Source of the DNA: Pseudoalteromonas sp. MM1
Lineage (GTDB): Bacteria; Pseudomonadota; Gammaproteobacteria; Enterobacterales; Alteromonadaceae
Reading direction: 5' to 3'
DNA: 64,000 nucleotides
Assembly (NCBI RefSeq): GCF_030296835.1
Contig: NZ_AP027922.1
Coordinates: 434,001 to 498,000, forward strand
The position numbers and the translations under genes were made by a program. Positions 1 through 64,000 of this stretch are shown here, piece after piece. The notes beneath the pieces are model-generated. The model saw only the letters and a list, made by a program, of their open reading frames with translations. It had not been told where the DNA came from and searched no databases. Every line of letters starts with the position of its first letter. Within the stretch, counting starts at the first letter, position 1.

Positions 1-173
1 ATAAAGAGCACCCCTTGATAGATGAGCTAAAGCGAAAAGACTTTATAGCCATTAGCCCGCTCACTCAAAAACAAGTATGTAGCAATAATTTAGTTGATAC
101 CGTGCTCGAGCGTTATAAAGTGGCTGATTCATTAATGGGTTATTTGTGTTTTGCTTTGGAGCAACCATATTAA
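1..173 (+). CDS. 3' end of an unidentified gene (partial)
   Basis: An open frame enters from the left edge and stops with TAA at 171-173. The last 56 or so residues end in ...MGYLCFALEQPY. I see no motif that identifies the family. It runs in the same direction as prlC, with 87 bp between them. It is treated as the C-terminal part of a real gene because the frame is open from the window edge and the next gene starts soon after its stop. Confidence 0.5.
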   Translation, partial: KEHPLIDELKRKDFIAISPLTQKQVCSNNLVDTVLERYKVADSLMGYLCFALEQPY

Positions 174-260
174 AATTTCACAACTTAAAAGCAGTTGAGT
201 TGTTTTTTTACCTTATAGACCCAATCTAAAACGTAATGCATTAACGCAAAGAGAGTATTT

Positions 261-2300
261 ATGAGCAACCCACTAATTGGCCTAGAAGGCTTACCCCCGT
301 TTTCAAAAATAAAGCCTGAGTACGTAGTACCGGCACTAAAGCACGGTATAGAGCAATGTCGTAAAGCCATAGATGACGTGCTAGCGAAAGGCTCGTTTAC
401 ATGGAACGATTTAGTATTACCCCTTGAAGAAGCCGACGACAAACTCTCGCGTATGTTTTCACCAGTGTCGCACCTCAATTCAGTCATGAATAACGACGCG
501 CTGCGTGAAGCCTACGAGCAATGTTTACCGCTAATATCTGAGTACTCAACATTTGTAGGGCAGCATCAAGGCTTGTACGAGGCGTATAACACGCTTTATA
601 ACAGCGACGAATTTAAAACTCTGAGCACTGCGCAGCAAAAAACAATAACCAACGCCCTACGTGATTTTAAACTTTCAGGCATTGCATTATCAGCAGACGA
701 TCAAAAGCGCTACGGCGAAATTAGTACGCGTTTATCTGAACTTGCCTCTAAATTTGGCAACAACGTAATGGATGCAACGCTTGCATGGCATAAGCACATT
801 ACCGATGAAAGCCAATTAGCAGGCTTGCCAGAGTCGGCGTTAGCGCTTGCCAGCGAAACAGCTAAAAGCAAAGATTTAGATGGCTGGGTATTCACGCTTG
901 ATTTTCCGTCTTACTTACCGGTAATGACCTATGCAGATGACCGCGAACTGCGCAAAGAAACCTACACTGCATTTTGTACCCGCGCTTCAGATCAAGGCCC
1001 TAATGCGGGGGAATTTGATAACTCAGCCATAATGGAAGAAGAGCTTGCGCTTCGCCATGAGCTATCGCAGTTGTTAGGATTTAATAACTACGCTGAAAAA
1101 TCATTAGCAACTAAAATGGCCGAATCGCCAGCGCAAGTTTTCTCCTTTTTAGAAGACTTAGCCGCTAAGTCTAAGCCACAAGCAGAGCAAGAAGTGGCAG
1201 AGCTAAAAGCCTATGCAGAGCAAAAACATGGTATATCTGAGCTTCAAGCATGGGATTTTGGTTACTACAGCGAAAAACTCAAGCAAGAAAAATACGCAAT
1301 TTCAGATGAAGTACTGCGCCCTTACTTCCCTGCAGATAAAGTGCTTAGTGGTTTATTTGAAACCGTTAACCGCCTTTTTGGTATTAAAGTAAAAGAAGTA
1401 AGCGACTTTGATAGCTACCACAGCGACGTTCGCTTTTTTGAAATTTTTGATAGCAGCAACACGTTGCGCGGTCGTTTTTATCTTGATTTATATGCACGCG
1501 AGCGCAAACGTGGCGGAGCCTGGATGGATGACTGTATGGGACGTAAAGTGCGTGCCAGCGGCGAATTACAAACACCCGTGGCGTACTTAGTGTGTAACTT
1601 TAACAAAGCGGTAGGCGACAAACCGGCGCTATTTACACATGACGAAGTAACTACGCTTTTCCACGAATTTGGCCATGGTATACATCACATGCTTACCCAA
1701 GTAGATGCTGCACCTGTTGCTGGTATTAACGGCGTTGCATGGGATGCCGTAGAGCTACCAAGCCAATTTTTAGAAAACTGGTGTTACGACGAAGAAGCGC
1801 TGAGCTTTATTTCAGGCCACTTTGAAAGTGGTGAGCCATTACCAAAAGAGCTACTTGATAAGCTACTAGCTGCTAAAAACTATAATTCTGGCATGCAAAT
1901 GCTGCGTCAGATTGAGTTTTCGTTGTTCGATTTTAGAATCCACCACGACTACCAGGCAAATCAAGCGTGTCAAATTCAAGCGATTTTAAACGACGTGCGT
2001 AGCCGCACATCGGTGGTTAATCCGCCTGAGTTTAACCGTTTTCAACATGGCTTTAGTCATATTTTTGCAGGCGGTTACAGCGCCGGTTACTACTCGTACA
2101 AGTGGGCAGAGGTACTCTCTGCAGATGCGTTTTCTAAATTTGAAGAAGAGGGTATTTTTAACGCCGAAACAGGTAAAGCCTTCTTAGAAAATATTTTAGA
2201 AAAAGGCGGCAGTGAAGAACCTATGGCGTTATTTAAAAAGTTTCGCGGGCGCGAGCCAAACGTAGATGCTTTACTGCGTCACAGTGGTATAGCTGCATAA
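261..2300 (+). CDS. prlC: Oligopeptidase A (M3 zinc metallopeptidase)
   Basis: This 679-aa protein is a cytoplasmic thimet-type oligopeptidase that degrades peptides, including cleaved signal peptides. The M3 zinc motif is visible as TLFHEFGHGIHH at about residues 465-476, in which the two His and the first Glu of HEFGH supply metal binding and catalysis; a downstream Glu (in the GVAWDAVELPSQ region) is the third ligand. The length matches E. coli PrlC (680 aa). The ATG at 261 follows an AAAGAGAG ribosome-binding stretch. As in E. coli, it lies near rsmJ, although here a response-regulator gene separates the two. A hairpin terminator follows the stop. Confidence 0.95.
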   Translation: MSNPLIGLEGLPPFSKIKPEYVVPALKHGIEQCRKAIDDVLAKGSFTWNDLVLPLEEADDKLSRMFSPVSHLNSVMNNDALREAYEQCLPLISEYSTFVGQHQGLYEAYNTLYNSDEFKTLSTAQQKTITNALRDFKLSGIALSADDQKRYGEISTRLSELASKFGNNVMDATLAWHKHITDESQLAGLPESALALASETAKSKDLDGWVFTLDFPSYLPVMTYADDRELRKETYTAFCTRASDQGPNAGEFDNSAIMEEELALRHELSQLLGFNNYAEKSLATKMAESPAQVFSFLEDLAAKSKPQAEQEVAELKAYAEQKHGISELQAWDFGYYSEKLKQEKYAISDEVLRPYFPADKVLSGLFETVNRLFGIKVKEVSDFDSYHSDVRFFEIFDSSNTLRGRFYLDLYARERKRGGAWMDDCMGRKVRASGELQTPVAYLVCNFNKAVGDKPALFTHDEVTTLFHEFGHGIHHMLTQVDAAPVAGINGVAWDAVELPSQFLENWCYDEEALSFISGHFESGEPLPKELLDKLLAAKNYNSGMQMLRQIEFSLFDFRIHHDYQANQACQIQAILNDVRSRTSVVNPPEFNRFQHGFSHIFAGGYSAGYYSYKWAEVLSADAFSKFEEEGIFNAETGKAFLENILEKGGSEEPMALFKKFRGREPNVDALLRHSGIAA

Positions 2301-2318
2301 ACAACTACTTAACCTTAT

Positions 2319-2343
2319 AAAGCGCCTATATGGCGCTTTTTTT
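2319..2343 (+). terminator. Rho-independent terminator after prlC
   Basis: The 8-bp arms AAAGCGCC and GGCGCTTT flank the loop TATAT and are followed by a T run. It lies 18 bp after the prlC stop on the same strand. Confidence 0.85.
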
Positions 2344-2431
2344 ATGTTTTTTAATATATTGGCCAATTGTTTTTAGTAATTTTAACCTCCCGTACTATGC
2401 TTTGTGTATACGCAGCAAAATGGACTAAGGC

Positions 2432-3613
2432 ATGGCAAAGTTGGTACTGGCAATCGATGACGATAAGTATGTGCATCGAATTATTGAAGAGGCTTTAGCG
2501 GGCTTTTGTAAAATTATTCACGCTAAAGATGGTGAAGAAGGACTTAGGCTGACCAAAAAGTACAACCCAGATATTATTTTACTTGATATAGAAATGCCTG
2601 GTAAATCTGGCTACCAAGTATGCCAAGCGTTAAAAGAAGATGAGTCGACACACGATATACCCGTTATGTTTTTGTCTTCTAAGGTGGAACTTAGCGATAG
2701 AGTAAAAGGCTACAGCGTAGGGGCATCTGACTACATTATAAAACCCTTCAACACCGAAGAGCTAATGGCACGCATTAAAGTGCTTTATGAGTATCGCCAG
2801 CAATGTGAAAAGCTAAAGTTTGACGTAGCTAAAGCGCAAAATACCGCCGCAATGGCCATGGCGGAGTCTGGTGATATGGGGCGTATTGTTAGGTTTGTGG
2901 GGCAAAGCTATCACTCTCATAACTTTCAGTCATTAAGCGAGCACTTGCTTGCTTTTTTTAGCCCGTTTAATTTAGATGTTGTTATCGTGTTTTGGTATCA
3001 AGGGGGGAGCTTTTTTTATAGTTTAGAAAGCGGTGTATGCCCGCTCGAGCAAGAGCTTTTAGAACAACACCGTAATGCCAATCGATTTGTTGATATTGGT
3101 AGCAGCACCATTATTAACTACCCCAAAATATCTTTATTAATTAAAAATATGCCTGCAGATAATCGCGCTTTATACGGCCGTTATAAAGATTTATTCCCGC
3201 ATATTCTTGAGGTGACAAACGAAAAGGTCGTTGCTATGGAAAGAAACGAAAATAGCTTTGAGCAAGCCACCCAAATTAGTACTGCTTTGCAAGATATAGT
3301 AAAGCAGCTTACCAGCCAAAATGTTGTACAAAACGACTACACACGGCAGTTTATAGAGCAGTTGCATGAGCTAAACTGCGCAATTAAACAAACACAAGCA
3401 CAGGCAAACCCTGCTGATTTAACCTTATACATGTCTCAATTAGACGAAACTATGCAGCTATTAGTGACCGCAAATAGTGATTTAGCGTTTATAAAGTATC
3501 AACTTAAACAAGTTACCGAAAGCCGCAACGAATTATTGTGCAGTTTACGCTCAAAAGTAGAAGAGGCCAGCTCACATAGTCTTGCACACCAAAGCGATAT
3601 AGAGCTATTTTAG
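2432..3613 (+). CDS. Response regulator with REC domain and uncharacterised coiled-coil C-terminus
   Basis: This is a 393-aa protein. Residues 1-120 form a receiver domain with the acidic pair at D9-D10, the phosphoacceptor D52 (LLDIEMP), conserved Ser at about 82 and K104 (IIKPF). The remaining 270 residues match no output domain I recognise. They include a globular stretch (about 155-270) and Gln/Glu-rich segments that look coiled-coil (about 280-380). There is no HTH, GGDEF, EAL or HD motif, so the output is probably a protein interaction. It is a single gene with its own promoter region between the prlC terminator and rsmJ, and no partner kinase is adjacent. Confidence 0.8.
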   Translation: MAKLVLAIDDDKYVHRIIEEALAGFCKIIHAKDGEEGLRLTKKYNPDIILLDIEMPGKSGYQVCQALKEDESTHDIPVMFLSSKVELSDRVKGYSVGASDYIIKPFNTEELMARIKVLYEYRQQCEKLKFDVAKAQNTAAMAMAESGDMGRIVRFVGQSYHSHNFQSLSEHLLAFFSPFNLDVVIVFWYQGGSFFYSLESGVCPLEQELLEQHRNANRFVDIGSSTIINYPKISLLIKNMPADNRALYGRYKDLFPHILEVTNEKVVAMERNENSFEQATQISTALQDIVKQLTSQNVVQNDYTRQFIEQLHELNCAIKQTQAQANPADLTLYMSQLDETMQLLVTANSDLAFIKYQLKQVTESRNELLCSLRSKVEEASSHSLAHQSDIELF

Positions 3614-3663
3614 TGCTTTAACGCTTGTTATACTGCAGCTGAAATTTTTCGTCGGAGTGTGTA

Positions 3664-4419
3664 GTGGTTATTCAGTGTGCTTTTAAAGAGTGTCGCCCAT
3701 ATTTAAATGAGCTAGAAACGCGTTTTAACTTAGCCCAATGGGCGCAAAGTTGCAGCGGTTTTACTCTGCATTACGACGATAAAGGGCTGAGCCTTTTAAA
3801 AAGCGATGAACCTAAACTTGGCGCAATAAACGTTGACTTTGTTACAGGTGCTGTTGCTCATAGGCGTAAATTTGGTGGCGGCAAAGGCCAGTCAATCGCA
3901 AAAGCGGTAGGGTTAAACAAAGGTGCAACACCAATAGTATTAGACGCAACGGCAGGCCTTGGCCGAGACGGCTTTGTATTAGCGTCACTTGGCTGTAAGG
4001 TTATACTGCACGAGCGCCATCCTGTGGTAGCGGCTTTATTGTTTGATGGCTTAAAACGCGCGTATGAGGATGCAGAGATTGGCTCTTGGATGCAGCAAAA
4101 TATGAGCCTTATATTTGGCTCAAGCCACACATTGTTAGAGCAGTGCGAGAGCATGCCCGATGTCGTGTATTTAGATCCTATGTTCCCACACCGTGAAAAG
4201 TCAGCGTTAGTAAAAAAAGAAATGCGAGTATTTCAAGAGCTTGTTGGCGCAGACAACGACGCCGATGACTTGCTTGAGTTTGCCTATCCACTTGCCAGTA
4301 AGCGCGTTGTCGTTAAGCGCCCCGATTACGCACCATTTTTAAACAATCAAACGCCAAGCATGCAAATTAAAACCAAAAAGAACCGTTTTGACGTTTATGT
4401 AAAAGCGGCCATGGTTTAA
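3664..4419 (+). CDS. rsmJ: 16S rRNA (guanine-1516 N2)-methyltransferase RsmJ; CAST attachment gene
   Basis: This 251-aa protein resembles the RsmJ/YhiQ family, which methylates G1516 of 16S rRNA using S-adenosylmethionine. A SAM-binding motif I is visible as [12 protein letters not shown] (about residues 96-107), and [10 protein letters not shown] (about 169-178) is the catalytic DPMFP-type motif. The start is GTG at 3664, preceded by GGAGTG. The gene is intact: the transposon inserts 36 bp beyond the stop. Its last 15 codons contain the protospacer recognised by the transposon's own CRISPR guide. rsmJ is one of the known attachment genes of type I-F3 CASTs. Confidence 0.93.
4373..4406 (+). 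other. Target site (PAM + protospacer) of the transposon's self-guide in rsmJ
   Basis: A CC PAM at 4373-4374 is followed by a 32-nt protospacer at 4375-4406 that matches spacer 2 of the array (48714-48745) at 23 of 32 positions, by hand alignment. Mismatches are at guide positions 6, 9, 12, 15, 18, 24, 27, 30 and 32. All but the last are third codon positions of rsmJ, and 6, 12, 18, 24 and 30 are the positions known to be flipped out of the duplex in type I Cascade. The first transposon base is at 4456, leaving 49 bp between protospacer and element, the spacing expected for I-F3 CASTs. Confidence 0.93.
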
Positions 4420-4450
4420 AGGCTGCTATTACGTTAGCTGATCGGCTTTA

Positions 4451-4455
4451 AGGAT
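4451..4455. repeat. Target-site duplication AGGAT (rsmJ side)
   Basis: AGGAT directly precedes the TGT terminus of the transposon and is repeated at 48944-48948 directly after the ACA terminus. Five-bp duplications are the norm for Tn7-like transposons. Confidence 0.93.
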
Positions 4456-4606
4456 TGTCGCTGAAACCATACCTTGACATAATACAACCATACGGTGACA
4501 TAATTAAACCATACTTTGTCATAAACCCCCTTATTGAAAATGATGCTAAAAATAAATTCCATTATAATCAATTTTTTATGTATTAATTGAACCATAGTGT
4601 GACATA
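4456..4606. repeat. tnsA-side transposon end with four TnsB-type binding sites
   Basis: After the terminal TGTCGCTG there are four 17-bp direct copies of AACCATA-N3-TGACATA at 4465-4481, 4486-4502, 4507-4523 (TGTCATA variant) and 4590-4606. The first three are packed 21 bp apart and the fourth is 83 bp further on. The fourth lies 56 bp upstream of the tnsA ATG, so TnsB binding could also repress tnsABC. The copies are on the opposite strand to those at the other end, as expected for inverted ends. Confidence 0.9.
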
Positions 4607-4662
4607 GTGATCTTTTATTTGTATAGTATGTGTACTAAAGTGATAAAAATAAATATTTACTT

Positions 4663-5292
4663 ATGTATATACGTAACTTAAGAAAGCCATCCCCAAATAA
4701 AAATGTATTTAAATTTGCGAGCACTAAAGTTAGTAGTGTAGTTATGTGTGAGAGCACATTAGAGTTTGATGCATGTTTTCATCATGAATATAACGACTTG
4801 ATAGAGAGTTTTGGGAGTCAGCCTGAAGGCTTTAAATATGAGTTTATGGGTAAAAGCTTACCTTACACACCCGATGCACTAATTGCGTATACTAATAAAA
4901 CCCAAAAATACCACGAATATAAACCTTATTCTAAAATTGCTTCTCCACTATTTAGAGCTGAATTTGCTGCCAAAAGAGCTGCATCATTAAAATTGGGAAT
5001 TGATCTTGTTTTAGTCACTGATAGACAGATTAGGGTAAATCCAATATTAAACAACTTAAAGCTATTACACCGATATTCAGGCGTTTTCGGTATAAGTAGC
5101 ATTCAAAAAGAGTTACTTAATTTTATTCATAAATCTGGGGCAATTAAGCTAAATGATATAAGCCGCCAGATTGGCTTACCTATTGGCGAGGCTCGCTCTT
5201 ATTTATTCGCACTAATGGGTAAGGGATTGATCAAAGCTAACTTAGGTATTGATGATCTAACTAATAATCCAACCTTGTGGGTTACACCATGA
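4663..5292 (+). CDS. tnsA: TnsA-like transposon endonuclease
   Basis: This 209-aa protein is the endonuclease that cuts the 5' ends of Tn7-like elements so that the transposon is excised by cut-and-paste. Residues 1-100 form a PD-(D/E)XK-like nuclease core with candidate metal ligands E30/E34 (CESTLEFD), D71 (YTPDALIAY) and the E85-x-K87 pair (YHEYKPYSK). The C-terminal third (about 145-200) looks like a winged helix (KLNDISRQIGLPIGEARSY). It is shorter than Tn7 TnsA (273 aa) but typical of I-F3 versions. The stop overlaps the tnsB start as ATGA, showing translational coupling. Confidence 0.92.
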   Translation: MYIRNLRKPSPNKNVFKFASTKVSSVVMCESTLEFDACFHHEYNDLIESFGSQPEGFKYEFMGKSLPYTPDALIAYTNKTQKYHEYKPYSKIASPLFRAEFAAKRAASLKLGIDLVLVTDRQIRVNPILNNLKLLHRYSGVFGISSIQKELLNFIHKSGAIKLNDISRQIGLPIGEARSYLFALMGKGLIKANLGIDDLTNNPTLWVTP

Positions 5293-7130
5293 CAGATTTT
5301 TTTAATGAGTTTGATGAATCACTAGCGCCATTAAAACCACAAACGCCCACACAGTACGTCAAATTAGATGATGCCAACTTAACCCAGCGTGATCTGGATA
5401 CCTTTACTGACGCTTTAAAAAACCAAGCGCTACAAAGGTATAAGCTAATTAGCACTATAGATAAAAAACTTTCACGCGGCTGGACCCAACGAAATTTAGA
5501 TCCTATTTTGGATGAGCTTTTTAAAGGAGGTGACGTAGTTCGGCCAAATTGGCGGACTGTTGCTCGTTGGCGTAAAAAGTATATTGACAGCAACGGTGAT
5601 ATTGCCTCCCTTGCTGATAAAAACCACAAAATGGGAAACAGAACTAACCGTATAAAAGGGGATGATAAATTTTTTGATAAAGCATTAGAACGATTTTTAG
5701 ATGCTAAAAGACCTACTGTTGCAACAGCATACAAGTACTACAAAGACCTAATTGTTATTGAAAATGAGAATATTGTTGAAGGCAAAATTCCAATCATATC
5801 TTACACTGCTTTTAATAAAAGAATTAAAGCAATACCCCCATACGCGGTGGCTGTAGCAAGGCATGGTAAATTTAAAGCAGATCAATGGTTTGCTTACTGC
5901 GCTGCACACGTACCGCCTACAAGAATATTAGAGCGGGTAGAGATTGATCATACACCACTTGATTTAATTCTACTTGATGATGAGTTACTTATTCCCATTG
6001 GAAGACCTTATCTAACATTACTTATTGATGTATTTAGTGGCTGTGTCCTTGGTTTTCATCTTAGTTATAAATCTCCTTCCTACGTATCTGCTGCTAAGGC
6101 TATTACTCATGCTATTAAACCAAAGAAACTTGATGCTATGAGTATACAATTACAAAATAATTGGCCTTGCTTTGGTAAGTTTGAAAACTTAGTTGTAGAT
6201 AATGGTGCTGAATTTTGGTCTAAAAATCTAGAGTATGCTTGTCAGTCAGCAGGAATAAATATCCAATATAACCCTGTACGCAAACCTTGGCTAAAGCCTG
6301 TCGTAGAGCGTTTTTTTAAAGTCATAAATCAGTATTTAATACCAGAATTTCCAGGAAAAACATTCTCAAATATTTTAGAAAAAGAAGAATATAAACCTGA
6401 AAAAGATGCAATTATACGTTTTTCAACGTTTGTAGAAGAGTTCCAACGCTGGATTGTAGATGTATACCATCAAGATAGTGACTCTCGTGAAACGCATATC
6501 CCAATCAATAAGTGGCAACAAGGATATGATGTCTATCCTCCTTTAGCTATGAGTGAAGAAGAAGAAGCGCGTTTTACTATGTTAATGCGTATCTCTGACT
6601 CAAGAACGTTAGGTAGAAATGGTATAAAGTTTGAAGAGCTAATGTATGACTCGACTGCTTTAGCTGATTATCGTAAACATTATCCGCAAACTAAGGAAAC
6701 TGTAAAAAAACTGATTAAAGTCGACCCTGATGACATTTCAAAAATTTATGTTTACTTAGAAGAGCTTGAAAGCTACCTAGAGGTACCTTGTACAGATCCT
6801 ACCGGTTATACGGATGGGCTAAGCATCTATGAACATAAAATAATAAAAAAAATTAATAGAGAAACCATTAGGGAATCTAAAAATAGTCTGGGCTTAGCTA
6901 AAGCACGTATGGCGATTCATGAGCGAGTAAAGCAAGAGCAAGAAGCTTTCATTGAATCAAAAACTAAAGCAAAAATTACAGCCGTCAAAAAGCAGGCTCA
7001 AATAGCTGATGTAAGCAATACAGGAACGGGCACTATTAAGGTTTCTGAAAAAAGTGCAGCCCCTGTGCAAAAAAATATAAGTAACGATTTATTTGATGAT
7101 TGGGATGATGACTTAGAGGCATTTGAATGA
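5289..7130 (+). CDS. tnsB: TnsB-like DDE transposase
   Basis: This 613-aa protein is the Mu/Tn7-family transposase that binds the end sites and catalyses 3' strand cleavage and joining. The DDE triad is visible as D220 (RVEIDHTPLD), D304 (LVVDNGAEFW) and E340 (KPVVERFF) in an rve-type integrase core. N-terminal DNA-binding HTH segments precede it (WRTVARWRKKY at about 87-97). The C-terminal tail (DLFDDWDDDLEAFE) is acidic and probably contacts TnsC. I chose the ATG at 5289, which overlaps the tnsA stop; a GTG four codons upstream is possible. The gene overlaps tnsC by ATGA. Confidence 0.95.
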   Translation: MTDFFNEFDESLAPLKPQTPTQYVKLDDANLTQRDLDTFTDALKNQALQRYKLISTIDKKLSRGWTQRNLDPILDELFKGGDVVRPNWRTVARWRKKYIDSNGDIASLADKNHKMGNRTNRIKGDDKFFDKALERFLDAKRPTVATAYKYYKDLIVIENENIVEGKIPIISYTAFNKRIKAIPPYAVAVARHGKFKADQWFAYCAAHVPPTRILERVEIDHTPLDLILLDDELLIPIGRPYLTLLIDVFSGCVLGFHLSYKSPSYVSAAKAITHAIKPKKLDAMSIQLQNNWPCFGKFENLVVDNGAEFWSKNLEYACQSAGINIQYNPVRKPWLKPVVERFFKVINQYLIPEFPGKTFSNILEKEEYKPEKDAIIRFSTFVEEFQRWIVDVYHQDSDSRETHIPINKWQQGYDVYPPLAMSEEEEARFTMLMRISDSRTLGRNGIKFEELMYDSTALADYRKHYPQTKETVKKLIKVDPDDISKIYVYLEELESYLEVPCTDPTGYTDGLSIYEHKIIKKINRETIRESKNSLGLAKARMAIHERVKQEQEAFIESKTKAKITAVKKQAQIADVSNTGTGTIKVSEKSAAPVQKNISNDLFDDWDDDLEAFE

Positions 7131-8128
7131 ATGCCTTAACAGAAATACAGATAGAACAGTCGCACAACTTTAGCGATTGCATTGTTATGCACACGCAAAT
7201 TAAAACAATTTTTAATGACTTTGATGAGCTGAGATTAAACCGTAAATTCCAAACAGACCAACAGTGTATGCTATTAATTGGTGATACAGGAGTTGGAAAA
7301 AGCCATACCATTAATCACTACAAAAAAAGAGTTCTAGCTACACAGAGTTATAGCCGAAACACTATGCCAGTGCTAATAAGTCGTATATTTAGGGGGAAAG
7401 GCTTAGATGCTACTTTAGTCCAAATGCTGGCAGATCTGGAGCTATTTGGAAGTAGTCAAATTAAAAAGCGAGGCTACAAAACAGACCTTACTAAAAAGCT
7501 TGTAGAGAGCTTAATTAAAGCTCAAGTTGAGTTACTCATCATTAATGAGTTTCAGGAGTTAATAGAGTTTAAAAGCATACAAGAGCGGCAACAAATTGCG
7601 AATGCATTAAAGTTTGTTAGTGAAGAAGCCAAAGTGCCAATAGTACTGGTTGGTATGCCTTGGGCTGCAAAAATAGCTGAAGAACCACAATGGGCTTCTC
7701 GCTTAGTTAGAAAAAGAAAACTTGAATACTTTAGCCTAAAAAATGACAGCAAGTACTTTCGCCAATATTTGATGGGGTTAGCTAAGAAAATGCCATTTGA
7801 TACGCCTCCCAAGCTGGAAAATAGGCATACCACAATGGCGTTATTTGCTGCATGTCGAGGGCAGAATAGAGCTCTCAAACACCTACTATCAGAAGCTTTA
7901 AAATTAGCAATGAGTTGTAACGAGTATCTTGAAAATAAACATTTTATTACTGCTTATGAAAAGTTTGATTTTTTTAATGATAAGGAAAAACTAAAATCAA
8001 AAAATCCTTTTAAACAAGATGCTAAAGATATTGTTATTTATGAGGTGATTAAAAGCTCATCCTATAACCCAAATGCATTAGATCCTGAAGATATGCTAAT
8101 AGGTCCTGAATTCGCAATAGTAAAGTAA
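7127..8128 (+). CDS. tnsC: TnsC-like AAA+ ATPase, target-selection regulator
   Basis: This 333-aa AAA+ protein links target recognition by TniQ-Cascade to the TnsA-TnsB transposase. Walker A is IGDTGVGKS at 51-59, and the Walker B-like stretch is LLIINEFQEL at 136-145. An arginine-rich sensor region follows (SRLVRKRKLEYF, about 190-200). It is shorter than Tn7 TnsC (555 aa), as in other I-F3 elements, and resembles TniB. Its start overlaps the tnsB stop, making tnsABC one operon. No terminator is obvious immediately downstream, and cargo genes follow on the opposite strand. Confidence 0.94.
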   Translation: MNALTEIQIEQSHNFSDCIVMHTQIKTIFNDFDELRLNRKFQTDQQCMLLIGDTGVGKSHTINHYKKRVLATQSYSRNTMPVLISRIFRGKGLDATLVQMLADLELFGSSQIKKRGYKTDLTKKLVESLIKAQVELLIINEFQELIEFKSIQERQQIANALKFVSEEAKVPIVLVGMPWAAKIAEEPQWASRLVRKRKLEYFSLKNDSKYFRQYLMGLAKKMPFDTPPKLENRHTTMALFAACRGQNRALKHLLSEALKLAMSCNEYLENKHFITAYEKFDFFNDKEKLKSKNPFKQDAKDIVIYEVIKSSSYNPNALDPEDMLIGPEFAIVK

Positions 8129-8309
8129 GCTGCACTAGCCTAGGGTCGATTAAGTAGATTCATAAGGATAAATCTTCAGGTTAGATTCGTGTGATTAAAT
8201 CAAGTCTGACAGTCGCATATGTGTCTTGAGCGGTTATTCAAGCGTAACTTGTTTATGCCCCTTTATGAGTTAACGTAAATACTCTATAGGTCGACTTTGA
8301 GCGAAGCAG

Positions 8310-8696
8310 TCAATCAAAAGTTTTGATGTCTGAAGTCAAGATTTGATCCTCGTTGGCTTTTTCAAAACGAATGGGCACGAGCTTTTGTAATAGTGGCAAC
8401 ACAAGCAAAGACTCAGAGCGATTATCAATACAAACAACGGCATTTGCACTACTCAGCGCTCTCACCAATGCGGTAACAGGGGTTATATCGTCCAAAGACT
8501 CAATAAAACAATTGTCTTTCTCAAACTCACTAATATCGTCGAAATACGCATCAGGCGAAAAACAATATAATTCAAGCGGCTTAACTACCGCGTTATTGTT
8601 GTTTGATAGTTTTTTCCCTAACACGATGAGTGGATGAGCTTTTTTATCCAATCCGAGCTTAAGCAAAAGCATATTTTTTAAATCCATGTACTTCAC
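8310..8696 (-). CDS. Hypothetical protein, cargo
   Basis: A 128-aa open frame beginning MKYMDLKNMLLLKLGL. I do not recognise the family. It has no transmembrane segment or signal peptide. The composition looks like a real soluble protein, with alternating hydrophobic stretches such as ALVRALSSANAVVCIDN. A 94-aa frame on the other strand overlaps it but is Ser/Thr-rich and reads as its shadow. It points towards tnsC, with a 180-bp gap that holds nothing recognisable. Confidence 0.45.
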   Translation of the reverse strand: MKYMDLKNMLLLKLGLDKKAHPLIVLGKKLSNNNNAVVKPLELYCFSPDAYFDDISEFEKDNCFIESLDDITPVTALVRALSSANAVVCIDNRSESLLVLPLLQKLVPIRFEKANEDQILTSDIKTFD

Positions 8697-8788
8697 TGAA
8701 TACCAAATTAAAATAGCGTCATAATTTTATCGTGCATTATTAGGTACATTAAAACAATAACTATTTTGATGAATTACCAGCGATTGCG

Positions 8789-9094
8789 CTATGCGCTATG
8801 AGTAAGTAATTTAATCCATTCATCTGCGTTTGACACAATGAATTGATATTTATTGCCATCTTTTAATACGATTTCAATTGCATCATGTGTATAAGGCAAA
8901 ATACCCGCAACTTTACCAGAGCACTTACTCACTTTTACAATTTCACGCCGTGCAAACATATAAGGTCCTAACCCAAATTGCGCATTAAACGGTGCAAAAT
9001 GAATATCGGTGTTGGTTAGCCAAAATCTGCCGTCGGCTTTGATTGCCCCTTGTTGAATAGTGGCGATTGTCGATTTGATTGTTATTGCATGCAT
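8789..9094 (-). CDS. Small hypothetical protein with GRAM/PH-like pattern
   Basis: This 101-aa protein has the pattern of a short GRAM/PH-like barrel: alternating beta strands (FWLTNTDIHFAPFN, then MFARREIVKVSKC, then AIEIVLKDGNKYQFIVS) and a closing helix (ADEWIKLLTHS). No catalytic motif is seen. The start ATG is preceded by AAGAGATAC. The neighbouring gene on the same strand is the acyltransferase, 69 bp upstream. The fold assignment is inference from the strand pattern. Confidence 0.5.
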   Translation of the reverse strand: MHAITIKSTIATIQQGAIKADGRFWLTNTDIHFAPFNAQFGLGPYMFARREIVKVSKCSGKVAGILPYTHDAIEIVLKDGNKYQFIVSNADEWIKLLTHSA

Positions 9095-9162
9095 AATAGT
9101 ATCTCTTGATGGCTCTTAATGTGTTAGTTTTGCTGCTTTAAGTCATTAACAAGTGACGACAT

Positions 9163-10332
9163 TTAAGCTGACTGTATTAGCTTTATCTTGGTTTGCCTAC
9201 CATTAAGTAGTGCGCCCAACCACGTATTTTTAACTAATAATAAATAACTTATTTGACCTATAAGTAATGTAACCACCACGCTAACTATAAACTTTACTAA
9301 AACTGGCAAATTAGTATTAATCAATGGCATCTGAATATAAATCAGCACTGGCACATGTATTAAATAAATCCAATATGATGCATTTGATATGCTGCAACTG
9401 AGCTTACTTTTGTGATTTAAAAAACGATGCCCAAGTAAAAACGTTATGGCGGTTAAAAAAATAGCACTCAGTCCTTGTGATAAAACATGTAATACATGTA
9501 GCTCTCCCGCTGCGGCAAAATACCCCGTAGTTGCGGCAGCAATCACTTCATCTAAGCTTGGCGCGGCTGGTAATAAAGAAAAATAACCAGTCAGTGATAG
9601 TGCAACACCCAAAATAAGAGGCCATAAGTACTTATGATATGAGCAAATGAGCTGCTGTTTTTTATTAAGCCCCACTCCCAACCAATAAAAACTGCCGTAA
9701 AAACCATACGACCATAACTGTGGCGTGAGTTTATCTGGAGCAGGAAATGGAATAGATTGCCCCATTAATGAAAACGTTAACACGATGGGAAGTACAACCC
9801 ACATAAATAAAGGGTGAGCGCTAAGCGCATCGAATTTATTGCCTAATAAGTTAGTTGTTTTCAACAACCAGTGAATTAAGCAAAACTGGAATAAGTTCCA
9901 CAAAAACCATAAGTGCATAGTGCTAACAACAGGCTCTTTAATAACTTTAAACACAGCAAAAATCGGCGGTATTGGATTAGCTATACCGGCTCCAAAACTC
10001 AAGGCATGGTAGTAAACGGCAAAGCTGAACGGTAAAAATACAATAAAAGGCAGTAGAATATGTTTACTGCGATGATGTAAAAAGCGCGCGTTGCTCGATT
10101 TATCTATTAAAAGTGTACTGCAAAACCCTGCAATAATAAAAAATAATGGCATCCGAAATAAGTGCAGCGTATGCGTAATATAATCAAATAGACCATGTGT
10201 GCTTGGGTCTGCCGTAAACCAAATATTGCGAAAGAACGGACTGTAGGCTAAAGCGGCATGAAATACGATGCCGAGCAATAGCGCGAGGCTGCGTAAATTA
10301 TCAATGTAGTGTAATCGACTGTCTTTATTCAT
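9163..10332 (-). CDS. Acyltransferase family 3 membrane protein
   Basis: A 389-aa polytopic inner-membrane protein with about ten hydrophobic segments. The N-terminus LHYIDNLRSLALLLGIVFHA is the family signature: an Arg and a His near the first membrane helix that are essential in O-acetyltransferases of the OafA/OpgC type. Such proteins acylate glycans or periplasmic glucans. I chose the ATG at 10332; a TTG four codons upstream is also open. It is divergent from the histidine kinase gene across a region rich in inverted repeats, which suggests control by that two-component pair. Confidence 0.82.
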   Translation of the reverse strand: MNKDSRLHYIDNLRSLALLLGIVFHAALAYSPFFRNIWFTADPSTHGLFDYITHTLHLFRMPLFFIIAGFCSTLLIDKSSNARFLHHRSKHILLPFIVFLPFSFAVYYHALSFGAGIANPIPPIFAVFKVIKEPVVSTMHLWFLWNLFQFCLIHWLLKTTNLLGNKFDALSAHPLFMWVVLPIVLTFSLMGQSIPFPAPDKLTPQLWSYGFYGSFYWLGVGLNKKQQLICSYHKYLWPLILGVALSLTGYFSLLPAAPSLDEVIAAATTGYFAAAGELHVLHVLSQGLSAIFLTAITFLLGHRFLNHKSKLSCSISNASYWIYLIHVPVLIYIQMPLINTNLPVLVKFIVSVVVTLLIGQISYLLLVKNTWLGALLNGRQTKIKLIQSA

Positions 10333-10383
10333 TAATGTGCCCAACTAACTTTTATTAATAAAGCATAAATGAATGAGGTTTCA

Positions 10384-10428
10384 TGACACTAGTCACAAAG
10401 CTCATAGCCCGAGCTATGACAGATGTCA
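10384..10428. promoter_or_regulatory. Cluster of three inverted repeats in a divergent promoter region
   Basis: Within 45 bp there are TGAC-ACTA-GTCA (10384-10395), TCATAGC-CCGA-GCTATGA (10402-10419) and TGACA-GA-TGTCA (10417-10428). The last two overlap by three bases. They sit between the acyltransferase and kinase/regulator genes, a natural operator position for the NarL-type regulator encoded at 11606. The assignment to that regulator is inference. Confidence 0.5.
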
Positions 10429-10470
10429 CTGTTTTTACAACGCGAGTTCTGCAATAATTGCTAAAAAAAT

Positions 10471-11628
10471 ATGGCCACAGTAATGGAATCAACTATACGA
10501 CATCCAACCGATTGGCATTTCTCAACATTGGCATCGTGGCTTGGGGTGACATTGGCGTGTGCCTATTATGCTAACTCAGAATTAGCGCTATATTTGCAAA
10601 TCATAGTAAGTGGTTCCATTTTAGCTATTTTGCTGTATGTGTTAAAACAGCCTAACAAATTTGTTCACGGCGTAGCACTTGGCTATTTCCTGCTTATTTT
10701 GGCAATGATACAACTGAGTTCAACATCCTTAGTTTTTATCCACCTAGTGATGTTTACCGCGGTTTTTAGTCCTCATTTTTCGCTTCCTAAGATACTGGCT
10801 TGTGTTGTGGCCGCCATGCTGGTGTATGGTTTAACGCATTATGCGCGCTGGGAAAATGGCATTCCTTGGATCACGTTTACAATTTGGTTTTTCTTTTGCT
10901 TGATGAATTGGTTTGTTAGCCGGCGTATTGTCGAAAGTTTAAATACACATTACCAATCCCGCCAAAACTACAAAGAGTTAAAAGCCACCCAACACATGAT
11001 GGGGGCGATGCATGCAGCGCAAGAGCGACAAAACATATCACGCGAGCTCCATGACTCACTCGGCCATAAGCTTACCGCGCTCAGCATTAATTTAGATTTT
11101 GCTAAAAGAGCAGCAAATGAAGCCACCGTTGAAACCCTCTCTCTTTGTCACCAACTTAGCCAAGAAGTATTGGCTGAGGTGCGCGAAATCGTTTCCACTC
11201 AACGCAATGACAAAACGATACTTAAGCAAGCTCTTGAGGCCATTTGCGAACTGACACCTAATTTACACTGTGATCTCCAACTAAGTAAAGAGACAGAGCA
11301 GCTACCTCAAGACTACGCCCTGTGTGTATTGCGGTTTACCCAAGAGATGATCAGCAACACCCTTAAACATACCCAAGCAAACCATTTTACTTTGCATGTA
11401 AATGTCACCCTCGTTGGCGAACAGCCGCTGTTAGTTGCAAAAGCGTATCACAATCAAGCAGAGACCCATTTACCAAAACAAGGGAACGGATTAGCAGGAC
11501 TAAATGAGCGAATGGCACAATTTGGCGGTGAATTTTCACAACACCTTGAGCAAGAAACACTGATCAATACCATGACATTACCATTAAATTTAGAAGAAAA
11601 AAGCCATGATAAAGTGCCTACTAGTTGA
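10471..11628 (+). CDS. Sensor histidine kinase, NarX/DesK type (HisKA_3)
   Basis: This 385-aa protein has an N-terminal membrane domain of about five or six hydrophobic segments (residues 20-150), then a HisKA_3 dimerisation helix with the phosphoacceptor His in ISRELHDSLGHKLTAL (about residue 195). A degenerate HATPase region follows, with its N box at EMISNTLKHTQANHF and a glycine motif at GNGLAGLNERM. The layout matches DesK-type membrane sensors. Its 3' end overlaps the response regulator start by 23 bp, marking a two-gene operon. The signal sensed is unknown. Confidence 0.87.
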   Translation: MATVMESTIRHPTDWHFSTLASWLGVTLACAYYANSELALYLQIIVSGSILAILLYVLKQPNKFVHGVALGYFLLILAMIQLSSTSLVFIHLVMFTAVFSPHFSLPKILACVVAAMLVYGLTHYARWENGIPWITFTIWFFFCLMNWFVSRRIVESLNTHYQSRQNYKELKATQHMMGAMHAAQERQNISRELHDSLGHKLTALSINLDFAKRAANEATVETLSLCHQLSQEVLAEVREIVSTQRNDKTILKQALEAICELTPNLHCDLQLSKETEQLPQDYALCVLRFTQEMISNTLKHTQANHFTLHVNVTLVGEQPLLVAKAYHNQAETHLPKQGNGLAGLNERMAQFGGEFSQHLEQETLINTMTLPLNLEEKSHDKVPTS

Positions 11629-12220
11629 AGATCAGACCTTAGTTCGTTTAGGCCTCGCTAATTTACTTAACCTTGATAGCGCCATTAATATCGAAGCCCA
11701 AGCTGAAGATGGCTTACAAGCGCTTGCACTATTAGCTGAGCATAGTTTTGACATTGCTTTACTCGATATGAGAATGCCGAATTTAGATGGGCTCGGCGTG
11801 CTGCAAAAAATGCGTGAAAAGGGTGATAAAACCCCCGTACTGATCATTACCACATTTGAAGATTGTGATGTCTTAGTCAAAGCCCTTAATCTAGGTGCTC
11901 GTGGGTATGTGCTTAAAAACATTGAACTTGAAGAACTCATTAGCGCTATAAAGCAGGTCGTTGCAGGAGAGCGAGTATTGCAAAGTGCAGTGACTGATTT
12001 TTTACTCAAAAAGCAACTAAGCCCTCAGCTCTGCTTAACGGACAAAGAACAAACCGTATTGCAGTGTTTGTCTTTAGGTATGCCAAACAAAGTGATTGCC
12101 AAAAAATTAGATAACTCTGAGGGGACTATTCGTAATCATGTGTCACAAATTCTTGCCAAATTAGACGTAAAAGACCGCACTCAGGCCGTTATAAAAGCCA
12201 TTAATCAAAACCTAATTTAA
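11606..12220 (+). CDS. Response regulator, NarL/LuxR family
   Basis: A 204-aa two-domain regulator. The receiver (1-120) has an acidic E8-D9 pair, phosphoacceptor D53 (IALLDMRMPNLDG) and a conserved K near 105 (YVLKNI). The C-terminal LuxR-type HTH (about 140-200) reads LTDKEQTVLQCLSLGMPNKVIAKKL, with the usual second helix EGTIRNHVSQIL. It is translationally coupled to the kinase upstream and is its likely partner. The inverted-repeat cluster at 10384-10428 is the nearest candidate binding region. Confidence 0.9.
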   Translation: MIKCLLVEDQTLVRLGLANLLNLDSAINIEAQAEDGLQALALLAEHSFDIALLDMRMPNLDGLGVLQKMREKGDKTPVLIITTFEDCDVLVKALNLGARGYVLKNIELEELISAIKQVVAGERVLQSAVTDFLLKKQLSPQLCLTDKEQTVLQCLSLGMPNKVIAKKLDNSEGTIRNHVSQILAKLDVKDRTQAVIKAINQNLI

Positions 12221-12241
12221 CACGCGAACAACACCAAATTA

Positions 12242-12406
12242 CTATTTTTGATTAGGCTTAAGTGGTGCAATCAACATAAATAAGAGTAAACAAAACCAAC
12301 TAATAAACAAACAGGCGACTATCCATGCGAGCTTTTCTTGGAGATCCACTTTTTGTGACCTAGCAATGAGTATGATTGGCATCACCCAAATCTTGATTCC
12401 AGACAT
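12242..12406 (-). CDS. Small membrane protein, PLDc_N-like (54 aa)
   Basis: A short frame found by reading the minus strand: MSGIKIWVMPIILIARSQ..., 54 codons, ending at TAG (12244-12242). It has two hydrophobic segments separated by a charged loop (RSQKVDLQEKLAW), then FISWF. This pattern is typical of the small phospholipase-D N-terminal-like (PLDc_N) membrane proteins. The ribosome-binding site is weak (GAAGA). A start at Met9 is possible. The gene is convergent with the response regulator, whose stop is 22 bp away. Function is unknown. Confidence 0.45.
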   Translation of the reverse strand: MSGIKIWVMPIILIARSQKVDLQEKLAWIVACLFISWFCLLLFMLIAPLKPNQK

Positions 12407-12526
12407 TAAAGATCTTCAATTTGCTCATGGCACCGAACCGCCCGTCGACTCTAACTCATAACTGCCCAAACCCTAATCAGTAATACATTCGCTATCCTCA
12501 TAATAACTTTTAAATAGGAGGTTACT

Positions 12527-13123
12527 ATGAAACCAGAACTAAATCACAATGCTACTGGTGTGAAACGTCCTTTCAAGCTGGAAGAGATTTGGTGTATTCG
12601 CACTCGAATCGAAATTCAAAATAACTTGATGCAATTAGCGTTACTCAATTTGGCTATAGATAGTAAATTAAGATCATGTGATTTACTGTCTTTAAAAGTT
12701 CGAGATGTCGCTACCCAAGATCAAGTTTTTGAGAGGGTGCAATGGACACAAAAGAAAACAGGGATCGAAGTTCAATTTGAGATAACGCCGAGAACACAAC
12801 AAAGTATTAGCCGTTGGGTTCAAGAAGTTAAATTGCAGCCTAAAGATTATTTTTTCCGGAGTTTACGTCGCTCTAATCAACCCATAAGCTATTCATATTA
12901 CAGGTCTATTATCAGAAGTTAGGCTGAGCAGTTAGGGCTTGATTCTGATCTATATGGAACTCACTCAATGCGAAGAACCAAAGCGACTTTGGAGTATGCT
13001 CGAACCAAAAATATAAGGGCCGTTCAGTTACTGCTTGGCCATACAAAAATTGATAAAGCCATCAGATATCTCGGAATTGAAATTGAAGATGCAATTAAGA
13101 TATCTAGAGAAACGGATTGTTAA
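12527..13123 (+). pseudogene. Tyrosine recombinase interrupted by one in-frame amber codon
   Basis: A strong ribosome-binding site (AGGAGG) precedes an ATG at 12527. The frame runs 131 codons to TAG (12920-12922), then continues in the same frame to TAA at 13121-13123. Joined together it is a roughly 198-residue short tyrosine recombinase. The catalytic set is visible: Arg in LRSCDLL, HSMRR (HxxR) and LLGHTKI after the stop, and Tyr in AIRYLGI. Everything after the stop is still well conserved, so the nonsense change is recent, a sequencing error, or read through. It resembles short integrases of about 200 aa in marine gammaproteobacterial mobile DNA. Confidence 0.75.
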
Positions 13124-13446
13124 TTTAATATAGGTAGCAACACCAAGCTGCCTTTGCCCCAAAATGCGTTAATCTAAATACTGTAAAGCTCTGTTTTGAG
13201 AGAAGGCTTTGTGAAATCAGCGTATTTCTTTAATTTCTTTAGCTTTAAGTTATAAATTATTGAAGGTAATTGCGATGTTATTATTGTTATTATGCTCTGA
13301 ATTTGCTGTTTTCGGGCAAAGTAAATCAACCTCAAAAACTACTCAAAAATCTACAAACAACATCTTAAGGCTAATAAAAAGTGTGTCGCAAATTTAGTGT
13401 TTTAGAGTTATTGTTAGTGGGTACAAAGTATTGAGGGGAAACCTAA
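13124..13446. other. Non-coding gap upstream of the c-di-GMP gene
   Basis: A 323-bp AT-rich stretch. The only frame of note is a 40-codon one at 13275-13397 (MLLLLLLCSEFAVFG...), with AAGG upstream and a signal-peptide-like N-terminus but nothing recognisable afterwards. It could be the stub of a lost periplasmic protein. Promoter elements for the 13447 gene are probably here but are not distinct. Confidence 0.4.
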
Positions 13447-15558
13447 ATGGACAATTGCAGCGTTCTTATCATAGATGATGAAGAGATTAATACCATACAG
13501 CTAGAGCATGTTTTAGATGGAATTGGAAATATTTTAACTTCTAACAATAGCTCGGTAGCTATACCTCTGATTGAAAAAATTAAACCAGACATTTTAATTC
13601 TTGACCTAGAGATGCCTACAGTCAGTGGTTTTGAAATTTTAGAAGTGATACAGCAAAAGCCAACTCTGGCACATATTAGAACTATTGTTATTACATCTCA
13701 CAGTGATCCCGCGATAGAAGAAAAAGCATTATCTTTAGGCGCGATAGACTTTATATCAAAACCCCTAAACCTCAGACTATGTAGAATTCGTATTGAAAAT
13801 CATATAAAAATAAGAACACAAGAAAAAATATTACAACTCACACAAGCAGAACTATTTGCTGAAAAAGAACAGTTGAGAATTACGATAGATTCGATTGCAG
13901 ATGCTGTTATTTCTACGGATAAAAACGCAAATATTGTGTACATGAACCCTGTAGCGCAAAGGCTTACAGGATGGTCACAAACTGCGGCGAAAGGTCGCCA
14001 TATTGAAGAGGTCATGAAGTTATGCGACGCGACAACTAAAATACCGTCTATTAATCCTTTATCTGTTGCATTAAAAGAAAATAGACCTGTTGCTATGGCT
14101 TTAAATACACAATTGATCAGTAGGCAAGGCATAGAACATCGAGTTGAAGACAGCGCAGCTCCAATTCTTGATAAAAACCTTAACCAATGCGGCGCTGTTA
14201 TGGTATTTCAAGATGTTAGCGAAGCTTTAGCTATGTCGATGCAGATGACATACCTATCTCATCATGACCAGCTAACCTCTTTACCAAATCGAATATTACT
14301 TCACGATAGACTTACGCAAGGTATCGCTAGGGCTGCTTTTAATGACACTAAGTTAAGCTTAATGTTACTTGATCTAGATAAGTTTAAGTTTATTAATGAT
14401 GCCTTAGGGCACCATATCGGTGATGAGATAATTGCCCATATTGGTCACAGCTTGGATCGATTCGCATGTAACGATATTACAGTCGCACGTGTTGGGGGAG
14501 ATGAATTTGCACTCGTTGTTCCTCACTCGGCTAATTCTTTAAGTTTAGAGCCACTGGTTAATCAGGTTCTTAATGTTATTGGTAAGCCTTTCAGGTCAGG
14601 TGGTGAGCAGCATGTTCTTTCAGCAAGTTTAGGCATAAGTGTGTACCCTGATGATGCATCAAGTGTAGAAGAAATGCTTCGCCATGCAGACTCCGCAATG
14701 TACAAAGCAAAAAACGAATCTGCTAATAGTTACTTCTATTTTAGTGATGATTTACAGGTTGAAATGAATAGGCGTCTTGAGGTTGGAAATAAACTAAGAA
14801 AGGCATTAGATGAAGATGATCTCGACGTTCATTATCAACCTAAATATGATTTAAACACTGACACACTGATTGGTGTAGAAAGCTTAGTTCGTTTAAAAGA
14901 TGGGCAAGGTGGCTTTATTTCTCCTGTTCACTTTATTGAATATGCAGAAGAAACGGGGCTTATTTTTCGTTTAGGAGTACAAGTTCTTGAAAAAAGCTGC
15001 ATTGCAGCAAAAGCGTGGCTTGATAAAGGTCTGCCGATTAAAGTTTCTGTAAATATATCTGCAAAACAATTTACAGACACTAAACTTGTAGATACTGTCG
15101 CCGAGATCCTTGAAAGAACGCAATTACCCAGCCGCTACTTAGAGCTAGAAGTGACAGAATCGGCCTTGATTGAAAACTTTGATTATACTGTCAGTCAATT
15201 AAAGCTTATCTCTAGTATGGGGGTCAGTATTGCTCTTGATGACTTTGGAACTGGGTATTCCAGTCTTTCATATTTGAGGTTGTTTCCACTAAATGTGTTA
15301 AAAATTGATCAGTCTTTTGTACGTGATATGCTCAACGATGAGCAAGCGTTCAATATTGTAACTACAATAATTGAACTGGCCCACTCTTTAAAGCTCCAAA
15401 TTGTGGCTGAAGGGATTGAAACTTTACAACAAAAAGACCGGCTGCAAGAGCTTGGCTGTCAAATAGGCCAAGGTTATTTACTGAGCAAGCCTTTGGATTT
15501 CGGCAAGGCTGATAAACTAATACAAAGTAGTAAGGTTGAAGGATTATTATGTCCTTAA
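13447..15558 (+). CDS. REC-PAS-GGDEF-EAL cyclic-di-GMP enzyme
   Basis: This 703-aa cytoplasmic protein has an N-terminal receiver (phosphoacceptor D53 in LILDLEMP), then PAS (about 145-265), GGDEF and EAL domains. The cyclase motif is intact as VGGDEFA near residue 350. The phosphodiesterase motif is ESLVR at about 478, keeping the catalytic Glu, with VNISAKQF, LEVTES, LDDFGTGYSS, LKIDQSF and VAEGIET all present. Both activities are therefore possible; such proteins usually act as phosphodiesterases. Its stop overlaps the next start, coupling it to a second c-di-GMP enzyme. Confidence 0.93.
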   Translation: MDNCSVLIIDDEEINTIQLEHVLDGIGNILTSNNSSVAIPLIEKIKPDILILDLEMPTVSGFEILEVIQQKPTLAHIRTIVITSHSDPAIEEKALSLGAIDFISKPLNLRLCRIRIENHIKIRTQEKILQLTQAELFAEKEQLRITIDSIADAVISTDKNANIVYMNPVAQRLTGWSQTAAKGRHIEEVMKLCDATTKIPSINPLSVALKENRPVAMALNTQLISRQGIEHRVEDSAAPILDKNLNQCGAVMVFQDVSEALAMSMQMTYLSHHDQLTSLPNRILLHDRLTQGIARAAFNDTKLSLMLLDLDKFKFINDALGHHIGDEIIAHIGHSLDRFACNDITVARVGGDEFALVVPHSANSLSLEPLVNQVLNVIGKPFRSGGEQHVLSASLGISVYPDDASSVEEMLRHADSAMYKAKNESANSYFYFSDDLQVEMNRRLEVGNKLRKALDEDDLDVHYQPKYDLNTDTLIGVESLVRLKDGQGGFISPVHFIEYAEETGLIFRLGVQVLEKSCIAAKAWLDKGLPIKVSVNISAKQFTDTKLVDTVAEILERTQLPSRYLELEVTESALIENFDYTVSQLKLISSMGVSIALDDFGTGYSSLSYLRLFPLNVLKIDQSFVRDMLNDEQAFNIVTTIIELAHSLKLQIVAEGIETLQQKDRLQELGCQIGQGYLLSKPLDFGKADKLIQSSKVEGLLCP

Positions 15559-16472
15559 GTTTAAATCCATTATCAAAGTGTAAAGTATTTATTGTTGATG
15601 ATGATGAGATGGTCAGGTTAAGTCTTGGTGTTTTTTTAGAAGAATATTTTGCTGTTGACACTTACCCTTCTGGTCAGGCTGTTTTAGAAGCCTGTGAAGA
15701 TTTAATTCCAGATTTGATTTTACTAGATATTAATTTACCGGATATAAGTGGTCTGGATATTTGTAGGCGACTTAAGGCTAAAGCTACATTCGAAAATATT
15801 CCAATAATTTTTATCACTTCGACTTACGATACAGAGTGTCAAAATGCATGCTGGGAAGCTGGTGCTTCTGATTTTATTGGTAAACCCATTACAGCATCCA
15901 CGTTGATACATCGTACAAAGAATCACTTAGAGAATAAGCTTCGACTAGAAAGGCTAATAGAGCTTACTTATGAAGATTCATTGACAGGCTTATTTAATCG
16001 GCACTATTTAGATCTTGAAGTTGCTAATGTTTTTAAACAAACTTCAAGAGAGAAGAAACCGTTCAGTTTGCTAATGCTTGATCTAGATTTCTTTAAATTA
16101 TACAACGACCAATACGGACACCCTCAAGGAGATGCTTGTCTAAAAATAATTGCTGATGTTATTGAGCGCTCTATACATCGACCTCAAGATATTGCAATTA
16201 GATATGGTGGAGAAGAGTTTATCATTATACTACCATTCACAGACTTCGACGGAGTTAAATTCATATGTGATCGTATTTCAACAGAGCTTGAGGCGATTAA
16301 TATCCCGCATGTTAAGTCTATATGGGGCCGCGCTACAGTCAGTATCGGTGGAGTTATCTACGAGCACCAAAATAAGATGAGCTTTGATGAACTGATTAAT
16401 TGCGCAGATAAAGCGCTTTATGCAGCTAAAAGTGATGGACGAAACTGTTTTAGGCTTAGTTTTTGTGATTGA
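15549..16472 (+). CDS. REC-GGDEF diguanylate cyclase
   Basis: A 307-aa PleD/WspR-like response regulator. The receiver has the acidic cluster VDDDEM, phosphoacceptor Asp in LILLDINLPD (about residue 61) and the conserved Lys in FIGKPI. The GGDEF domain carries YGGEEFI near residue 220 and the helical RHYLDLE-type linker before it, so it should make cyclic-di-GMP when phosphorylated. The ATG at 15549 overlaps the upstream gene's TAA, so the two opposing c-di-GMP enzymes are made together. Likely phosphodonors are the two hybrid kinases encoded just downstream. Confidence 0.93.
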   Translation: MSLSLNPLSKCKVFIVDDDEMVRLSLGVFLEEYFAVDTYPSGQAVLEACEDLIPDLILLDINLPDISGLDICRRLKAKATFENIPIIFITSTYDTECQNACWEAGASDFIGKPITASTLIHRTKNHLENKLRLERLIELTYEDSLTGLFNRHYLDLEVANVFKQTSREKKPFSLLMLDLDFFKLYNDQYGHPQGDACLKIIADVIERSIHRPQDIAIRYGGEEFIIILPFTDFDGVKFICDRISTELEAINIPHVKSIWGRATVSIGGVIYEHQNKMSFDELINCADKALYAAKSDGRNCFRLSFCD

Positions 16473-16555
16473 TTTAGGCTTTTCTTACTGCTTTTTGTAG
16501 AAACCTCAGAAACATAGCCTATACTTTGAAGACTCTTAACTTAACAAGAAATACA

Positions 16556-17824
16556 ATGGAACATTCCCAAAAGCGTCGAGATTTTCTAAAAACACTCGGT
16601 GTTGGTGCTGCGGCATCAACACTTGCGTTTAAAGTCCCTTATGTTTTTGCAAAGAACAAAGTAACCCTTCGTGTGATGGGAACGCATGTTACGTTGCAAG
16701 AAGAGCTTAGACAAAAAGCAATGCGCGAACTAGGTATAAACATTGAGTTTTCACCGATGGGTAGTGCCGCCGTTTTGCAAAAAGCAGCAGCAGACCCTAG
16801 TTCTTTTGATTTGTATGAGCAATGGTCTGACTCTATTAATATTCTCTGGCAAGCAAATGCCATTCAGCCAATCGAGGTTGATAGACTCGTTTATTGGGAT
16901 GAAATAAACCCACTTTCCAAGACTGGCAAAATTGTACCTGATGCAAAGTTAGGTGCAGGCGATTCACCCAATAAGCTTCTTTATGCACAGCCTGATGGCT
17001 CTTTGGGAGAAACACCATCTAAATTAATTAGCTTCATGCCTTATGTACACAATGTCGATTCATTTGGCTATAACACGAATGCGATTGAAAAAGGTATTCC
17101 GTACGAAACAGAATCTTGGGCATGGTTATTAGATGAAAAGAATAAAGGCAAAGTTGCATTAGTTAATGCACCAACAATAGGTATCTTTGATGCTGCTTTA
17201 GCCGCTCAAGCTAAAGGGTTAATGAAGTTTAATGATTTAGGTAATATGAGTATTGACGAGATTGACCAATTATTTACCATTTTATTTGAAAAGAAACGGC
17301 AAGGTCATTTTTCAGGCTTTTGGACGTCAGTACCGCAATCTGTTGATTTTGTGAAAATGAACCGAGTGACCATTCAGAGTATGTTCTCACCAGGTGTCAG
17401 TGCGCTAAATGGGCAAGGCATTCCAGTAACCTATGCCTCACCAAAAGAAGGATACAGAGCATGGCATGGTGTCATGTGTTTATCAAAAAATACCCACGGG
17501 CATGTTAAAGATGCTGCGTATGAGTATATGAACTGGTGGTTATCCGGCTACCCAGGTGCGTTCATAGCAAGACAAGGATATTACATCTCTAATCCTAGCC
17601 GTAGCCAACCGCTTATGTCGAAACCTGAGTGGAATTATTGGTATGAAGGACAAGAAGCATCAACTAACTTGAAGGGAACAGATGGAAAAGTATCTATTAA
17701 AGTAGGCGAAATAAGGGATGGTGGCAGTTATATTAAACGCTTTTCGAATATTGCGGTTTGGAATACTGTGATGCCAAATTATGATTACAGTTTAGATAAG
17801 TGGTATGAACTACTTAACGCATAA
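16556..17824 (+). CDS. Periplasmic substrate-binding protein with Tat signal, no transporter nearby
   Basis: A 422-aa protein starting MEHSQKRRDFLKTLGVGAAA, a twin-arginine export signal. The mature part resembles spermidine/putrescine-type (PotD-like) ABC solute-binding proteins (cluster 1/6 SBP fold: WAWLLDEKNKGKVAL, then YEYMNWWLSGYPGAF). A TTG ten codons upstream extends the frame, but the ATG at 16556 places the RR motif normally. No permease or ATPase gene is present; instead a membrane sensor kinase begins 9 bp after the stop. The protein probably presents a ligand to that kinase rather than feeding uptake. The ligand is unknown. Confidence 0.85.
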   Translation: MEHSQKRRDFLKTLGVGAAASTLAFKVPYVFAKNKVTLRVMGTHVTLQEELRQKAMRELGINIEFSPMGSAAVLQKAAADPSSFDLYEQWSDSINILWQANAIQPIEVDRLVYWDEINPLSKTGKIVPDAKLGAGDSPNKLLYAQPDGSLGETPSKLISFMPYVHNVDSFGYNTNAIEKGIPYETESWAWLLDEKNKGKVALVNAPTIGIFDAALAAQAKGLMKFNDLGNMSIDEIDQLFTILFEKKRQGHFSGFWTSVPQSVDFVKMNRVTIQSMFSPGVSALNGQGIPVTYASPKEGYRAWHGVMCLSKNTHGHVKDAAYEYMNWWLSGYPGAFIARQGYYISNPSRSQPLMSKPEWNYWYEGQEASTNLKGTDGKVSIKVGEIRDGGSYIKRFSNIAVWNTVMPNYDYSLDKWYELLNA

Positions 17825-17833
17825 GGAAGTAAA

Positions 17834-20092
17834 TTGTTAAGTTTTTTTTCAAAATCTCTTGCTGTCAAAATGTCGCTAGCAATGGTGCTTGTCTTAGTCG
17901 CTATGAGTGCGAGTTACTTGATTATGAATCAAAGGCTTAAAACGATTGAGGACTCTTTCAATAACATCGGTAAGATTAGCAACTATGCTGTGGATATTTT
18001 AAAAATTAATAAAGATATTGTTGAGATGCAAAGGGATATCTCAGTTTATGGTGCATCAGGTAGTGCACCCGTTTTTAAAAAAATCATGGTAAATTATGGC
18101 AGTATTGAAAAGCGATTAGCTGAAATTAATGTAGGTCAAAGTTCAGAAAGCATTCAAATTCATCTTGATGGTATGACGGAGCTTGTAAGTCGTTATGGCG
18201 CTAATTTAAAAGTACTGACACTTCGCTTTACACAGCAAAATGACTTAATTGAAAAAGAATTACCACAAATATATTTTAATGCAGTTTTACTTCTTGAAGA
18301 TTTAAAAGTTAAGGCTACTGATACAAATGAGAAATTGTTTGTTACAGAGTACCTTAACCTATGGCACATGCTGCATCGTGATGCTTATCAATTTTTAACA
18401 AAAAAAGATTATGCCAAAAGAGCTGCCGTTGAAAAAATACTGAACTCGCTATCTAAAAACGTTGCAGATAGATCTAAATTTGAAAATATGATCGATTTGG
18501 CTAATAGCTATCGAAATACTTTTTCAAAAAGTGTTCAGGCTAATCGAAACTATTTAAGTTTAGTAAATGTAGTAATGGCTGGAGATGCAATTGAATTTAG
18601 TACGCTTGCAAATAGTTTAAGGGAAGATTCGTTAACTCAACTAAAACAAATGAAACGGGATGCTCATAAAACGGTTTCAATGACAGAAAGCATTTTAAAT
18701 GTGCTTGCTTTGATAGTTGTTATTTACATTGTCTCTCTATCAGCATTCTTTCACTTGCAAATTACACGTGCGATTAAACGCTTAACAAATAGCTTTACAC
18801 ATTTCTTAGACGGAGATTTGGAAGCTCCGATTTTTGATTTAAGACGAAAAGACGAAATTGGTATTTTAGCCAAGGCAGCTAATAAGTTTAGAGAACTAAG
18901 TAAAGACCTATCTGAAGCGAAGCAAAGTGCTGAGCATACAACAAAAGTTAAGTCAGAGTTTTTAGCAAACATGAGCCATGAAATTAGAACACCGATGAAT
19001 GGTATTTTAGGCATGGCTCGCCAGATGGCCCGCACGACACTCACACAAGAACAAAGCAAAATGCTACACCTCATACAGTCCTCAGGTGCTAGCTTATTAG
19101 TGATTATTAACGACATTCTTGATTTAAGTAAAATTGAGGCTTCAAAAATTGAACTTGAGTCTGAACCAGTAGATTTAAGCTATCTTTTAGAGGAGTTTAA
19201 ACACTTATTTCAGGAGCAAGCAGAGAGTAAGAATATTCAGCTTTATATCTCTACAACTCCGGAAGTTGAAAAACTGGCTTTTTTGGCCGACGAAACACGC
19301 TTAAAGCAGGTATTGATAAATTTACTAGGTAACGCTGTAAAGTTCACAGAGAGAGGAAGCGTTTCGTTAACAGTAAACATACAAGAGATTGGGCTTGATG
19401 AAGTAAAGCTTACGTTTAATGTCTCAGACACAGGGATCGGGATTGCAAGTGAGCACTTGAGTACACTTTTTGAAGCATTTTCTCAGGCAGATACCTCTAT
19501 TACAAGACGTTTTGGTGGTACAGGGCTGGGCCTCACTATATCAAATAGATTATTAGATTTGATGGAAGCACCTCTACAAGTCGAAAGTGCACTAGGTGAA
19601 GGATCTCATTTTTATTTTTCTCTGTTAGCAAAGCGCACACTATCTTCAATGGACTTAGATCACAAAGATGTTTTATTAACTAAACCTAAAGAAGATATAG
19701 ATTTATCTAATATTAATGCCCTTGTTGTTGAAGATAATGACATTAATCAGATAGTAATTGAAGCGATGCTTAATGAATTTAATATCACCTCTATAAATAT
19801 GGCAAATAATGGTCAAGAAGCTGTTGAACAATGTGAGCTAGGTATATTTGATATCATCTTTATGGATATGCAAATGCCAGTATTAGATGGTCCGCAAGCC
19901 ACTTTAAAAATTAGAGAGCTTTCTGCTTTCAAACATACGCCAATTATAGCTTTAACTGCTAATGTATTAAGTGCTGACAAGCAACGCTGTTTTGATGCCG
20001 GAATGGATGATTATATCGCAAAGCCACTCGAGTATGACGTTTTAAGGTCAATTTTACTAAAGTGGTGTAGAACAAATATTGAACGGACATAG
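17834..20092 (+). CDS. Hybrid sensor histidine kinase (HAMP-HisKA-HATPase-REC)
   Basis: This 752-aa membrane kinase starts at TTG 17834, with AAGGAAG just before. The first membrane helix is at about 10-30, a roughly 250-residue mainly helical periplasmic domain follows, and a second helix lies at about 285-310 before a HAMP. The HisKA motif is NMSHEIRTPMNGILG (His near 381). HATPase N, G1 and G2 boxes follow (NLLGNAVKFTE, DTGIGI, GTGLGL). The C-terminal receiver has DMQMPVLDG. The periplasmic domain is the likely partner of the binding protein encoded directly upstream, a TorT/TorS-like arrangement. Confidence 0.92.
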   Translation: MLSFFSKSLAVKMSLAMVLVLVAMSASYLIMNQRLKTIEDSFNNIGKISNYAVDILKINKDIVEMQRDISVYGASGSAPVFKKIMVNYGSIEKRLAEINVGQSSESIQIHLDGMTELVSRYGANLKVLTLRFTQQNDLIEKELPQIYFNAVLLLEDLKVKATDTNEKLFVTEYLNLWHMLHRDAYQFLTKKDYAKRAAVEKILNSLSKNVADRSKFENMIDLANSYRNTFSKSVQANRNYLSLVNVVMAGDAIEFSTLANSLREDSLTQLKQMKRDAHKTVSMTESILNVLALIVVIYIVSLSAFFHLQITRAIKRLTNSFTHFLDGDLEAPIFDLRRKDEIGILAKAANKFRELSKDLSEAKQSAEHTTKVKSEFLANMSHEIRTPMNGILGMARQMARTTLTQEQSKMLHLIQSSGASLLVIINDILDLSKIEASKIELESEPVDLSYLLEEFKHLFQEQAESKNIQLYISTTPEVEKLAFLADETRLKQVLINLLGNAVKFTERGSVSLTVNIQEIGLDEVKLTFNVSDTGIGIASEHLSTLFEAFSQADTSITRRFGGTGLGLTISNRLLDLMEAPLQVESALGEGSHFYFSLLAKRTLSSMDLDHKDVLLTKPKEDIDLSNINALVVEDNDINQIVIEAMLNEFNITSINMANNGQEAVEQCELGIFDIIFMDMQMPVLDGPQATLKIRELSAFKHTPIIALTANVLSADKQRCFDAGMDDYIAKPLEYDVLRSILLKWCRTNIERT

Positions 20093-20093
20093 T

Positions 20094-23000
20094 ATGAATA
20101 TTCATGATAAAGGTAAGACAAGCTTTGTTGGTTCGAAGGTATTTTTAACAGTAGTTTCCTTTGTGTTTTGCATTTTTGGCTTATTCGCAGTTTATTTTTT
20201 TGAAGGGTACTTTAAAAATGATGTTTTAGGCTCAATTGAACAAGAGTTTACTGAGACTCAAGATCGCTTAAAAGAAATAGTAACTAGTTCAATTGCTGAG
20301 TCAAAATCAGATCTCCGCTTTTTATACTCGACTCCACCCATATCTGGTTTACCAAGAGCTGAATTTAATGATGGAATTGATCCATACGATGGTACTACAT
20401 ACAAACAATGGAAAGAGCGTCTAGAAACCATATTTATTGGTTTTATGGAAAATAACCTTGCAGTTGAGCAACTTCGTATTGTTGCTGTTACAGCCGAGGG
20501 TAAAGAGTTAATACGCGTGCAAAGGGTAGGTGCATCAGTAGAGGCTGTGCCTGATTACTCATTGCAGGCTAAAAGTGGTGAGCCATATTTTTTACCAAGC
20601 TCTCAACTCGAAACTAATCAAATTTACATGTCGCCACTTATTTTAAATAAAGAATTTGGTGAAATTGTTTTTCCTTACCAGCCAATGTTACGTTTTTCTA
20701 TTCCCATCTTTAGTGATAAAGGAAAGCGATATGCATTTTTAATTATGAATGTAAATGCGAATTCACTCATTAATAATCTTAAACAGACAGTTTTCGATTA
20801 CTCTGAGTTAGTCATTAGTAGTTCTGAAGGTGACTTTGCCTACCATCCTATTGAAGAATATCAATTTTCAAGAGACTTAAACCCTGACATAACGTGGGAT
20901 AAAGTTTATAGTCAGAAAGTTCAATATCAGGGGCTCTATACGGTAACTTCAAAACTTAACCCTGAACTGCAGTTTTATGTACACTCTACAAAAGTGAATA
21001 CAAGGCCTAGAAATAAGTATGGTTACATCAACTTTAATCTTTTAGTGCCTGAAAAGTACATAGAAATGTTAATTAATGAGAAGCGAGAAATTACTTATAG
21101 CTTCCTAGCAGCTATTGGTGTTTTCACTTCTATATTGCTTATAATGTTTTATAGAAATGCAACGAGAAGTCAGTTATTAGCGGAAGCTCGCAGAGAATCA
21201 TCTGCAATAGTTGATGGGTCAATCGATGCAATCGTTGGGTTAAATTTAGAGGGGGAGTTAACAAGTATAAATAATACAGCGGAGCGTTTGTTATCAATTT
21301 CTAAAGTGACAGCATTAGGGAAACCAGCAATAGACATTGAGTTTCTCTCAAAATTACCCACCCACACCTACATTAATGATATTCAAAGCTCTAAATCACA
21401 AATTAAAGATGAATTATCTGATCAATATGGCGAAACAACGCTTCATTACGCTATATCCGTTAGCCCTGTTTTTTCTGAACACAATACTTTAATTGGACTC
21501 GCCTTAATTATTAGGAATATAACAAAAGAAAAAGATGCAGAGATAAAAGTAAAACGATTAAATACAGAGCTTGAAGCGAAAGTTCGAAAGCGTACTCAAG
21601 CGCTTGCAGAGGCCAAAGATGATGCTATCAAGCATAGCGATATAAAAAGTGCTTTCATCTCGAATATTAGCCACGAGCTTCGGACTCCACTGAATGGAGT
21701 CATCGGCACTTTAAATATTTTAAAACGCGAAGAGTTGTCAGATAAATCACGAAACCTTGTAGAAATGATGGATCTAAGTGCGTCTAATTTAAACTTATTA
21801 ATAAATGACATACTTGATTTATCTAAGATTGAAGCGGGTAAGCTCGATTTAAACCTTAAAACAACTAATCTACAACTTCTAATCGAAAGACTTGTTGAAT
21901 CAAGTGCTATTCGGGCCTTTGATAAAGGGTTAAATGTATATTTAGATACCAGTAAATTAAACTGTGGAAATGTTGAAACAGACCCGCTCAGACTCACCCA
22001 AATTTTAAATAACTTAATCAGTAATGCGATAAAGTTTACTGACAAAGGCTATATAAAAGTCATTGTTAGTTCTGAGCGCATATCGGAAGGTACACATGAT
22101 TTAAAAGTGAAGGTCCAAGATACAGGAATAGGGATCGCGCCTAACACACAAGGACAATTATTTAATGCATTTCAGCAGGCAAGTACAGCAATATCAGAAA
22201 AGTTTGGGGGGACCGGGCTAGGCTTGTCTATTTGTAAACAATTATGCCAATTAATGGATGGAGACATTTTTGTCAGTTCAACTTTAAATCAGGGCAGTGT
22301 TTTTACCTTTAATATTAAAGTTCGGTGCACTGCAGAAAACATTCACGTTTCTAAAAAATGTTATGAGAATAAAATTATTTTGGTAGCGAGCAGTAATCAG
22401 AACCTCTGGAAGGTTTTGGATAAGACACTCAGCTTACAGGGCGGTATAGTCAGCACATGTTCTATGGCGGAATTGGGTGCACACAAAAGCAAAGCTTTTG
22501 ACTACGTGTTCTTAGACTATGAAGATGATAGTATTAATAACATAGGTTCAATCATTGAAGTTTTAAGCGAAAATAATCAAAGTGCTCAGTTTATAACACT
22601 TCATCAACCAGGAAACCCACTCCCTAGAAGTATTGCATCAAAAGTTTCTCAAATTACAAAGCCTGTTACCCAAACTGAGTTAGTACAAGTAGTTGGCTAC
22701 GAAGTGCCAAAAAGTGAACCATTATATCTACTTTCTGAAACCAGCGGCTTTGAATTTTCAGATGATATCACTGAGCAATTGAACGATTGTACGATATTGA
22801 TTGTCGATGATAACGAAATAAACATTGAAGTTGCTAAAGGCGCATTAGATGAGCTGCCTATAAATATTTTAACAGCAAATAATGGACAAGATGCAATTGA
22901 ACTTTTAAATCATTACAACACAAATGAGAGGCAAATAAACTGCATACTACTGGATTGCCAAATGCCAGTTTTAGATGGTTATCAAGCGTGTGAAAAAATA

Positions 23001-23567
23001 CGCGCAGGAAAAGTAGGAGAGTCGTTTATTGATGTTCCTATCATTGCAATGACCGCAAGCGCGATGGCAGGTGAAAAGGAAAAATGCTTAGCTGTGGGGA
23101 TGAGTGATTATGTGAGTAAGCCAATTGAGGCAGTTAAAGTATTAGAAAAGGTCGTTAAATGGTCTTTATCAAGCTACGAGGGGCAATCTAAAGCAATGCC
23201 TCTTGCTGTTAATGAACTCGAAGAAGAAAAGCTGTGGGATCGCGAACAAGCCCTTGCACGATTATTAAATAAAGAAGTCTTACTAAATAAAATTTGTGAA
23301 GTGTTTGTTGTTAAAGCACCTATTAAAGTGCAGGAACTAATGGAGCAACACAAACAAGGGAATAGTGAAGAGGTCCGTCAAATAGCGCATGCGTTAAAAG
23401 GGATGTGTGGTGAAATAAGCGCTAACAAACTAAGAGAAGTATTTTCTGATATTGAGGTGGTAGCTGAGAAAGGTAATTTGGAAATAGGCGCTAAACTAGT
23501 CACGATCGAACAAATGATACCTAAGTTAGTAGAGGACATTATAAAAAGTACAGTGCCTTACAAGTAA
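20094..23567 (+). CDS. Hybrid sensor histidine kinase with PAS, REC and Hpt domains
   Basis: This 1157-aa membrane kinase starts at ATG 20094, two bases after the previous stop. A periplasmic sensor of about 300 residues lies between two membrane helices (about 14-34 and 338-358). A PAS domain, HisKA (NISHELRTPLNGVIG, His near 527) and HATPase (NNLISNAIKFTD, DTGIGI, GTGLGL) follow. A degenerate receiver-like stretch comes next, then a full receiver (ILLDCQMPVLDG) and a C-terminal Hpt (IAHALKGMCGEI). It could run a four-step phosphorelay and pass phosphate to the receivers of the two c-di-GMP enzymes upstream. Confidence 0.92.
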   Translation: MNIHDKGKTSFVGSKVFLTVVSFVFCIFGLFAVYFFEGYFKNDVLGSIEQEFTETQDRLKEIVTSSIAESKSDLRFLYSTPPISGLPRAEFNDGIDPYDGTTYKQWKERLETIFIGFMENNLAVEQLRIVAVTAEGKELIRVQRVGASVEAVPDYSLQAKSGEPYFLPSSQLETNQIYMSPLILNKEFGEIVFPYQPMLRFSIPIFSDKGKRYAFLIMNVNANSLINNLKQTVFDYSELVISSSEGDFAYHPIEEYQFSRDLNPDITWDKVYSQKVQYQGLYTVTSKLNPELQFYVHSTKVNTRPRNKYGYINFNLLVPEKYIEMLINEKREITYSFLAAIGVFTSILLIMFYRNATRSQLLAEARRESSAIVDGSIDAIVGLNLEGELTSINNTAERLLSISKVTALGKPAIDIEFLSKLPTHTYINDIQSSKSQIKDELSDQYGETTLHYAISVSPVFSEHNTLIGLALIIRNITKEKDAEIKVKRLNTELEAKVRKRTQALAEAKDDAIKHSDIKSAFISNISHELRTPLNGVIGTLNILKREELSDKSRNLVEMMDLSASNLNLLINDILDLSKIEAGKLDLNLKTTNLQLLIERLVESSAIRAFDKGLNVYLDTSKLNCGNVETDPLRLTQILNNLISNAIKFTDKGYIKVIVSSERISEGTHDLKVKVQDTGIGIAPNTQGQLFNAFQQASTAISEKFGGTGLGLSICKQLCQLMDGDIFVSSTLNQGSVFTFNIKVRCTAENIHVSKKCYENKIILVASSNQNLWKVLDKTLSLQGGIVSTCSMAELGAHKSKAFDYVFLDYEDDSINNIGSIIEVLSENNQSAQFITLHQPGNPLPRSIASKVSQITKPVTQTELVQVVGYEVPKSEPLYLLSETSGFEFSDDITEQLNDCTILIVDDNEINIEVAKGALDELPINILTANNGQDAIELLNHYNTNERQINCILLDCQMPVLDGYQACEKIRAGKVGESFIDVPIIAMTASAMAGEKEKCLAVGMSDYVSKPIEAVKVLEKVVKWSLSSYEGQSKAMPLAVNELEEEKLWDREQALARLLNKEVLLNKICEVFVVKAPIKVQELMEQHKQGNSEEVRQIAHALKGMCGEISANKLREVFSDIEVVAEKGNLEIGAKLVTIEQMIPKLVEDIIKSTVPYK

Positions 23568-23766
23568 GCTCTGCTTAAGTCTTAGAGAGGCGGTGCTAAT
23601 TAGGGGGTCACTTTATATAAATTGCATAGAGCAATCCGCCGACACTAACTCTTTTTTGTCCAAACACGAGTTTACCCGACCGTCAGCCTCTCGCTCATAG
23701 GGGGCTGCCAGATGAAACCTAAGCTTAATAATTAAAACTCTCTGAACTGATGTGAATCACTCCAAA

Positions 23767-25155
23767 TTACCCTACTAAAAATGTCTCTATTACCCGCTCT
23801 CTAAACCCACCAAAGGCTTGTAAAAAACTTGCTTCTTGAGGTTCAGTTTTCAGCTGATTTGATTCACTTAAGCCCCATGAAAATAATAAATCATCAATTT
23901 CAACAAACGGTTTACTATCGAGCTGAGTAGAGCCTGCTTTTTTATGAGTCTCGGTTCCAAAATACTCATTCGCTATAGCGTTATTTTTTATTAGCACGTA
24001 AGTGTCAGGTAGCTCTTGGTCAATTCTATTTGCAAAAGTGCTTAGTGTTTCTTCGGCTAGGGTGAATAGCCAAGCTTCTTGGTTGGGGGAATTGTTTACT
24101 CTTAATATACGGCCAAGCACCTGCCTAAAATAAAGCTCAGTTTTAACTCTGCTTAAATGACAACATACTTGTAGTCTTGGTATATCAGTACCTTCCGACA
24201 CCATTCCAACGCTTACAATCCATTGTGTGTTGCTTAAGCGAAAATGGCTGATTCTATCGCCAGCATCACTTTCTTTGTAAGTAACTATGGTTGCTGATTG
24301 ATGGAAAAGATCGGTGAGTACAGTCACTATTTGCTCTGCATGTTCAACAGAAGAGGCAACAATTAACCCTGCGGCATTGCTATTCTGCTGCCTAATAGTG
24401 GCAAGTTTACTTACTCCTTGAGCAACAATGTAATTAATGACAGCTTCGTGCTTAATTAGATCTTGGTAGGAAATCGATGGATCTTTTAGCAAAGACTTTA
24501 ATGAGTTATAGGTTTTAGTTTCCTGTTTTGCTGTTGTTACCGAAATTTCTTCATTATCAATTAAAACAATTTTAGGGTTACGGCAAACGCCATCATTTAC
24601 CGCCTGTTGCAGCGAGTAAGTGTAATTGCATTGAATTTTATCATCAGGGTCGCTATAAGTTGCCAGCGCGATAGGAAGAAGGTCAGAGCGCCAAGGTGTG
24701 CCTGTTAAAGCTAACGTAAAAGCAGCGTGCTGTTGAATGTTTTTAACAATATCTTGTCCCCATACATTGGCATCCTCAATGCTTGAACCAGCACAGTGGT
24801 GTATTTCATCAAACACCACTAACACGCGGTTGTTCCTTAATAGTTTCCAGTAGTCGTCATTAAAAAAGCGCATGTTTTGATAAGTATACGAGCAACCAAC
24901 TGAGCCAATAACACCGTCAAAATTACAATTTAACCGCTTAGCAAACGTCATTCTAATACCATTGGCCACCTCACTAGAGGGTGAAAAGCAAATCACAAAT
25001 TCTATTTGTTTAGTTTCAAATAAATACGCTGCAACTTCTGCCGCCAATACAGTTTTACCGGCCCCAGGTGTAGCTAAACAAAAAAAGTGCTTATTGCTTT
25101 GGGAATAATGCTTTTTAACTGCCGATAAGCAGGCTGTTTGCCAACCCCTTAGCAT
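23767..25155 (-). CDS. SF2 DEAD/DEAH-type helicase, possible defence gene
   Basis: This 462-aa protein has the superfamily 2 helicase core. Motif I is LATPGAGKTVLAAE (about 27-40), motif II is VVFDEIHHCAG (about 114-124), motif III is ALTGTPWRSD, and the second RecA domain ends in FRQVLGRILRVNN (motif VI). No nuclease domain is fused. Its start overlaps the end of the upstream winged-helix/coiled-coil gene by 7 bp, so the two are an operon. Small helicases of this kind occur in phage-defence loci, and the neighbours (Xre regulator, type I RM) fit that, but function is inferred. Confidence 0.83.
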   Translation of the reverse strand: MLRGWQTACLSAVKKHYSQSNKHFFCLATPGAGKTVLAAEVAAYLFETKQIEFVICFSPSSEVANGIRMTFAKRLNCNFDGVIGSVGCSYTYQNMRFFNDDYWKLLRNNRVLVVFDEIHHCAGSSIEDANVWGQDIVKNIQQHAAFTLALTGTPWRSDLLPIALATYSDPDDKIQCNYTYSLQQAVNDGVCRNPKIVLIDNEEISVTTAKQETKTYNSLKSLLKDPSISYQDLIKHEAVINYIVAQGVSKLATIRQQNSNAAGLIVASSVEHAEQIVTVLTDLFHQSATIVTYKESDAGDRISHFRLSNTQWIVSVGMVSEGTDIPRLQVCCHLSRVKTELYFRQVLGRILRVNNSPNQEAWLFTLAEETLSTFANRIDQELPDTYVLIKNNAIANEYFGTETHKKAGSTQLDSKPFVEIDDLLFSWGLSESNQLKTEPQEASFLQAFGGFRERVIETFLVG

Positions 25156-25733
25156 GGTTTTTTTTCTTTTATTTTATTACCCAATAAAGTCTGCAAAGCG
25201 TTTATTTTGCCAAGTAATTTAATCGACTTTTCTTTAGCTTGAGTGTGATGCAGTTGCAACTGTTCTTGCAGCTTAGGGTAGCGTGCAGAAAGGCGCTGAT
25301 ACTCTTTAGCTTCTTCAAGTACAGTATTTAAATCAATCTCGTATGTTAATAAATCTTTTTTAAGTTCTTCTTGGTACTCAATAACTTTAACAGTTTCGGT
25401 CGAAATATCAGGAACGCTAATATTTGCAGTATCTATTTGTTTTACTTTGCCTCGCCTAGAAGTAGGAACGATTTCTAAACTTGAAAAAAGCTCTGTTGTT
25501 GAATATATAACCTCCTTAGCTCCCTTATTTAATTTATCGGTTCGTTTTAAGAGTCCATTTGCAACATTACGAGTTAATTGGCGATATACAAACTTTCGGG
25601 TTTCTACTGAATCAGTAAACTCAGATTGTTCACGCAATAAAGCATCTTTAGCTTGTGTCACAGTGAAATTATTCATCTGTTTGATTACCAAAAGAAAATG
25701 TAAAAATACATTCATATTCGCTTGCTTACTCAT
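25149..25733 (-). CDS. Winged-helix and coiled-coil protein, helicase partner
   Basis: A 194-aa protein of unknown function. Residues 20-75 look like a winged helix (FTVTQAKDALLREQ..., then YRQLTRNVANGLLKRTD). Residues 115-190 are strongly coiled-coil (long Glu/Leu/Lys heptads, for example YQEELKKDLLTYEIDLNTVLEEA). It ends KIKEKKPC. It is the first gene of the helicase operon and may supply DNA binding or oligomerisation. A start at the internal Met of MNNFTV is possible. It is transcribed divergently from the Xre gene across two palindromes. Confidence 0.7.
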   Translation of the reverse strand: MSKQANMNVFLHFLLVIKQMNNFTVTQAKDALLREQSEFTDSVETRKFVYRQLTRNVANGLLKRTDKLNKGAKEVIYSTTELFSSLEIVPTSRRGKVKQIDTANISVPDISTETVKVIEYQEELKKDLLTYEIDLNTVLEEAKEYQRLSARYPKLQEQLQLHHTQAKEKSIKLLGKINALQTLLGNKIKEKKPC

Positions 25734-25759
25734 TGCTAAACCTTACTACTCACCATAAA

Positions 25760-25790
25760 CTTAGGATTCCTAAGTATACATGCTCATGTA
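25760..25790. promoter_or_regulatory. Two adjacent palindromes, candidate Xre operators
   Basis: CTTAGGA-T-TCCTAAG (25760-25774, perfect 7-bp arms) and TACATG-CT-CATGTA (25777-25790, perfect 6-bp arms) sit between the divergent helicase operon and Xre gene. The position suggests autoregulation and control of the helicase operon by the Xre protein. Which palindrome is bound is not visible from sequence. Confidence 0.6.
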
Positions 25791-25838
25791 AAAACTAGAC
25801 AATCATTTAAATGTGAGAGTTACCAAGATGAAGCAACG

Positions 25839-26144
25839 GTGCAGGTTAAATCCTTTTTTACAGAGCGTCTTAAAGAGGCTCGAAAGCGAATGAAAATAAG
25901 CCAAAAAGAGTTAGGTATTAAAATAGGGATGGATCCAAGTTCAGCCAGTGGCAGAATGAACCATTACGAAACGGGTCGCCATATGCCCGACTTAGCTACT
26001 TTAAAAAAGCTAGCGACCGAGTTAAATGTTCCTGTAAATTACTTTTTTTGTGAGTCAGAAGAAAGCGCAACCCTCGCGTGTTTAATCGAAAAGCTAGATG
26101 ACGAAGGTAAACGTAAGCTCATTCAATTATTAGAAACAGAATAG
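25839..26144 (+). CDS. Xre-family transcriptional regulator
   Basis: A 101-aa protein with a Cro/CI helix-turn-helix at about 8-68: RLKEARKRMKISQKELGIKI, then NHYETGRHMPDLATLKKLATEL. A short acidic C-terminal helix (LIEKLDDEGKRKLIQLLETE) probably dimerises. The start is GTG at 25839; the ribosome-binding site is weak. It is divergent from the helicase operon, with two palindromes between. It should not be confused with the Xre that controls some CAST arrays: it lies 17 kb from the cas genes and next to its own apparent target operon. Confidence 0.85.
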   Translation: MQVKSFFTERLKEARKRMKISQKELGIKIGMDPSSASGRMNHYETGRHMPDLATLKKLATELNVPVNYFFCESEESATLACLIEKLDDEGKRKLIQLLETE

Positions 26145-26226
26145 CAGCTTCTAATTTAAGCTGATCTAATCAAAGCCATAAAACTTAAAAGTAGCCGTAT
26201 AGGGTGCTTCATACCTATAAGACTTT

Positions 26227-27525
26227 TTAAATTCTAAAGCGGTTACGCAGACCAAGCCCAACTAAGAATAGAAATACAAATGATGAGCTGGCGTAAGCAT
26301 AGCTAAAAAGATAAAAGTTTTCAGGTAATTGCTTTTCAAATAGCACTTGCGCACCATACTCTCTAGCTTCCTTTGATATTGATAAAAAAGGAGTTATTGT
26401 GGCTATAGATAAAGTTACAGCTGGCTTGTAAGTATTTTTTATCTCAATATCTGACTTTGAAATTATATACGAATTAAAAAGAAGAAAAGATATAGCTAGC
26501 AGAAGCAGGGGGCGCATTATACTTTGCCCATAGTTACTGGTAACAGAATAAATTATATCCATAACTGACTGCACAATATTGAGCCTACCCCATCTTTTAG
26601 CTCTAAGTTCATCCGCATGAAAAGCCAGAGCCATATCATGGCTCTTATTTTGTTCTGCAAGCTCTTTAAGTCTACATAGGCGCCCAATATCGAGTGTGTC
26701 AGTTGCTTTTTTTATTGGAGTAAAAAATATATTTTTGCGATTTAGTGTATATACCATAGAGGTTAAGTCAGTATGGTGGTTTAGCTTCGTACTTCTCAAA
26801 TCTGGAACACAGTTAAAGTATCCACTAATATTAAAATCTTTTTCAAATACACTTCCTTTGAAAGACAGAGTTATTACTTTCTTTGCTTCAAGCTCATCGA
26901 AGTCGAAGGTGTCTGTACAGTGTATATACTCAAAAAAAACCTCTTCGTATGAGAATTTAGTATTCTTAAAGTGCGTACCGCCAGCAAAAGTTGAATGAGT
27001 AAAATCTACTACTTCGTGGAATGTATTACTTGGGAAGTAAGCTAACATTTCAAAATGAGAACAAGTGAATAGTGTGTTTCCTTTGAAATTACAATCACCA
27101 AAAACTACTGAGTTCTGAAAGTCAGCGCTGTGAAAAGACGCAATACCATTGAACGCAACATTATTGAATGAGGCATCTTGGGAAAATATAGCTCTTGAAA
27201 AGTCTACGGTTTCTTTAAAAGTGGCATTGTCGAATATTGCAGGAATATTAAATTCAGTATTTGAAAAATCAGCTAAATGATGGAAAGTGTAGTTAACGAA
27301 TGTTAGAGCTGAAAAGTCACCTTCTGCATTTGCTTTTAATAAAACTTGATTACTGGGAGAAATTTTTAGTAATTCAGATATTGAGAATTTCACGCCGCTA
27401 AAATCAACACCCATATCCGGGTTGTTCTTTGCCCACTCATTCCAAGCATCTTTCCCCTGAAGCCATAGAGCTACACTAGCTTCCTTATTTAATAAGTTTG
27501 GTTTTTTAAATTCCATTTTTGACAA
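26227..27525 (-). CDS. Membrane-anchored pentapeptide-repeat protein
   Basis: This 432-aa protein has about 160 residues (85-245) of degenerate pentapeptide repeats with a central Phe every five residues (ADFSNTEFNIPAIFDNATF, then VDFSRAIFSQDASF), forming a right-handed quadrilateral beta-helix. The C-terminal part has two membrane helices (LLLLAISFLLFNSYIIS and YASSSFVFLFLVGLGLR). Such proteins occur near defence and toxin loci, but no enzymatic motif is seen. The start may be the second Met (MEFKKP). It lies between the Xre/helicase module and hsdM and is convergent with Xre. Confidence 0.8.
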   Translation of the reverse strand: MSKMEFKKPNLLNKEASVALWLQGKDAWNEWAKNNPDMGVDFSGVKFSISELLKISPSNQVLLKANAEGDFSALTFVNYTFHHLADFSNTEFNIPAIFDNATFKETVDFSRAIFSQDASFNNVAFNGIASFHSADFQNSVVFGDCNFKGNTLFTCSHFEMLAYFPSNTFHEVVDFTHSTFAGGTHFKNTKFSYEEVFFEYIHCTDTFDFDELEAKKVITLSFKGSVFEKDFNISGYFNCVPDLRSTKLNHHTDLTSMVYTLNRKNIFFTPIKKATDTLDIGRLCRLKELAEQNKSHDMALAFHADELRAKRWGRLNIVQSVMDIIYSVTSNYGQSIMRPLLLLAISFLLFNSYIISKSDIEIKNTYKPAVTLSIATITPFLSISKEAREYGAQVLFEKQLPENFYLFSYAYASSSFVFLFLVGLGLRNRFRI

Positions 27526-27775
27526 TATCCCTTAAAGTAAACACAGCCCTATGTTTTATCATAAGTAAAAAGCTATTTCACTTTTGATCTTTAGTAGATG
27601 CAGAATTAATCCAATAAAAACCTAGATAGTCTTCTTTATAATTACCATTATTTAGTTAGTGCTTTAATCCTCTACTTTAATACCAATTTATTACTAATTA
27701 ACACTCAAAAAAACACGACCTTTACGGTATGATAAGCCAATAATTTATATTGATATTCTTGCAAAGAGAGACCAC

Positions 27776-29392
27776 ATGGACGCTGCATCAAAAAAGCCTG
27801 CAACTAAAAAAGCCACAAAAAAAACACAAGTCGGGTTTGAAGAATCCCTTTGGGATGCTGCCAATAAACTGCGCGGCAGTGTTGAATCAGCCGAATACAA
27901 GCACATTGTTTTAAGCTTAATCTTTCTTAAATTTATTAGTGACAAGTTTGAAGGGCGTAAAAAAGCCATTGCCAGCGAATACGGTGATGAATACATCGAT
28001 ATGGTCGACTTTTACGCGATGGATAACGTGTTTTACCTACCAGAAGACGCACGCTGGTCGTATATTCAAGCCAACGCTAAGCAAGGCGATATTGCCGTTA
28101 AAATAGACACCGCACTGCACGCGGTTGAAAAAAACAATAAATCACTCGCCGGCGCATTGCCCGATAACTACTTTTCGCGCTTAGGGCTTGATGCCAGTAA
28201 GCTCTCCGCGCTTATCGATACCATTAATAATATCGACACCATTGTCAACCAAAACGAAAAAACAGAAGAAGACTTAGTTGGCCGAGTGTACGAATACTTT
28301 TTAGGTAAATTTGCCGCATCTGAAGGTAAAGGCGGGGGCGAGTTCTATACACCTAAGTCAATTGTTACCCTCATAGCCGATATGATAGAACCATTCGAAG
28401 GCAAAATTTACGACCCTTGTTGTGGCTCGGGCGGTATGTTTGTGCAATCGCTTAAGTTTATTAATAGCCATAACGGCAACCAAAAAAATGTGTCTATTTA
28501 TGGGCAAGAGTACACTAACACCACTTATAAACTGGCTAAAATGAACCTTGCCGTGCGCGGCATATCGGGCAATTTAGGCGATGTGGCAGGCGATACCTTT
28601 TTTAAAGATCAACACCCCGACTTAAAAGCCGATTACATAATGGCAAACCCACCGTTTAACCAAAAACAGTGGCGCGCCGATAACGAACTCGTCGATGATG
28701 CCCGTTGGGCAGGTTACCCAACACCGCCTACCGGTAATGCCAACTATGCATGGATAATGCATATGATCTCAAAACTTAGCGAGCATGGCACCGCAGGCTT
28801 TGTACTGGCTAATGGCTCAATGAGCTCTAACACCAGTGGCGAGGGCGATATTCGCCAAAAAATAATCGAAAACGATTTAGTCGATTGTATGATAGCCCTA
28901 CCAGGGCAGTTGTTTTACACCACACAAATTCCGGTGTGTTTATGGTTTATAAGTAAAGATAAAAAAGGCAATAACGAAAAAGGCATTCTAAAACGCCGCG
29001 ACCGCCAAGGCGAAACGCTATTCATAGACGCCCGCGAAATGGGCTCTATGGTTAACCGTACTTTAAAAGAGCTCACCAACGACGACATAGCTAAAATAAC
29101 CGAAACTTACCATCTTTGGCGCGGCGAAGAGCTTACGGCAGATAAAGAGCAAGAGTATCAAGATGTTGCTGGTTACTGTAAATCAGCCACCCTTACCGAT
29201 ATTAAGGCAAACGACTACGCACTGACCCCAGGGCGCTATGTCGGCGCGGCTGATATTGCAGACGATGGCATCCCGTTCGAAACTAAAATGAGCGAGCTTA
29301 GCCAAACACTTTATAGCCAAATGAGCCAAAGCGATGAGCTTGATAAAGCCATTCGTAAAAACTTGGAGGCGTTGGGTTATTATGGGGAGTAA
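27776..29392 (+). CDS. hsdM: Type I restriction-modification methyltransferase subunit
   Basis: This 538-aa N6-adenine methyltransferase is the modification subunit of a type I system. SAM-binding motif I is IYDPCCGSGGMF (about 212-223) and catalytic motif IV is NPPF at 291-294. An N-terminal HsdM_N bundle is present (SLWDAANKLRGSVESAEYKH). The Lys/Ala/Thr-rich extreme N-terminus is probably disordered. The ATG at 27776 is preceded by AAGAGAG. Its stop overlaps the hsdS start by 11 bp. G+C content looks slightly higher than in the neighbouring cargo. Confidence 0.96.
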   Translation: MDAASKKPATKKATKKTQVGFEESLWDAANKLRGSVESAEYKHIVLSLIFLKFISDKFEGRKKAIASEYGDEYIDMVDFYAMDNVFYLPEDARWSYIQANAKQGDIAVKIDTALHAVEKNNKSLAGALPDNYFSRLGLDASKLSALIDTINNIDTIVNQNEKTEEDLVGRVYEYFLGKFAASEGKGGGEFYTPKSIVTLIADMIEPFEGKIYDPCCGSGGMFVQSLKFINSHNGNQKNVSIYGQEYTNTTYKLAKMNLAVRGISGNLGDVAGDTFFKDQHPDLKADYIMANPPFNQKQWRADNELVDDARWAGYPTPPTGNANYAWIMHMISKLSEHGTAGFVLANGSMSSNTSGEGDIRQKIIENDLVDCMIALPGQLFYTTQIPVCLWFISKDKKGNNEKGILKRRDRQGETLFIDAREMGSMVNRTLKELTNDDIAKITETYHLWRGEELTADKEQEYQDVAGYCKSATLTDIKANDYALTPGRYVGAADIADDGIPFETKMSELSQTLYSQMSQSDELDKAIRKNLEALGYYGE

Positions 29393-30944
29393 TTGGAAAA
29401 GGTATTCGTTTGAAGATTGTATGGAAGCAATTATTGACTATCGTGGTAAAACACCAAAAAAAACAACATCAGGGATACCTTTAATAACAGCTAAGATTAT
29501 TAAAAATGGTTCTATTCAGCCAGTAAAGGAATTTATAGCAGAGGACGATTATGAATCTTGGATGCGACGTGGAATCCCTAAAGCTGGTGATGTTGTCTTA
29601 ACAACCGAAGCTCCTTTAGGAGAGGTTGCGCAACTAGATGAGCGAAAAATAGCTTTAGCTCAAAGGGTAATAACTTTGCGTGGTAAAGCTAAATTTTTGG
29701 ATAATACTTTTTTAAAATACTTGCTTATATCCAATGACGTTCAACATCAACTTGATGGTCGTGGTACTGGCACGACGGTTAAAGGTATTAAACAGTCAGA
29801 ATTAAGACAACTCGAGCTACCGATACCTGACTTTAATACTCAATTGTCGATCGCAAAAATATTGGGAGATTTAGACAAAAAAATTCACCTTAATAACCAA
29901 ACCAACCAAACCTTAGAACAAATGGCGCAGGCGTTGTTTAAAAGCTGGTTTGTTGATTTTGATCCGGTGTTCGACAACCTACTTGCGAATGTTGATTTTA
30001 ACTTAGAAAACCTTGCAACTAGTCTGCCAGACGAGTTAAAACAAAAAGCACAGCGCCGCTTAGCGGCACTAAACAGTTTACACAATGCGACAGAATGCAA
30101 AGACTCACTCAGTGCGCTCGCTCACGAATTACAAGCGCAAACACAAGCATCAGAGCAAGTATTAGGTAAAGCCGCTGAAACACCTGTTAAAGCAAACTTT
30201 AACGCCAACCCTAAAATATTAACCCAACACGCCAACACCCATGCCCACTTCCCCAGTGAGTTTGAGCACAACGAACAGCTAGGCTGGATACCAAAGGGAT
30301 GGGTTACAAAACCTTTTGGTGAATTATTAGAAAATACTATTGGTGGTGATTGGGGGAAAGAGTTTGCTGATGAAAAACATACAATACAATCACGTATAAT
30401 AAGAGGAACAGATATTCCAGCTCTCAAATCAGGTGGAGAAAGTAAGTCACCTTTACGTTGGGTTGAGGAAAAAAAGTTAAAAACTAGAAAAATCGAATTT
30501 GCAGATATTATTATTGAAATATCAGGTGGAAGTCCAACCCAGCCCACAGGTAGATCAATATTTATGTCTCAAGGTATCATAAAACGTCTAGGTGGGATTA
30601 TTGAACCTGCAAGCTTTTGTCGTAGGTTTAGACCCTTAGATAAAAAGCTAGGCCTGTTAGCGTCTGTACACTTACAAAAAATATACGATGATGGAAAAAC
30701 CTGGGAATACCAAAACCAGAGTACAGGAATTTCTAATTTCCAAACAAAAATTTTCTTAGAAAATGAGGTGGTTTTGATCCCCGATAATAAGGTATTAGGT
30801 ATGTTTTATAACATAGCTATTAACTTTATTGACCGTAAGGACTTAGAAGAGTCTGAAGTTCTAACAAAACTCCGTGACACTTTGCTACCCAAGCTCATCT
30901 CTGGCGAATTACAAATACCTGATGTAGCCACTATGAAGAAATAG
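29382..30944 (+). CDS. hsdS: Type I restriction specificity subunit
   Basis: This 520-aa protein has two target-recognition domains (about 1-150 and 295-440), each followed by a conserved helical spacer region (NTQLSIAKILGDLDKKIHLN and SEVLTKLRDTLLPKLISGEL). It determines the bipartite recognition sequence. I chose the ATG at 29382, inside the end of hsdM, because GGAGG lies upstream and the start MGSNWKRYSFEDC is typical; the longer frame reading back to 29334 is in hsdM coding sequence. A long Gln/Ala-rich central linker (about 200-285) is unusual. Confidence 0.93.
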   Translation: MGSNWKRYSFEDCMEAIIDYRGKTPKKTTSGIPLITAKIIKNGSIQPVKEFIAEDDYESWMRRGIPKAGDVVLTTEAPLGEVAQLDERKIALAQRVITLRGKAKFLDNTFLKYLLISNDVQHQLDGRGTGTTVKGIKQSELRQLELPIPDFNTQLSIAKILGDLDKKIHLNNQTNQTLEQMAQALFKSWFVDFDPVFDNLLANVDFNLENLATSLPDELKQKAQRRLAALNSLHNATECKDSLSALAHELQAQTQASEQVLGKAAETPVKANFNANPKILTQHANTHAHFPSEFEHNEQLGWIPKGWVTKPFGELLENTIGGDWGKEFADEKHTIQSRIIRGTDIPALKSGGESKSPLRWVEEKKLKTRKIEFADIIIEISGGSPTQPTGRSIFMSQGIIKRLGGIIEPASFCRRFRPLDKKLGLLASVHLQKIYDDGKTWEYQNQSTGISNFQTKIFLENEVVLIPDNKVLGMFYNIAINFIDRKDLEESEVLTKLRDTLLPKLISGELQIPDVATMKK

Positions 30945-31003
30945 TAGATTAATAACCTGAGCTAAGCGTTTAAAGGCCAATATAAAAAGAATAAGGATGT
31001 TTG

Positions 31004-34000
31004 ATGAAATTTACTGAAGCCAAATTAGAACAAGCGGTGGTTGAGCTATTAGGCGAGCAAGGCTACCCGCATTTACTAGGTGGTGAGCTCACTCGCAATA
31101 ATAGCGAGGTATTAATTAAAGAAGACCTCCGTGCTTTTTTAACCAAGCGTTACGCTAAAAATAATATTACTACCGGCGAAGTAGACTCAATTGTTAAGCA
31201 ACTAACAGATTTATCTCATAGTGATTTATACGAAAGCAATAAAACCTTTTGTAAGTGGCTAAGTGATGGCTTTTTGCTTACACGAGAGCGTGGCAGGGTT
31301 GCAGGCAGTGCAGCGCAAAAAGATTTGTATGTTCAGCTGCTTGATTACGATAACGTTGAGCAAGGCATTAAAAGTAGCCTAATAGCAGGCAGTGCTATGG
31401 CTGTTTTAGATAAAGTAAGTGAAGCAAGCGTTACTTATCTGCAAGACGACAATATTTACCGGTTTGTTACCCAGCTAGAAATAGAAAGCCCCACCAGTTA
31501 CGACAATATTGAACTGCGTATTCCCGATGGCATTTTATATGTAAATGGATTGCCATTGGTGGTGTTTGAATTTAAAAGCGCGATACGCGAGCAAGCCCCC
31601 ATATTTGAAGCCTATGAGCAATTAACTGTTCGCTATAGGCGCGCTATTCCGCAGTTATTTGTGTTTAATACCTTGTGCGTTATAAGCGATGGCGTAAACA
31701 ACAAAATGGGTAACTTATTTGCGCCGTATCAGTTTTTTTACTCATGGGGAAAAGTAACGGGGCAAGAGCTCACAGCGCAAGAGGGGATTAACTCGTTACA
31801 TACCTTATTGCAGGGCTTGTTTGATAAAGCGTGCCTTCGCGATGTAATGCGTAATTTTGTGTTCTTCCCCGACTCTGATAATAAAAACGCCGGTAAAAAA
31901 GAGATAAAAATTGTGCCGCGTTACCCGCAATATTATGCGGCTAATAAATTGTTCGAAAATATAAAGCTGCATTTAAAGCCACAAGGCGATGGTAAAGGCG
32001 GTACCTACTTTGGCGCGACGGGTTGCGGTAAAAGTTACACCATGCAATTTTTAACACGCTTGTTGATGAAAAGCGTTGAACTTAAAAGCCCCACCATTAT
32101 TTTAATTACCGACCGAACTGATTTAGACGATCAACTTTCGCAGCAGTTTGGTAATGCTAAAACCTACATTGGCGACGATACGGTAAAAACTGTGACCAGC
32201 CGTACTCACTTACGTGAATTGCTTGAAGGGCGTAACAGTGGCGGGGTATTTTTAACCACCATTCACAAGTTTACCGAAGATACCCTGCTTTTAACTGATC
32301 GCACTAACGTTATTTGTATTTCTGATGAGGCGCATCGTAGCCAAGTAAATCTCGATCAAAAAATTACCATTACCGATAAAGGTGTAAAAAAGACCTTCGG
32401 TTTTGCAAAGTACCTGCACGACTCACTGCCAAACGCCACCTATGTTGGTTTTACAGGCACCCCAGTAGACGCGACTTTAGATGTATTTGGTGAAGTGGTT
32501 GACTCGTACACCATGACTGAGTCGGTTAAAGATGAAATAACCGTACGCATTGTATACGAAGGCCGCGCCGCCAAGGTGTGTTTAAACAATAGCAAGCTGG
32601 CAGAAATTGAGGCTTACTACAAAGAATGCGCCGATGCAGGCAGTAACGAGCTGCAAATAGAAGACAGTAAAAAAGCCACCGCTAACATGAATAGCATTCT
32701 AGGCGATCCTGACCGCATACGTGTATTAGCAAGGGACTTTGTTGAACATTATGAGAAACGCACTGAGGAAGGCTCTACGGTTGCAGGAAAGGCGATGTTT
32801 GTGTGTAGCTCGCGCGGGATTGCCTATCAGCTGTATCAAGAGCTAGAAGAACTGCGCCCACAGTGGTTTGATGTAGTAGACACTGATGACGCGCAAAAGC
32901 TATCAGATACCGAGCGAAAGCGCGCTATTAGCGAAGGCCGTATTGCCGCCCCTTCTGAAAAAGTAAAAATGGTGATGACGCGTGGCAAAGACGACGTTGA
33001 ACGCTTATATAATTTACTTGGCAGTAAAGACGAGCGTAAAGAGCTTGATAAGCAGTTTAAGAACAAAAACTCAAACTTTAAAATAGCCATAGTGGTAGAT
33101 ATGTGGCTAACCGGTTTTGACGTGCCATTTTTAGATACCATGTACATAGATAAACCACTGCAAAAGCACAGCTTAATACAAACTATTTCGCGGGTTAATC
33201 GCCAGTTTGAAGGCAAAGATAAAGGGCTAGTGGTTGACTACATTGGTATTAAATCTGAAATGAATAAAGCGTTAGCGCAGTATTCAAAAACAGACGAAAC
33301 TAATTTTGAAGACATTACCGCCTCGGTTATCGAAGTAAAAAACCACTTAGCGCTACTTGCTCAGTTATTTCATAAATTTGACAGCAGCCCGTATTTTACC
33401 GGTGAAGCCGTTGCACAGCTTAATTGTTTAAACCACGCCGCCGAGTTTGCGCTTATTACCGAAAAACGCCAAAAGCGCTTTATGGATTTAGTTAAGCGTT
33501 TAAAAGCCGCTTACGATGTATGCTGCGGCAGTGAAAAAATAAACGAGAGTGAGCGTAACCACATTCACTTTTACCTTGCCATTCGCTCTATTATTTACAA
33601 GCTAACCAAAGGCGAAGCGCCTGATACCGCACAAATGAACGCCAAAGTACGCGAAATGATAAGCGAAGCCCTACAAAGCGACGGCGTTGAGGAAGTATTT
33701 AAACTCGGCAATGAAGACGGCGGCGAAATCGACATTTTTAATGACGACTACATCGCCAAAATAGAAAAAATAAAACTCCCCAATACCAAAATAAAAATAC
33801 TGCAACAAATGCTAGCTAAAGCCATTGGCGAGCTTAAAAAAGTAAACCAAACCCAAGGTATCGATTTTACTAAACGCTTTGAATCTCTGGTACAGCGCTA
33901 CAACGAACGAAAAGAAGATGACGTATTGGTAAGTAGTGTACTTGATGACTTTTCAGAAAGCATGGTTGATATGATTTACAGCGTACGCGACGAAATGAAC

Positions 34001-34309
34001 GCCGGCGACGAGCTAGGAATCGATATTGAAGAAAAAGGCTTTTACGACGCCCTAAAAATGTTAGCGGTTAAGTACGACTTTGACTACCCCGAAGATAAAC
34101 TAATAGAGCTCGCCCAAGCAGTAAAAGTTATCGTAGACGACAAGGTAAAATTTGTAGATTGGAATAACCGTGACGACATTAAATCATCGCTCAAAGTCGA
34201 GCTGATTTTAATACTCGCTAAATTTAAATACCCACCAATCAGCCGCGATGAAGTGTATAAAGAAATATTTGAGCAAGCGCAGAGTTTTAAAGCGAATAAA
34301 AAAGTTTAA
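31004..34309 (+). CDS. hsdR: Type I restriction endonuclease subunit
   Basis: This 1101-aa motor and nuclease subunit has an N-terminal PD-(D/E)XK nuclease core (PDGILYVNGLPLVVFEFKSA, with Asp and the E-x-K pair), an SF2 translocase (Walker A FGATGCGKSYTM near 336-347, DEAH box ISDEAHRS near 440, motif III GFTGTP) and a C-terminal helical domain that joins the methylase. I chose the ATG at 31004, three bases after an upstream TTG. It follows hsdS by 59 bp, so the operon order is hsdM-hsdS-hsdR. All motifs are intact. Confidence 0.96.
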   Translation: MKFTEAKLEQAVVELLGEQGYPHLLGGELTRNNSEVLIKEDLRAFLTKRYAKNNITTGEVDSIVKQLTDLSHSDLYESNKTFCKWLSDGFLLTRERGRVAGSAAQKDLYVQLLDYDNVEQGIKSSLIAGSAMAVLDKVSEASVTYLQDDNIYRFVTQLEIESPTSYDNIELRIPDGILYVNGLPLVVFEFKSAIREQAPIFEAYEQLTVRYRRAIPQLFVFNTLCVISDGVNNKMGNLFAPYQFFYSWGKVTGQELTAQEGINSLHTLLQGLFDKACLRDVMRNFVFFPDSDNKNAGKKEIKIVPRYPQYYAANKLFENIKLHLKPQGDGKGGTYFGATGCGKSYTMQFLTRLLMKSVELKSPTIILITDRTDLDDQLSQQFGNAKTYIGDDTVKTVTSRTHLRELLEGRNSGGVFLTTIHKFTEDTLLLTDRTNVICISDEAHRSQVNLDQKITITDKGVKKTFGFAKYLHDSLPNATYVGFTGTPVDATLDVFGEVVDSYTMTESVKDEITVRIVYEGRAAKVCLNNSKLAEIEAYYKECADAGSNELQIEDSKKATANMNSILGDPDRIRVLARDFVEHYEKRTEEGSTVAGKAMFVCSSRGIAYQLYQELEELRPQWFDVVDTDDAQKLSDTERKRAISEGRIAAPSEKVKMVMTRGKDDVERLYNLLGSKDERKELDKQFKNKNSNFKIAIVVDMWLTGFDVPFLDTMYIDKPLQKHSLIQTISRVNRQFEGKDKGLVVDYIGIKSEMNKALAQYSKTDETNFEDITASVIEVKNHLALLAQLFHKFDSSPYFTGEAVAQLNCLNHAAEFALITEKRQKRFMDLVKRLKAAYDVCCGSEKINESERNHIHFYLAIRSIIYKLTKGEAPDTAQMNAKVREMISEALQSDGVEEVFKLGNEDGGEIDIFNDDYIAKIEKIKLPNTKIKILQQMLAKAIGELKKVNQTQGIDFTKRFESLVQRYNERKEDDVLVSSVLDDFSESMVDMIYSVRDEMNAGDELGIDIEEKGFYDALKMLAVKYDFDYPEDKLIELAQAVKVIVDDKVKFVDWNNRDDIKSSLKVELILILAKFKYPPISRDEVYKEIFEQAQSFKANKKV

Positions 34310-34376
34310 ATTACTAGGCTTAGTTTGGATGTGATTTATGGAGTTCACCATTTAAAGCGAGCTCCATAAAAAAGCG

Positions 34377-35330
34377 TTATAACGCACTTTGGCTAACTAC
34401 GGTTTTTGCGTTTGATTGTTCACTAAAAGCAAGTGCCTCATTAAGTTTTTCAAATGGAAACACTTTAGGTGTATCAGTGGTTAGGGTTTGGTTATCTAAC
34501 TGGCTTATTAATGCCTCTCCCTCTTTTATGAGTTCAGCCCAGTCTTGCTCATATCCATAGTTGTGCAACGCGCCAAGAGCAACTTCATGATACGAGATTG
34601 AGCTGGTAAATGCAGGGAACAGCGGTTCCTCAATTCTATCTTGAATACAGACTAAGTGGCCGTTAGCTTTAAGGTAGCTTGCAAGTTTAGTAGCACTTTG
34701 TTGGCCTTTAGCATCAAATACGGCGCGGTATTGTTGCTGGCATTGGCTTTGCTCTCTCAGCACTTTATTTACACCAAGTGATAAGGCCTCTGTCTTATTC
34801 GCACTTGGGCTGAGTAAATCGATTTTAACGCCATTTTTATGGAGCAGCTGTATAAGGATTTTGGTAACTGCACCAAAGCCAGAAACCAACACCTTTTTAT
34901 TTTGCATGCTTGGCACTTTATTAAATGCCTGTATTGCAGTGAGCATAGGGCACGGTAAGCTTGCAGCCTTAGATAAAGAAAAGCTTTGCGGAAGTCTCAT
35001 TACTCGTTGAAATTTTAACACTGTGTATGTTGCAAAACTGCCAGGTAAAAGCAGCGATTGATGATAGCAAACCGAGCTGCCTATAAACTCTTTAGGTACG
35101 CTAGCGCCTGTTTTAATAACAATTCCTGCGCCATCCACACCAGGTATAAAGCCTGACGGCCAAGCTAATGGGTTGGCTTTTATAAATTTCCAATCAACAG
35201 GGTTTATACCAATTGCTTTGTTTAAAACAACAATTTCATTTTCGTTTATGTTTAAAGGTGGTGCAATTGAAGATAGAAGCAGGGGGGAGCCTGCCTCTTC
35301 AAACTGCCACGCTAAATCGCAGCTGTTCAT
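34377..35330 (-). CDS. Alcohol dehydrogenase/quinone-reductase-like MDR protein
   Basis: This 317-aa protein belongs to the zinc-independent medium-chain dehydrogenase/reductase (quinone oxidoreductase-like) family. The GroES-like N-terminal half includes GINPVDWKFIKANPLAWPSG and GVDGAGIVIKTG. The nucleotide-binding half has VLVSGFGAVTKILIQLL (an altered GxGxxG). The Cys/His zinc ligands of classical alcohol dehydrogenases are absent. It uses NAD(P)H to reduce a quinone or enone; the substrate is unknown. It is the last gene of a minus-strand run with aldo/keto reductase, LLM oxidoreductase and MFS genes, 1 bp after the preceding stop. Confidence 0.85.
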   Translation of the reverse strand: MNSCDLAWQFEEAGSPLLLSSIAPPLNINENEIVVLNKAIGINPVDWKFIKANPLAWPSGFIPGVDGAGIVIKTGASVPKEFIGSSVCYHQSLLLPGSFATYTVLKFQRVMRLPQSFSLSKAASLPCPMLTAIQAFNKVPSMQNKKVLVSGFGAVTKILIQLLHKNGVKIDLLSPSANKTEALSLGVNKVLREQSQCQQQYRAVFDAKGQQSATKLASYLKANGHLVCIQDRIEEPLFPAFTSSISYHEVALGALHNYGYEQDWAELIKEGEALISQLDNQTLTTDTPKVFPFEKLNEALAFSEQSNAKTVVSQSAL

Positions 35331-35331
35331 T

Positions 35332-36150
35332 TTAGTTATCCCACTGTGGAGAAAAGTCAGGTGATGCTTGGCGATCGTTTTTATTTAATTGATCAATCGC
35401 GGTTATTTCTTTAGCACTAAGTGTTAAATCAGGGCCAGCTAAATTAGTTATTAGATTACTTCTTTTAGTTGATGAAGGAATCGTTGTTAATCCATTCGCA
35501 AGTGCCCACGCAATAACAACCTCAGAAGGAGCCTTATTATGACTATTGGCAATATCAATAATGGTTTCATCTTTGAGAACTTTACCAACAGCAAATGGCA
35601 TATAACCTGTCACATGAATGTTATTTTCACTGCAAAATTCGCGTAATGACTCGTTTGTTAAGTAAGGGTGAACTTCTACTTGGTTAGTAAAAATTTCACC
35701 GTTAGGCAAAATAGCCATAGCCTGTTTAAGCAAGTCAATAGTGAAATTTGATACGCCAATATTTTTAGCAAGGCCTAGCTCTTTAGCTTTAACTAGCTCA
35801 CCTAAATACTCTTCCATCGGTTCATCGTTCTCTGGAGATGGCCAGTGTATCAATAACAAATCTACATAATCAGTTTGCAGTTTATTTAGGCTTTCTTTAA
35901 CACTATCAATGAATGATGCTTTGTTTAAGTTAGCATTCCATACTTTTGTAGTGATAAAAATATCGGCTCTAGCTACGCCGCTGTCACTAATAGCTTGGCC
36001 TACTTGCGCTTCGTTGCCATAAATTTGTGCAGTATCTATATGCTTATAACCAACTTCTAACGCCATTTTTACAGAGTTGTAAGCCACTTCGTCTTCTAAG
36101 CGAAAAGTACCCATACCTAATTTTGGCATTGTGTTTAAATTTATGTTCAT
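35332..36150 (-). CDS. Aldo/keto reductase
   Basis: This 272-aa TIM-barrel NADPH-dependent reductase has the family features: GYKHIDTAQIYGNE with Asp and Tyr of the catalytic tetrad, Lys in FITTKVW, and His in LLLIHWPSP; the cofactor site follows (IPSSTKRSN). It resembles 2,5-diketo-D-gluconate reductase-like enzymes (DkgB). I chose the ATG at 36150, with AAGGA upstream, which leaves a 10-bp gap from the LLM gene; a longer frame would overlap that gene. It acts on an unknown carbonyl compound in the same operon. Confidence 0.88.
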   Translation of the reverse strand: MNINLNTMPKLGMGTFRLEDEVAYNSVKMALEVGYKHIDTAQIYGNEAQVGQAISDSGVARADIFITTKVWNANLNKASFIDSVKESLNKLQTDYVDLLLIHWPSPENDEPMEEYLGELVKAKELGLAKNIGVSNFTIDLLKQAMAILPNGEIFTNQVEVHPYLTNESLREFCSENNIHVTGYMPFAVGKVLKDETIIDIANSHNKAPSEVVIAWALANGLTTIPSSTKRSNLITNLAGPDLTLSAKEITAIDQLNKNDRQASPDFSPQWDN

Positions 36151-36160
36151 TACGTGTCCT

Positions 36161-37075
36161 TTATTTATGAAAAACGGGTAAGACATTTTTTGCTATGTCT
36201 TCCATGCTTTGTTCGATATTTATTTCATTGCGTCTAAAATGAAGGCCAATATGATCTACGCCAGCAGCCTTCATGCTGTTTAGCTCTTTTATTAAGCCAT
36301 TGACTCCGGTTCTAACCCCAAAGTGGTGTCTCTCAATGGGTGCGTCTGGGTTGTCTACAAAATCTAAATGAATAAAGCTTACATAAGGTTTGTCACCTGC
36401 AACGCTTCGCCATAGCGCTACACGTTTTACATGATCGTCAGGTGTACCTGGATACGCTAACCATCCATCGAGGTTTTCACCTATAAATTGCGGCGATTGT
36501 TGTGCAAGGCCTGCGGCGTAAATAGGGTATTGCGCTACTTGAGGGTATATTTTTTGCCCCGGTTGTAATTGAGAGTCAGACTCATCCTTTAACACCTCAA
36601 TAGCTTCTCTAAAAAGCTGGCCACGAGCGGCGTAATCAACATTAAATAAAGGATATTCTGAGGGTCTATCACCACTTGCTACACCTAAAATTAAGCGGTT
36701 GTTGCTTAGCTCAGCCATTGTGTTCGCTGATTTTTTCACAAGCCAAGGCTGTCTTAATGGCAGAACAACAGCCGCAGTACCTAGTAAAATATTGTTTGTA
36801 ATACCCGCTAGGTAGCCTAAGTATGTAAACGCTTCAAATACTTGTGCAGCATCACCAAAGTTAGGGTCGTACAGTGGCACGTCTCTTACCCATGCAGTAC
36901 TAAAGCCAAGCTCATCGGCTAATATAATGCGCTCTTTATGCTGCGACATATCAGGCACACCAAAAGGCTTGCCTTCTTTAATTCGTTTTTGTTGGCCATC
37001 TCTTGACCAGTCATTGTCTAGTGGCAGTTCAACACCAATTGAAAAGCCCAAGTTTTTTAATTTATCAATAGTCAT
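36161..37075 (-). CDS. LLM-class flavin-dependent oxidoreductase
   Basis: This 304-aa luciferase-like monooxygenase has a TIM barrel using reduced flavin (or F420 in actinobacteria). Visible features are FSIGVELPLDNDWS at the N-terminus, DELGFSTAWVRDVPLYDP, and the GVASGDRPSEYPLFNVD stretch typical of the family. A partner flavin reductase is not in the window. It lies between the MFS gene (38-bp gap) and the aldo/keto reductase gene (10-bp gap), apparently one operon. Confidence 0.86.
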   Translation of the reverse strand: MTIDKLKNLGFSIGVELPLDNDWSRDGQQKRIKEGKPFGVPDMSQHKERIILADELGFSTAWVRDVPLYDPNFGDAAQVFEAFTYLGYLAGITNNILLGTAAVVLPLRQPWLVKKSANTMAELSNNRLILGVASGDRPSEYPLFNVDYAARGQLFREAIEVLKDESDSQLQPGQKIYPQVAQYPIYAAGLAQQSPQFIGENLDGWLAYPGTPDDHVKRVALWRSVAGDKPYVSFIHLDFVDNPDAPIERHHFGVRTGVNGLIKELNSMKAAGVDHIGLHFRRNEINIEQSMEDIAKNVLPVFHK

Positions 37076-37112
37076 AATCAGCCTCTTTCGAAGAAAAAAT
37101 TCGGGATTAAAT

Positions 37113-38288
37113 TTAAATAGCTTTCACTTGTTCTCGTGAATCTAGAAAACCCGATAGTCGTGTTAATACAATGGCAAATATAACAATTGATGCGCCTACC
37201 CAAGGTGTGTCCATTAACTCCATGTCTTCTACAACAACACCGCCAATGATTGAGCCAATTGCAATACCGACATTAAAAGCGGCTATATTTAAACCAGATG
37301 CAACATCTACAGCATTAGGCGTATGTTTTTGTGCTAGCTGCACAACATAGACTTGCAGACCTGGTACGTTACCAAAAGCGAAGGCGCCCCAGATAAGTAG
37401 TGTTAAAACAGCGCCAATTTGATTACCAGCTGTAAATGTAAATACAAAAAGAATGATAGCGAGTGCGCTAAAAATACCTGTTAACGCTTTTACTGGCCCC
37501 ATGCGGTCAGCTAGTTTTCCACCCCAAATATTGCCTATTGCTACTGAAACTCCATAAACAAGCATAATTAAGCCAATTGAACTGGATTCGAAACCAGAAA
37601 CCTGCTCTAAAATTGGGGCTAAATAGGTAAAGGCTACGAAAGTGCCGCCGTAGCCAACAGCTGTAATAGCGTAAACTAAAAGTAATCTAGGCTGTGTTAG
37701 CACTTTTAGTTGCTCTGAGATTTTTGCCGGTACCGCTTTTTTTAAGTTTGATGGTACAAGAATCGCGCTACCAATAAGTGCGATTAAGCCCAATATAGAA
37801 ACGATTAAAAATGTTGCTCTCCAGCCCAGTTCTTGCCCAATCCACGTACCTAAAGGCACACCGGTCACTAAGGCTACGGTTAAGCCTGTAAACATGATTG
37901 CGATTGCGCTGGCTTCTTTTTCTTTAGCAACTAAGCTCGTTGCAATGGTTGAACCAATAGAGAAAAACACGCCATGAGCCAACCCTGTTAGGATTCGGGC
38001 TACTATTAGGGTTTCATAACTTGGGGCTTGCCAAGCAAGTAGGTTACCTGCGACAAATAAAGCCATTAAAACCAATAAAACAGATTTACGATTCCAACGA
38101 CCGGTTAATGCTGTTAGCACTGGCGCACCAATAGCTACACCAAGTGCGTATAAGCTGACTAATAAGCCTGCTGATGGTAGTGAAACACCTAAGTCTGCTG
38201 CAATAGTTGGTACTAAGCCAACAATTACAAACTCAGTTGTTCCTATAGCGAATGCGCTGAGTGTAAGCGCCAATAATGCTAAGGGCAT
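37113..38288 (-). CDS. MFS efflux transporter (DHA1, AraJ/YdhP-like)
   Basis: This 391-aa inner-membrane protein has about 12 hydrophobic segments. The N-terminal signature ALTLSAFAIGTTEFVIVGLVP is typical of the AraJ/CmlA-like DHA1 drug:proton antiporters, and the A motif region is GAPVLTALTGRWNRKSVL. It probably exports a small molecule. It is the first gene of the minus-strand MFS-LLM-AKR-MDR run. The start Met is supported by the GAGGAAC stretch upstream. Confidence 0.9.
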   Translation of the reverse strand: MPLALLALTLSAFAIGTTEFVIVGLVPTIAADLGVSLPSAGLLVSLYALGVAIGAPVLTALTGRWNRKSVLLVLMALFVAGNLLAWQAPSYETLIVARILTGLAHGVFFSIGSTIATSLVAKEKEASAIAIMFTGLTVALVTGVPLGTWIGQELGWRATFLIVSILGLIALIGSAILVPSNLKKAVPAKISEQLKVLTQPRLLLVYAITAVGYGGTFVAFTYLAPILEQVSGFESSSIGLIMLVYGVSVAIGNIWGGKLADRMGPVKALTGIFSALAIILFVFTFTAGNQIGAVLTLLIWGAFAFGNVPGLQVYVVQLAQKHTPNAVDVASGLNIAAFNVGIAIGSIIGGVVVEDMELMDTPWVGASIVIFAIVLTRLSGFLDSREQVKAI

Positions 38289-38587
38289 TTGTAGTTCCTC
38301 AAATAATTAATGTGGGGTAATTTTCATCTAATTTAAGGAGAAGAAACACAGCGTATTTCTCAAAACAATTTTGTTAAAAATGCAAAAGTAAAAATATTAG
38401 CTTGTTATTTTTAATATAATACGGGGCCCAGTAGTGGGTTTAATAGAACAGTTATAACGGCAATTTTACGCGGATTCATAGTATGAGATATTGGCTAGTA
38501 TAAAAGGGGAAGGGAAGCCACAAAAAAGCGGCAAACAAGATGTGGTTGCATCTCGTTTACCGTTAAATAACTATGTCTAAATGGGGT
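38289..38587. other. Intergenic region between MFS and cyclase-like genes
   Basis: This 299-bp gap on the minus-strand side holds the promoter of the MFS operon and the terminator of the cyclase gene at 38522-38562. I see no further coding frame or clear operator. Confidence 0.5.
38522..38562 (-). terminator. Rho-independent terminator of the cyclase-like gene
   Basis: On the minus strand the 14-nt arms starting CGGTAAACGAGATG pair with CATCTTGTTTGCCG (two G-U pairs) around a 6-nt loop, followed by six T. It lies 26 bp after the cyclase stop. Confidence 0.82.
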
Positions 38588-39529
38588 TTACAAAATAGCG
38601 ACAGGGTTAATTTGCACCTGAGTAGAGCCTTCGTATAGAGGGTGGCCAAGTACAAACATAAATTCCCATGCTTGATCTTTTGCTAGGTCGTCACACAAAA
38701 TGTTTTCAAGCACGTGTACGCCGTAATTTGTGGCCATCATTTGGTTTACAGGAAATGAAAGACTAGGGTCTTCATGCGGAACGGCTTCAGATGACCAGTT
38801 ATCGGCACCTACTGCAATAACGCCTTTTTCGGCAAGGTACTTACCACCTTCAACACCAATACCTGGGCCGCCCGCAAGGTAACGTTCGTTATCTTTACCC
38901 ATTAAGTCAGACCAACCGGTACAAAATAAAACAACATCGCCTTTTTGAATATCTACGCCTTGTTGTTTGGCTACTGCGTCAATTTCTTTTTTATTAAAGG
39001 TGGTGCCTTCGCTCACTATATCTTGGTTAAAATAAGGACGCATATCTAATAATACACCACGAGAAACCATTGGTGGGACTTTCTCTAGACCGAGTTTTTT
39101 AACACCTGTTACAGTCATAAAATCAGATACTTTATGGCCGTTATAATGAACGTTGTCGCGACCATAGTGCGCAAGGCCATTAATTTGAGAGCCTACACCA
39201 GTCCAGCCAATAATTTGGTCATCGACATAAGTAAATTTATTTGTACCAAATGTTTTAGGTTCAGGCTGCGACGTATGAACTTCAAAGTAACGGTGACGAA
39301 ACGCTGGAGTATCTTTATTTACCGCCATGCCTAAAGCATACACTTTACCTTGCTTTATCAATTTTGATGCCGTTAATACTGAGCTTGGAGTAATGTAATT
39401 CATTGCGCCAATTTCATCATCAGCCCCCCACTTTGAAGTAGGTACTTGATCGGCCGCGTTAACACCAGCAGAAAGTGTAAGTACTGCACTTAGAGCAGTG
39501 GCTATTTTCAATTTTTTATGTGCTTTCAT
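38588..39529 (-). CDS. Periplasmic cyclase-family (kynurenine formamidase-like) hydrolase
   Basis: This 313-aa protein has an N-terminal signal peptide (MKAHKKLKIATALSAVLTLSAGVNA). The mature part resembles the metal-dependent cyclase/formamidase family (PF04199): GAMNYITPSSV, then GWTGVGSQINGLAHYGRD, which replaces the usual HxGTHxD metal motif with one His, and DVVLFCTGWSDLMG. Family members hydrolyse amides or lactones. The incomplete metal motif makes activity uncertain. It is divergent from the MRJP-like gene. Confidence 0.78.
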   Translation of the reverse strand: MKAHKKLKIATALSAVLTLSAGVNAADQVPTSKWGADDEIGAMNYITPSSVLTASKLIKQGKVYALGMAVNKDTPAFRHRYFEVHTSQPEPKTFGTNKFTYVDDQIIGWTGVGSQINGLAHYGRDNVHYNGHKVSDFMTVTGVKKLGLEKVPPMVSRGVLLDMRPYFNQDIVSEGTTFNKKEIDAVAKQQGVDIQKGDVVLFCTGWSDLMGKDNERYLAGGPGIGVEGGKYLAEKGVIAVGADNWSSEAVPHEDPSLSFPVNQMMATNYGVHVLENILCDDLAKDQAWEFMFVLGHPLYEGSTQVQINPVAIL

Positions 39530-39870
39530 ATTGCTATTACCTTGTATTTAATTTTAGAGGTGCAAAGCATATTTGCTATGACGTGGCCTACTATATTTAA
39601 AACAACGTGAATAATTGATAGTTGAAAGCACAAAACTCTTTTTCACTTTTTGCAATTAACGAGCAATTAAAATAATAGTGAATACAACTAATTAAAGCTT
39701 GTGCAATCACTATAAATAAGAATTAGTTTAATTTTATTATTTCATTTTTAACAAAATAGATTTAACAACAATAGCGTTTTTAACATTTAGAAACCCTTAC
39801 ATAATCTCCTTGCTTTAAAAAAAAGGGCTCACTATAGAGCTTTCTAAATAATTAATTTAGGAGATATACA
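39530..39870. other. Divergent promoter region, cyclase/MRJP-like genes
   Basis: 341 bp, strongly AT-rich, with no credible coding frame. It holds the divergent promoters of the cyclase-like gene and the MRJP-like gene, which has a strong site (GGAGA) just before its ATG. I see no clear operator; the LysR protein at 42295 is the nearest candidate regulator. Confidence 0.5.
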
Positions 39871-40977
39871 ATGAAAATAAAAAAACACGTACTTGCTATT
39901 GCTGCAATCGTTTCAGCCTCACTCAGCTCAGCATCTGTAATGGCAGCTGATTTAGAGTTAGTTGCTAAATTTGAAGACGCTCGCCCGGGTAACCCAACAC
40001 TTACTGTAGATGGCAAATTAATAGTAACTATGTCTGCACTGGTGAACCCAGATATACATGTGCGAGAAGTGCTGGCTGATGGCTCAACCAGACCCTACCC
40101 AAATTTAGAATGGGCCGGAAAAGCGGGCGAGCATGGTAAAGGCATCGCATCTACTATAGGTATAAAAGCCGATACAAATGGTATTTTGTGGGTGCTAGAT
40201 ATGGGCAACAAGCAACATACACCAAAATTAATCGGTTGGGACACGTATGCTAATAAGCTACATCGTTCTATTGTTTTTCCAAGTGGTGTAGTAGATAAAC
40301 ACTCGTTTATTCAAGATATTGCTATAGATACTAAACGTAATCGTGCTTATTTGGCCGATATGACACTTGATAAAAAAACAGGCACTACACCAGCTCCCGC
40401 TATTTTAGTAGTGGACCTAGAAACAGGTGAAGTGCGTCGCACATTAGAAAACCATGAGTCTTTCCAGTCAGATGGTAAACCTATTTTTGTAGAGGGCAGA
40501 ATTGTTGCTCATTCAGATAGTAAAGGTGACGCTGTTTATCATCAATACGGCTTAAACCCTATCGCTATCGACCCTCAACAAGAGTGGGTATATTTTGGCC
40601 CAATGGGTGGCACCACTATTCACCGTATTCCGGCAGATGCCTTGGCTGATGACTCACTAAACTACGAACAACTCAGTGGCTTTATTGAGTTTTATAGAAA
40701 CAAGCCACGTACAGACGGCTTTACTGTTGATGCGCATGGTGATGTTTACGTCACTGACGTTGAAAATAGCGCTATTGGTGTTGTAAAAGAAGATGGCTAT
40801 CACGTGGTGGTACAAGATGAAAAGCTTTCGTGGCCTGATGGTGTTGCCTTAAGCCAAGATGGTTGGCTATATGTGGTAGCTAACCAGCTTCATAATTTAC
40901 CTGGCTTAAACCAAGGGAAAGACGCGAGTAAGCCTCCGTTTACTATTTACAAAATCAATGTAAATGACGTTGAGTAA
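39871..40977 (+). CDS. MRJP/yellow-like secreted beta-propeller protein
   Basis: This 368-aa protein has a signal peptide cleaved near MAADLELVAKFEDARPGNPT. The rest fits the major royal jelly protein/yellow family and related SMP-30-like six-bladed propellers: ILWVLDMGNK, IDTKRNRAYLADM, and ENSAIGVVKEDGY near the C-terminus. Bacterial members are annotated as L-dopachrome-tautomerase-related but their substrates are largely unknown. It runs towards the porin gene 117 bp downstream, so outer-membrane uptake and periplasmic processing may be linked. Confidence 0.8.
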   Translation: MKIKKHVLAIAAIVSASLSSASVMAADLELVAKFEDARPGNPTLTVDGKLIVTMSALVNPDIHVREVLADGSTRPYPNLEWAGKAGEHGKGIASTIGIKADTNGILWVLDMGNKQHTPKLIGWDTYANKLHRSIVFPSGVVDKHSFIQDIAIDTKRNRAYLADMTLDKKTGTTPAPAILVVDLETGEVRRTLENHESFQSDGKPIFVEGRIVAHSDSKGDAVYHQYGLNPIAIDPQQEWVYFGPMGGTTIHRIPADALADDSLNYEQLSGFIEFYRNKPRTDGFTVDAHGDVYVTDVENSAIGVVKEDGYHVVVQDEKLSWPDGVALSQDGWLYVVANQLHNLPGLNQGKDASKPPFTIYKINVNDVE

Positions 40978-41024
40978 ATACGCTTAAACCGTCGATTAAT
41001 CAATTCACCCCTTTTATTAATTAT

Positions 41025-41045
41025 CAGCGCTTAACCTAAGCGCTG
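41025..41045. repeat. 9-bp inverted repeat between MRJP-like and porin genes
   Basis: CAGCGCTTA-ACC-TAAGCGCTG forms a perfect hairpin 48 bp after the MRJP-like stop. It has no T run, so it may be an attenuator or an mRNA-stabilising stem rather than a terminator. Confidence 0.5.
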
Positions 41046-41094
41046 TCCTTATTAACGACAAAGTCACTTAATAAGTCTCTTTGTCGCGGTATTT

Positions 41095-42264
41095 ATGAAC
41101 TATTTAAAAATCAAACCAACACTGTTAGCTACACTTACTGCATTAGTTACATCAAATGCTTATGCGTCATCACTTAACCAAACAGACATTACGATTGGTG
41201 GTTACATAAAAGCAGATTTAATGCTTAGTCATTATAGTAATGGCGCGCCAGATACTAATTCGATTTCTAGGCAATCTTATATTCCGGGGACCATTTCAGG
41301 TGATTCAAACAATGGTAAAAATGTTTTAGATTTTCATGCCAGAGAAAGTCGTTTCAATATCGCAGCGCAAAATGATATTGATGGCGTAAAAGTCAGCGGC
41401 TTTATAGAGCTCGATTTTATGACGCACTTTGATGGAAGTGAAAGAATTGACAATGGTTACTCTCCACGGCTGAGGCTCGCTTATTTAAATTATGATAAAT
41501 GGACCATAGGGCAAAATTGGTCAACGTTCCAAAATCCATCAGTTTTGCCTGATAATTTAGATTTTTCTAGCGCAGCAGATGGTTCGCCATTTATACGCCA
41601 AGGGCAAATACGTTATACCAATGGTAAGTTTCAAGTGTCATTAGAAAACCCTGAAAGCACGTTTACAAGTGTAGAGACTGAATCAAGAGTAACATCGGGC
41701 TCTGGCTGGTTACCTGATGTTGTATTGAGATACAATTTTCTTAATGAAAATAATGCTCAACTTAACCTATCATCCGTTTTTAGAAGAGTTTCTTTGGACT
41801 CTAAAGTTAACCAAGACAAAATTAAAGCAGATGAATTCGGTTATGGGGTGAGTTTGGCCGGTAAGTTACCCATAGGCAATATGGATGACTTTCGATTTAC
41901 TATTACAGCGGGTGAAGGGCTAGGTCGCTACGCAGCATTAAATTACATTAATGCGGCGACATTAAACGCAGAAGGGGATACCAAACGCATTAGAACGGTG
42001 TCTGGTTTTATGGCTTATAGGCATTTTTGGAATGAAAAACTACGCTCTAGTTTAACTTTATCGGGTATTACGGCAGATAATCCAACGGTGATTTCTAATA
42101 AAGCGATTAATAAATCAAGCTATTCTGGTTATGTAAATTTACTTTATTCACCGACTGCAAATACAACCTTTGGCGTGGAGTTAATGCATGCAAACAATAA
42201 ACAAGAAAATGGTACTGATGTAGAGCTGACTCGATTAATGTTTTCGGCTAAATACAGTTTTTAA
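41095..42264 (+). CDS. Outer-membrane porin (DcaP-like)
   Basis: This 389-aa protein has a signal peptide ending near SNAYASSLNQ. It has alternating beta strands and a C-terminal strand ending in Phe (LTRLMFSAKYSF*), the outer-membrane insertion signal. The GGYIKADLMLSHYSNGAPD start and DFHARESRFNIAAQND segment match DcaP/OprO-like trimeric porins for dicarboxylates or other small anions. It ends the plus-strand pair with the MRJP-like gene and is followed by a terminator. Confidence 0.86.
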   Translation: MNYLKIKPTLLATLTALVTSNAYASSLNQTDITIGGYIKADLMLSHYSNGAPDTNSISRQSYIPGTISGDSNNGKNVLDFHARESRFNIAAQNDIDGVKVSGFIELDFMTHFDGSERIDNGYSPRLRLAYLNYDKWTIGQNWSTFQNPSVLPDNLDFSSAADGSPFIRQGQIRYTNGKFQVSLENPESTFTSVETESRVTSGSGWLPDVVLRYNFLNENNAQLNLSSVFRRVSLDSKVNQDKIKADEFGYGVSLAGKLPIGNMDDFRFTITAGEGLGRYAALNYINAATLNAEGDTKRIRTVSGFMAYRHFWNEKLRSSLTLSGITADNPTVISNKAINKSSYSGYVNLLYSPTANTTFGVELMHANNKQENGTDVELTRLMFSAKYSF

Positions 42265-42269
42265 TAGTA

Positions 42270-42294
42270 AAATGGGGCAAAGCCCCATTTTTTT
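42270..42294 (+). terminator. Rho-independent terminator after porin
   Basis: AAATGGGGC-AAA-GCCCCATTT followed by T residues, 6 bp past the porin stop. It may also act weakly for the convergent LysR gene. Confidence 0.85.
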
Positions 42295-43191
42295 TCATAG
42301 GCTTATTTTTGTAGAGAAAAAATCAATAAAAGCGCTGATTCTGGATGAGAGAACTGAGTTTTTATTATAAACAGCATGTACATCTTCTCGGGGGTTAGGG
42401 CTTAAAATAGAATTAGGCAGTATTTCAACTAAAACTTGTTTTTCAATATCTTTTTTAACCATAAAATCTGACAACACTGCTATACCATTTCCATTTATAC
42501 ACAATTGCCTGATTGCTTCTCCACTACTGGCAGTAATAGATGGTTTTAAACTAATAGTATCTTTTAAGAACCAGTTATTCAGTTTTGGGGAATCTGCAAA
42601 GCCTATAATTTGGTGTTCTTTTAAATCATCAATACAAGTAGGGGCCCCTTTTTTGTTCAAGTAGCGAGGGCTTGCAACAATACGAAGTTTACTTAGTCCG
42701 AGCTTTTTAGCGTACAGGTTAGAATCACTGAGTTTCCCTATTCTGATTGCTATGTCTGTCTTTTTTTCGATGAGGTCAACAATACTTTCATTAGATAATA
42801 GCTCGAGTGTAATACCAGGGTAAGCTAGTTGAAAATCTTCTATATACGGAATAAGCTGGTGATATAAAAATGGGCTTGCGGCATCGACCCTCAACTTACC
42901 TGCGGGGTTACTTTGTAAGTTATTAAGAGCTTCTTCCCCTCTACTAATTATATCCAACCCTTCTGTTACATATTCTAAAAACAGCTGTCCTTCTTCAGTT
43001 AGGTCAATTCGACGAGTACTTCGATTAAATAAAGTTACTTTCAAATCACATTCTAACCTTGTAATGGCACGTGAAACTTTTGCAACTTGCGTGTCTAACT
43101 GATTGGCTGCACTTGTAAAGCTACCTGTATTGGCAATAGTGATAAATGTTTCAAGATCTTCGTTTTTTGATTTTATAAGCATAATTAACAT
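42295..43191 (-). CDS. LysR-family transcriptional regulator
   Basis: This 298-aa protein has an N-terminal winged HTH (FITIANTGSFTSAANQLDTQVAKVSRAITRLE, residues 16-47, written here in parts: AANQLDTQVAKVSRAI is the recognition region) and a periplasmic-binding-like effector domain. It belongs to the CrgA/DmlR-type subgroup (LFNRSTRRIDLTEEG). The start may be the second Met. It is the last cargo gene before the CAST cas operon. It is convergent with the porin gene and probably regulates the nearby MRJP/porin/cyclase genes. Confidence 0.9.
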   Translation of the reverse strand: MLIMLIKSKNEDLETFITIANTGSFTSAANQLDTQVAKVSRAITRLECDLKVTLFNRSTRRIDLTEEGQLFLEYVTEGLDIISRGEEALNNLQSNPAGKLRVDAASPFLYHQLIPYIEDFQLAYPGITLELLSNESIVDLIEKKTDIAIRIGKLSDSNLYAKKLGLSKLRIVASPRYLNKKGAPTCIDDLKEHQIIGFADSPKLNNWFLKDTISLKPSITASSGEAIRQLCINGNGIAVLSDFMVKKDIEKQVLVEILPNSILSPNPREDVHAVYNKNSVLSSRISAFIDFFSTKISL

Positions 43192-43494
43192 ACAAAAATG
43201 TAAACTTTCCGCTAGTTTAGTTTACTAATTCATTAATAAATAGTGGTTATTGTTGTTGTTTTTACAAAACAGTTTTGCGATTTTTGATAATCTCAATCTC
43301 AATCTCAATCTCAATCTCAATCTCAATCTCAATCTCAATCTCAATCTCAATCTCAATCTCAATTTTAATTATTAATACTCATTTTAAAGCAATAAGCTAT
43401 ATGGATTTCTTTGGTGTTTATAGCAATATTGTTTGCAAGTTTAATCAAAAGAATCTAACTTAAAGCTTAGTATTTCTAAGTTTTAAGGTGTTGG
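43192..43494. promoter_or_regulatory. Leader region of the tniQ-cas operon
   Basis: 303 bp between the LysR start and the tniQ ATG. It holds divergent promoters, the 12-copy AATCTC array at 43289-43363 and a ribosome-binding AAGGTG just before tniQ. There is no Xre gene next to the cas operon, where some I-F3 elements have one. Confidence 0.55.
43289..43363. repeat. Tandem hexamer repeat (AATCTC)12
   Basis: Twelve perfect copies of AATCTC (43289-43360) plus a partial AAT. It lies about 130 bp upstream of tniQ. The small frame across it (ISISIS...) is an artefact of the repeat. The perfect copies suggest recent slippage and variable length between strains. Confidence 0.95.
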
Positions 43495-44724
43495 ATGGCT
43501 TTTCTATTTTCTCCCAAGGCTCGGGCATTTTCTGAGGAGTCGTTGGAAAGTTACTTATTACGGGTCGTGTCAGAGAATTTTTTTGACTCGTATGAAGGGT
43601 TAAGTTTAGCTATTCGCGAAGAACTACATGAGCTTGATTTTGAGGCGCATGGTGCATTCCCAGTAGATTTAAAAAGGCTCAACGTTTACCACGCCAAGCA
43701 CAATAGCCACTTTAGAATGCGGGCTTTAGGGCTACTTGAAACACTACTCGATTTACCTCGATACGAGCTACAAAAACTGGCTTTGCTAAAGTCAGATTTT
43801 AAATTTAACTCCTCAGCTGCCTTATACAAAAATGGCGTAGATATTCCCCAGAAATTTATTCGTTACCACGCTGAAGGTGCTGTTGATTCGATTCCGGTAT
43901 GCCCACAATGTCTTGCAGAAGAAGCTTACATAAAACAAAGCTGGCACATAAAGTGGGTAAATGCGTGCACTAAACATCAGTGTGCTTTGCTACATAACTG
44001 CCCAGAATGCTGCGCTCCAATTAACTATATCGAGAATGAGTCAATTACTCATTGTTCATGCGATTTTGAACTTTCTTGCGCTCGTACATCGCCTGCAAAT
44101 ATATTAAGTATTGAGCATTTAAATAGATTGCTGGATAAAAGTGAGCGCAATGATAGCAACCCGCTATTTAATAACTCCACGCTCACAGAACGCTTTGCTG
44201 CGCTCCTTTGGTATCAGGAGCGGTATTCTCAAACAAATAACTTTTGTTTAGACGAGGTTGTAGGTTACTTTGATAAATGGCCCACAGTTTTTTACAAAGA
44301 GCTTGAAGAATTAAGTAAAAATGCAGAAATGAAGCTAATAGATTTGTTTAATAAGACTGAGTTTAAGTTTATTTTTGGTGATGCTATTTTGGCTTGCCCG
44401 AGTACTCAAAATCAGAGGGAATCTCACCTTATTTATAGGGCTCTATTAGATTATTTAGTTACTTTGGTTGAGAGTAATCCTAAAACTAAAAAGCCCAACG
44501 CAGCAGACTTATTAGTAAGTGTATTGGAGGCTGCAACTTTGTTAGGCACCTCAGTAGAGCAGGTATATAGGCTGTACCAAGATGGTATTTTGCAAACGGC
44601 ATTTCGTCATAAAATGAATCAACGGATCAACCCTTATAAGGGCGTGTTTTTTTTAAGGCATGTTATAGAGTACAAAACCAGTTTTGGAAATGACAAAGCT
44701 AGAATGTATTTGTCGGCATGGTGA
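43495..44724 (+). CDS. tniQ: TniQ, Cascade-associated targeting protein
   Basis: This 409-aa protein joins the I-F3 Cascade at the Cas6 end and recruits TnsC to the guide-matched site. The TniQ zinc-binding region is visible at about 137-190 (VCPQCLAEEAY, then CTKHQCALLHNCPECC). The N-terminal TniQ signature is present (ESLESYLLRVVSENFF). It replaces TnsD of Tn7. The ATG at 43495 follows AAGGTG. Its stop TGA (44722-44724) lies just before the cas8 start, so the two are co-transcribed and probably coupled. Confidence 0.93.
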   Translation: MAFLFSPKARAFSEESLESYLLRVVSENFFDSYEGLSLAIREELHELDFEAHGAFPVDLKRLNVYHAKHNSHFRMRALGLLETLLDLPRYELQKLALLKSDFKFNSSAALYKNGVDIPQKFIRYHAEGAVDSIPVCPQCLAEEAYIKQSWHIKWVNACTKHQCALLHNCPECCAPINYIENESITHCSCDFELSCARTSPANILSIEHLNRLLDKSERNDSNPLFNNSTLTERFAALLWYQERYSQTNNFCLDEVVGYFDKWPTVFYKELEELSKNAEMKLIDLFNKTEFKFIFGDAILACPSTQNQRESHLIYRALLDYLVTLVESNPKTKKPNAADLLVSVLEAATLLGTSVEQVYRLYQDGILQTAFRHKMNQRINPYKGVFFLRHVIEYKTSFGNDKARMYLSAW

Positions 44725-44728
44725 GTAT

Positions 44729-46816
44729 ATGCATTTAAAAGAACTGCTAGAGATTACAGACACCACTGAGCGAGATAGATTATTACGTCGTGCTTTTAGC
44801 CCTTATACGGCAATGATTGATATAACAGGCAGCGAAGCCGTTGCTCTGATTATTTTGTTAAACCTGACTTATCGAAAAAACCAAGTTGATGACTTGCTGG
44901 ATAAAAAGCTAGCAAAACAGGCTTTAAAAAGTGAAGAGCATATTAATAAATGTATTAAGGAAATAGCGTGGTTTCATACTCATAATTTAAAGTACCCTGA
45001 CATTAGAGTCAGTAAGCAAAATTTAGCCGTAGAGCCTCCAACATTGCACTCTTATGTTTTGAGTAGTGCTAACTATCCTAAAACCTATGGCTGGTCACAT
45101 GACTCAGCTAAAGTTAATTTTGCTAAATTATTTGTTAGTTACTTTAAATGGCAAGATGAAGATTATTGTTTGGCGCAAGTGTTGGCTATAAACTCTGATA
45201 ACTGGAAATACGCATTTACCTCTCTTGGGTTATCCGTTAAGGCATTTAAAAGCTTATGTGTAACTATTAAAACATCATTGCCTGAAGAGGCCATTCCCGA
45301 CTCTGTTGACCGCTACTCTCGCCAAGTAAGAATGCCTTATCATGATGGTTATGTGGCTGTTACGCCTGTTATCAGCCATGTAGTTCAATCAAAAATTCAG
45401 CAGGTGGCAATTGATAAGCGAGCTCGATTTAGCAGTGTAGAGTTTACGCGTCCTGCTGCTGTCAGTATGTTAGCTGCTTCCTTAGGTGGGGTTGTTAATG
45501 TGCTTAATTACCCTCCTAAGATACGAAGTAAATATCATGGTTTAAGTAACTCACGAGCATTTAAATTAAACAATGGGCAAACAGTATTTAACGTTGGAGC
45601 ACTATTAAAGCCGGAATTAATTAAAGCTTTAGAAGGTATTATATTTAGTAATGATGCGCTGGCTCTTAAACAGCGTAGACAACAAAAAGTAAAAAACATT
45701 AAAGAGCTGAGAAACACGCTTTTAGAATGGTTTTTACCTGTATTTGAATGGCGCTTGGATGTTATTGAAAATGGAAGTGACTTAGAACAACTTGAGAGTG
45801 CTTCAGACCAACTAGAGTATAAAATACTATTGCTACCCGACAATGAACTCCCTTCGCTAACTATTCCTTTATTTAGGTTACTAAATGAAATGCTTGGCGG
45901 TGTGAGCATGACACAAAGGTATGCTTTTCATCCTAAATTAATGAGCCCTTTAAAAGCAGCTTTACAATGGTTGCTTGTTAATCTTACAGATCAAAAACAT
46001 GTACTGATTGAAGAAGATGCTGAACATTATCGCTATCTTCATTTAAGCGGTATACGTGTGTTTGATGCGCAAGCGTTATCGAACCCTTACTGCTCAGGTA
46101 TTCCATCTTTAACCGCTGTTTGGGGGATGCTTCATAGCTACCAAAGAAAGCTTAATGAAGCGCTTGGGATAAATGTACGGTTCACATCTTTTTCTTGGTT
46201 TATTAGAGATTATTCTGCTGTAGCAGGAAAAAAGCTGCCTGAACTTAGCCTTCAAGGCGCTCAGCAAAGTAGGCTTAAGCGGCCGGGAATTATCGATGGC
46301 AAATACTGTGATTTGGTATTTGATTTAATAATACACATTGATGGTTATGAAGATGACTTACAGGCAGTAGATAGTAAGCCTGACATTTTGAAAGCGCATT
46401 TTCCATCTAACTTTGCAGGTGGTGTTATGCATCAACCTGAGCTTAATTCAAATATAAATTGGTGCTGTTTGTATAGTAGTGAAAATCAGTTATTTGAAAA
46501 GTTAAGGCGACTCCCTTTATCTGGTTGTTGGGTTATGCCAACTGAGCACAAAATACAGGATTTAGATGAGCTACTCTTACTATTAAATAGTGACTCTAAA
46601 CTAAGCCCATCCATGATGGGATATATGTTACTTACTGAACCGATGGCTAGAGTAGGAGCGCTTGAAAAACTACATTGTTATGCTGAACCAGCAATAGGAG
46701 TGGTGAAATACGAAACGGCCATTAGTGTTAGGTTAAAAGGTATTAGTAACTATTTTAATAGCGCTTTTTGGGTGCTAGATGCACAAGAAAAGTTTATGCT
46801 AATGAAAAAAGTTTGA
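44729..46816 (+). CDS. cas8: Cas8-Cas5 fusion, type I-F3 Cascade large subunit
   Basis: A roughly 695-aa protein in the position and size range of the natural Cas8/Cas5 fusion that recognises the CC PAM and caps the crRNA 5' handle. I chose the ATG at 44729 (MHLKELLEITDTTERD), with GGTGAG directly before it. An upstream ATG at 44684 would add 15 residues encoded inside tniQ. Sequence motifs are weak in this family, so the call rests on gene order (tniQ-cas8-cas7-cas6), length and the nearby array. It has no HD or helicase domain, fitting a nuclease-free system. Confidence 0.88.
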   Translation: MHLKELLEITDTTERDRLLRRAFSPYTAMIDITGSEAVALIILLNLTYRKNQVDDLLDKKLAKQALKSEEHINKCIKEIAWFHTHNLKYPDIRVSKQNLAVEPPTLHSYVLSSANYPKTYGWSHDSAKVNFAKLFVSYFKWQDEDYCLAQVLAINSDNWKYAFTSLGLSVKAFKSLCVTIKTSLPEEAIPDSVDRYSRQVRMPYHDGYVAVTPVISHVVQSKIQQVAIDKRARFSSVEFTRPAAVSMLAASLGGVVNVLNYPPKIRSKYHGLSNSRAFKLNNGQTVFNVGALLKPELIKALEGIIFSNDALALKQRRQQKVKNIKELRNTLLEWFLPVFEWRLDVIENGSDLEQLESASDQLEYKILLLPDNELPSLTIPLFRLLNEMLGGVSMTQRYAFHPKLMSPLKAALQWLLVNLTDQKHVLIEEDAEHYRYLHLSGIRVFDAQALSNPYCSGIPSLTAVWGMLHSYQRKLNEALGINVRFTSFSWFIRDYSAVAGKKLPELSLQGAQQSRLKRPGIIDGKYCDLVFDLIIHIDGYEDDLQAVDSKPDILKAHFPSNFAGGVMHQPELNSNINWCCLYSSENQLFEKLRRLPLSGCWVMPTEHKIQDLDELLLLLNSDSKLSPSMMGYMLLTEPMARVGALEKLHCYAEPAIGVVKYETAISVRLKGISNYFNSAFWVLDAQEKFMLMKKV

Positions 46817-46830
46817 CCGTAAGGTGCTCA

Positions 46831-47883
46831 ATGGAACTATGTAATATATTAAAATATGATCGCTCGCTTTACCCTAGTAAAGCTGTGTTTTTTTATAAAA
46901 CGGCTGACTCTGATTTTGTTCCTTTAGAGGCTGACGTAAATAAGATCAGAGGCCCAAAATCTGGTTTTACTGAAGCATTCACTCCGCAGTTTTCACCAAA
47001 AAACATCTCACCTCAGGACTTAACACATAATAATATATTAACTCTAGAAGAGTGTTATGTACCTCCAAATGTGGAGCATATATTTTGTCGGTTTTCTTTG
47101 AGAGTACAGGCTAACTCGTTGGTCCCTTCAGGCTGTAGTGATCCAGAGGTTTTTTCTTTATTAAAAGAGTTGGCAGAAACATTTAAAGAATGCGGTGGTT
47201 ATAAAGAGCTAGCAGTAAGATATTGTCGAAATATTTTGATAGGTACATGGCTTTGGCGTAATCAAAACACCGGCAACACTCAAATTGAAATTAAAACCAG
47301 CAAAGGGAGTTGTTATTTAATCGATAACACTCGTAAGTTAGCTTGGGAAAGCAAATGGGCTTCTGATGATCTAAAAGTATTGGAAGAGCTTAGTAATGAA
47401 ATTGAGAGCGCATTAACTGATCCCAATGTGTTTTGGAGTGCTGATATAACCGCGAAAATAGAAGCCTCATTTTGCCAAGAGATTTACCCAAGCCAAATCC
47501 TTAACGACAAGGTTAAGCAAGGAGAGGCCTCAAAACAGTTTGTAAAAGCTAAGTGTGCAGATGGCCGTTACGCTGTAAGTTTTAATTCAGTAAAAATAGG
47601 AGCAGCCCTTCAGTCAATAGATGATTGGTGGGATGAGGATGCAAGTAAAAGATTACGAGTGCATGAGTTTGGGGCTGATAAAGAAATAGGGATTGCCCGA
47701 CGTCCTCCTGATTCTGAACAGAATTTTTATTCTATTTTCAAAAATACGGAATGGTATTTGTCAGCCCTTAAAAATTGCATTACTAATAAAAATGAAAAAA
47801 TAGACCCAGCTATTTATTACTTATTCTCTGTATTGATTAAGGGCGGAATGTTCCAGAAAAAAGCAGAGGCTAAAAAGGCGTAA
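46831..47883 (+). CDS. cas7: Cas7 (Csy3-like), Cascade backbone
   Basis: This 350-aa protein would form the six-subunit backbone along the crRNA, which is what flips every sixth guide base. I chose the ATG at 46831 (MELCNILKYDRSLYPS), preceded by AAGGTG and 14 bp after the cas8 stop. Csy3-family segments are visible: LKYDRSLYPSKAVFFYKT at the start, AVRYCRNILIGTWLWRNQNT near the middle, and VHEFGADKEIGIARRPP towards the end. The cas6 ATG follows 2 bp after its stop. Confidence 0.92.
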   Translation: MELCNILKYDRSLYPSKAVFFYKTADSDFVPLEADVNKIRGPKSGFTEAFTPQFSPKNISPQDLTHNNILTLEECYVPPNVEHIFCRFSLRVQANSLVPSGCSDPEVFSLLKELAETFKECGGYKELAVRYCRNILIGTWLWRNQNTGNTQIEIKTSKGSCYLIDNTRKLAWESKWASDDLKVLEELSNEIESALTDPNVFWSADITAKIEASFCQEIYPSQILNDKVKQGEASKQFVKAKCADGRYAVSFNSVKIGAALQSIDDWWDEDASKRLRVHEFGADKEIGIARRPPDSEQNFYSIFKNTEWYLSALKNCITNKNEKIDPAIYYLFSVLIKGGMFQKKAEAKKA

Positions 47884-47885
47884 TT

Positions 47886-48497
47886 ATGCAAAGGTATTAC
47901 TTCACAGTCCACTTTTTACCAAAACAAGCTAATCTAGCGCTGCTTACTGGCCGTTGTATTTCTATTATGCATGGGTTTATTTTGAAGCATAATATTGAAG
48001 GAATGGGGGTTACGTTTCCTGCATGGTCGGACTCATCAATTGGTAATGAAATTGCTTTTGTTTACACGGACAAGGAGATTTTAAATACCCTTAAAGATCA
48101 GGCATATTTTGTGGACATGCAAGATTGTGGCTTTTTTAAAGTAAGCCAAGTTTTAGCTGTACCTGACAGCTGCGAAGAAGTACGTTTTATACGTAATCAG
48201 GCGGTAGCAAAAATTTTCACAGGTGAAAGTAGAAGAAGATTAAAGCGCCTGCAAAAAAGAGCGTTAGCAAGAGGTGAAGATTTTAATCCTAAAAAGATCG
48301 AAGCTCCCCGAGAGATTGATATTTTCCATAGAGTGGCTATGACTAGTAAGAGCTCACAAGAGGATTATATTCTGCATATTCAAAAGCAAGATGTCGACTG
48401 CCAAGCTGAGCCATACTTTAGTAATTATGGGCTTGCCTCAAATGAAAAGTTTAAAGGCACGGTTCCTGATTTATCACCCTCAATAGATAGAAATTAA
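47886..48497 (+). CDS. cas6: Cas6 (Csy4-like) crRNA-processing endonuclease
   Basis: This 203-aa protein cleaves the array transcript at the repeat hairpin and stays bound to the crRNA 3' end. The catalytic His falls at position 29 (RCISIMHGFIL), as in Csy4. An arginine-rich helix that contacts the repeat is visible (GESRRRLKRLQKRALARGED, about 117-136). The N-terminal ferredoxin-like strand is YYFTVHFLP. It is the last gene of the tniQ-cas operon, 128 bp before the array. Confidence 0.93.
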   Translation: MQRYYFTVHFLPKQANLALLTGRCISIMHGFILKHNIEGMGVTFPAWSDSSIGNEIAFVYTDKEILNTLKDQAYFVDMQDCGFFKVSQVLAVPDSCEEVRFIRNQAVAKIFTGESRRRLKRLQKRALARGEDFNPKKIEAPREIDIFHRVAMTSKSSQEDYILHIQKQDVDCQAEPYFSNYGLASNEKFKGTVPDLSPSIDRN

Positions 48498-48625
48498 CCT
48501 TTATTTATAACGTTATCATAAGTCATTGATACTAAAACTCTCTGAGTAAGCATATAAAAATATGGGTAAAATTGAATTTGCTTTTTAATTATATGAATTA
48601 TATAAATAAGCTTAGCTATTTTATG

Positions 48626-48772
48626 GTGACCTGCCGTATAGGCAGCTGAGAATATCTTTATTATCTAAAAAATGACTGTCTGGTTGTGACCTGCCGTATA
48701 GGCAGCTGAAGATAAAAACAATCGATTCGATGTTTAAGTTAATGTAATTCTGCCGAAAAGGCAGTGAGTAGT
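48626..48772 (+). CRISPR. Type I-F3 array: two typical repeats, one diverged repeat, two spacers
   Basis: Repeat 1 is at 48626-48653 and repeat 2 at 48686-48713. Both are 28 nt with the hairpin CTGCC-GTATA-GGCAG; they differ by a swap near the 3' end (GAGAAT against GAAGAT). Repeat 3, at about 48745-48772, is diverged but keeps the hairpin arms as CTGCC-GAAAA-GGCAG. Spacer 1 (48654-48685, 32 nt) has no match I can see in the window. Spacer 2 (48714-48745, 31-32 nt) matches rsmJ at 4375-4406. The diverged repeat next to the attachment guide is a known I-F3 trait. Confidence 0.95.
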
Positions 48773-48780
48773 AATTGAAA

Positions 48781-48812
48781 AAAACCAGTCTTATATCCGG
48801 GCTGGTTTTTTT
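48781..48812 (+). terminator. Terminator after the CRISPR array
   Basis: AAAACCAG and CTGGTTTT arms around a 13-nt loop, followed by more T, nine bp after the last repeat. It ends the array transcript inside the transposon end. Confidence 0.85.
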
Positions 48813-48839
48813 GTTTTTGGCGTTATAACTTTATTTCAC

Positions 48840-48943
48840 TATGTCATTGTATGGTTGTATTTTATGTCAGTGAATGGTTGCAGGTTATTTGTAAGTTATT
48901 GTTATGTCTATCCAGCATATGTCACGCTTTGCTTGCAGCGACA
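48840..48943. repeat. cas-side transposon end with three TnsB-type sites
   Basis: On the minus strand, AACCATA-N3-TGACATA-type sites occur at 48840-48856, 48863-48879 (AACCATT) and, degenerate, at 48918-48934 (AAGCAAA-N3-TGACATA). CAGCGACA at 48936-48943 is the inverted terminus. Three spaced sites here against four at the other end resembles the left/right asymmetry of Tn7. Confidence 0.88.
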
Positions 48944-48948
48944 AGGAT
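48944..48948. repeat. Target-site duplication AGGAT (trmJ side)
   Basis: AGGAT directly follows the ACA terminus and equals 4451-4455. The original rsmJ-trmJ intergenic region is restored by joining at this 5-mer. Confidence 0.93.
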
Positions 48949-49015
48949 CTAGGATCTTAGCGCGCTTTTATGTTAGAATTCGCGCAATTTTTTGGCATAG
49001 TTAAGTAGCATAGCA

Positions 49016-49744
49016 ATGATCTTAGATGATATTCGCATCGTTTTAGTAAATACCTCACACTCTGGCAACATTGGTTCGGCGGCTCGCGCCATGAAAACCA
49101 TGGGTTTATCAAAACTGTATTTAGTGGACCCAGCTTGTGAAGTAGACAGCCATGCAAGTGCCTTAGCAGCTGGTGCAACTGACGTGTTAGGGAATGCGGT
49201 TATTGTTGACACTGTGGCAGATGCCATTGCCGATTGTGCATTAACAATTGGTACTAGTGCGCGCTCGCGCACCCTTTCTTGGCCTATGGTTGAGCCACGT
49301 GAATGTGGTGAAAAGCTAGTTGCTGAGGCAGTAAATGGCCCAGTAGCGCTCGTATTTGGACGTGAAAATAGCGGATTGACTAACGAAGAGCTACAACTGT
49401 GTAACTACCATGTTTGCATTCCTGCAAATCCTGAATATAGCTCGCTTAATTTAGCGATGGCCGTGCAAACGTTAAGCTACGAAACGCGTATGGCGTTTTT
49501 AAATCAACAACCAAAGGCAGAGCAAGCAGACGATGAAACTGCTTACCCAAGCTCAAAACAAACAGAGTTATTTTACGAGCATTTAGAGCAGACGCTTGAT
49601 AACACTGGTTTTATTATTAAGCAGCATCCAGGTTTAGTGATGACTAAGTTACGTCGTTTGTTTAACCGAGCGCGCCCAGAAGAGGCAGAGCTAAACATAC
49701 TGCGCGGTATTCTTACCTCAATTAATAAATCTATTCCTAAGTAA
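49016..49744 (+). CDS. trmJ: tRNA (cytidine/uridine-32-2'-O)-methyltransferase
   Basis: This 242-aa SpoU-class (SPOUT) methyltransferase modifies the ribose of position 32 in tRNA. The SPOUT motifs are visible: [19 protein letters not shown] (motif 1), [17 protein letters not shown] (motif 2) and [17 protein letters not shown] (motif 3), which form the trefoil knot. The ATG at 49016 starts 67 bp after the transposon's target duplication, so the gene and its near promoter are intact. As in many gammaproteobacteria, it lies directly upstream of iscR. Confidence 0.95.
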
Positions 49745-49789
49745 GGTATAGCGATTGGTTATAAAAACCTGCGGGTAAATAACGAGCTA

Positions 49790-49930
49790 ATACTTGACTA
49801 AAACACTCAGGTAATTACAATACACCTAATACTTGACCAAAAAGGTCAAGTATTAAAAATTTGTTAATAGAACAGCGTTCTTTAATCAAATTTTTATCAA
49901 GTGATAATACTTGACTATTTTACTCTGGTA
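49790..49930. promoter_or_regulatory. iscR promoter with three type 1 IscR-like boxes
   Basis: Three boxes of the form AATACTTGAC-N-rich-CAAGTATT lie upstream of iscR: 49790-49812, 49828-49854 (perfect 11-bp arms AATACTTGACC around AAAAA) and 49904-49930. The last overlaps a likely -35 TTGACT (49911-49916) with a -10-like TAAAAT at 49933-49938, 16 bp apart. In E. coli, [2Fe-2S]-IscR represses its own operon through such sites, so the same feedback is likely. Confidence 0.8.
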
Positions 49931-49964
49931 ATTAAAATTTGCACTCTTTTGTGCGGGGGGCGTT

Positions 49965-50456
49965 ATGAAGTTAACATCAAAAGGCAGATATGCCGTAACA
50001 GCTATGCTGGATGTTGCACTACATGCGAGTGTAGGTCCTGTAGCCCTTGCTGATATTTCACAAAGACAAGAAATTTCTTTGTCTTACCTTGAGCAATTGT
50101 TTGCCCGTTTACGTAAAAATGGCTTAGTAAGCTCGGTTCGTGGTCCTGGTGGTGGTTATTTACTAGGTCGAGAAGCCGCAGTTATCTCTGTTGGCGATGT
50201 AATTAGCGCCGTAGACGAATCGGTAGATGCAACACGTTGCCAAGGAGCCGATACCGGGTGTCAAAGTGGTATGCGTTGTTTAACTCACAATTTATGGTCT
50301 GATTTAAGCGCACGCATCGAAGAGTTTTTAAATAATATTACCTTAGCTGAATTGGTGGAAAAATCAGATGTGAAAGAAATCGCATCTCGCCAAGATAACA
50401 GCATCAATAATGCAATTAAGCAGTTGGAAAACATTCAAGTAAGCTGTCAACTATAA
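49965..50456 (+). CDS. iscR: Fe-S cluster regulator IscR (Rrf2 family)
   Basis: This 163-aa protein is the Rrf2-type repressor of the isc operon. It has an N-terminal winged HTH ([16 protein letters not shown], then [17 protein letters not shown]) and the three Cys that ligate its [2Fe-2S] cluster in [14 protein letters not shown] (about 92-105). Length matches E. coli IscR (162 aa). It heads the operon and is preceded by its own predicted binding sites. Confidence 0.97.
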
Positions 50457-50480
50457 AGTTGACCTACAGCGGAGAGAGAA

Positions 50481-51698
50481 ATGAAGTTACCGATTTATTT
50501 AGATTACGCAGCGACCACGCCTGTTGATGAGCGTGTTGCAAAAGAAATGATGCAATGCCTGACAATGGACGGTAATTTTGGTAATCCTGCGTCACGTTCG
50601 CACCGTTTTGGTTGGCAAGCTGAAGAAGTAGTTGACCAAGCGCGTACAGACATTGCCGATTTAATCAATGCTGACCCGCGTGAGATTGTTTTCACATCGG
50701 GTGCAACAGAATCAAATAACCTTGCAATTAAAGGTGCAGCACAGTTTTACAAAAAGAAAGGTAAGCACGTTATTACCGCTAAAACTGAGCATAAAGCAGT
50801 AATCGATACATGTCGTGAATTAGAGCGCCAAGGCTTTGAAGTAACCTACATGGACGTTGAAGAAAACGGCCTACTAGATCTTAAAAAGCTTGAAGAAACT
50901 ATGCGTGAAGACACTGTGCTTGTAAGCATTATGCACGTTAATAACGAGCTAGGTGTAATTCAAGATATCAACACAATTGGTGAAATGTGTCGTGAACGTA
51001 AAATTATGTTCCACGTAGATGCAGCACAAAGTGCAGGTAAAGTATTAATTGACGTACAACAGCTTAAAGTTGATTTTATGTCGTTCTCTGGCCACAAAGT
51101 ATACGGCCCTAAAGGCGTTGGTGCGCTTTACGTGCGTCGTAAACCACGTGCTCGCCTAGAAGCGCAAATGCACGGTGGTGGCCATGAACGTGGTATGCGT
51201 TCAGGTACACTTGCAACGCATCAACTAGTAGGTATGGGTGCAGCATTTAGAATTGCTAAGCAAGATTTTGAAAAAGATCACGCACACATCAGCGCATTAC
51301 GTAAACGCCTAATTGACGGCATTATGGCTGATATGGACGAAGTATACTTTAACGGCGCACAAGACCAATCAGTACCAGGTATTGTAAATATCAGCTTTAA
51401 CTTTGTTGAGGGTGAGTCGCTGCTTATGGCAGTAAAAGACATAGCTGTATCGTCTGGCTCTGCATGTACATCAGCAAGCTTAGAGCCTTCATATGTATTG
51501 CGTGCACTTGGCCGTAACGATGAACTAGCACATAGCTCGATTCGTTTTAGCATTGGCCGTTTTACTACCGAAGAAGAAATTGATTATACCGTTGAATTAA
51601 TTAAAAACTCTATCGGTCGCCTACGCGAGATGTCTCCTTTATGGGAAATGCATCAAGAAGGTATTGATTTAGATTCAGTTGAATGGGCTCACCACTAA
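50481..51698 (+). CDS. iscS: Cysteine desulfurase IscS
   Basis: This 405-aa PLP enzyme removes sulfur from cysteine for Fe-S clusters and thio-tRNA. The PLP Lys lies in [12 protein letters not shown] (about 202-213), and the catalytic Cys loop is [17 protein letters not shown] (about 323-339). The C-terminal extension that binds IscU ([21 protein letters not shown]) is present. Length matches E. coli IscS (404). It follows iscR by 24 bp. Confidence 0.98.
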
Positions 51699-51740
51699 TA
51701 CGTGTGAGCATCTACCGTAGCAGGTAATGAGGATAGAATT

Positions 51741-52124
51741 ATGGCTTATAGTGATAAAGTAATCGACCACGTAGAAAATCCACGTAACGTGGGTGTTTTA
51801 GACAAAAATGATCCGTCAGTGGCAACGGGTATGGTTGGCGCACCAGCATGTGGTGACGTAATGAAATTGCAAATTAAAGTATCGTCTGAAGGCGTTATTG
51901 AAGATGCAAAATTTAAAACATACGGTTGTGGTAGTGCAATTGCTTCATCGTCACTTGTAACAGAGTGGGTTAAAGGCAAAACGCTAGACGAAGCAGCAAC
52001 TATTAAAAACACTGATATCAGTGCCGAGCTTGAATTGCCACCAGTGAAAATTCACTGTTCAATTTTAGCCGAAGACGCAATTCAAGCAGCAATTGCTGAT
52101 TACAAAAGCAAACAAGCGAAGTAA
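51741..52124 (+). CDS. iscU: Fe-S cluster scaffold IscU
   Basis: This 127-aa scaffold assembles [2Fe-2S] clusters. Three Cys ligands are visible: GAPACGDVMK (about 37), TYGCGSAIASS (about 63) and KIHCSILAEDA (about 106). The LPPVK motif bound by HscA is present at about 99-103 (ELPPVKIHC). It is 42 bp after iscS. Confidence 0.98.
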   Translation: MAYSDKVIDHVENPRNVGVLDKNDPSVATGMVGAPACGDVMKLQIKVSSEGVIEDAKFKTYGCGSAIASSSLVTEWVKGKTLDEAATIKNTDISAELELPPVKIHCSILAEDAIQAAIADYKSKQAK

Positions 52125-52133
52125 GAGAAACTC

Positions 52134-52457
52134 ATGGCAGTGACATTGACAGATGCGGCAGCAAACCGCGTACAATCATTTTTAGCAAACCGCGGTAAAG
52201 GTTTAGGCCTGCGCGTTGGCATTAAAACGACGGGCTGTTCAGGTCTTGCTTATGTACTTGAGTTTGTTGATGAGCTAAACGAAGATGATGAAACCTTTAA
52301 AGCTAAAGGCGTTACCTTAATTGTTGACGCTAAAAGTTTGGTTTACATTGACGGCACAGAGCTTGACTACACAAAAGAAGGTTTAAATGAAGGGTTTAAA
52401 TTTAATAACCCAAATCAAGCCGACGAGTGTGGTTGTGGCGAAAGCTTTACCGTTTAA
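52134..52457 (+). CDS. iscA: A-type Fe-S carrier IscA
   Basis: This 107-aa A-type carrier passes clusters to apoproteins. The three conserved Cys are in [10 protein letters not shown] (about 35) and the C-terminal CGCGESF (about 99-101). It starts 9 bp after iscU. A weak hairpin follows before hscB. Confidence 0.97.
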
Positions 52458-52482
52458 GCTCAACTACCTTTGTAGTATTTAT

Positions 52483-52514
52483 AAGCCCTGCCAGTAATTG
52501 TAGGGCTTTATTAT
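52483..52514 (+). terminator. Weak hairpin between iscA and hscB
   Basis: AAGCCCT (52483-52489) pairs with AGGGCTT (52502-52508) around a 12-nt loop, followed by TATTATTT. It is probably an attenuator that lowers hscB-hscA-fdx expression, not a full stop. Confidence 0.55.
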
Positions 52515-52537
52515 TTGTGAATTATATTGGTTAAGTT

Positions 52538-53065
52538 ATGCGTTATTTTGAGTTATTTGCGATACCGGTTGATTACAATATCGACATGGCCACAATTAAT
52601 AAGCACTATCTTGAGTTACAACGTGCCGTACATCCAGATCGCCACGCCAATGCGAGTAGCCGCGATAAGTTAATGGCTGTACAAAGCACTGCTGAAATTA
52701 ACGATGCCTTACAAACACTTAAGCACCCAGTTAAACGGGCTGAATATATGCTAAGTGAGTTAGGTGTTGATATACGCGCAGAGCAACAAACACTGCAAGA
52801 TCCAATGTTTTTAATGCAGCAAATGGAGCTTCGCGAGGAACTTGAAGAACTCGCATCAGCAAGTGATCCAGAGACGGCTATTGCTAACTTCGAATCACAG
52901 ATAAAACAATTAAAAGCCCAGTACAGTAATGAACTTGCCGAGCAACTAGCAAGTAACGATGAGGCGCAATATCAACAAGCTGCTGATAACATTCGCAAAT
53001 TAAAGTTTGTATATAAACTAAAAGACGAACTTGAGCGCATTGAAGACAGTTTATTTGACGATTAA
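52538..53065 (+). CDS. hscB: Co-chaperone HscB (Hsc20)
   Basis: This 175-aa J-domain protein brings IscU to HscA and stimulates its ATPase. The HPD motif is in RAVHPDRHANAS (about 32-34), and the C-terminal three-helix IscU-binding domain follows. Length matches E. coli HscB (171). It precedes hscA by 41 bp. Confidence 0.96.
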   Translation: MRYFELFAIPVDYNIDMATINKHYLELQRAVHPDRHANASSRDKLMAVQSTAEINDALQTLKHPVKRAEYMLSELGVDIRAEQQTLQDPMFLMQQMELREELEELASASDPETAIANFESQIKQLKAQYSNELAEQLASNDEAQYQQAADNIRKLKFVYKLKDELERIEDSLFDD

Positions 53066-53106
53066 CTACTTGCTGTAAAGCGAGCAACACGAGTTAAAAG
53101 AGCATT

Positions 53107-54969
53107 ATGGCATTATTGCAAATTGCTGAGCCGGGGCAGAGCGCGGCACCACATGAACACAAATTAGCTATAGGGATTGACCTAGGCACCACAAATTCAT
53201 TGGTTGCAACGGTACAAAGTGGCGAAGCCCGTACACTAACAGATGAGCTTGGTGCAGCCATGTTGCCATCGGTGGTGCGTTATCAGGCCGGTGGTATAAC
53301 AGTAGGCAGCGAAGCTGCGCAAGCGGCTACACAAGACCCTGCAAATACCCTAATTTCGGTTAAGCGTTTTTTGGGTAAAACCCAAGCTGAAATCGAACAA
53401 AGCTATGGCCAGTTGCCTTACCAATTTTGTGAAGACAACGGCTCGCTAGCTATTCAAACCCAAGCGGGTAAAATCAGCCCGGTTAAAGCGTCTAGCCATA
53501 TTTTAGCTGCGCTCAAAGCACGTGCTGAGCAAAGCTTTGGTAATCAAGAAATTTTAGGTGCTGTCATTACCGTACCGGCTTACTTTGATGACGCACAGCG
53601 CCAAAGCACTAAAGATGCAGCAGAGCTTGCAGGTATTAACGTATTGCGCTTATTAAACGAGCCAACCGCTGCAGCAGTCGCTTATGGGTTAGATTCAGGC
53701 CAAGAAGGCATTATTGCTGTTTATGATTTAGGCGGCGGCACCTTTGATATTTCAATACTGCGCTTACATCAAGGTGTATTTGAGGTTATGGCAACGGGTG
53801 GCGATTCAAGCCTAGGCGGCGATGACTTTGACTCATTACTCGTTGATTACTTTAAAAAACAGACTCAAGTAACGAGCTTGTCTCCTTCAGTGCTGCGCTT
53901 ATTTATCAATAAAGCAAAAGCCTGTAAAGAAGCGCTTAGTCAGTATGCAAAAGTAAATGTAGTGCTTGAATTTGACGAGCAAAAACACACCGTAGAAGTA
54001 ACGCGCGAAACCTTTGACGAGCTGGCTATGCCACTGGTTAAAAAAACGCTTCGCTCATGTCGTCGTGCTGTAAAAGATGCAGGCATCGAAAACGAAGAAG
54101 TGCTGCAAGTTGTAATGGTGGGTGGTTCTACACGCATGCCATTGGTTCGCAGCCAAGTTGAAAGCTTTTTTGAAAAAGAGCCACTTACCTCGATTGACCC
54201 CGATCGTGTTGTTGCATTAGGTGCTGCATTACAAGCCGATGTATTAGTGGGTAACAAGCCAGATTCAGATATGTTATTACTTGATGTATTGCCACTGTCG
54301 CTTGGGCTTGAAACCATGGGTGGATTAGTTGAAAAAATAATTCCGCGTAATACCACTATTCCTGTTGCTCGTGCTCAAGAGTTTACTACGTTTAAAGATG
54401 GTCAAACGGCCATGTCTTTACACGTGTTACAAGGTGAGCGTGAACTGGTTGACGACTGCCGCTCATTGGCTAAATTTAGTTTAAAAGGCATACCGGCAAT
54501 GGCAGCAGGTGCTGCACATATTCGTGTTACTTTTAAAGTGGATGCCGATGGCTTGCTAAGTGTATCAGCTATGGAAAAATCAACAGGCGTGCAAGCTGAG
54601 ATCCAAGTTAAACCATCATTTGGCTTATCTGATGACCAAGTCGCTAACATGCTAAAAGAGTCAATGAGCAACGCTAAAGACGACATGCAAGCGCGTATGC
54701 TTAAAGAGCAACAAGTAGAAGCGCTGCGTGTTATAGAAGCACTTGAAGCATCACTTGCCAGCGATGGTGATTTGCTCGATGATATTCAACTTGCTAATTT
54801 AAAAGCTGAAATAAGCGAGCTTGCTAAAGTGCGCGAAACAGCCACTCAGCCAAGTGATATTAAAGCCGCAATTGAAAAAGTAGATAACGCTAGCAGCGAT
54901 TTTGCCTCACGCAGAATGGATGCATCAATTAAAAAAGCCCTAACAGGGCAGTCAGTAGACAACGTTTAA
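53107..54969 (+). CDS. hscA: Hsp70-type chaperone HscA
   Basis: This 620-aa specialised Hsp70 releases the cluster from IscU. Nucleotide-binding motifs are visible: [13 protein letters not shown] (phosphate 1, about 24-36), [14 protein letters not shown] (phosphate 2) and [11 protein letters not shown] (adenosine). The substrate domain begins after [17 protein letters not shown]. Length is 4 aa longer than E. coli HscA. Confidence 0.97.
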
Positions 54970-54979
54970 AGAGGTTAGA

Positions 54980-55318
54980 ATGCCACAAATTATTTTTCTT
55001 CCCCATCCGGAATTATGTCCTGACGGTGCAGCACTTGAAGCGCCAGCGGGCGAAACCGTCCTTGATGTGGCCCTTAAAAATGGCATTAGCATTCCACATG
55101 CATGTGAAAAATCGTGTGCATGTACTACATGCCATTTAGTGATCCGCGAAGGCTTTGACTCATTAGATGAAAGCGATGAGCTAGAAGACGACATGCTAGA
55201 TAAAGCATGGGGCTTAGAGTCAGAGTCACGCTTAGGATGCCAAGCAGTTATTAGAGATGAAGACTTAGTGGTTGAAATACCAAAGTACAATCTCAATATC
55301 GTTAATGAAGAGCATTAA
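54980..55318 (+). CDS. fdx: [2Fe-2S] ferredoxin of the ISC system
   Basis: This 112-aa ferredoxin donates electrons for cluster assembly. Its four Cys are in HACEKSCACTTCHL and LGCQAV (spacing C-x5-C-x2-C...C). It lies 10 bp after hscA and ends the operon here; iscX is not present after it. A strong terminator follows. Confidence 0.97.
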   Translation: MPQIIFLPHPELCPDGAALEAPAGETVLDVALKNGISIPHACEKSCACTTCHLVIREGFDSLDESDELEDDMLDKAWGLESESRLGCQAVIRDEDLVVEIPKYNLNIVNEEH

Positions 55319-55341
55319 TTCTAAACGGCTTTGATTTCGTA

Positions 55342-55380
55342 AAAACCGCTGTAGTTGCTTGGTCTCTACAGCGGTTTTTT
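55342..55380 (+). terminator. Strong terminator of the isc operon
   Basis: AAAACCGCTGTAG pairs with CTACAGCGGTTTT around an 11-nt loop, followed by T. It is 23 bp after the fdx stop. Confidence 0.92.
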
Positions 55381-55497
55381 GTTTTAGCGCTTTCAGCTTT
55401 CAGCCGTTAGTTTTTAGCTGCTCAAGATGAAGGTTTAGTTATTTGTGTTAATAAACTGAGGTAGCTTTACATTCATTTCTCGATTTTTTTAAGCTTT

Positions 55498-55588
55498 TGA
55501 TAGCTGATAGCTGATAGCTGATAGCTGATAGCTGATAGCTGATAGCTGATAGCTGATAGCTGATAGCTGATAGCTGATAGCTGATAGC
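55498..55588. repeat. Tandem heptamer repeat (TGATAGC)13
   Basis: Thirteen perfect copies of TGATAGC end 17 bp before the dehydrogenase start, just upstream of its AGGAGG site. Slippage of 7-bp units here would change promoter or leader spacing. Confidence 0.95.
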
Positions 55589-55605
55589 TTTTACTAGGAG
55601 GTTCT

Positions 55606-57033
55606 ATGTCTGATTTGGTTTTTTCTGATTCGTTTATCGACGGTGATTTTTATTCTACAAGCCAGCGTTTTAGCGTTGACGATCCTGCGACCGAAAAAAG
55701 TATTGTAGAAGTAAGTGATATAGACGAGCAAGGCGTTAATAGCGCAATAAAGGCAGCACAAGGTGCGTTTGTTAAATTAAAATCAACCAACGCCACTGAG
55801 CGAAGTGACACACTGATGCGCTGGTATGATTTAGTAATAAAACACAAGCAAACCCTTGCAGAGCTAATGACCAAAGAGCAAGGTAAACCACTTAAAGAAT
55901 CATTAGGTGAAATAGACTATGGCGCTGGGTTTATAAAATGGTTTGCAGAAGAAGCTAAACGCAGTTACGGCGATGTGATCCCCCCAACCGACGACACTCA
56001 TAGATTAACGAGCTTTAAACAACCTGTAGGCGTTGTGGCTGGCATAACTCCTTGGAACTTTCCGGTTGCGATGGTGACGCGTAAAGTGGCACCAGCATAC
56101 GCAGCTGGCTGTAGCTTTGTGCTAAAACCTTCTGAATATACACCTTTATGTGCTTTGGCATTGGCATACCTTGCCGATCAAGCAGGCTTTGTTAAAGGTG
56201 CTTTTAACGTGCTGGTTTCGCAAGATGCAAAAACAGTAGGTAAAATGCTAACAGACTCAGAGGTGGTGCGCAAATTTACTTTTACAGGTTCAACAGGCGT
56301 AGGTAAGCAGTTACTTTCTCAGTGTGCGGGTACGATTAAACGTACCTCCATGGAACTTGGCGGAAACGCCCCCTTTATTATTTTTGATAATGCCGATATA
56401 GACGAAGCAATCGACGGCCTCATGGCGGCTAAGTTTAGAAACAGTGGCCAAGCATGTGTAGCCGCAAACCGCATTTTTATACAGCGCAGTATTTTAGATG
56501 AAGTGCTTAGTAAAATTACGCCTAAAGTAGCCGCATTAAAAGTAGCCAATGGGTTTGAAGAGGACGTAGACATTGGCCCCCTGATTTACCCAAAAGCGAA
56601 AGAAAAAGTGCAGCAGCTTGTGCAAGATGCACTTGATAAAGGCGCAGACCTAATAGGGGATAACAGCGACTTAGGCGGTAGCTTTCAAAACCCGCTTATT
56701 ATTACTAACGTAACGACCGAAATGGATATATACCACGAAGAAGTATTTGGCCCGGTATTAACGGTTATTCCTTTTGATGAAGAAAGCGAAGTACTTGCCC
56801 TTGCTAACGATGTTCCATACGGCTTAGCGGCTTATTTTTACAGTCAAAATATCAAGCAGATTTATCGTATTAGCGAAGGGCTTGAGTTTGGCATGGTTGG
56901 TGTTAACGAAGGGGTTATATCTAACCCTGTGGCACCGTTTGGTGGAGTTAAGCAATCTGGCTTAGGCCGAGAAGGCGGCCATCAAGGGCTTGATGAATAC
57001 CTTGAAGAAAAATACGTGTGTATCAAAGTTTAA
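55606..57033 (+). CDS. gabD: NAD(P)-dependent succinate-semialdehyde-type dehydrogenase
   Basis: This 475-aa aldehyde dehydrogenase-family enzyme oxidises an aldehyde such as succinate semialdehyde to the acid. The catalytic Glu is in MELGGNAPF (about 250) and the catalytic Cys in NSGQACVAANR (about 284). The cofactor site FTGSTGVGKQL and ITPWNFPVAMVTRKVAPA are typical of GabD-like enzymes. A strong AGGAGG site precedes it, directly after the heptamer repeat. No gabT is adjacent, so substrate preference is not certain. Confidence 0.88.
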   Translation: MSDLVFSDSFIDGDFYSTSQRFSVDDPATEKSIVEVSDIDEQGVNSAIKAAQGAFVKLKSTNATERSDTLMRWYDLVIKHKQTLAELMTKEQGKPLKESLGEIDYGAGFIKWFAEEAKRSYGDVIPPTDDTHRLTSFKQPVGVVAGITPWNFPVAMVTRKVAPAYAAGCSFVLKPSEYTPLCALALAYLADQAGFVKGAFNVLVSQDAKTVGKMLTDSEVVRKFTFTGSTGVGKQLLSQCAGTIKRTSMELGGNAPFIIFDNADIDEAIDGLMAAKFRNSGQACVAANRIFIQRSILDEVLSKITPKVAALKVANGFEEDVDIGPLIYPKAKEKVQQLVQDALDKGADLIGDNSDLGGSFQNPLIITNVTTEMDIYHEEVFGPVLTVIPFDEESEVLALANDVPYGLAAYFYSQNIKQIYRISEGLEFGMVGVNEGVISNPVAPFGGVKQSGLGREGGHQGLDEYLEEKYVCIKV

Positions 57034-57090
57034 AAACGATGACACCATAAACCATGAAAATTGGTTTATCCAGCACGGCTTAGGTTACTA

Positions 57091-57299
57091 ATACCAATTT
57101 GCTTAATTAAGTGCTCAATTTGGGGATGGAAAAACGTGTTGATAGCTTGGCAAAAAATTCGCTATTTAGTTGTCCTCGGCAATTGCTCCTGCATTGCTCT
57201 ACCTTGTGCATCCATGCAGTCGTAAATGAGCATTTTTTAACGCCGGTAGCGGCACGTTTAGCCCCATAAAATGATTAAATATTATTGCGGAATTGGTAT
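57091..57299. repeat. MITE-like intergenic element with ATACCAATT ends
   Basis: A 209-bp non-coding segment bounded by ATACCAATT (57091-57099) and its inverted copy AATTGGTAT (57291-57299). No frame of useful length lies within. The size, inverted ends and intergenic position are those of a miniature element or dispersed repeat. The mobilising enzyme cannot be told from this copy. A TA duplication is possible but not clear. Confidence 0.6.
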
Positions 57300-57427
57300 A
57301 GGTTTATAACTACAAGTTACCTTTTTATTGCTAGATATAGGCCTTAGTGCTACATTTACGGCATAATTTTTGTTTAAAAGTAATCAAAAATAAAAAGAAT
57401 TTCTACTTGTAGAAATAACCCGTGTGT

Positions 57428-57455
57428 AAATGCCACCGCAAGGTGGCATTTTTTA
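57428..57455. terminator. Terminator between gabD and the HD-GYP gene
   Basis: AAATGCCACC-GCAA-GGTGGCATTT followed by T. It is best on the plus strand and weaker on the minus strand, where it lies 24 bp past the HD-GYP gene stop. Confidence 0.8.
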
Positions 57456-57478
57456 TAGCTTGAGAAAGTGAAGCAGGG

Positions 57479-59140
57479 TTATTTTATAGGTGAATACCCA
57501 GGTAGTTTTGCTAGGTCAACAAAGTCTAATTGCTCGGCAATCGCATACTCTTTAATATAATTTTTATACACTTCAGATTCTACAAATACGGCAAAAATGT
57601 CAGCATCTAGGTGATTATCTTCAACCATACGCCCTAAAATTGTTAAACATTCACTTACCGGTTTTGCTTTTTTGTAAGGCCTATCTACGGCAGAAAGCGC
57701 TTCAAATATATCAGCAATAGCCATCAACCTTGCAGGTACCGACATTTGTTCTTTTGTTAATCCTTGCGGATAGCCTGTACCATCCAATTTTTCATGATGC
57801 CCAAGTGCATATTCAGACACATTACTTAAATGCTTAGGGAATGGCAGCGTATCTAATATATTTTTAGTTACATCCATATGGCGCTTCATTACGTCGCGCT
57901 CGCCAAGTGTTAGCGTACCTTTACGTATTTGTAAGTTCTCTACTTCATCTGCGTTTAGTAAGGGGATATCTTTACTGTTAATCGTTAAGTGATAGTGGGA
58001 TGCAATGCGGTCTATATTGGCAAAGTCCTCATCTGATAAAAATTCACCACCCACATTAACTCTTTGCAAAAATGCACGGTCTAAAGACAGCTGTTTTAAT
58101 TCGGTATCGAGTAGGCGTTCAAATTGTAAAACTTCAATGGGCCTATTGAGCTTCATCGCAGAGATAATTTGTTTTTGATAGCTTATTTCTAAATCACGTT
58201 TAATGACTTCAAATTTAGCATCAATGTGTTCAATACGATCAAAAATAGTTTCTAGCTTGGTCGACTTTTCCATTATGTGATCAGGTGTGGCTATTTTGCC
58301 GCAATCATGAAGCCAGCCTGCAATATCTAGCTCATGGCGATCTGCATCACTCATTAAAAAGTTAGCCAATGGACCACGGTCAATATTATGAACAGCATCA
58401 GCAAGCATTAAAGTAAGTGCAGGGACTCGCTTGCAGTGTCCGCCAGTATGTGGCGACTTTTCGTCGATGGCCATAGCAATGGTTTCGACAAATTTAGAAA
58501 ATAGCTCTTCCATTCCTTTAATAAGGGTTGAGTTTGTTAGTGATATAGCGCCTAACGAAGCGAATGAGCGTATTAGTGTGACGAGTTCATCACTATAAGT
58601 GATGATATTGCCGTGTTGATCTTTCACGTTGATAAGCTGAATCACACCAATAATATCATCGGTATGATCTTTTAGCGGTATTGTTAACATAGATTGGGTA
58701 CGATATCCCGTACGCGCATCCATATTACGCGCAGCGCTCATATCAAAGGGCAGGGCTGAGTATACATCTGGAATATTAATAATTTCTCCAGAGTTAACTG
58801 CATGAGCGACAATCGCAGTTTCGTTTTCTTTTCCATCTATAAACAAATCGATATTAGGAAAGTCAACGGGGTTCCCTGAAGCTCCCCCTAAATAGAGGTC
58901 TAAAGATTTATTAATAACGGTTTCAAACTTTAGCTGCTTGTCATCTGTAATAGAGTAAATAGTCCCTGCGTCAGAGTTAGAAATAGACATAACGACTTGG
59001 AGAATTTCTTCAAGAAGTTTACTTGCATCCTTTTCTGTTGTTAGCCTAATACTAATATCAATAAAGTGATGAAGATTCGTTCTATCTTTAATGTACTCAG
59101 ACATGTTATTACTACTTTGTTTTGTGGATAAAGGCGCCAT
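57479..59140 (-). CDS. GAF-HD-GYP cyclic-di-GMP phosphodiesterase
   Basis: This 553-aa protein has an N-terminal GAF domain (about 30-205) and an HD-GYP domain (about 225-460) that hydrolyses c-di-GMP. Metal-binding residues are in SPHTGGHCKRV, the HD pair WLHDCGKIATPDH and HHEKLDGTGYPQGL (the GYP motif). The start at 59140 has AGGA five bases upstream but overlaps the upstream gene by 29 bp; Met13 (59104) is the alternative. It is the last gene of the minus-strand operon. Confidence 0.92.
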   Translation of the reverse strand: MAPLSTKQSSNNMSEYIKDRTNLHHFIDISIRLTTEKDASKLLEEILQVVMSISNSDAGTIYSITDDKQLKFETVINKSLDLYLGGASGNPVDFPNIDLFIDGKENETAIVAHAVNSGEIINIPDVYSALPFDMSAARNMDARTGYRTQSMLTIPLKDHTDDIIGVIQLINVKDQHGNIITYSDELVTLIRSFASLGAISLTNSTLIKGMEELFSKFVETIAMAIDEKSPHTGGHCKRVPALTLMLADAVHNIDRGPLANFLMSDADRHELDIAGWLHDCGKIATPDHIMEKSTKLETIFDRIEHIDAKFEVIKRDLEISYQKQIISAMKLNRPIEVLQFERLLDTELKQLSLDRAFLQRVNVGGEFLSDEDFANIDRIASHYHLTINSKDIPLLNADEVENLQIRKGTLTLGERDVMKRHMDVTKNILDTLPFPKHLSNVSEYALGHHEKLDGTGYPQGLTKEQMSVPARLMAIADIFEALSAVDRPYKKAKPVSECLTILGRMVEDNHLDADIFAVFVESEVYKNYIKEYAIAEQLDFVDLAKLPGYSPIK

Positions 59141-61340
59141 TCCAATCCTGTGCTAAAGTTTGCAAATCGGTATTTTTAATTCGGTCAATAAAAATGTGGT
59201 AAATGTGATCACTCAATAAGGCCGTTTCACTCAACTCTTCAAATAGCGATAGCGCGAGTGACCAATTTTTATTACTGTAATGCTGCATAGCAGTGAACGA
59301 CTTTTTTATTTCAAGTAGTTGGGTTTCATTCAGCTCAGCTGTAAAGCCTATTGGTTCGTAAAGTTCAGTCGCTTTTTCTTTACCAACTACTTGTACTTTA
59401 TCAATCAAGCGAAATGCAATATGCGGACAAGCATTCATTGTCTCGCCAGTAACCAGAATAGCTATCCCGTAAAATTTGGTCAAGCTTTCTACTCTTGAGC
59501 CTAAATTAACCGCATCTCCAAGTACTGTATAGGCTTTTCTGTATACAGAACCCATATCGCCTACATACATGTCACCGGTGCTTATGCCCACACCAATGTT
59601 AATGGGAGGGAGCTGCTGTGCAGCAAATGCTTTATTAAGGCTTGTAAGGCCAGCTACCATTGCCATTGCCGCCTCAACACTATGTTTAGCGTGCTCGCTA
59701 TCTTCAAGCGGGGCATTCCAAAAGGCCATAATCATATCGCCTACGTATTTATCTATTGTACCATTGTGGTCAAAAATAACTTTTGTAGTTGCCGACAAGT
59801 ACTGATTTAAATAATCACTTAATTGGTTTGCGCTCATCCCCTCCGACAGCGCAGTAAAACTTCTAATATCAGCAAATAATACGGTCATATTTCGTTTTAT
59901 ACTTTGCTGAGTAAGCTGTTTACGTTGGCGAATTAACTGCTCAATGTGATCAGGTGGAACATACTGATTAAACATCGATTTAATTTTTTTGCTGTGTTTC
60001 ATTTCTGCTATAGAGCCAATAAAAACAAAGTAGGCCGCTAAAATAGATATAAGTAACAGCGGCATAAATAGCGGGAGGCTAATTTTTTGTACTGACCATA
60101 AATAAAAATTAAGTAATATAACCAATCCTGCCACACTCACTGAAAGCGTGACAATATAGCGGGCACTTTTACGATAACTTAAAACCGATAAGCAACAGCC
60201 CACAAAGGTAATAATCAATAATGTGGCACCTAAAGCCCATGAAGGTTGAGTAGGTAAAATTTCTGGATGGAGGAGCCCTTCAAAAATATTGGCATGCACT
60301 TCTACCCCAGGGTATTGTAAACCCACAGGTGTAGCTCTTAAATCAGCTAAACCAATTGCGGAGGTTCCAACAAATGCTACGCTGCCTTCTAATTGTTGCT
60401 CGGCAACTTTTTTAGTTAATACATCTGTTGCAGAGTAATATTGAAAACTCTTAGCGCGGCCTTTATACGGGATAAAAATTTGGCCGTACTCATCAGTTTG
60501 TATCCAGTGCTCATGAAATTTAACTCCTTCAAAAAAAGTCATGTCGTCTTGGGTATTCGCGCGTGTTTCGATATTGTCCGCCAAGGTATATAAACGTGCC
60601 GCCTCAAGTGCCAAAGAAGGGTAGAGTTTATCACCTATTCTATTAACCAGTGCCGCTTTGCGAATAAACCCATCGTTTTCACTGTGGGCATTTATAAATC
60701 CGTTACCCGTAGCACTACTTTGTAGCATAGGTATATTAACTGTAGCACCTAAAAAAGGGGTTACTTGTAAGTTGCCTTGCTCGCTTTGTGGTAATACTAC
60801 GCTTGTTTTTGGCAATGGGTTTTGCTGTTTGTAGGTATCGTTGTTTAATAAAAAACCTAATACGGTATCGTTGCTATTGAGCGCTTGAGCAAAGGTGGTA
60901 TCGGCATCTACCTGATGTTTAATATCATTTAACGCTAATTTGTGTATTTTTAGTAAGTCTGGGGCTCTAGCTTGAATTTGGCTAATAGGGTTTGTTTCTG
61001 GCTCAGAAAAAAATATATCAAACGCAATAACTACAACTCCAGCCTCTGTGAGTTTATTTACCAGATCTGCCATTTTTTCCCGGCTCCACGGGAAACGTCC
61101 TTGCTCTTGCATCGTTTTTTCATCTATGTCGATAATAACAACGGCTTCGTCGAGCTGTCGGGGTGTATCGGGTAAAGTTAGCAATAGCCTAGAGTCGTAA
61201 ATAATACCTTCGACCCTATTGAGCAGCTTGGCTAATGTACCACTAGAAAATAATTCTACAGCAGCTATAAACAGCGTAATCGCTAAGCCTACAAATAGGT
61301 GGCGATAAATTTTAGGAATATAAACGCGAGAAATAACAAT
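59112..61340 (-). CDS. CHASE2-domain adenylate/guanylate cyclase, probable ATT start
   Basis: The protein has an extracytoplasmic CHASE2 sensor (about 50-360), three membrane helices (about 370-450) and a C-terminal class III nucleotide cyclase (VLFADIRSFTALSEGMS, DKYVGDMIMAFWNAP, VGDMGSVYRKAYTVLGDAVN). The first usual start is a TTG at 61184, but the frame stays open to 61346 and encodes the needed N-terminal membrane helix (HLFVGLAITLFIAAVELF). No ATG, GTG or TTG lies before that helix. ATT at 61340-61338, overlapping the previous stop as TAATT and with AAGGA upstream, is the best candidate. Confidence 0.7.
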   Translation of the reverse strand: MVISRVYIPKIYRHLFVGLAITLFIAAVELFSSGTLAKLLNRVEGIIYDSRLLLTLPDTPRQLDEAVVIIDIDEKTMQEQGRFPWSREKMADLVNKLTEAGVVVIAFDIFFSEPETNPISQIQARAPDLLKIHKLALNDIKHQVDADTTFAQALNSNDTVLGFLLNNDTYKQQNPLPKTSVVLPQSEQGNLQVTPFLGATVNIPMLQSSATGNGFINAHSENDGFIRKAALVNRIGDKLYPSLALEAARLYTLADNIETRANTQDDMTFFEGVKFHEHWIQTDEYGQIFIPYKGRAKSFQYYSATDVLTKKVAEQQLEGSVAFVGTSAIGLADLRATPVGLQYPGVEVHANIFEGLLHPEILPTQPSWALGATLLIITFVGCCLSVLSYRKSARYIVTLSVSVAGLVILLNFYLWSVQKISLPLFMPLLLISILAAYFVFIGSIAEMKHSKKIKSMFNQYVPPDHIEQLIRQRKQLTQQSIKRNMTVLFADIRSFTALSEGMSANQLSDYLNQYLSATTKVIFDHNGTIDKYVGDMIMAFWNAPLEDSEHAKHSVEAAMAMVAGLTSLNKAFAAQQLPPINIGVGISTGDMYVGDMGSVYRKAYTVLGDAVNLGSRVESLTKFYGIAILVTGETMNACPHIAFRLIDKVQVVGKEKATELYEPIGFTAELNETQLLEIKKSFTAMQHYSNKNWSLALSLFEELSETALLSDHIYHIFIDRIKNTDLQTLAQDWNGAFIHKTK

Positions 61341-62188
61341 TAATCCTTACTTGGCGCAAACTCAAATGTTCGGCCTTCTCTGGCACATTCAATATTAATA
61401 TGCTCGCCATAATTTGCTTGTAAATGTGTTTCTATTGCGAGTAACTCGTCATCGGTTCTTGTTGGGTCGTGGCTTATAATCGCTAAATTTTTAATACATG
61501 CTAGCATTGCTAATTCAGCTACTTGCTTAAATGTACTATGCCCCCAACCGTGCTTAAGCTGGAGCTCTTCGGTCGTAAACTGTGCATCATGAATTAATAA
61601 GTCAGCATCTTTAATAAACTCAGCCCACTGGGTAACTGTGGTTTTAACAACACCGGGAGGGGCCAATTCGTTATCTGTTATGTAAGCAATTTTTTTGCCT
61701 TCAGCATGTACACAATACGCTGTACCTCCGCCTGGATGATTTAACGGCGCGGTAAATACGTTAAAATTATTTAGAGTAAAGTTTTTTTGAGTAGCAAGCT
61801 GGGTATTTAGTGTTATGTTTGCTGGTAAGTTTTGGTAGCTAACCGGGAAAAACGAGCCAGACATTTGCATTAATATAGCATTTTTACTTTGCTCGTCTTC
61901 AACATCACCTACAACAACGGTTATATCACGATCGGCTTGGTAAATAGGCTTAAAAAAAGGAAAGCCTTGAATATGATCCCAGTGATTATGCGTTAGTAAA
62001 ATTGCAATAGGGGTCGTGTGCTTTATGAGCTTTTCACCTAACTGTGCAATGCCTGTTCCTGAGTCGAGTATCAGGCTTGTGCCATTTGTTTGCTCAACAT
62101 ACACACATGAAGTATTACCACCAAATAGGTGGGTATGTGCACCCGGAGATGGCATTGAGCCTCTTACGCCATAAAATTTAACTTTCAT
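61340..62188 (-). CDS. MBL-fold metallo-hydrolase
   Basis: This 282-aa metallo-beta-lactamase-fold hydrolase has the metal motif LTHNHWDHIQGF (HxHxDH, about 85-96). Further ligands are His in LNHPGGG and Asp in LIHDAQF, and a late His in IISHDPTRTD. It resembles phosphodiesterases of the RNase Z/PhnP type; its size and second half (LKHGWGHSTFKQVAELA) fit cyclic-nucleotide or phosphonate-related enzymes. It lies 3 bp after the repeat-protein stop, and its own stop is fused with the cyclase start. It may degrade the product of that cyclase, but this is inference. Confidence 0.85.
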   Translation of the reverse strand: MKVKFYGVRGSMPSPGAHTHLFGGNTSCVYVEQTNGTSLILDSGTGIAQLGEKLIKHTTPIAILLTHNHWDHIQGFPFFKPIYQADRDITVVVGDVEDEQSKNAILMQMSGSFFPVSYQNLPANITLNTQLATQKNFTLNNFNVFTAPLNHPGGGTAYCVHAEGKKIAYITDNELAPPGVVKTTVTQWAEFIKDADLLIHDAQFTTEELQLKHGWGHSTFKQVAELAMLACIKNLAIISHDPTRTDDELLAIETHLQANYGEHINIECAREGRTFEFAPSKD

Positions 62189-62191
62189 AAT

Positions 62192-64000
62192 TTAGGGCTT
62201 AACTCCATCAGGGTAAAAGTTAAACTTAGATAGGCTGACATTATTAGAGGCATTTTCAAAGCATGTACTGCTAAGTACCACTTGGGTATCTGTTTGTAAA
62301 AGCATTGATGTAAACTGATGTGTGCCATCGCATTGATTGGCCTGATAGTAACCAAGCGTATTTTCTCCAAATAAGGTGTCGATAGTGCCATTAGCTAATA
62401 TGCGTGCAATCAAACCTTTAGAATCACTCATGCCTGATAAAATTATATTACCTGTAGTATCAATCGCCGCATCGGTAACTTTAATATCAGAACTTGATGC
62501 TAATTGATATTGCCCCACCCCACTAGTGGCAAAGCTTGTATCTTCGCTACCATCGGGTTGTAACTTAATGATCACCACTTGGTTTGGCGTAGTGCCTTCA
62601 TTACCAACCAAATAGAGGTTTGCCGCACTATCGACAAGTATTTTTGCTGCTCTATTGCTAATATTTGCTGAAGAGCGGCTGTCGGTATAGGTAAATATCT
62701 CGTTAGCATCATCGTCTATTTTTAGCATTATTAATTGCGAGTCACTGCCAGATACTTGCTTACCTGCAATATAAATATCTTTATTTTCATCTATATAGAG
62801 TGTTTCAAAATACGCATTTATATTGCCATAATAATAACCACTGGTAGCAAAACTATTTTCTAATTTACCATCGTTTTTTAACATCATTGCAAAAGAACGC
62901 GTAACACTTAAAGCATTAGTTGAAGAGCCTACAGCAACAATATAGCCACTGCTATCTACCGCTACATTTGCAAAGTTAATACTGGTATTCAAAATACCTC
63001 CAGTTGTATAAATACCATCGGTTGCAAAGTTTTCATCTAGGTAACCGTCTTGGTCTACTTTTGCTACAAAGCCTTCTTCGTTTAAACCGTTTATGAGTGT
63101 TCCAGCAATAATAATACTGCCATCGCTAAGCTCTTTTAATGTAATGCTTTTAAACGCAACATTAATATTTAGGGCTTTACTACCATCAAGGCTAAAGCTG
63201 CTATCAATAATGCCTGCACTGGTATAGCGAGTGAGCACTAGTTTATTATTAGTATTAAGTTGGGCAACGGAGGCACTTAAGTACTTATTCGCTTGCTCGC
63301 CGCTTTGTAGTTGTAATGCATTCATAGAGAGATCGTTAGAGCTAACAGTCAAATCATTTTTGCTTGTAAAGCCATCAATTGAAAAGTCGGTATTTAAACT
63401 CGCATCACTCCTTATTGATGTTACAAAAGGCTCATTAGATGAATCGTTAAATCTGCCTGATAGCCACACCATGCCATTTTCATCAATAGTTGATGCATTA
63501 GCAGATTGATGACTGATAACGTTAGAGAGGATGTTTATGCCTGCACTGCCGTAGCTTGTGTCAAGCGCGCCATCAGATAGAGAGATTCGCGCTGAAAATA
63601 GTTGCTCATTTTGAGTGTCATCAGAGGCTTCAACACCTGTAGTACCTGAGAGGATTATTTGATTACTCATAGGGTCGTATTGCACACCAGTAACTAACGC
63701 ACTGCCGTCACCAGTACCCGAATTTTCATCAATGTTATATATGGCAATTCCTTCATTCCCTATACTTTCATCAATATTGCCATTGTTATCAATTGAGATC
63801 ATGACAGCCTCTTTCTCACCTGAAGAGCGAGTAATATATCCCCCTAAAAAGGCATTAAAGTTAGCTGCGTCTATTCCGCCAACTGCAAGTAGCTCATCGT
63901 CACCTTCTTCGTCCGATAAATCGAATATAAGCGCATCGCCAGAGTTAAAGCTTCCATTATTGTTGCCATCAGGAATAAGGTATCTGATGGTTGCATCTAA
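62192..64000 (-). CDS. Delta-60-type repeat protein (5' end outside window)
   Basis: The frame is open from the right edge (LDATIRYLIPDG...) to TAA at 62192, at least 602 aa. Repeats of about 50-60 residues end in a common pattern: GNIDESIGNEGIAIYN, GALDTSYGSAGINIL, GYLDENFATDGIYTT, GKLENSFATSGYY and GSEDTSFATSGVGQY, each preceded by a beta-propeller-like strand. These fit the delta-60 repeat class of secreted beta-propellers. The start codon and signal peptide are not in the window. It is the first visible gene of the MBL/CHASE2/HD-GYP operon. Confidence 0.78.
   Translation of the reverse strand, partial: LDATIRYLIPDGNNNGSFNSGDALIFDLSDEEGDDELLAVGGIDAANFNAFLGGYITRSSGEKEAVMISIDNNGNIDESIGNEGIAIYNIDENSGTGDGSALVTGVQYDPMSNQIILSGTTGVEASDDTQNEQLFSARISLSDGALDTSYGSAGINILSNVISHQSANASTIDENGMVWLSGRFNDSSNEPFVTSIRSDASLNTDFSIDGFTSKNDLTVSSNDLSMNALQLQSGEQANKYLSASVAQLNTNNKLVLTRYTSAGIIDSSFSLDGSKALNINVAFKSITLKELSDGSIIIAGTLINGLNEEGFVAKVDQDGYLDENFATDGIYTTGGILNTSINFANVAVDSSGYIVAVGSSTNALSVTRSFAMMLKNDGKLENSFATSGYYYGNINAYFETLYIDENKDIYIAGKQVSGSDSQLIMLKIDDDANEIFTYTDSRSSANISNRAAKILVDSAANLYLVGNEGTTPNQVVIIKLQPDGSEDTSFATSGVGQYQLASSSDIKVTDAAIDTTGNIILSGMSDSKGLIARILANGTIDTLFGENTLGYYQANQCDGTHQFTSMLLQTDTQVVLSSTCFENASNNVSLSKFNFYPDGVKP

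Follow-up and report, generated by a model that had tools for sequence, protein, structure and literature searches.

How might a transposon that homes by guide RNA keep finding a host gene that its guide matches at 23 of 32 positions, or is such a match an accident? The question is raised by a stretch of 64,000 nucleotides of Pseudoalteromonas sp. MM1 (contig NZ_AP027922.1, positions 434,001 to 498,000; here called the window), taken from a genome of 4.49 Mb in two contigs, where a Tn7-like element lies just beyond rsmJ, the gene for a 16S rRNA methyltransferase. In 2020 Petassi and colleagues reportedly described CRISPR-associated Tn7-like transposons of type I-F3b that home to rsmJ. The usual att sites are guaC, yciA, ffs and rsmJ according to PMC11406308, where tolerance of mismatches and of PAM changes is suggested to serve wobble variation; rsmJ as an I-F3b homing site and codon wobble tolerance are already known from the literature. 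According to PMC12774636, 94 percent of homing events fall to four att loci, sixth bases of the guide are flipped out, and mismatches at positions 25-29 and 31-32 impair transposition. Sites at rsmJ are recorded for 44 Shewanella elements (PMC12452197), and Tn6677 has been found inserted at a 25/32 off-target site, with four of the seven mismatches at sixth positions (PMC12636600).

The element in the window occupies 4456-48943 (44,488 bp), from TGTCGCTG on the left to CAGCGACA on the right, and is flanked on both sides by AGGAT as a 5-bp target-site duplication (Table 1). In the relative L032 the flanks are closely similar, AGGAT is present once and the element is absent, as expected of an empty site. 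The TGT/ACA ends, the repeated boxes and the 5-bp duplication are those of type I-F3 elements. The presence of tnsA, tnsB, tnsC and tniQ within one element agrees with that type, as does that of cas8/5, cas7 and cas6 without cas1, cas2 or cas3 among the Pfam-scanned element proteins, a scan that left out the ORFs 35332-36186 and 38588-39529 and small ORFs. The ORFs 23767-25155 and 25149-25733 were compared to PADLOC only, and the former gave weak helicase-type matches, including one to a Cas3d model at 0.00094. From its length and from the place of the Cas_Csy2 match, cas8/5 appears to be a fusion. The array consists of two spacers with an atypical final repeat, and the guide that matches rsmJ adjoins this repeat, which is the arrangement of type I-F3b. 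Pfam scans of the scanned ORFs gave no Xre-family (C.Csp231I-like) regulator, and no candidate ORF adjoins the array. The only NCBIfam match of the host gene is the RsmJ equivalog model (4.1e-98), at 327.6 bits, below its cut-off of 422.

Table 1. The rsmJ target and the inserted element, in positions of the window
Feature	Position	Strand	Basis
rsmJ (16S rRNA G1516 methyltransferase), host gene with the target	3664..4419	+	Pfam SAM_MT 7.8e-106
PAM CC, its second base at the wobble position of a Thr codon (ACC)	4373..4374	+	sequence
Protospacer, 23/32 to spacer 2; position 1 is codon position 1	4375..4406	+	alignment
Target-site duplication AGGAT, left copy	4451..4455	+	sequence; single AGGAT in L032
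Transposon left end: TGTCGCTG, then repeated AACCATA..TGACATAA boxes	4456..4620	+	sequence; inner limit approximate
tnsA	4663..5292	+	Pfam Tn7_TnsA-like_N 2.2e-6
tnsB	5277..7130	+	Pfam Mu-transpos_C 2.2e-9; rve 5.6e-5, below that model's cut-off
tnsC	7127..8128	+	Pfam TniB 6.6e-23
Cargo: signalling genes, type I restriction-modification (27776-34309), transporter, LysR regulator, others	8310..43191		profile scans
tniQ	43495..44724	+	Pfam TniQ 9.9e-13
cas8/5	44684..46816	+	Pfam Cas_Csy2 4.6e-9, residues 453-618 of 710; first part without match
cas7	46768..47883	+	Pfam Cas_Csy3 4.5e-50
cas6	47886..48497	+	Pfam Cas_Csy4 1.3e-19
CRISPR repeat 1 (typical)	48626..48653	+	sequence
Spacer 1	48654..48685	+	no match above 20/32 in the window except itself
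CRISPR repeat 2 (typical)	48686..48713	+	sequence
Spacer 2, rsmJ homing guide (predicted)	48714..48745	+	alignment, relatives
CRISPR repeat 3 (atypical, stem CTGCCGAAAAGGCAG)	48746..48773	+	sequence
Terminator-like hairpin 3' of the array	48778..48812	+	pattern only
Transposon right end: boxes, then ..CAGCGACA	48840..48943	+	sequence; inner limit approximate
Target-site duplication AGGAT, right copy	48944..48948	+	sequence

An earlier note on this DNA had aligned spacer 2 by hand with rsmJ next to a CC PAM, and realignment on the plus strand reproduced it exactly, with all nine mismatches at 6, 9, 12, 15, 18, 24, 27, 30 and 32. Their placement is far from even, as the note had also claimed: third codon positions account for eight of the nine (hypergeometric 3.6e-5), and each of the five sixth positions is mismatched (6.3e-4). 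The guide changes at 9, 12, 15, 18 and 27 are indeed synonymous for RsmJ, while those at 6 (Lys to Asn), 24 (Tyr to stop) and 30 (Lys to Asn) are not, and all three of the latter are sixth positions. The claimed insertion distance of 49 bp agrees with a protospacer ending at 4406 and an element starting at 4456. With 1500 shuffled spacers run on the window, about 2.5 sites of at least 23/32 are expected by chance per 4.49-Mb genome, and hence the match by base count alone is not unique genome-wide. When the sixth positions are left out, the match becomes 23/27, which was reached by none of about 1.9e8 shuffled positions, and the second-best site of spacer 2 within the window is 20/32. The better match elsewhere that the earlier note had named as counter-evidence is thus absent from the window.

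A search with cas7 in 108 genomes of the genus gave a match at 1e-20 in 29, of which five, counting the window, are close, at 94-100 percent identity. The identical 32-nt guide is present in all five close elements, and the TGTCGCTG end is found 49, 50, 50, 51 and 52 nt past the rsmJ protospacer; a close relative with this spacer at another locus, which the earlier note had named as evidence against its reading, was thus not found among them. A scan of named genomes yielded 40 loci, with the repeat pattern in 38 (not in L068 and L072), and related rsmJ guides were found in Shewanella, Psychromonas and Colwellia. Altogether 16 rsmJ guide/host pairs from four genera were obtained, 15 of which have, at 48-52 nt past the protospacer, an end that reads TGTCGCTG or TGTTGCTG, the remaining one having a variant end at 48, in agreement with the distance of about 49 bp that is typical of type I-F3.

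These pairs bear on the reading that the match is accidental or a decayed remnant, the site being reached in another way such as TnsD-like protein targeting or recombination. The base count taken by itself would allow it, but the spacing, the PAM and the duplication are all right, tniQ is single (409 aa) with no second one among the scanned proteins, and the 16 pairs are arranged alike, which makes this reading hardly credible. The intact element, the target duplication, the guide, the target, the 49-bp spacing and the relatives at the same site are all seen directly in the sequence. Spacer 2 is most probably (at roughly 0.93, by our estimate) the inherited guide by which a CRISPR-associated transposon of type I-F3 (I-F3b-like) homes. 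The array would be cut by Cas6, and the guide would be carried to rsmJ by Cas8/5, Cas7 and Cas6 together with TniQ, where pairing would proceed in steps of six bases with each sixth base unread. TnsABC would then insert the element about 49 bp downstream, beyond the stop codon of rsmJ.

Several further observations concern elements of this group. Some of them target other genes, for example cobO. Two of the 16 filled rsmJ sites have a PAM without C at the first position, AG in L095 and TG in L106. In one Shewanella array (seen in L069, L070, L113 and L138) two rsmJ-like guides are consecutive, and the second, with the reading E D N R F D V Y V R, has no match above 24/32 among known rsmJ targets. 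In genome G101, a two-box transposon end lies 49 nt past rsmJ (L036, 2290 onward) and is followed by chromosomal-looking genes, and the only tnsB match of this genome lies elsewhere, next to an ffs-type guide target; the end is probably the scar of a lost rsmJ element. A plasmid of Shewanella xiamenensis, pNUITM-VS2_1, carries an I-F3 element with an rsmJ homing guide (array L365), and such a plasmid-borne element is a possible vehicle between hosts. It is one of four plasmid stretches viewed; the remaining three contain I-F cas genes with no tniQ in view.

Where do mismatches fall when more pairs are considered? Host variation was surveyed by a protein search followed by fetching of short regions (60 of many places listed). 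This gave 135 rsmJ loci, 128 of which contain the C-terminal target as defined by a motif in which codon 4 must be Arg and codon 8 Tyr, 113 of these targets being distinct; the seven loci left out of the target count read KNHRFDIY or similar. In the 16 pairs, which comprise ten distinct guides, the cells with a mismatch number 5/320 for the first two codon positions, 46/80 for wobble positions that are not sixth positions, 52/80 for sixth positions and 8/32 for positions 31-32. With one pair per distinct guide the respective counts are 3/200, 27/50, 30/50 and 4/20. Sorted by phase of six, the 16 pairs give 52/80 at the sixth, 46/80 at the third, and 3, 2, 0 and 0 of 80 at the others. Sixth and other wobble positions do not differ in rate (p 0.21), and within the window pair they are inseparable (Fisher 0.22), these values not to be read as probabilities because the pairs are related by descent, which inflates the counts. 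Since the sixth positions here are also wobble positions, a target outside the genetic code is needed as a control.

The ten guides were also compared with the 113 distinct targets. At non-sixth wobble positions the guide-host mismatch rate is 0.50-0.70, close to the variation among hosts themselves (0.44-0.75), so that codon drift of the host explains such mismatches. At sixth positions 6 and 30 the guide-host rate is 0.88, against 0.55 and 0.47 among hosts, and this large excess is confined to these two positions, little difference being seen at 12, 18 and 24. The guide letter conflicts with the residue most common among hosts in 21 of 40 twofold sixth cells, versus 0 of 30 twofold non-sixth wobble cells. 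Asn occurs in some hosts at codon 2 (3/113) and codon 10 (9/113), so that strict impossibility is limited to positions 18 and 24. When the comparison is restricted to codons 6 and 8, which are Asp and Tyr in 113 of 113 targets, the contrast shrinks to 3/20 versus 0/30, and two of the three strictly impossible cells are stop codons at Tyr 8. G-U pairing as the cause of wobble tolerance was rejected, because 16 of the 46 non-sixth wobble mismatches are of G-U type and 30 are of other types.

The gene for SRP RNA, ffs, provides the non-coding target. SRP RNA matches were found at 30 of 30 genomes with I-F3 elements, nearly all of which have ffs guides; a reading of these as yciA guides was rejected, as the SRP RNA family search identifies ffs. 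In 23 full-length ffs pairs (with six short-guide rows left out and the L082/L161 row absent, its guide being outside the search pattern), mismatches number 96/115 at the sixth phase and 30, 11, 21, 14 and 7 of 115 at the others, the third phase being 21/115. A count with five short guides mixed in gave 117/140 versus 120/756; the guides of L059 and L062, whose repeats are outside the pattern, were read by eye. A sixth-position peak without a wobble peak at a non-coding target indicates that the sixth peak fits the effector and the third-position peak fits the code. The transposon end lies 78-84 nt from protospacer position 1 in 22 of these 23 pairs (46-52 after position 32).

The terminal ffs guide is about 18-19 nt in many Vibrio-like relatives (for example arrays L117, L118, L285 and L315; ffs targets L334-L361). 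Of 77 ffs-guide loci, a count in which some genomes appear twice, 44 have a last spacer that falls short of the usual length by about 14 nt, as do 42 of 66 distinct neighbourhoods; the stem-to-stem spacing at short ffs guides is 46-47, against the usual 60-62. In 34 short-guide pairs (L146 included, L362 skipped, G668 without an ffs match), positions 6, 12 and 18 are mismatched in 101 of 102 cells and the remaining first 18 positions in 27 of 510. TGT ends were located by script in five of the 34, at 69-73 nt from protospacer position 1.

The near-complete mismatch at sixth positions in the short-guide pairs could mean that mismatches there are favoured and not merely tolerated, for example by easing strand opening or by avoiding use of the guide by host immune Cascades. 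In the same direction, 25 distinct ffs guides (short ones included) never have G at 12 or 18, where 21 distinct hosts have G in 21 and 19 cases, respectively. Yet one old change followed by shared descent could give the same pattern, and the full-length ffs pairs match at position 30 in 10 of 23 and at position 6 in 6 of 23. Moreover, PMC12774636 and PMC12636600 report the sixth bases as dispensable, in which case neutral drift suffices. Selection for mismatch is accordingly considered unlikely, and drift at unread bases is the preferred account.

The codon register is not peculiar to rsmJ. Guide targets were sought beside tnsB in 18 genomes, giving 20 guide-locus rows, of which five are rsmJ, one is ffs, two (L275 and L277, 20/32) were dropped for want of a credible target, one (L273; 23/32, with a clear transposon end at 47) was dropped since its coding frame is unclear and it has no Pfam match, and 11 belong to six other genes. 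In 11 of these 11 rows the protospacer starts at codon position 1 in the sense direction, with matches of 20/32 to 27/32; the second guide of L282 (20/32) was retained because it points to the same site as the first (24/32). Together with rsmJ, seven of seven coding genes share the register (chance 1/3 each, about 5e-4; yciA and guaC are outside this count), or five of five (0.004) when only Pfam-identified genes are counted. Pfam identifies four of the six genes, namely CobO/BtuR, a LuxR-type response regulator, ComEC and an AraC-type regulator. The remaining two, a frame of 236 codons and one of 64 codons that is truncated at the edge of its locus, gave no Pfam match. Transposon ends lie 37-53 nt after the protospacer in the rows viewed, that of L281 not being clearly a transposon end.

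Among the targets of this survey, comEC is matched by I-F3 guides in Modicisalibacter (L278 and L281), and in L278 a clear transposon end is situated 49 nt on, inside comEC, so that homing would disrupt a competence gene. The array L137 (G555; target L282) holds two guides to one gene (DQPNC..), and between these two guides eight positions differ, five third positions among them. Readable Vibrio-like arrays contain ffs guides or, in L284 and L289, AraC-type guides, and several loci are without a readable array. The AraC-type guide of genome G371 (guide in L284, target L274) looks short by eye, with about 22 nt to the next hairpin, and the transposon end in L274 is 37 nt past protospacer position 32.

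We put forward as a tentative proposal, to which we give a little under an even chance, that coding-gene homing targets of type I-F3 have been selected in one codon register, where the five unread bases and the relaxed PAM base may all lie on wobble positions. One guide could then serve whole families of hosts, while its unread letters drift freely or stay mismatched. For rsmJ itself, the main reading given above holds that the guide works in different hosts owing to the codon register of the protospacer: wobble positions take up the sixth bases, the second base of the PAM and most of the other mismatches, with codon positions 1 and 2 remaining paired. Wobble mismatches would come mostly from drift of the host gene; at sixth positions the guide would drift too, in some cases to letters impossible for the gene. 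The earlier note had put it that the guide reads a conserved protein sequence and tolerates drift. Mismatches at wobble and flipped-out positions bear out the tolerance, but reading of a protein is a metaphor for DNA read in codon register. Neither the codon register nor homing guides of 18 nt were found described in the literature searched; either may stand in Petassi et al. (2020) or Klompe et al. (2022).

Is the guide a newcomer? The earlier note had suggested an origin in the rsmJ of another species and a search for hosts with fewer mismatches, and such hosts were found: against 23/32 in its own host, the guide matches L216 (mismatches at 6, 12, 18, 24 and 32) and L103 (6, 21, 24, 30 and 32) at 27/32. 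This would suit a recent capture from a different species, to whose gene the guide would still be a near-perfect match, the poor fit here reflecting an element that has just arrived. The guide of Psychromonas RZ5 does look like such a case, with 29/32 in its own host, 30/32 in L206 and L207 and third letters that all fit codons. For the window guide, on the other hand, none of the 113 distinct targets has all its letters, and the same guide is present in five Pseudoalteromonas genomes. Its codon 8 is TAA, where Tyr is found in 135 of 135 loci (128 through the Tyr-requiring motif and seven by best match), which argues that the guide has changed since capture. The guides of Shewanella, Colwellia and Psychromonas also share a base sequence, and inheritance with the element is thus the simplest explanation. 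The window guide differs at 12, 24 and 32, presumably by later changes, from the related AAAAACAATCGTTTCGATGTTTATGTTAATGC, which occurs in exactly that form in G588. Recent capture is thus improbable, and the suggested foreign origin stands as far as better-matching hosts exist and falls short of an exact source; the window guide is best seen as an old inherited one. It is mismatched at 27 and 32, within the ranges said to impair transposition in PMC12774636, and may be weak in its present host; position 27 is mismatched in 13 of the 16 natural rsmJ pairs.

Canonical Tn7, which by means of TnsD homes to a conserved coding sequence in glmS, inserts past its end and spares the gene, resembles the window element in these respects. 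Its reader is a protein (TnsD), whereas a guide RNA would take this part in the window element. From I-F3b rsmJ elements, as described in PMC11406308 and PMC12452197, the window element does not differ in kind, since it has the same genes, the same att gene, a last spacer that serves as guide next to an atypical repeat, and an insertion in the non-coding 3' flank of rsmJ. It is a Pseudoalteromonas member with a strongly drifted guide (nine mismatches) and a long cargo that includes type I restriction-modification. The I-F3 ffs elements share the inherited homing guide and the sixth-position mismatches, but have a non-coding target, mostly a TC PAM and no wobble peak, and in many Vibrio-like members a terminal guide of about 18 nt. 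One landing site could persist across genera without any update of the guide, as the unread and the variable bases of the protospacer coincide. The split between host drift at wobble positions and guide drift at unread bases is directly testable in laboratory CAST systems, and it suggests where guides meant for use across related strains might be placed.
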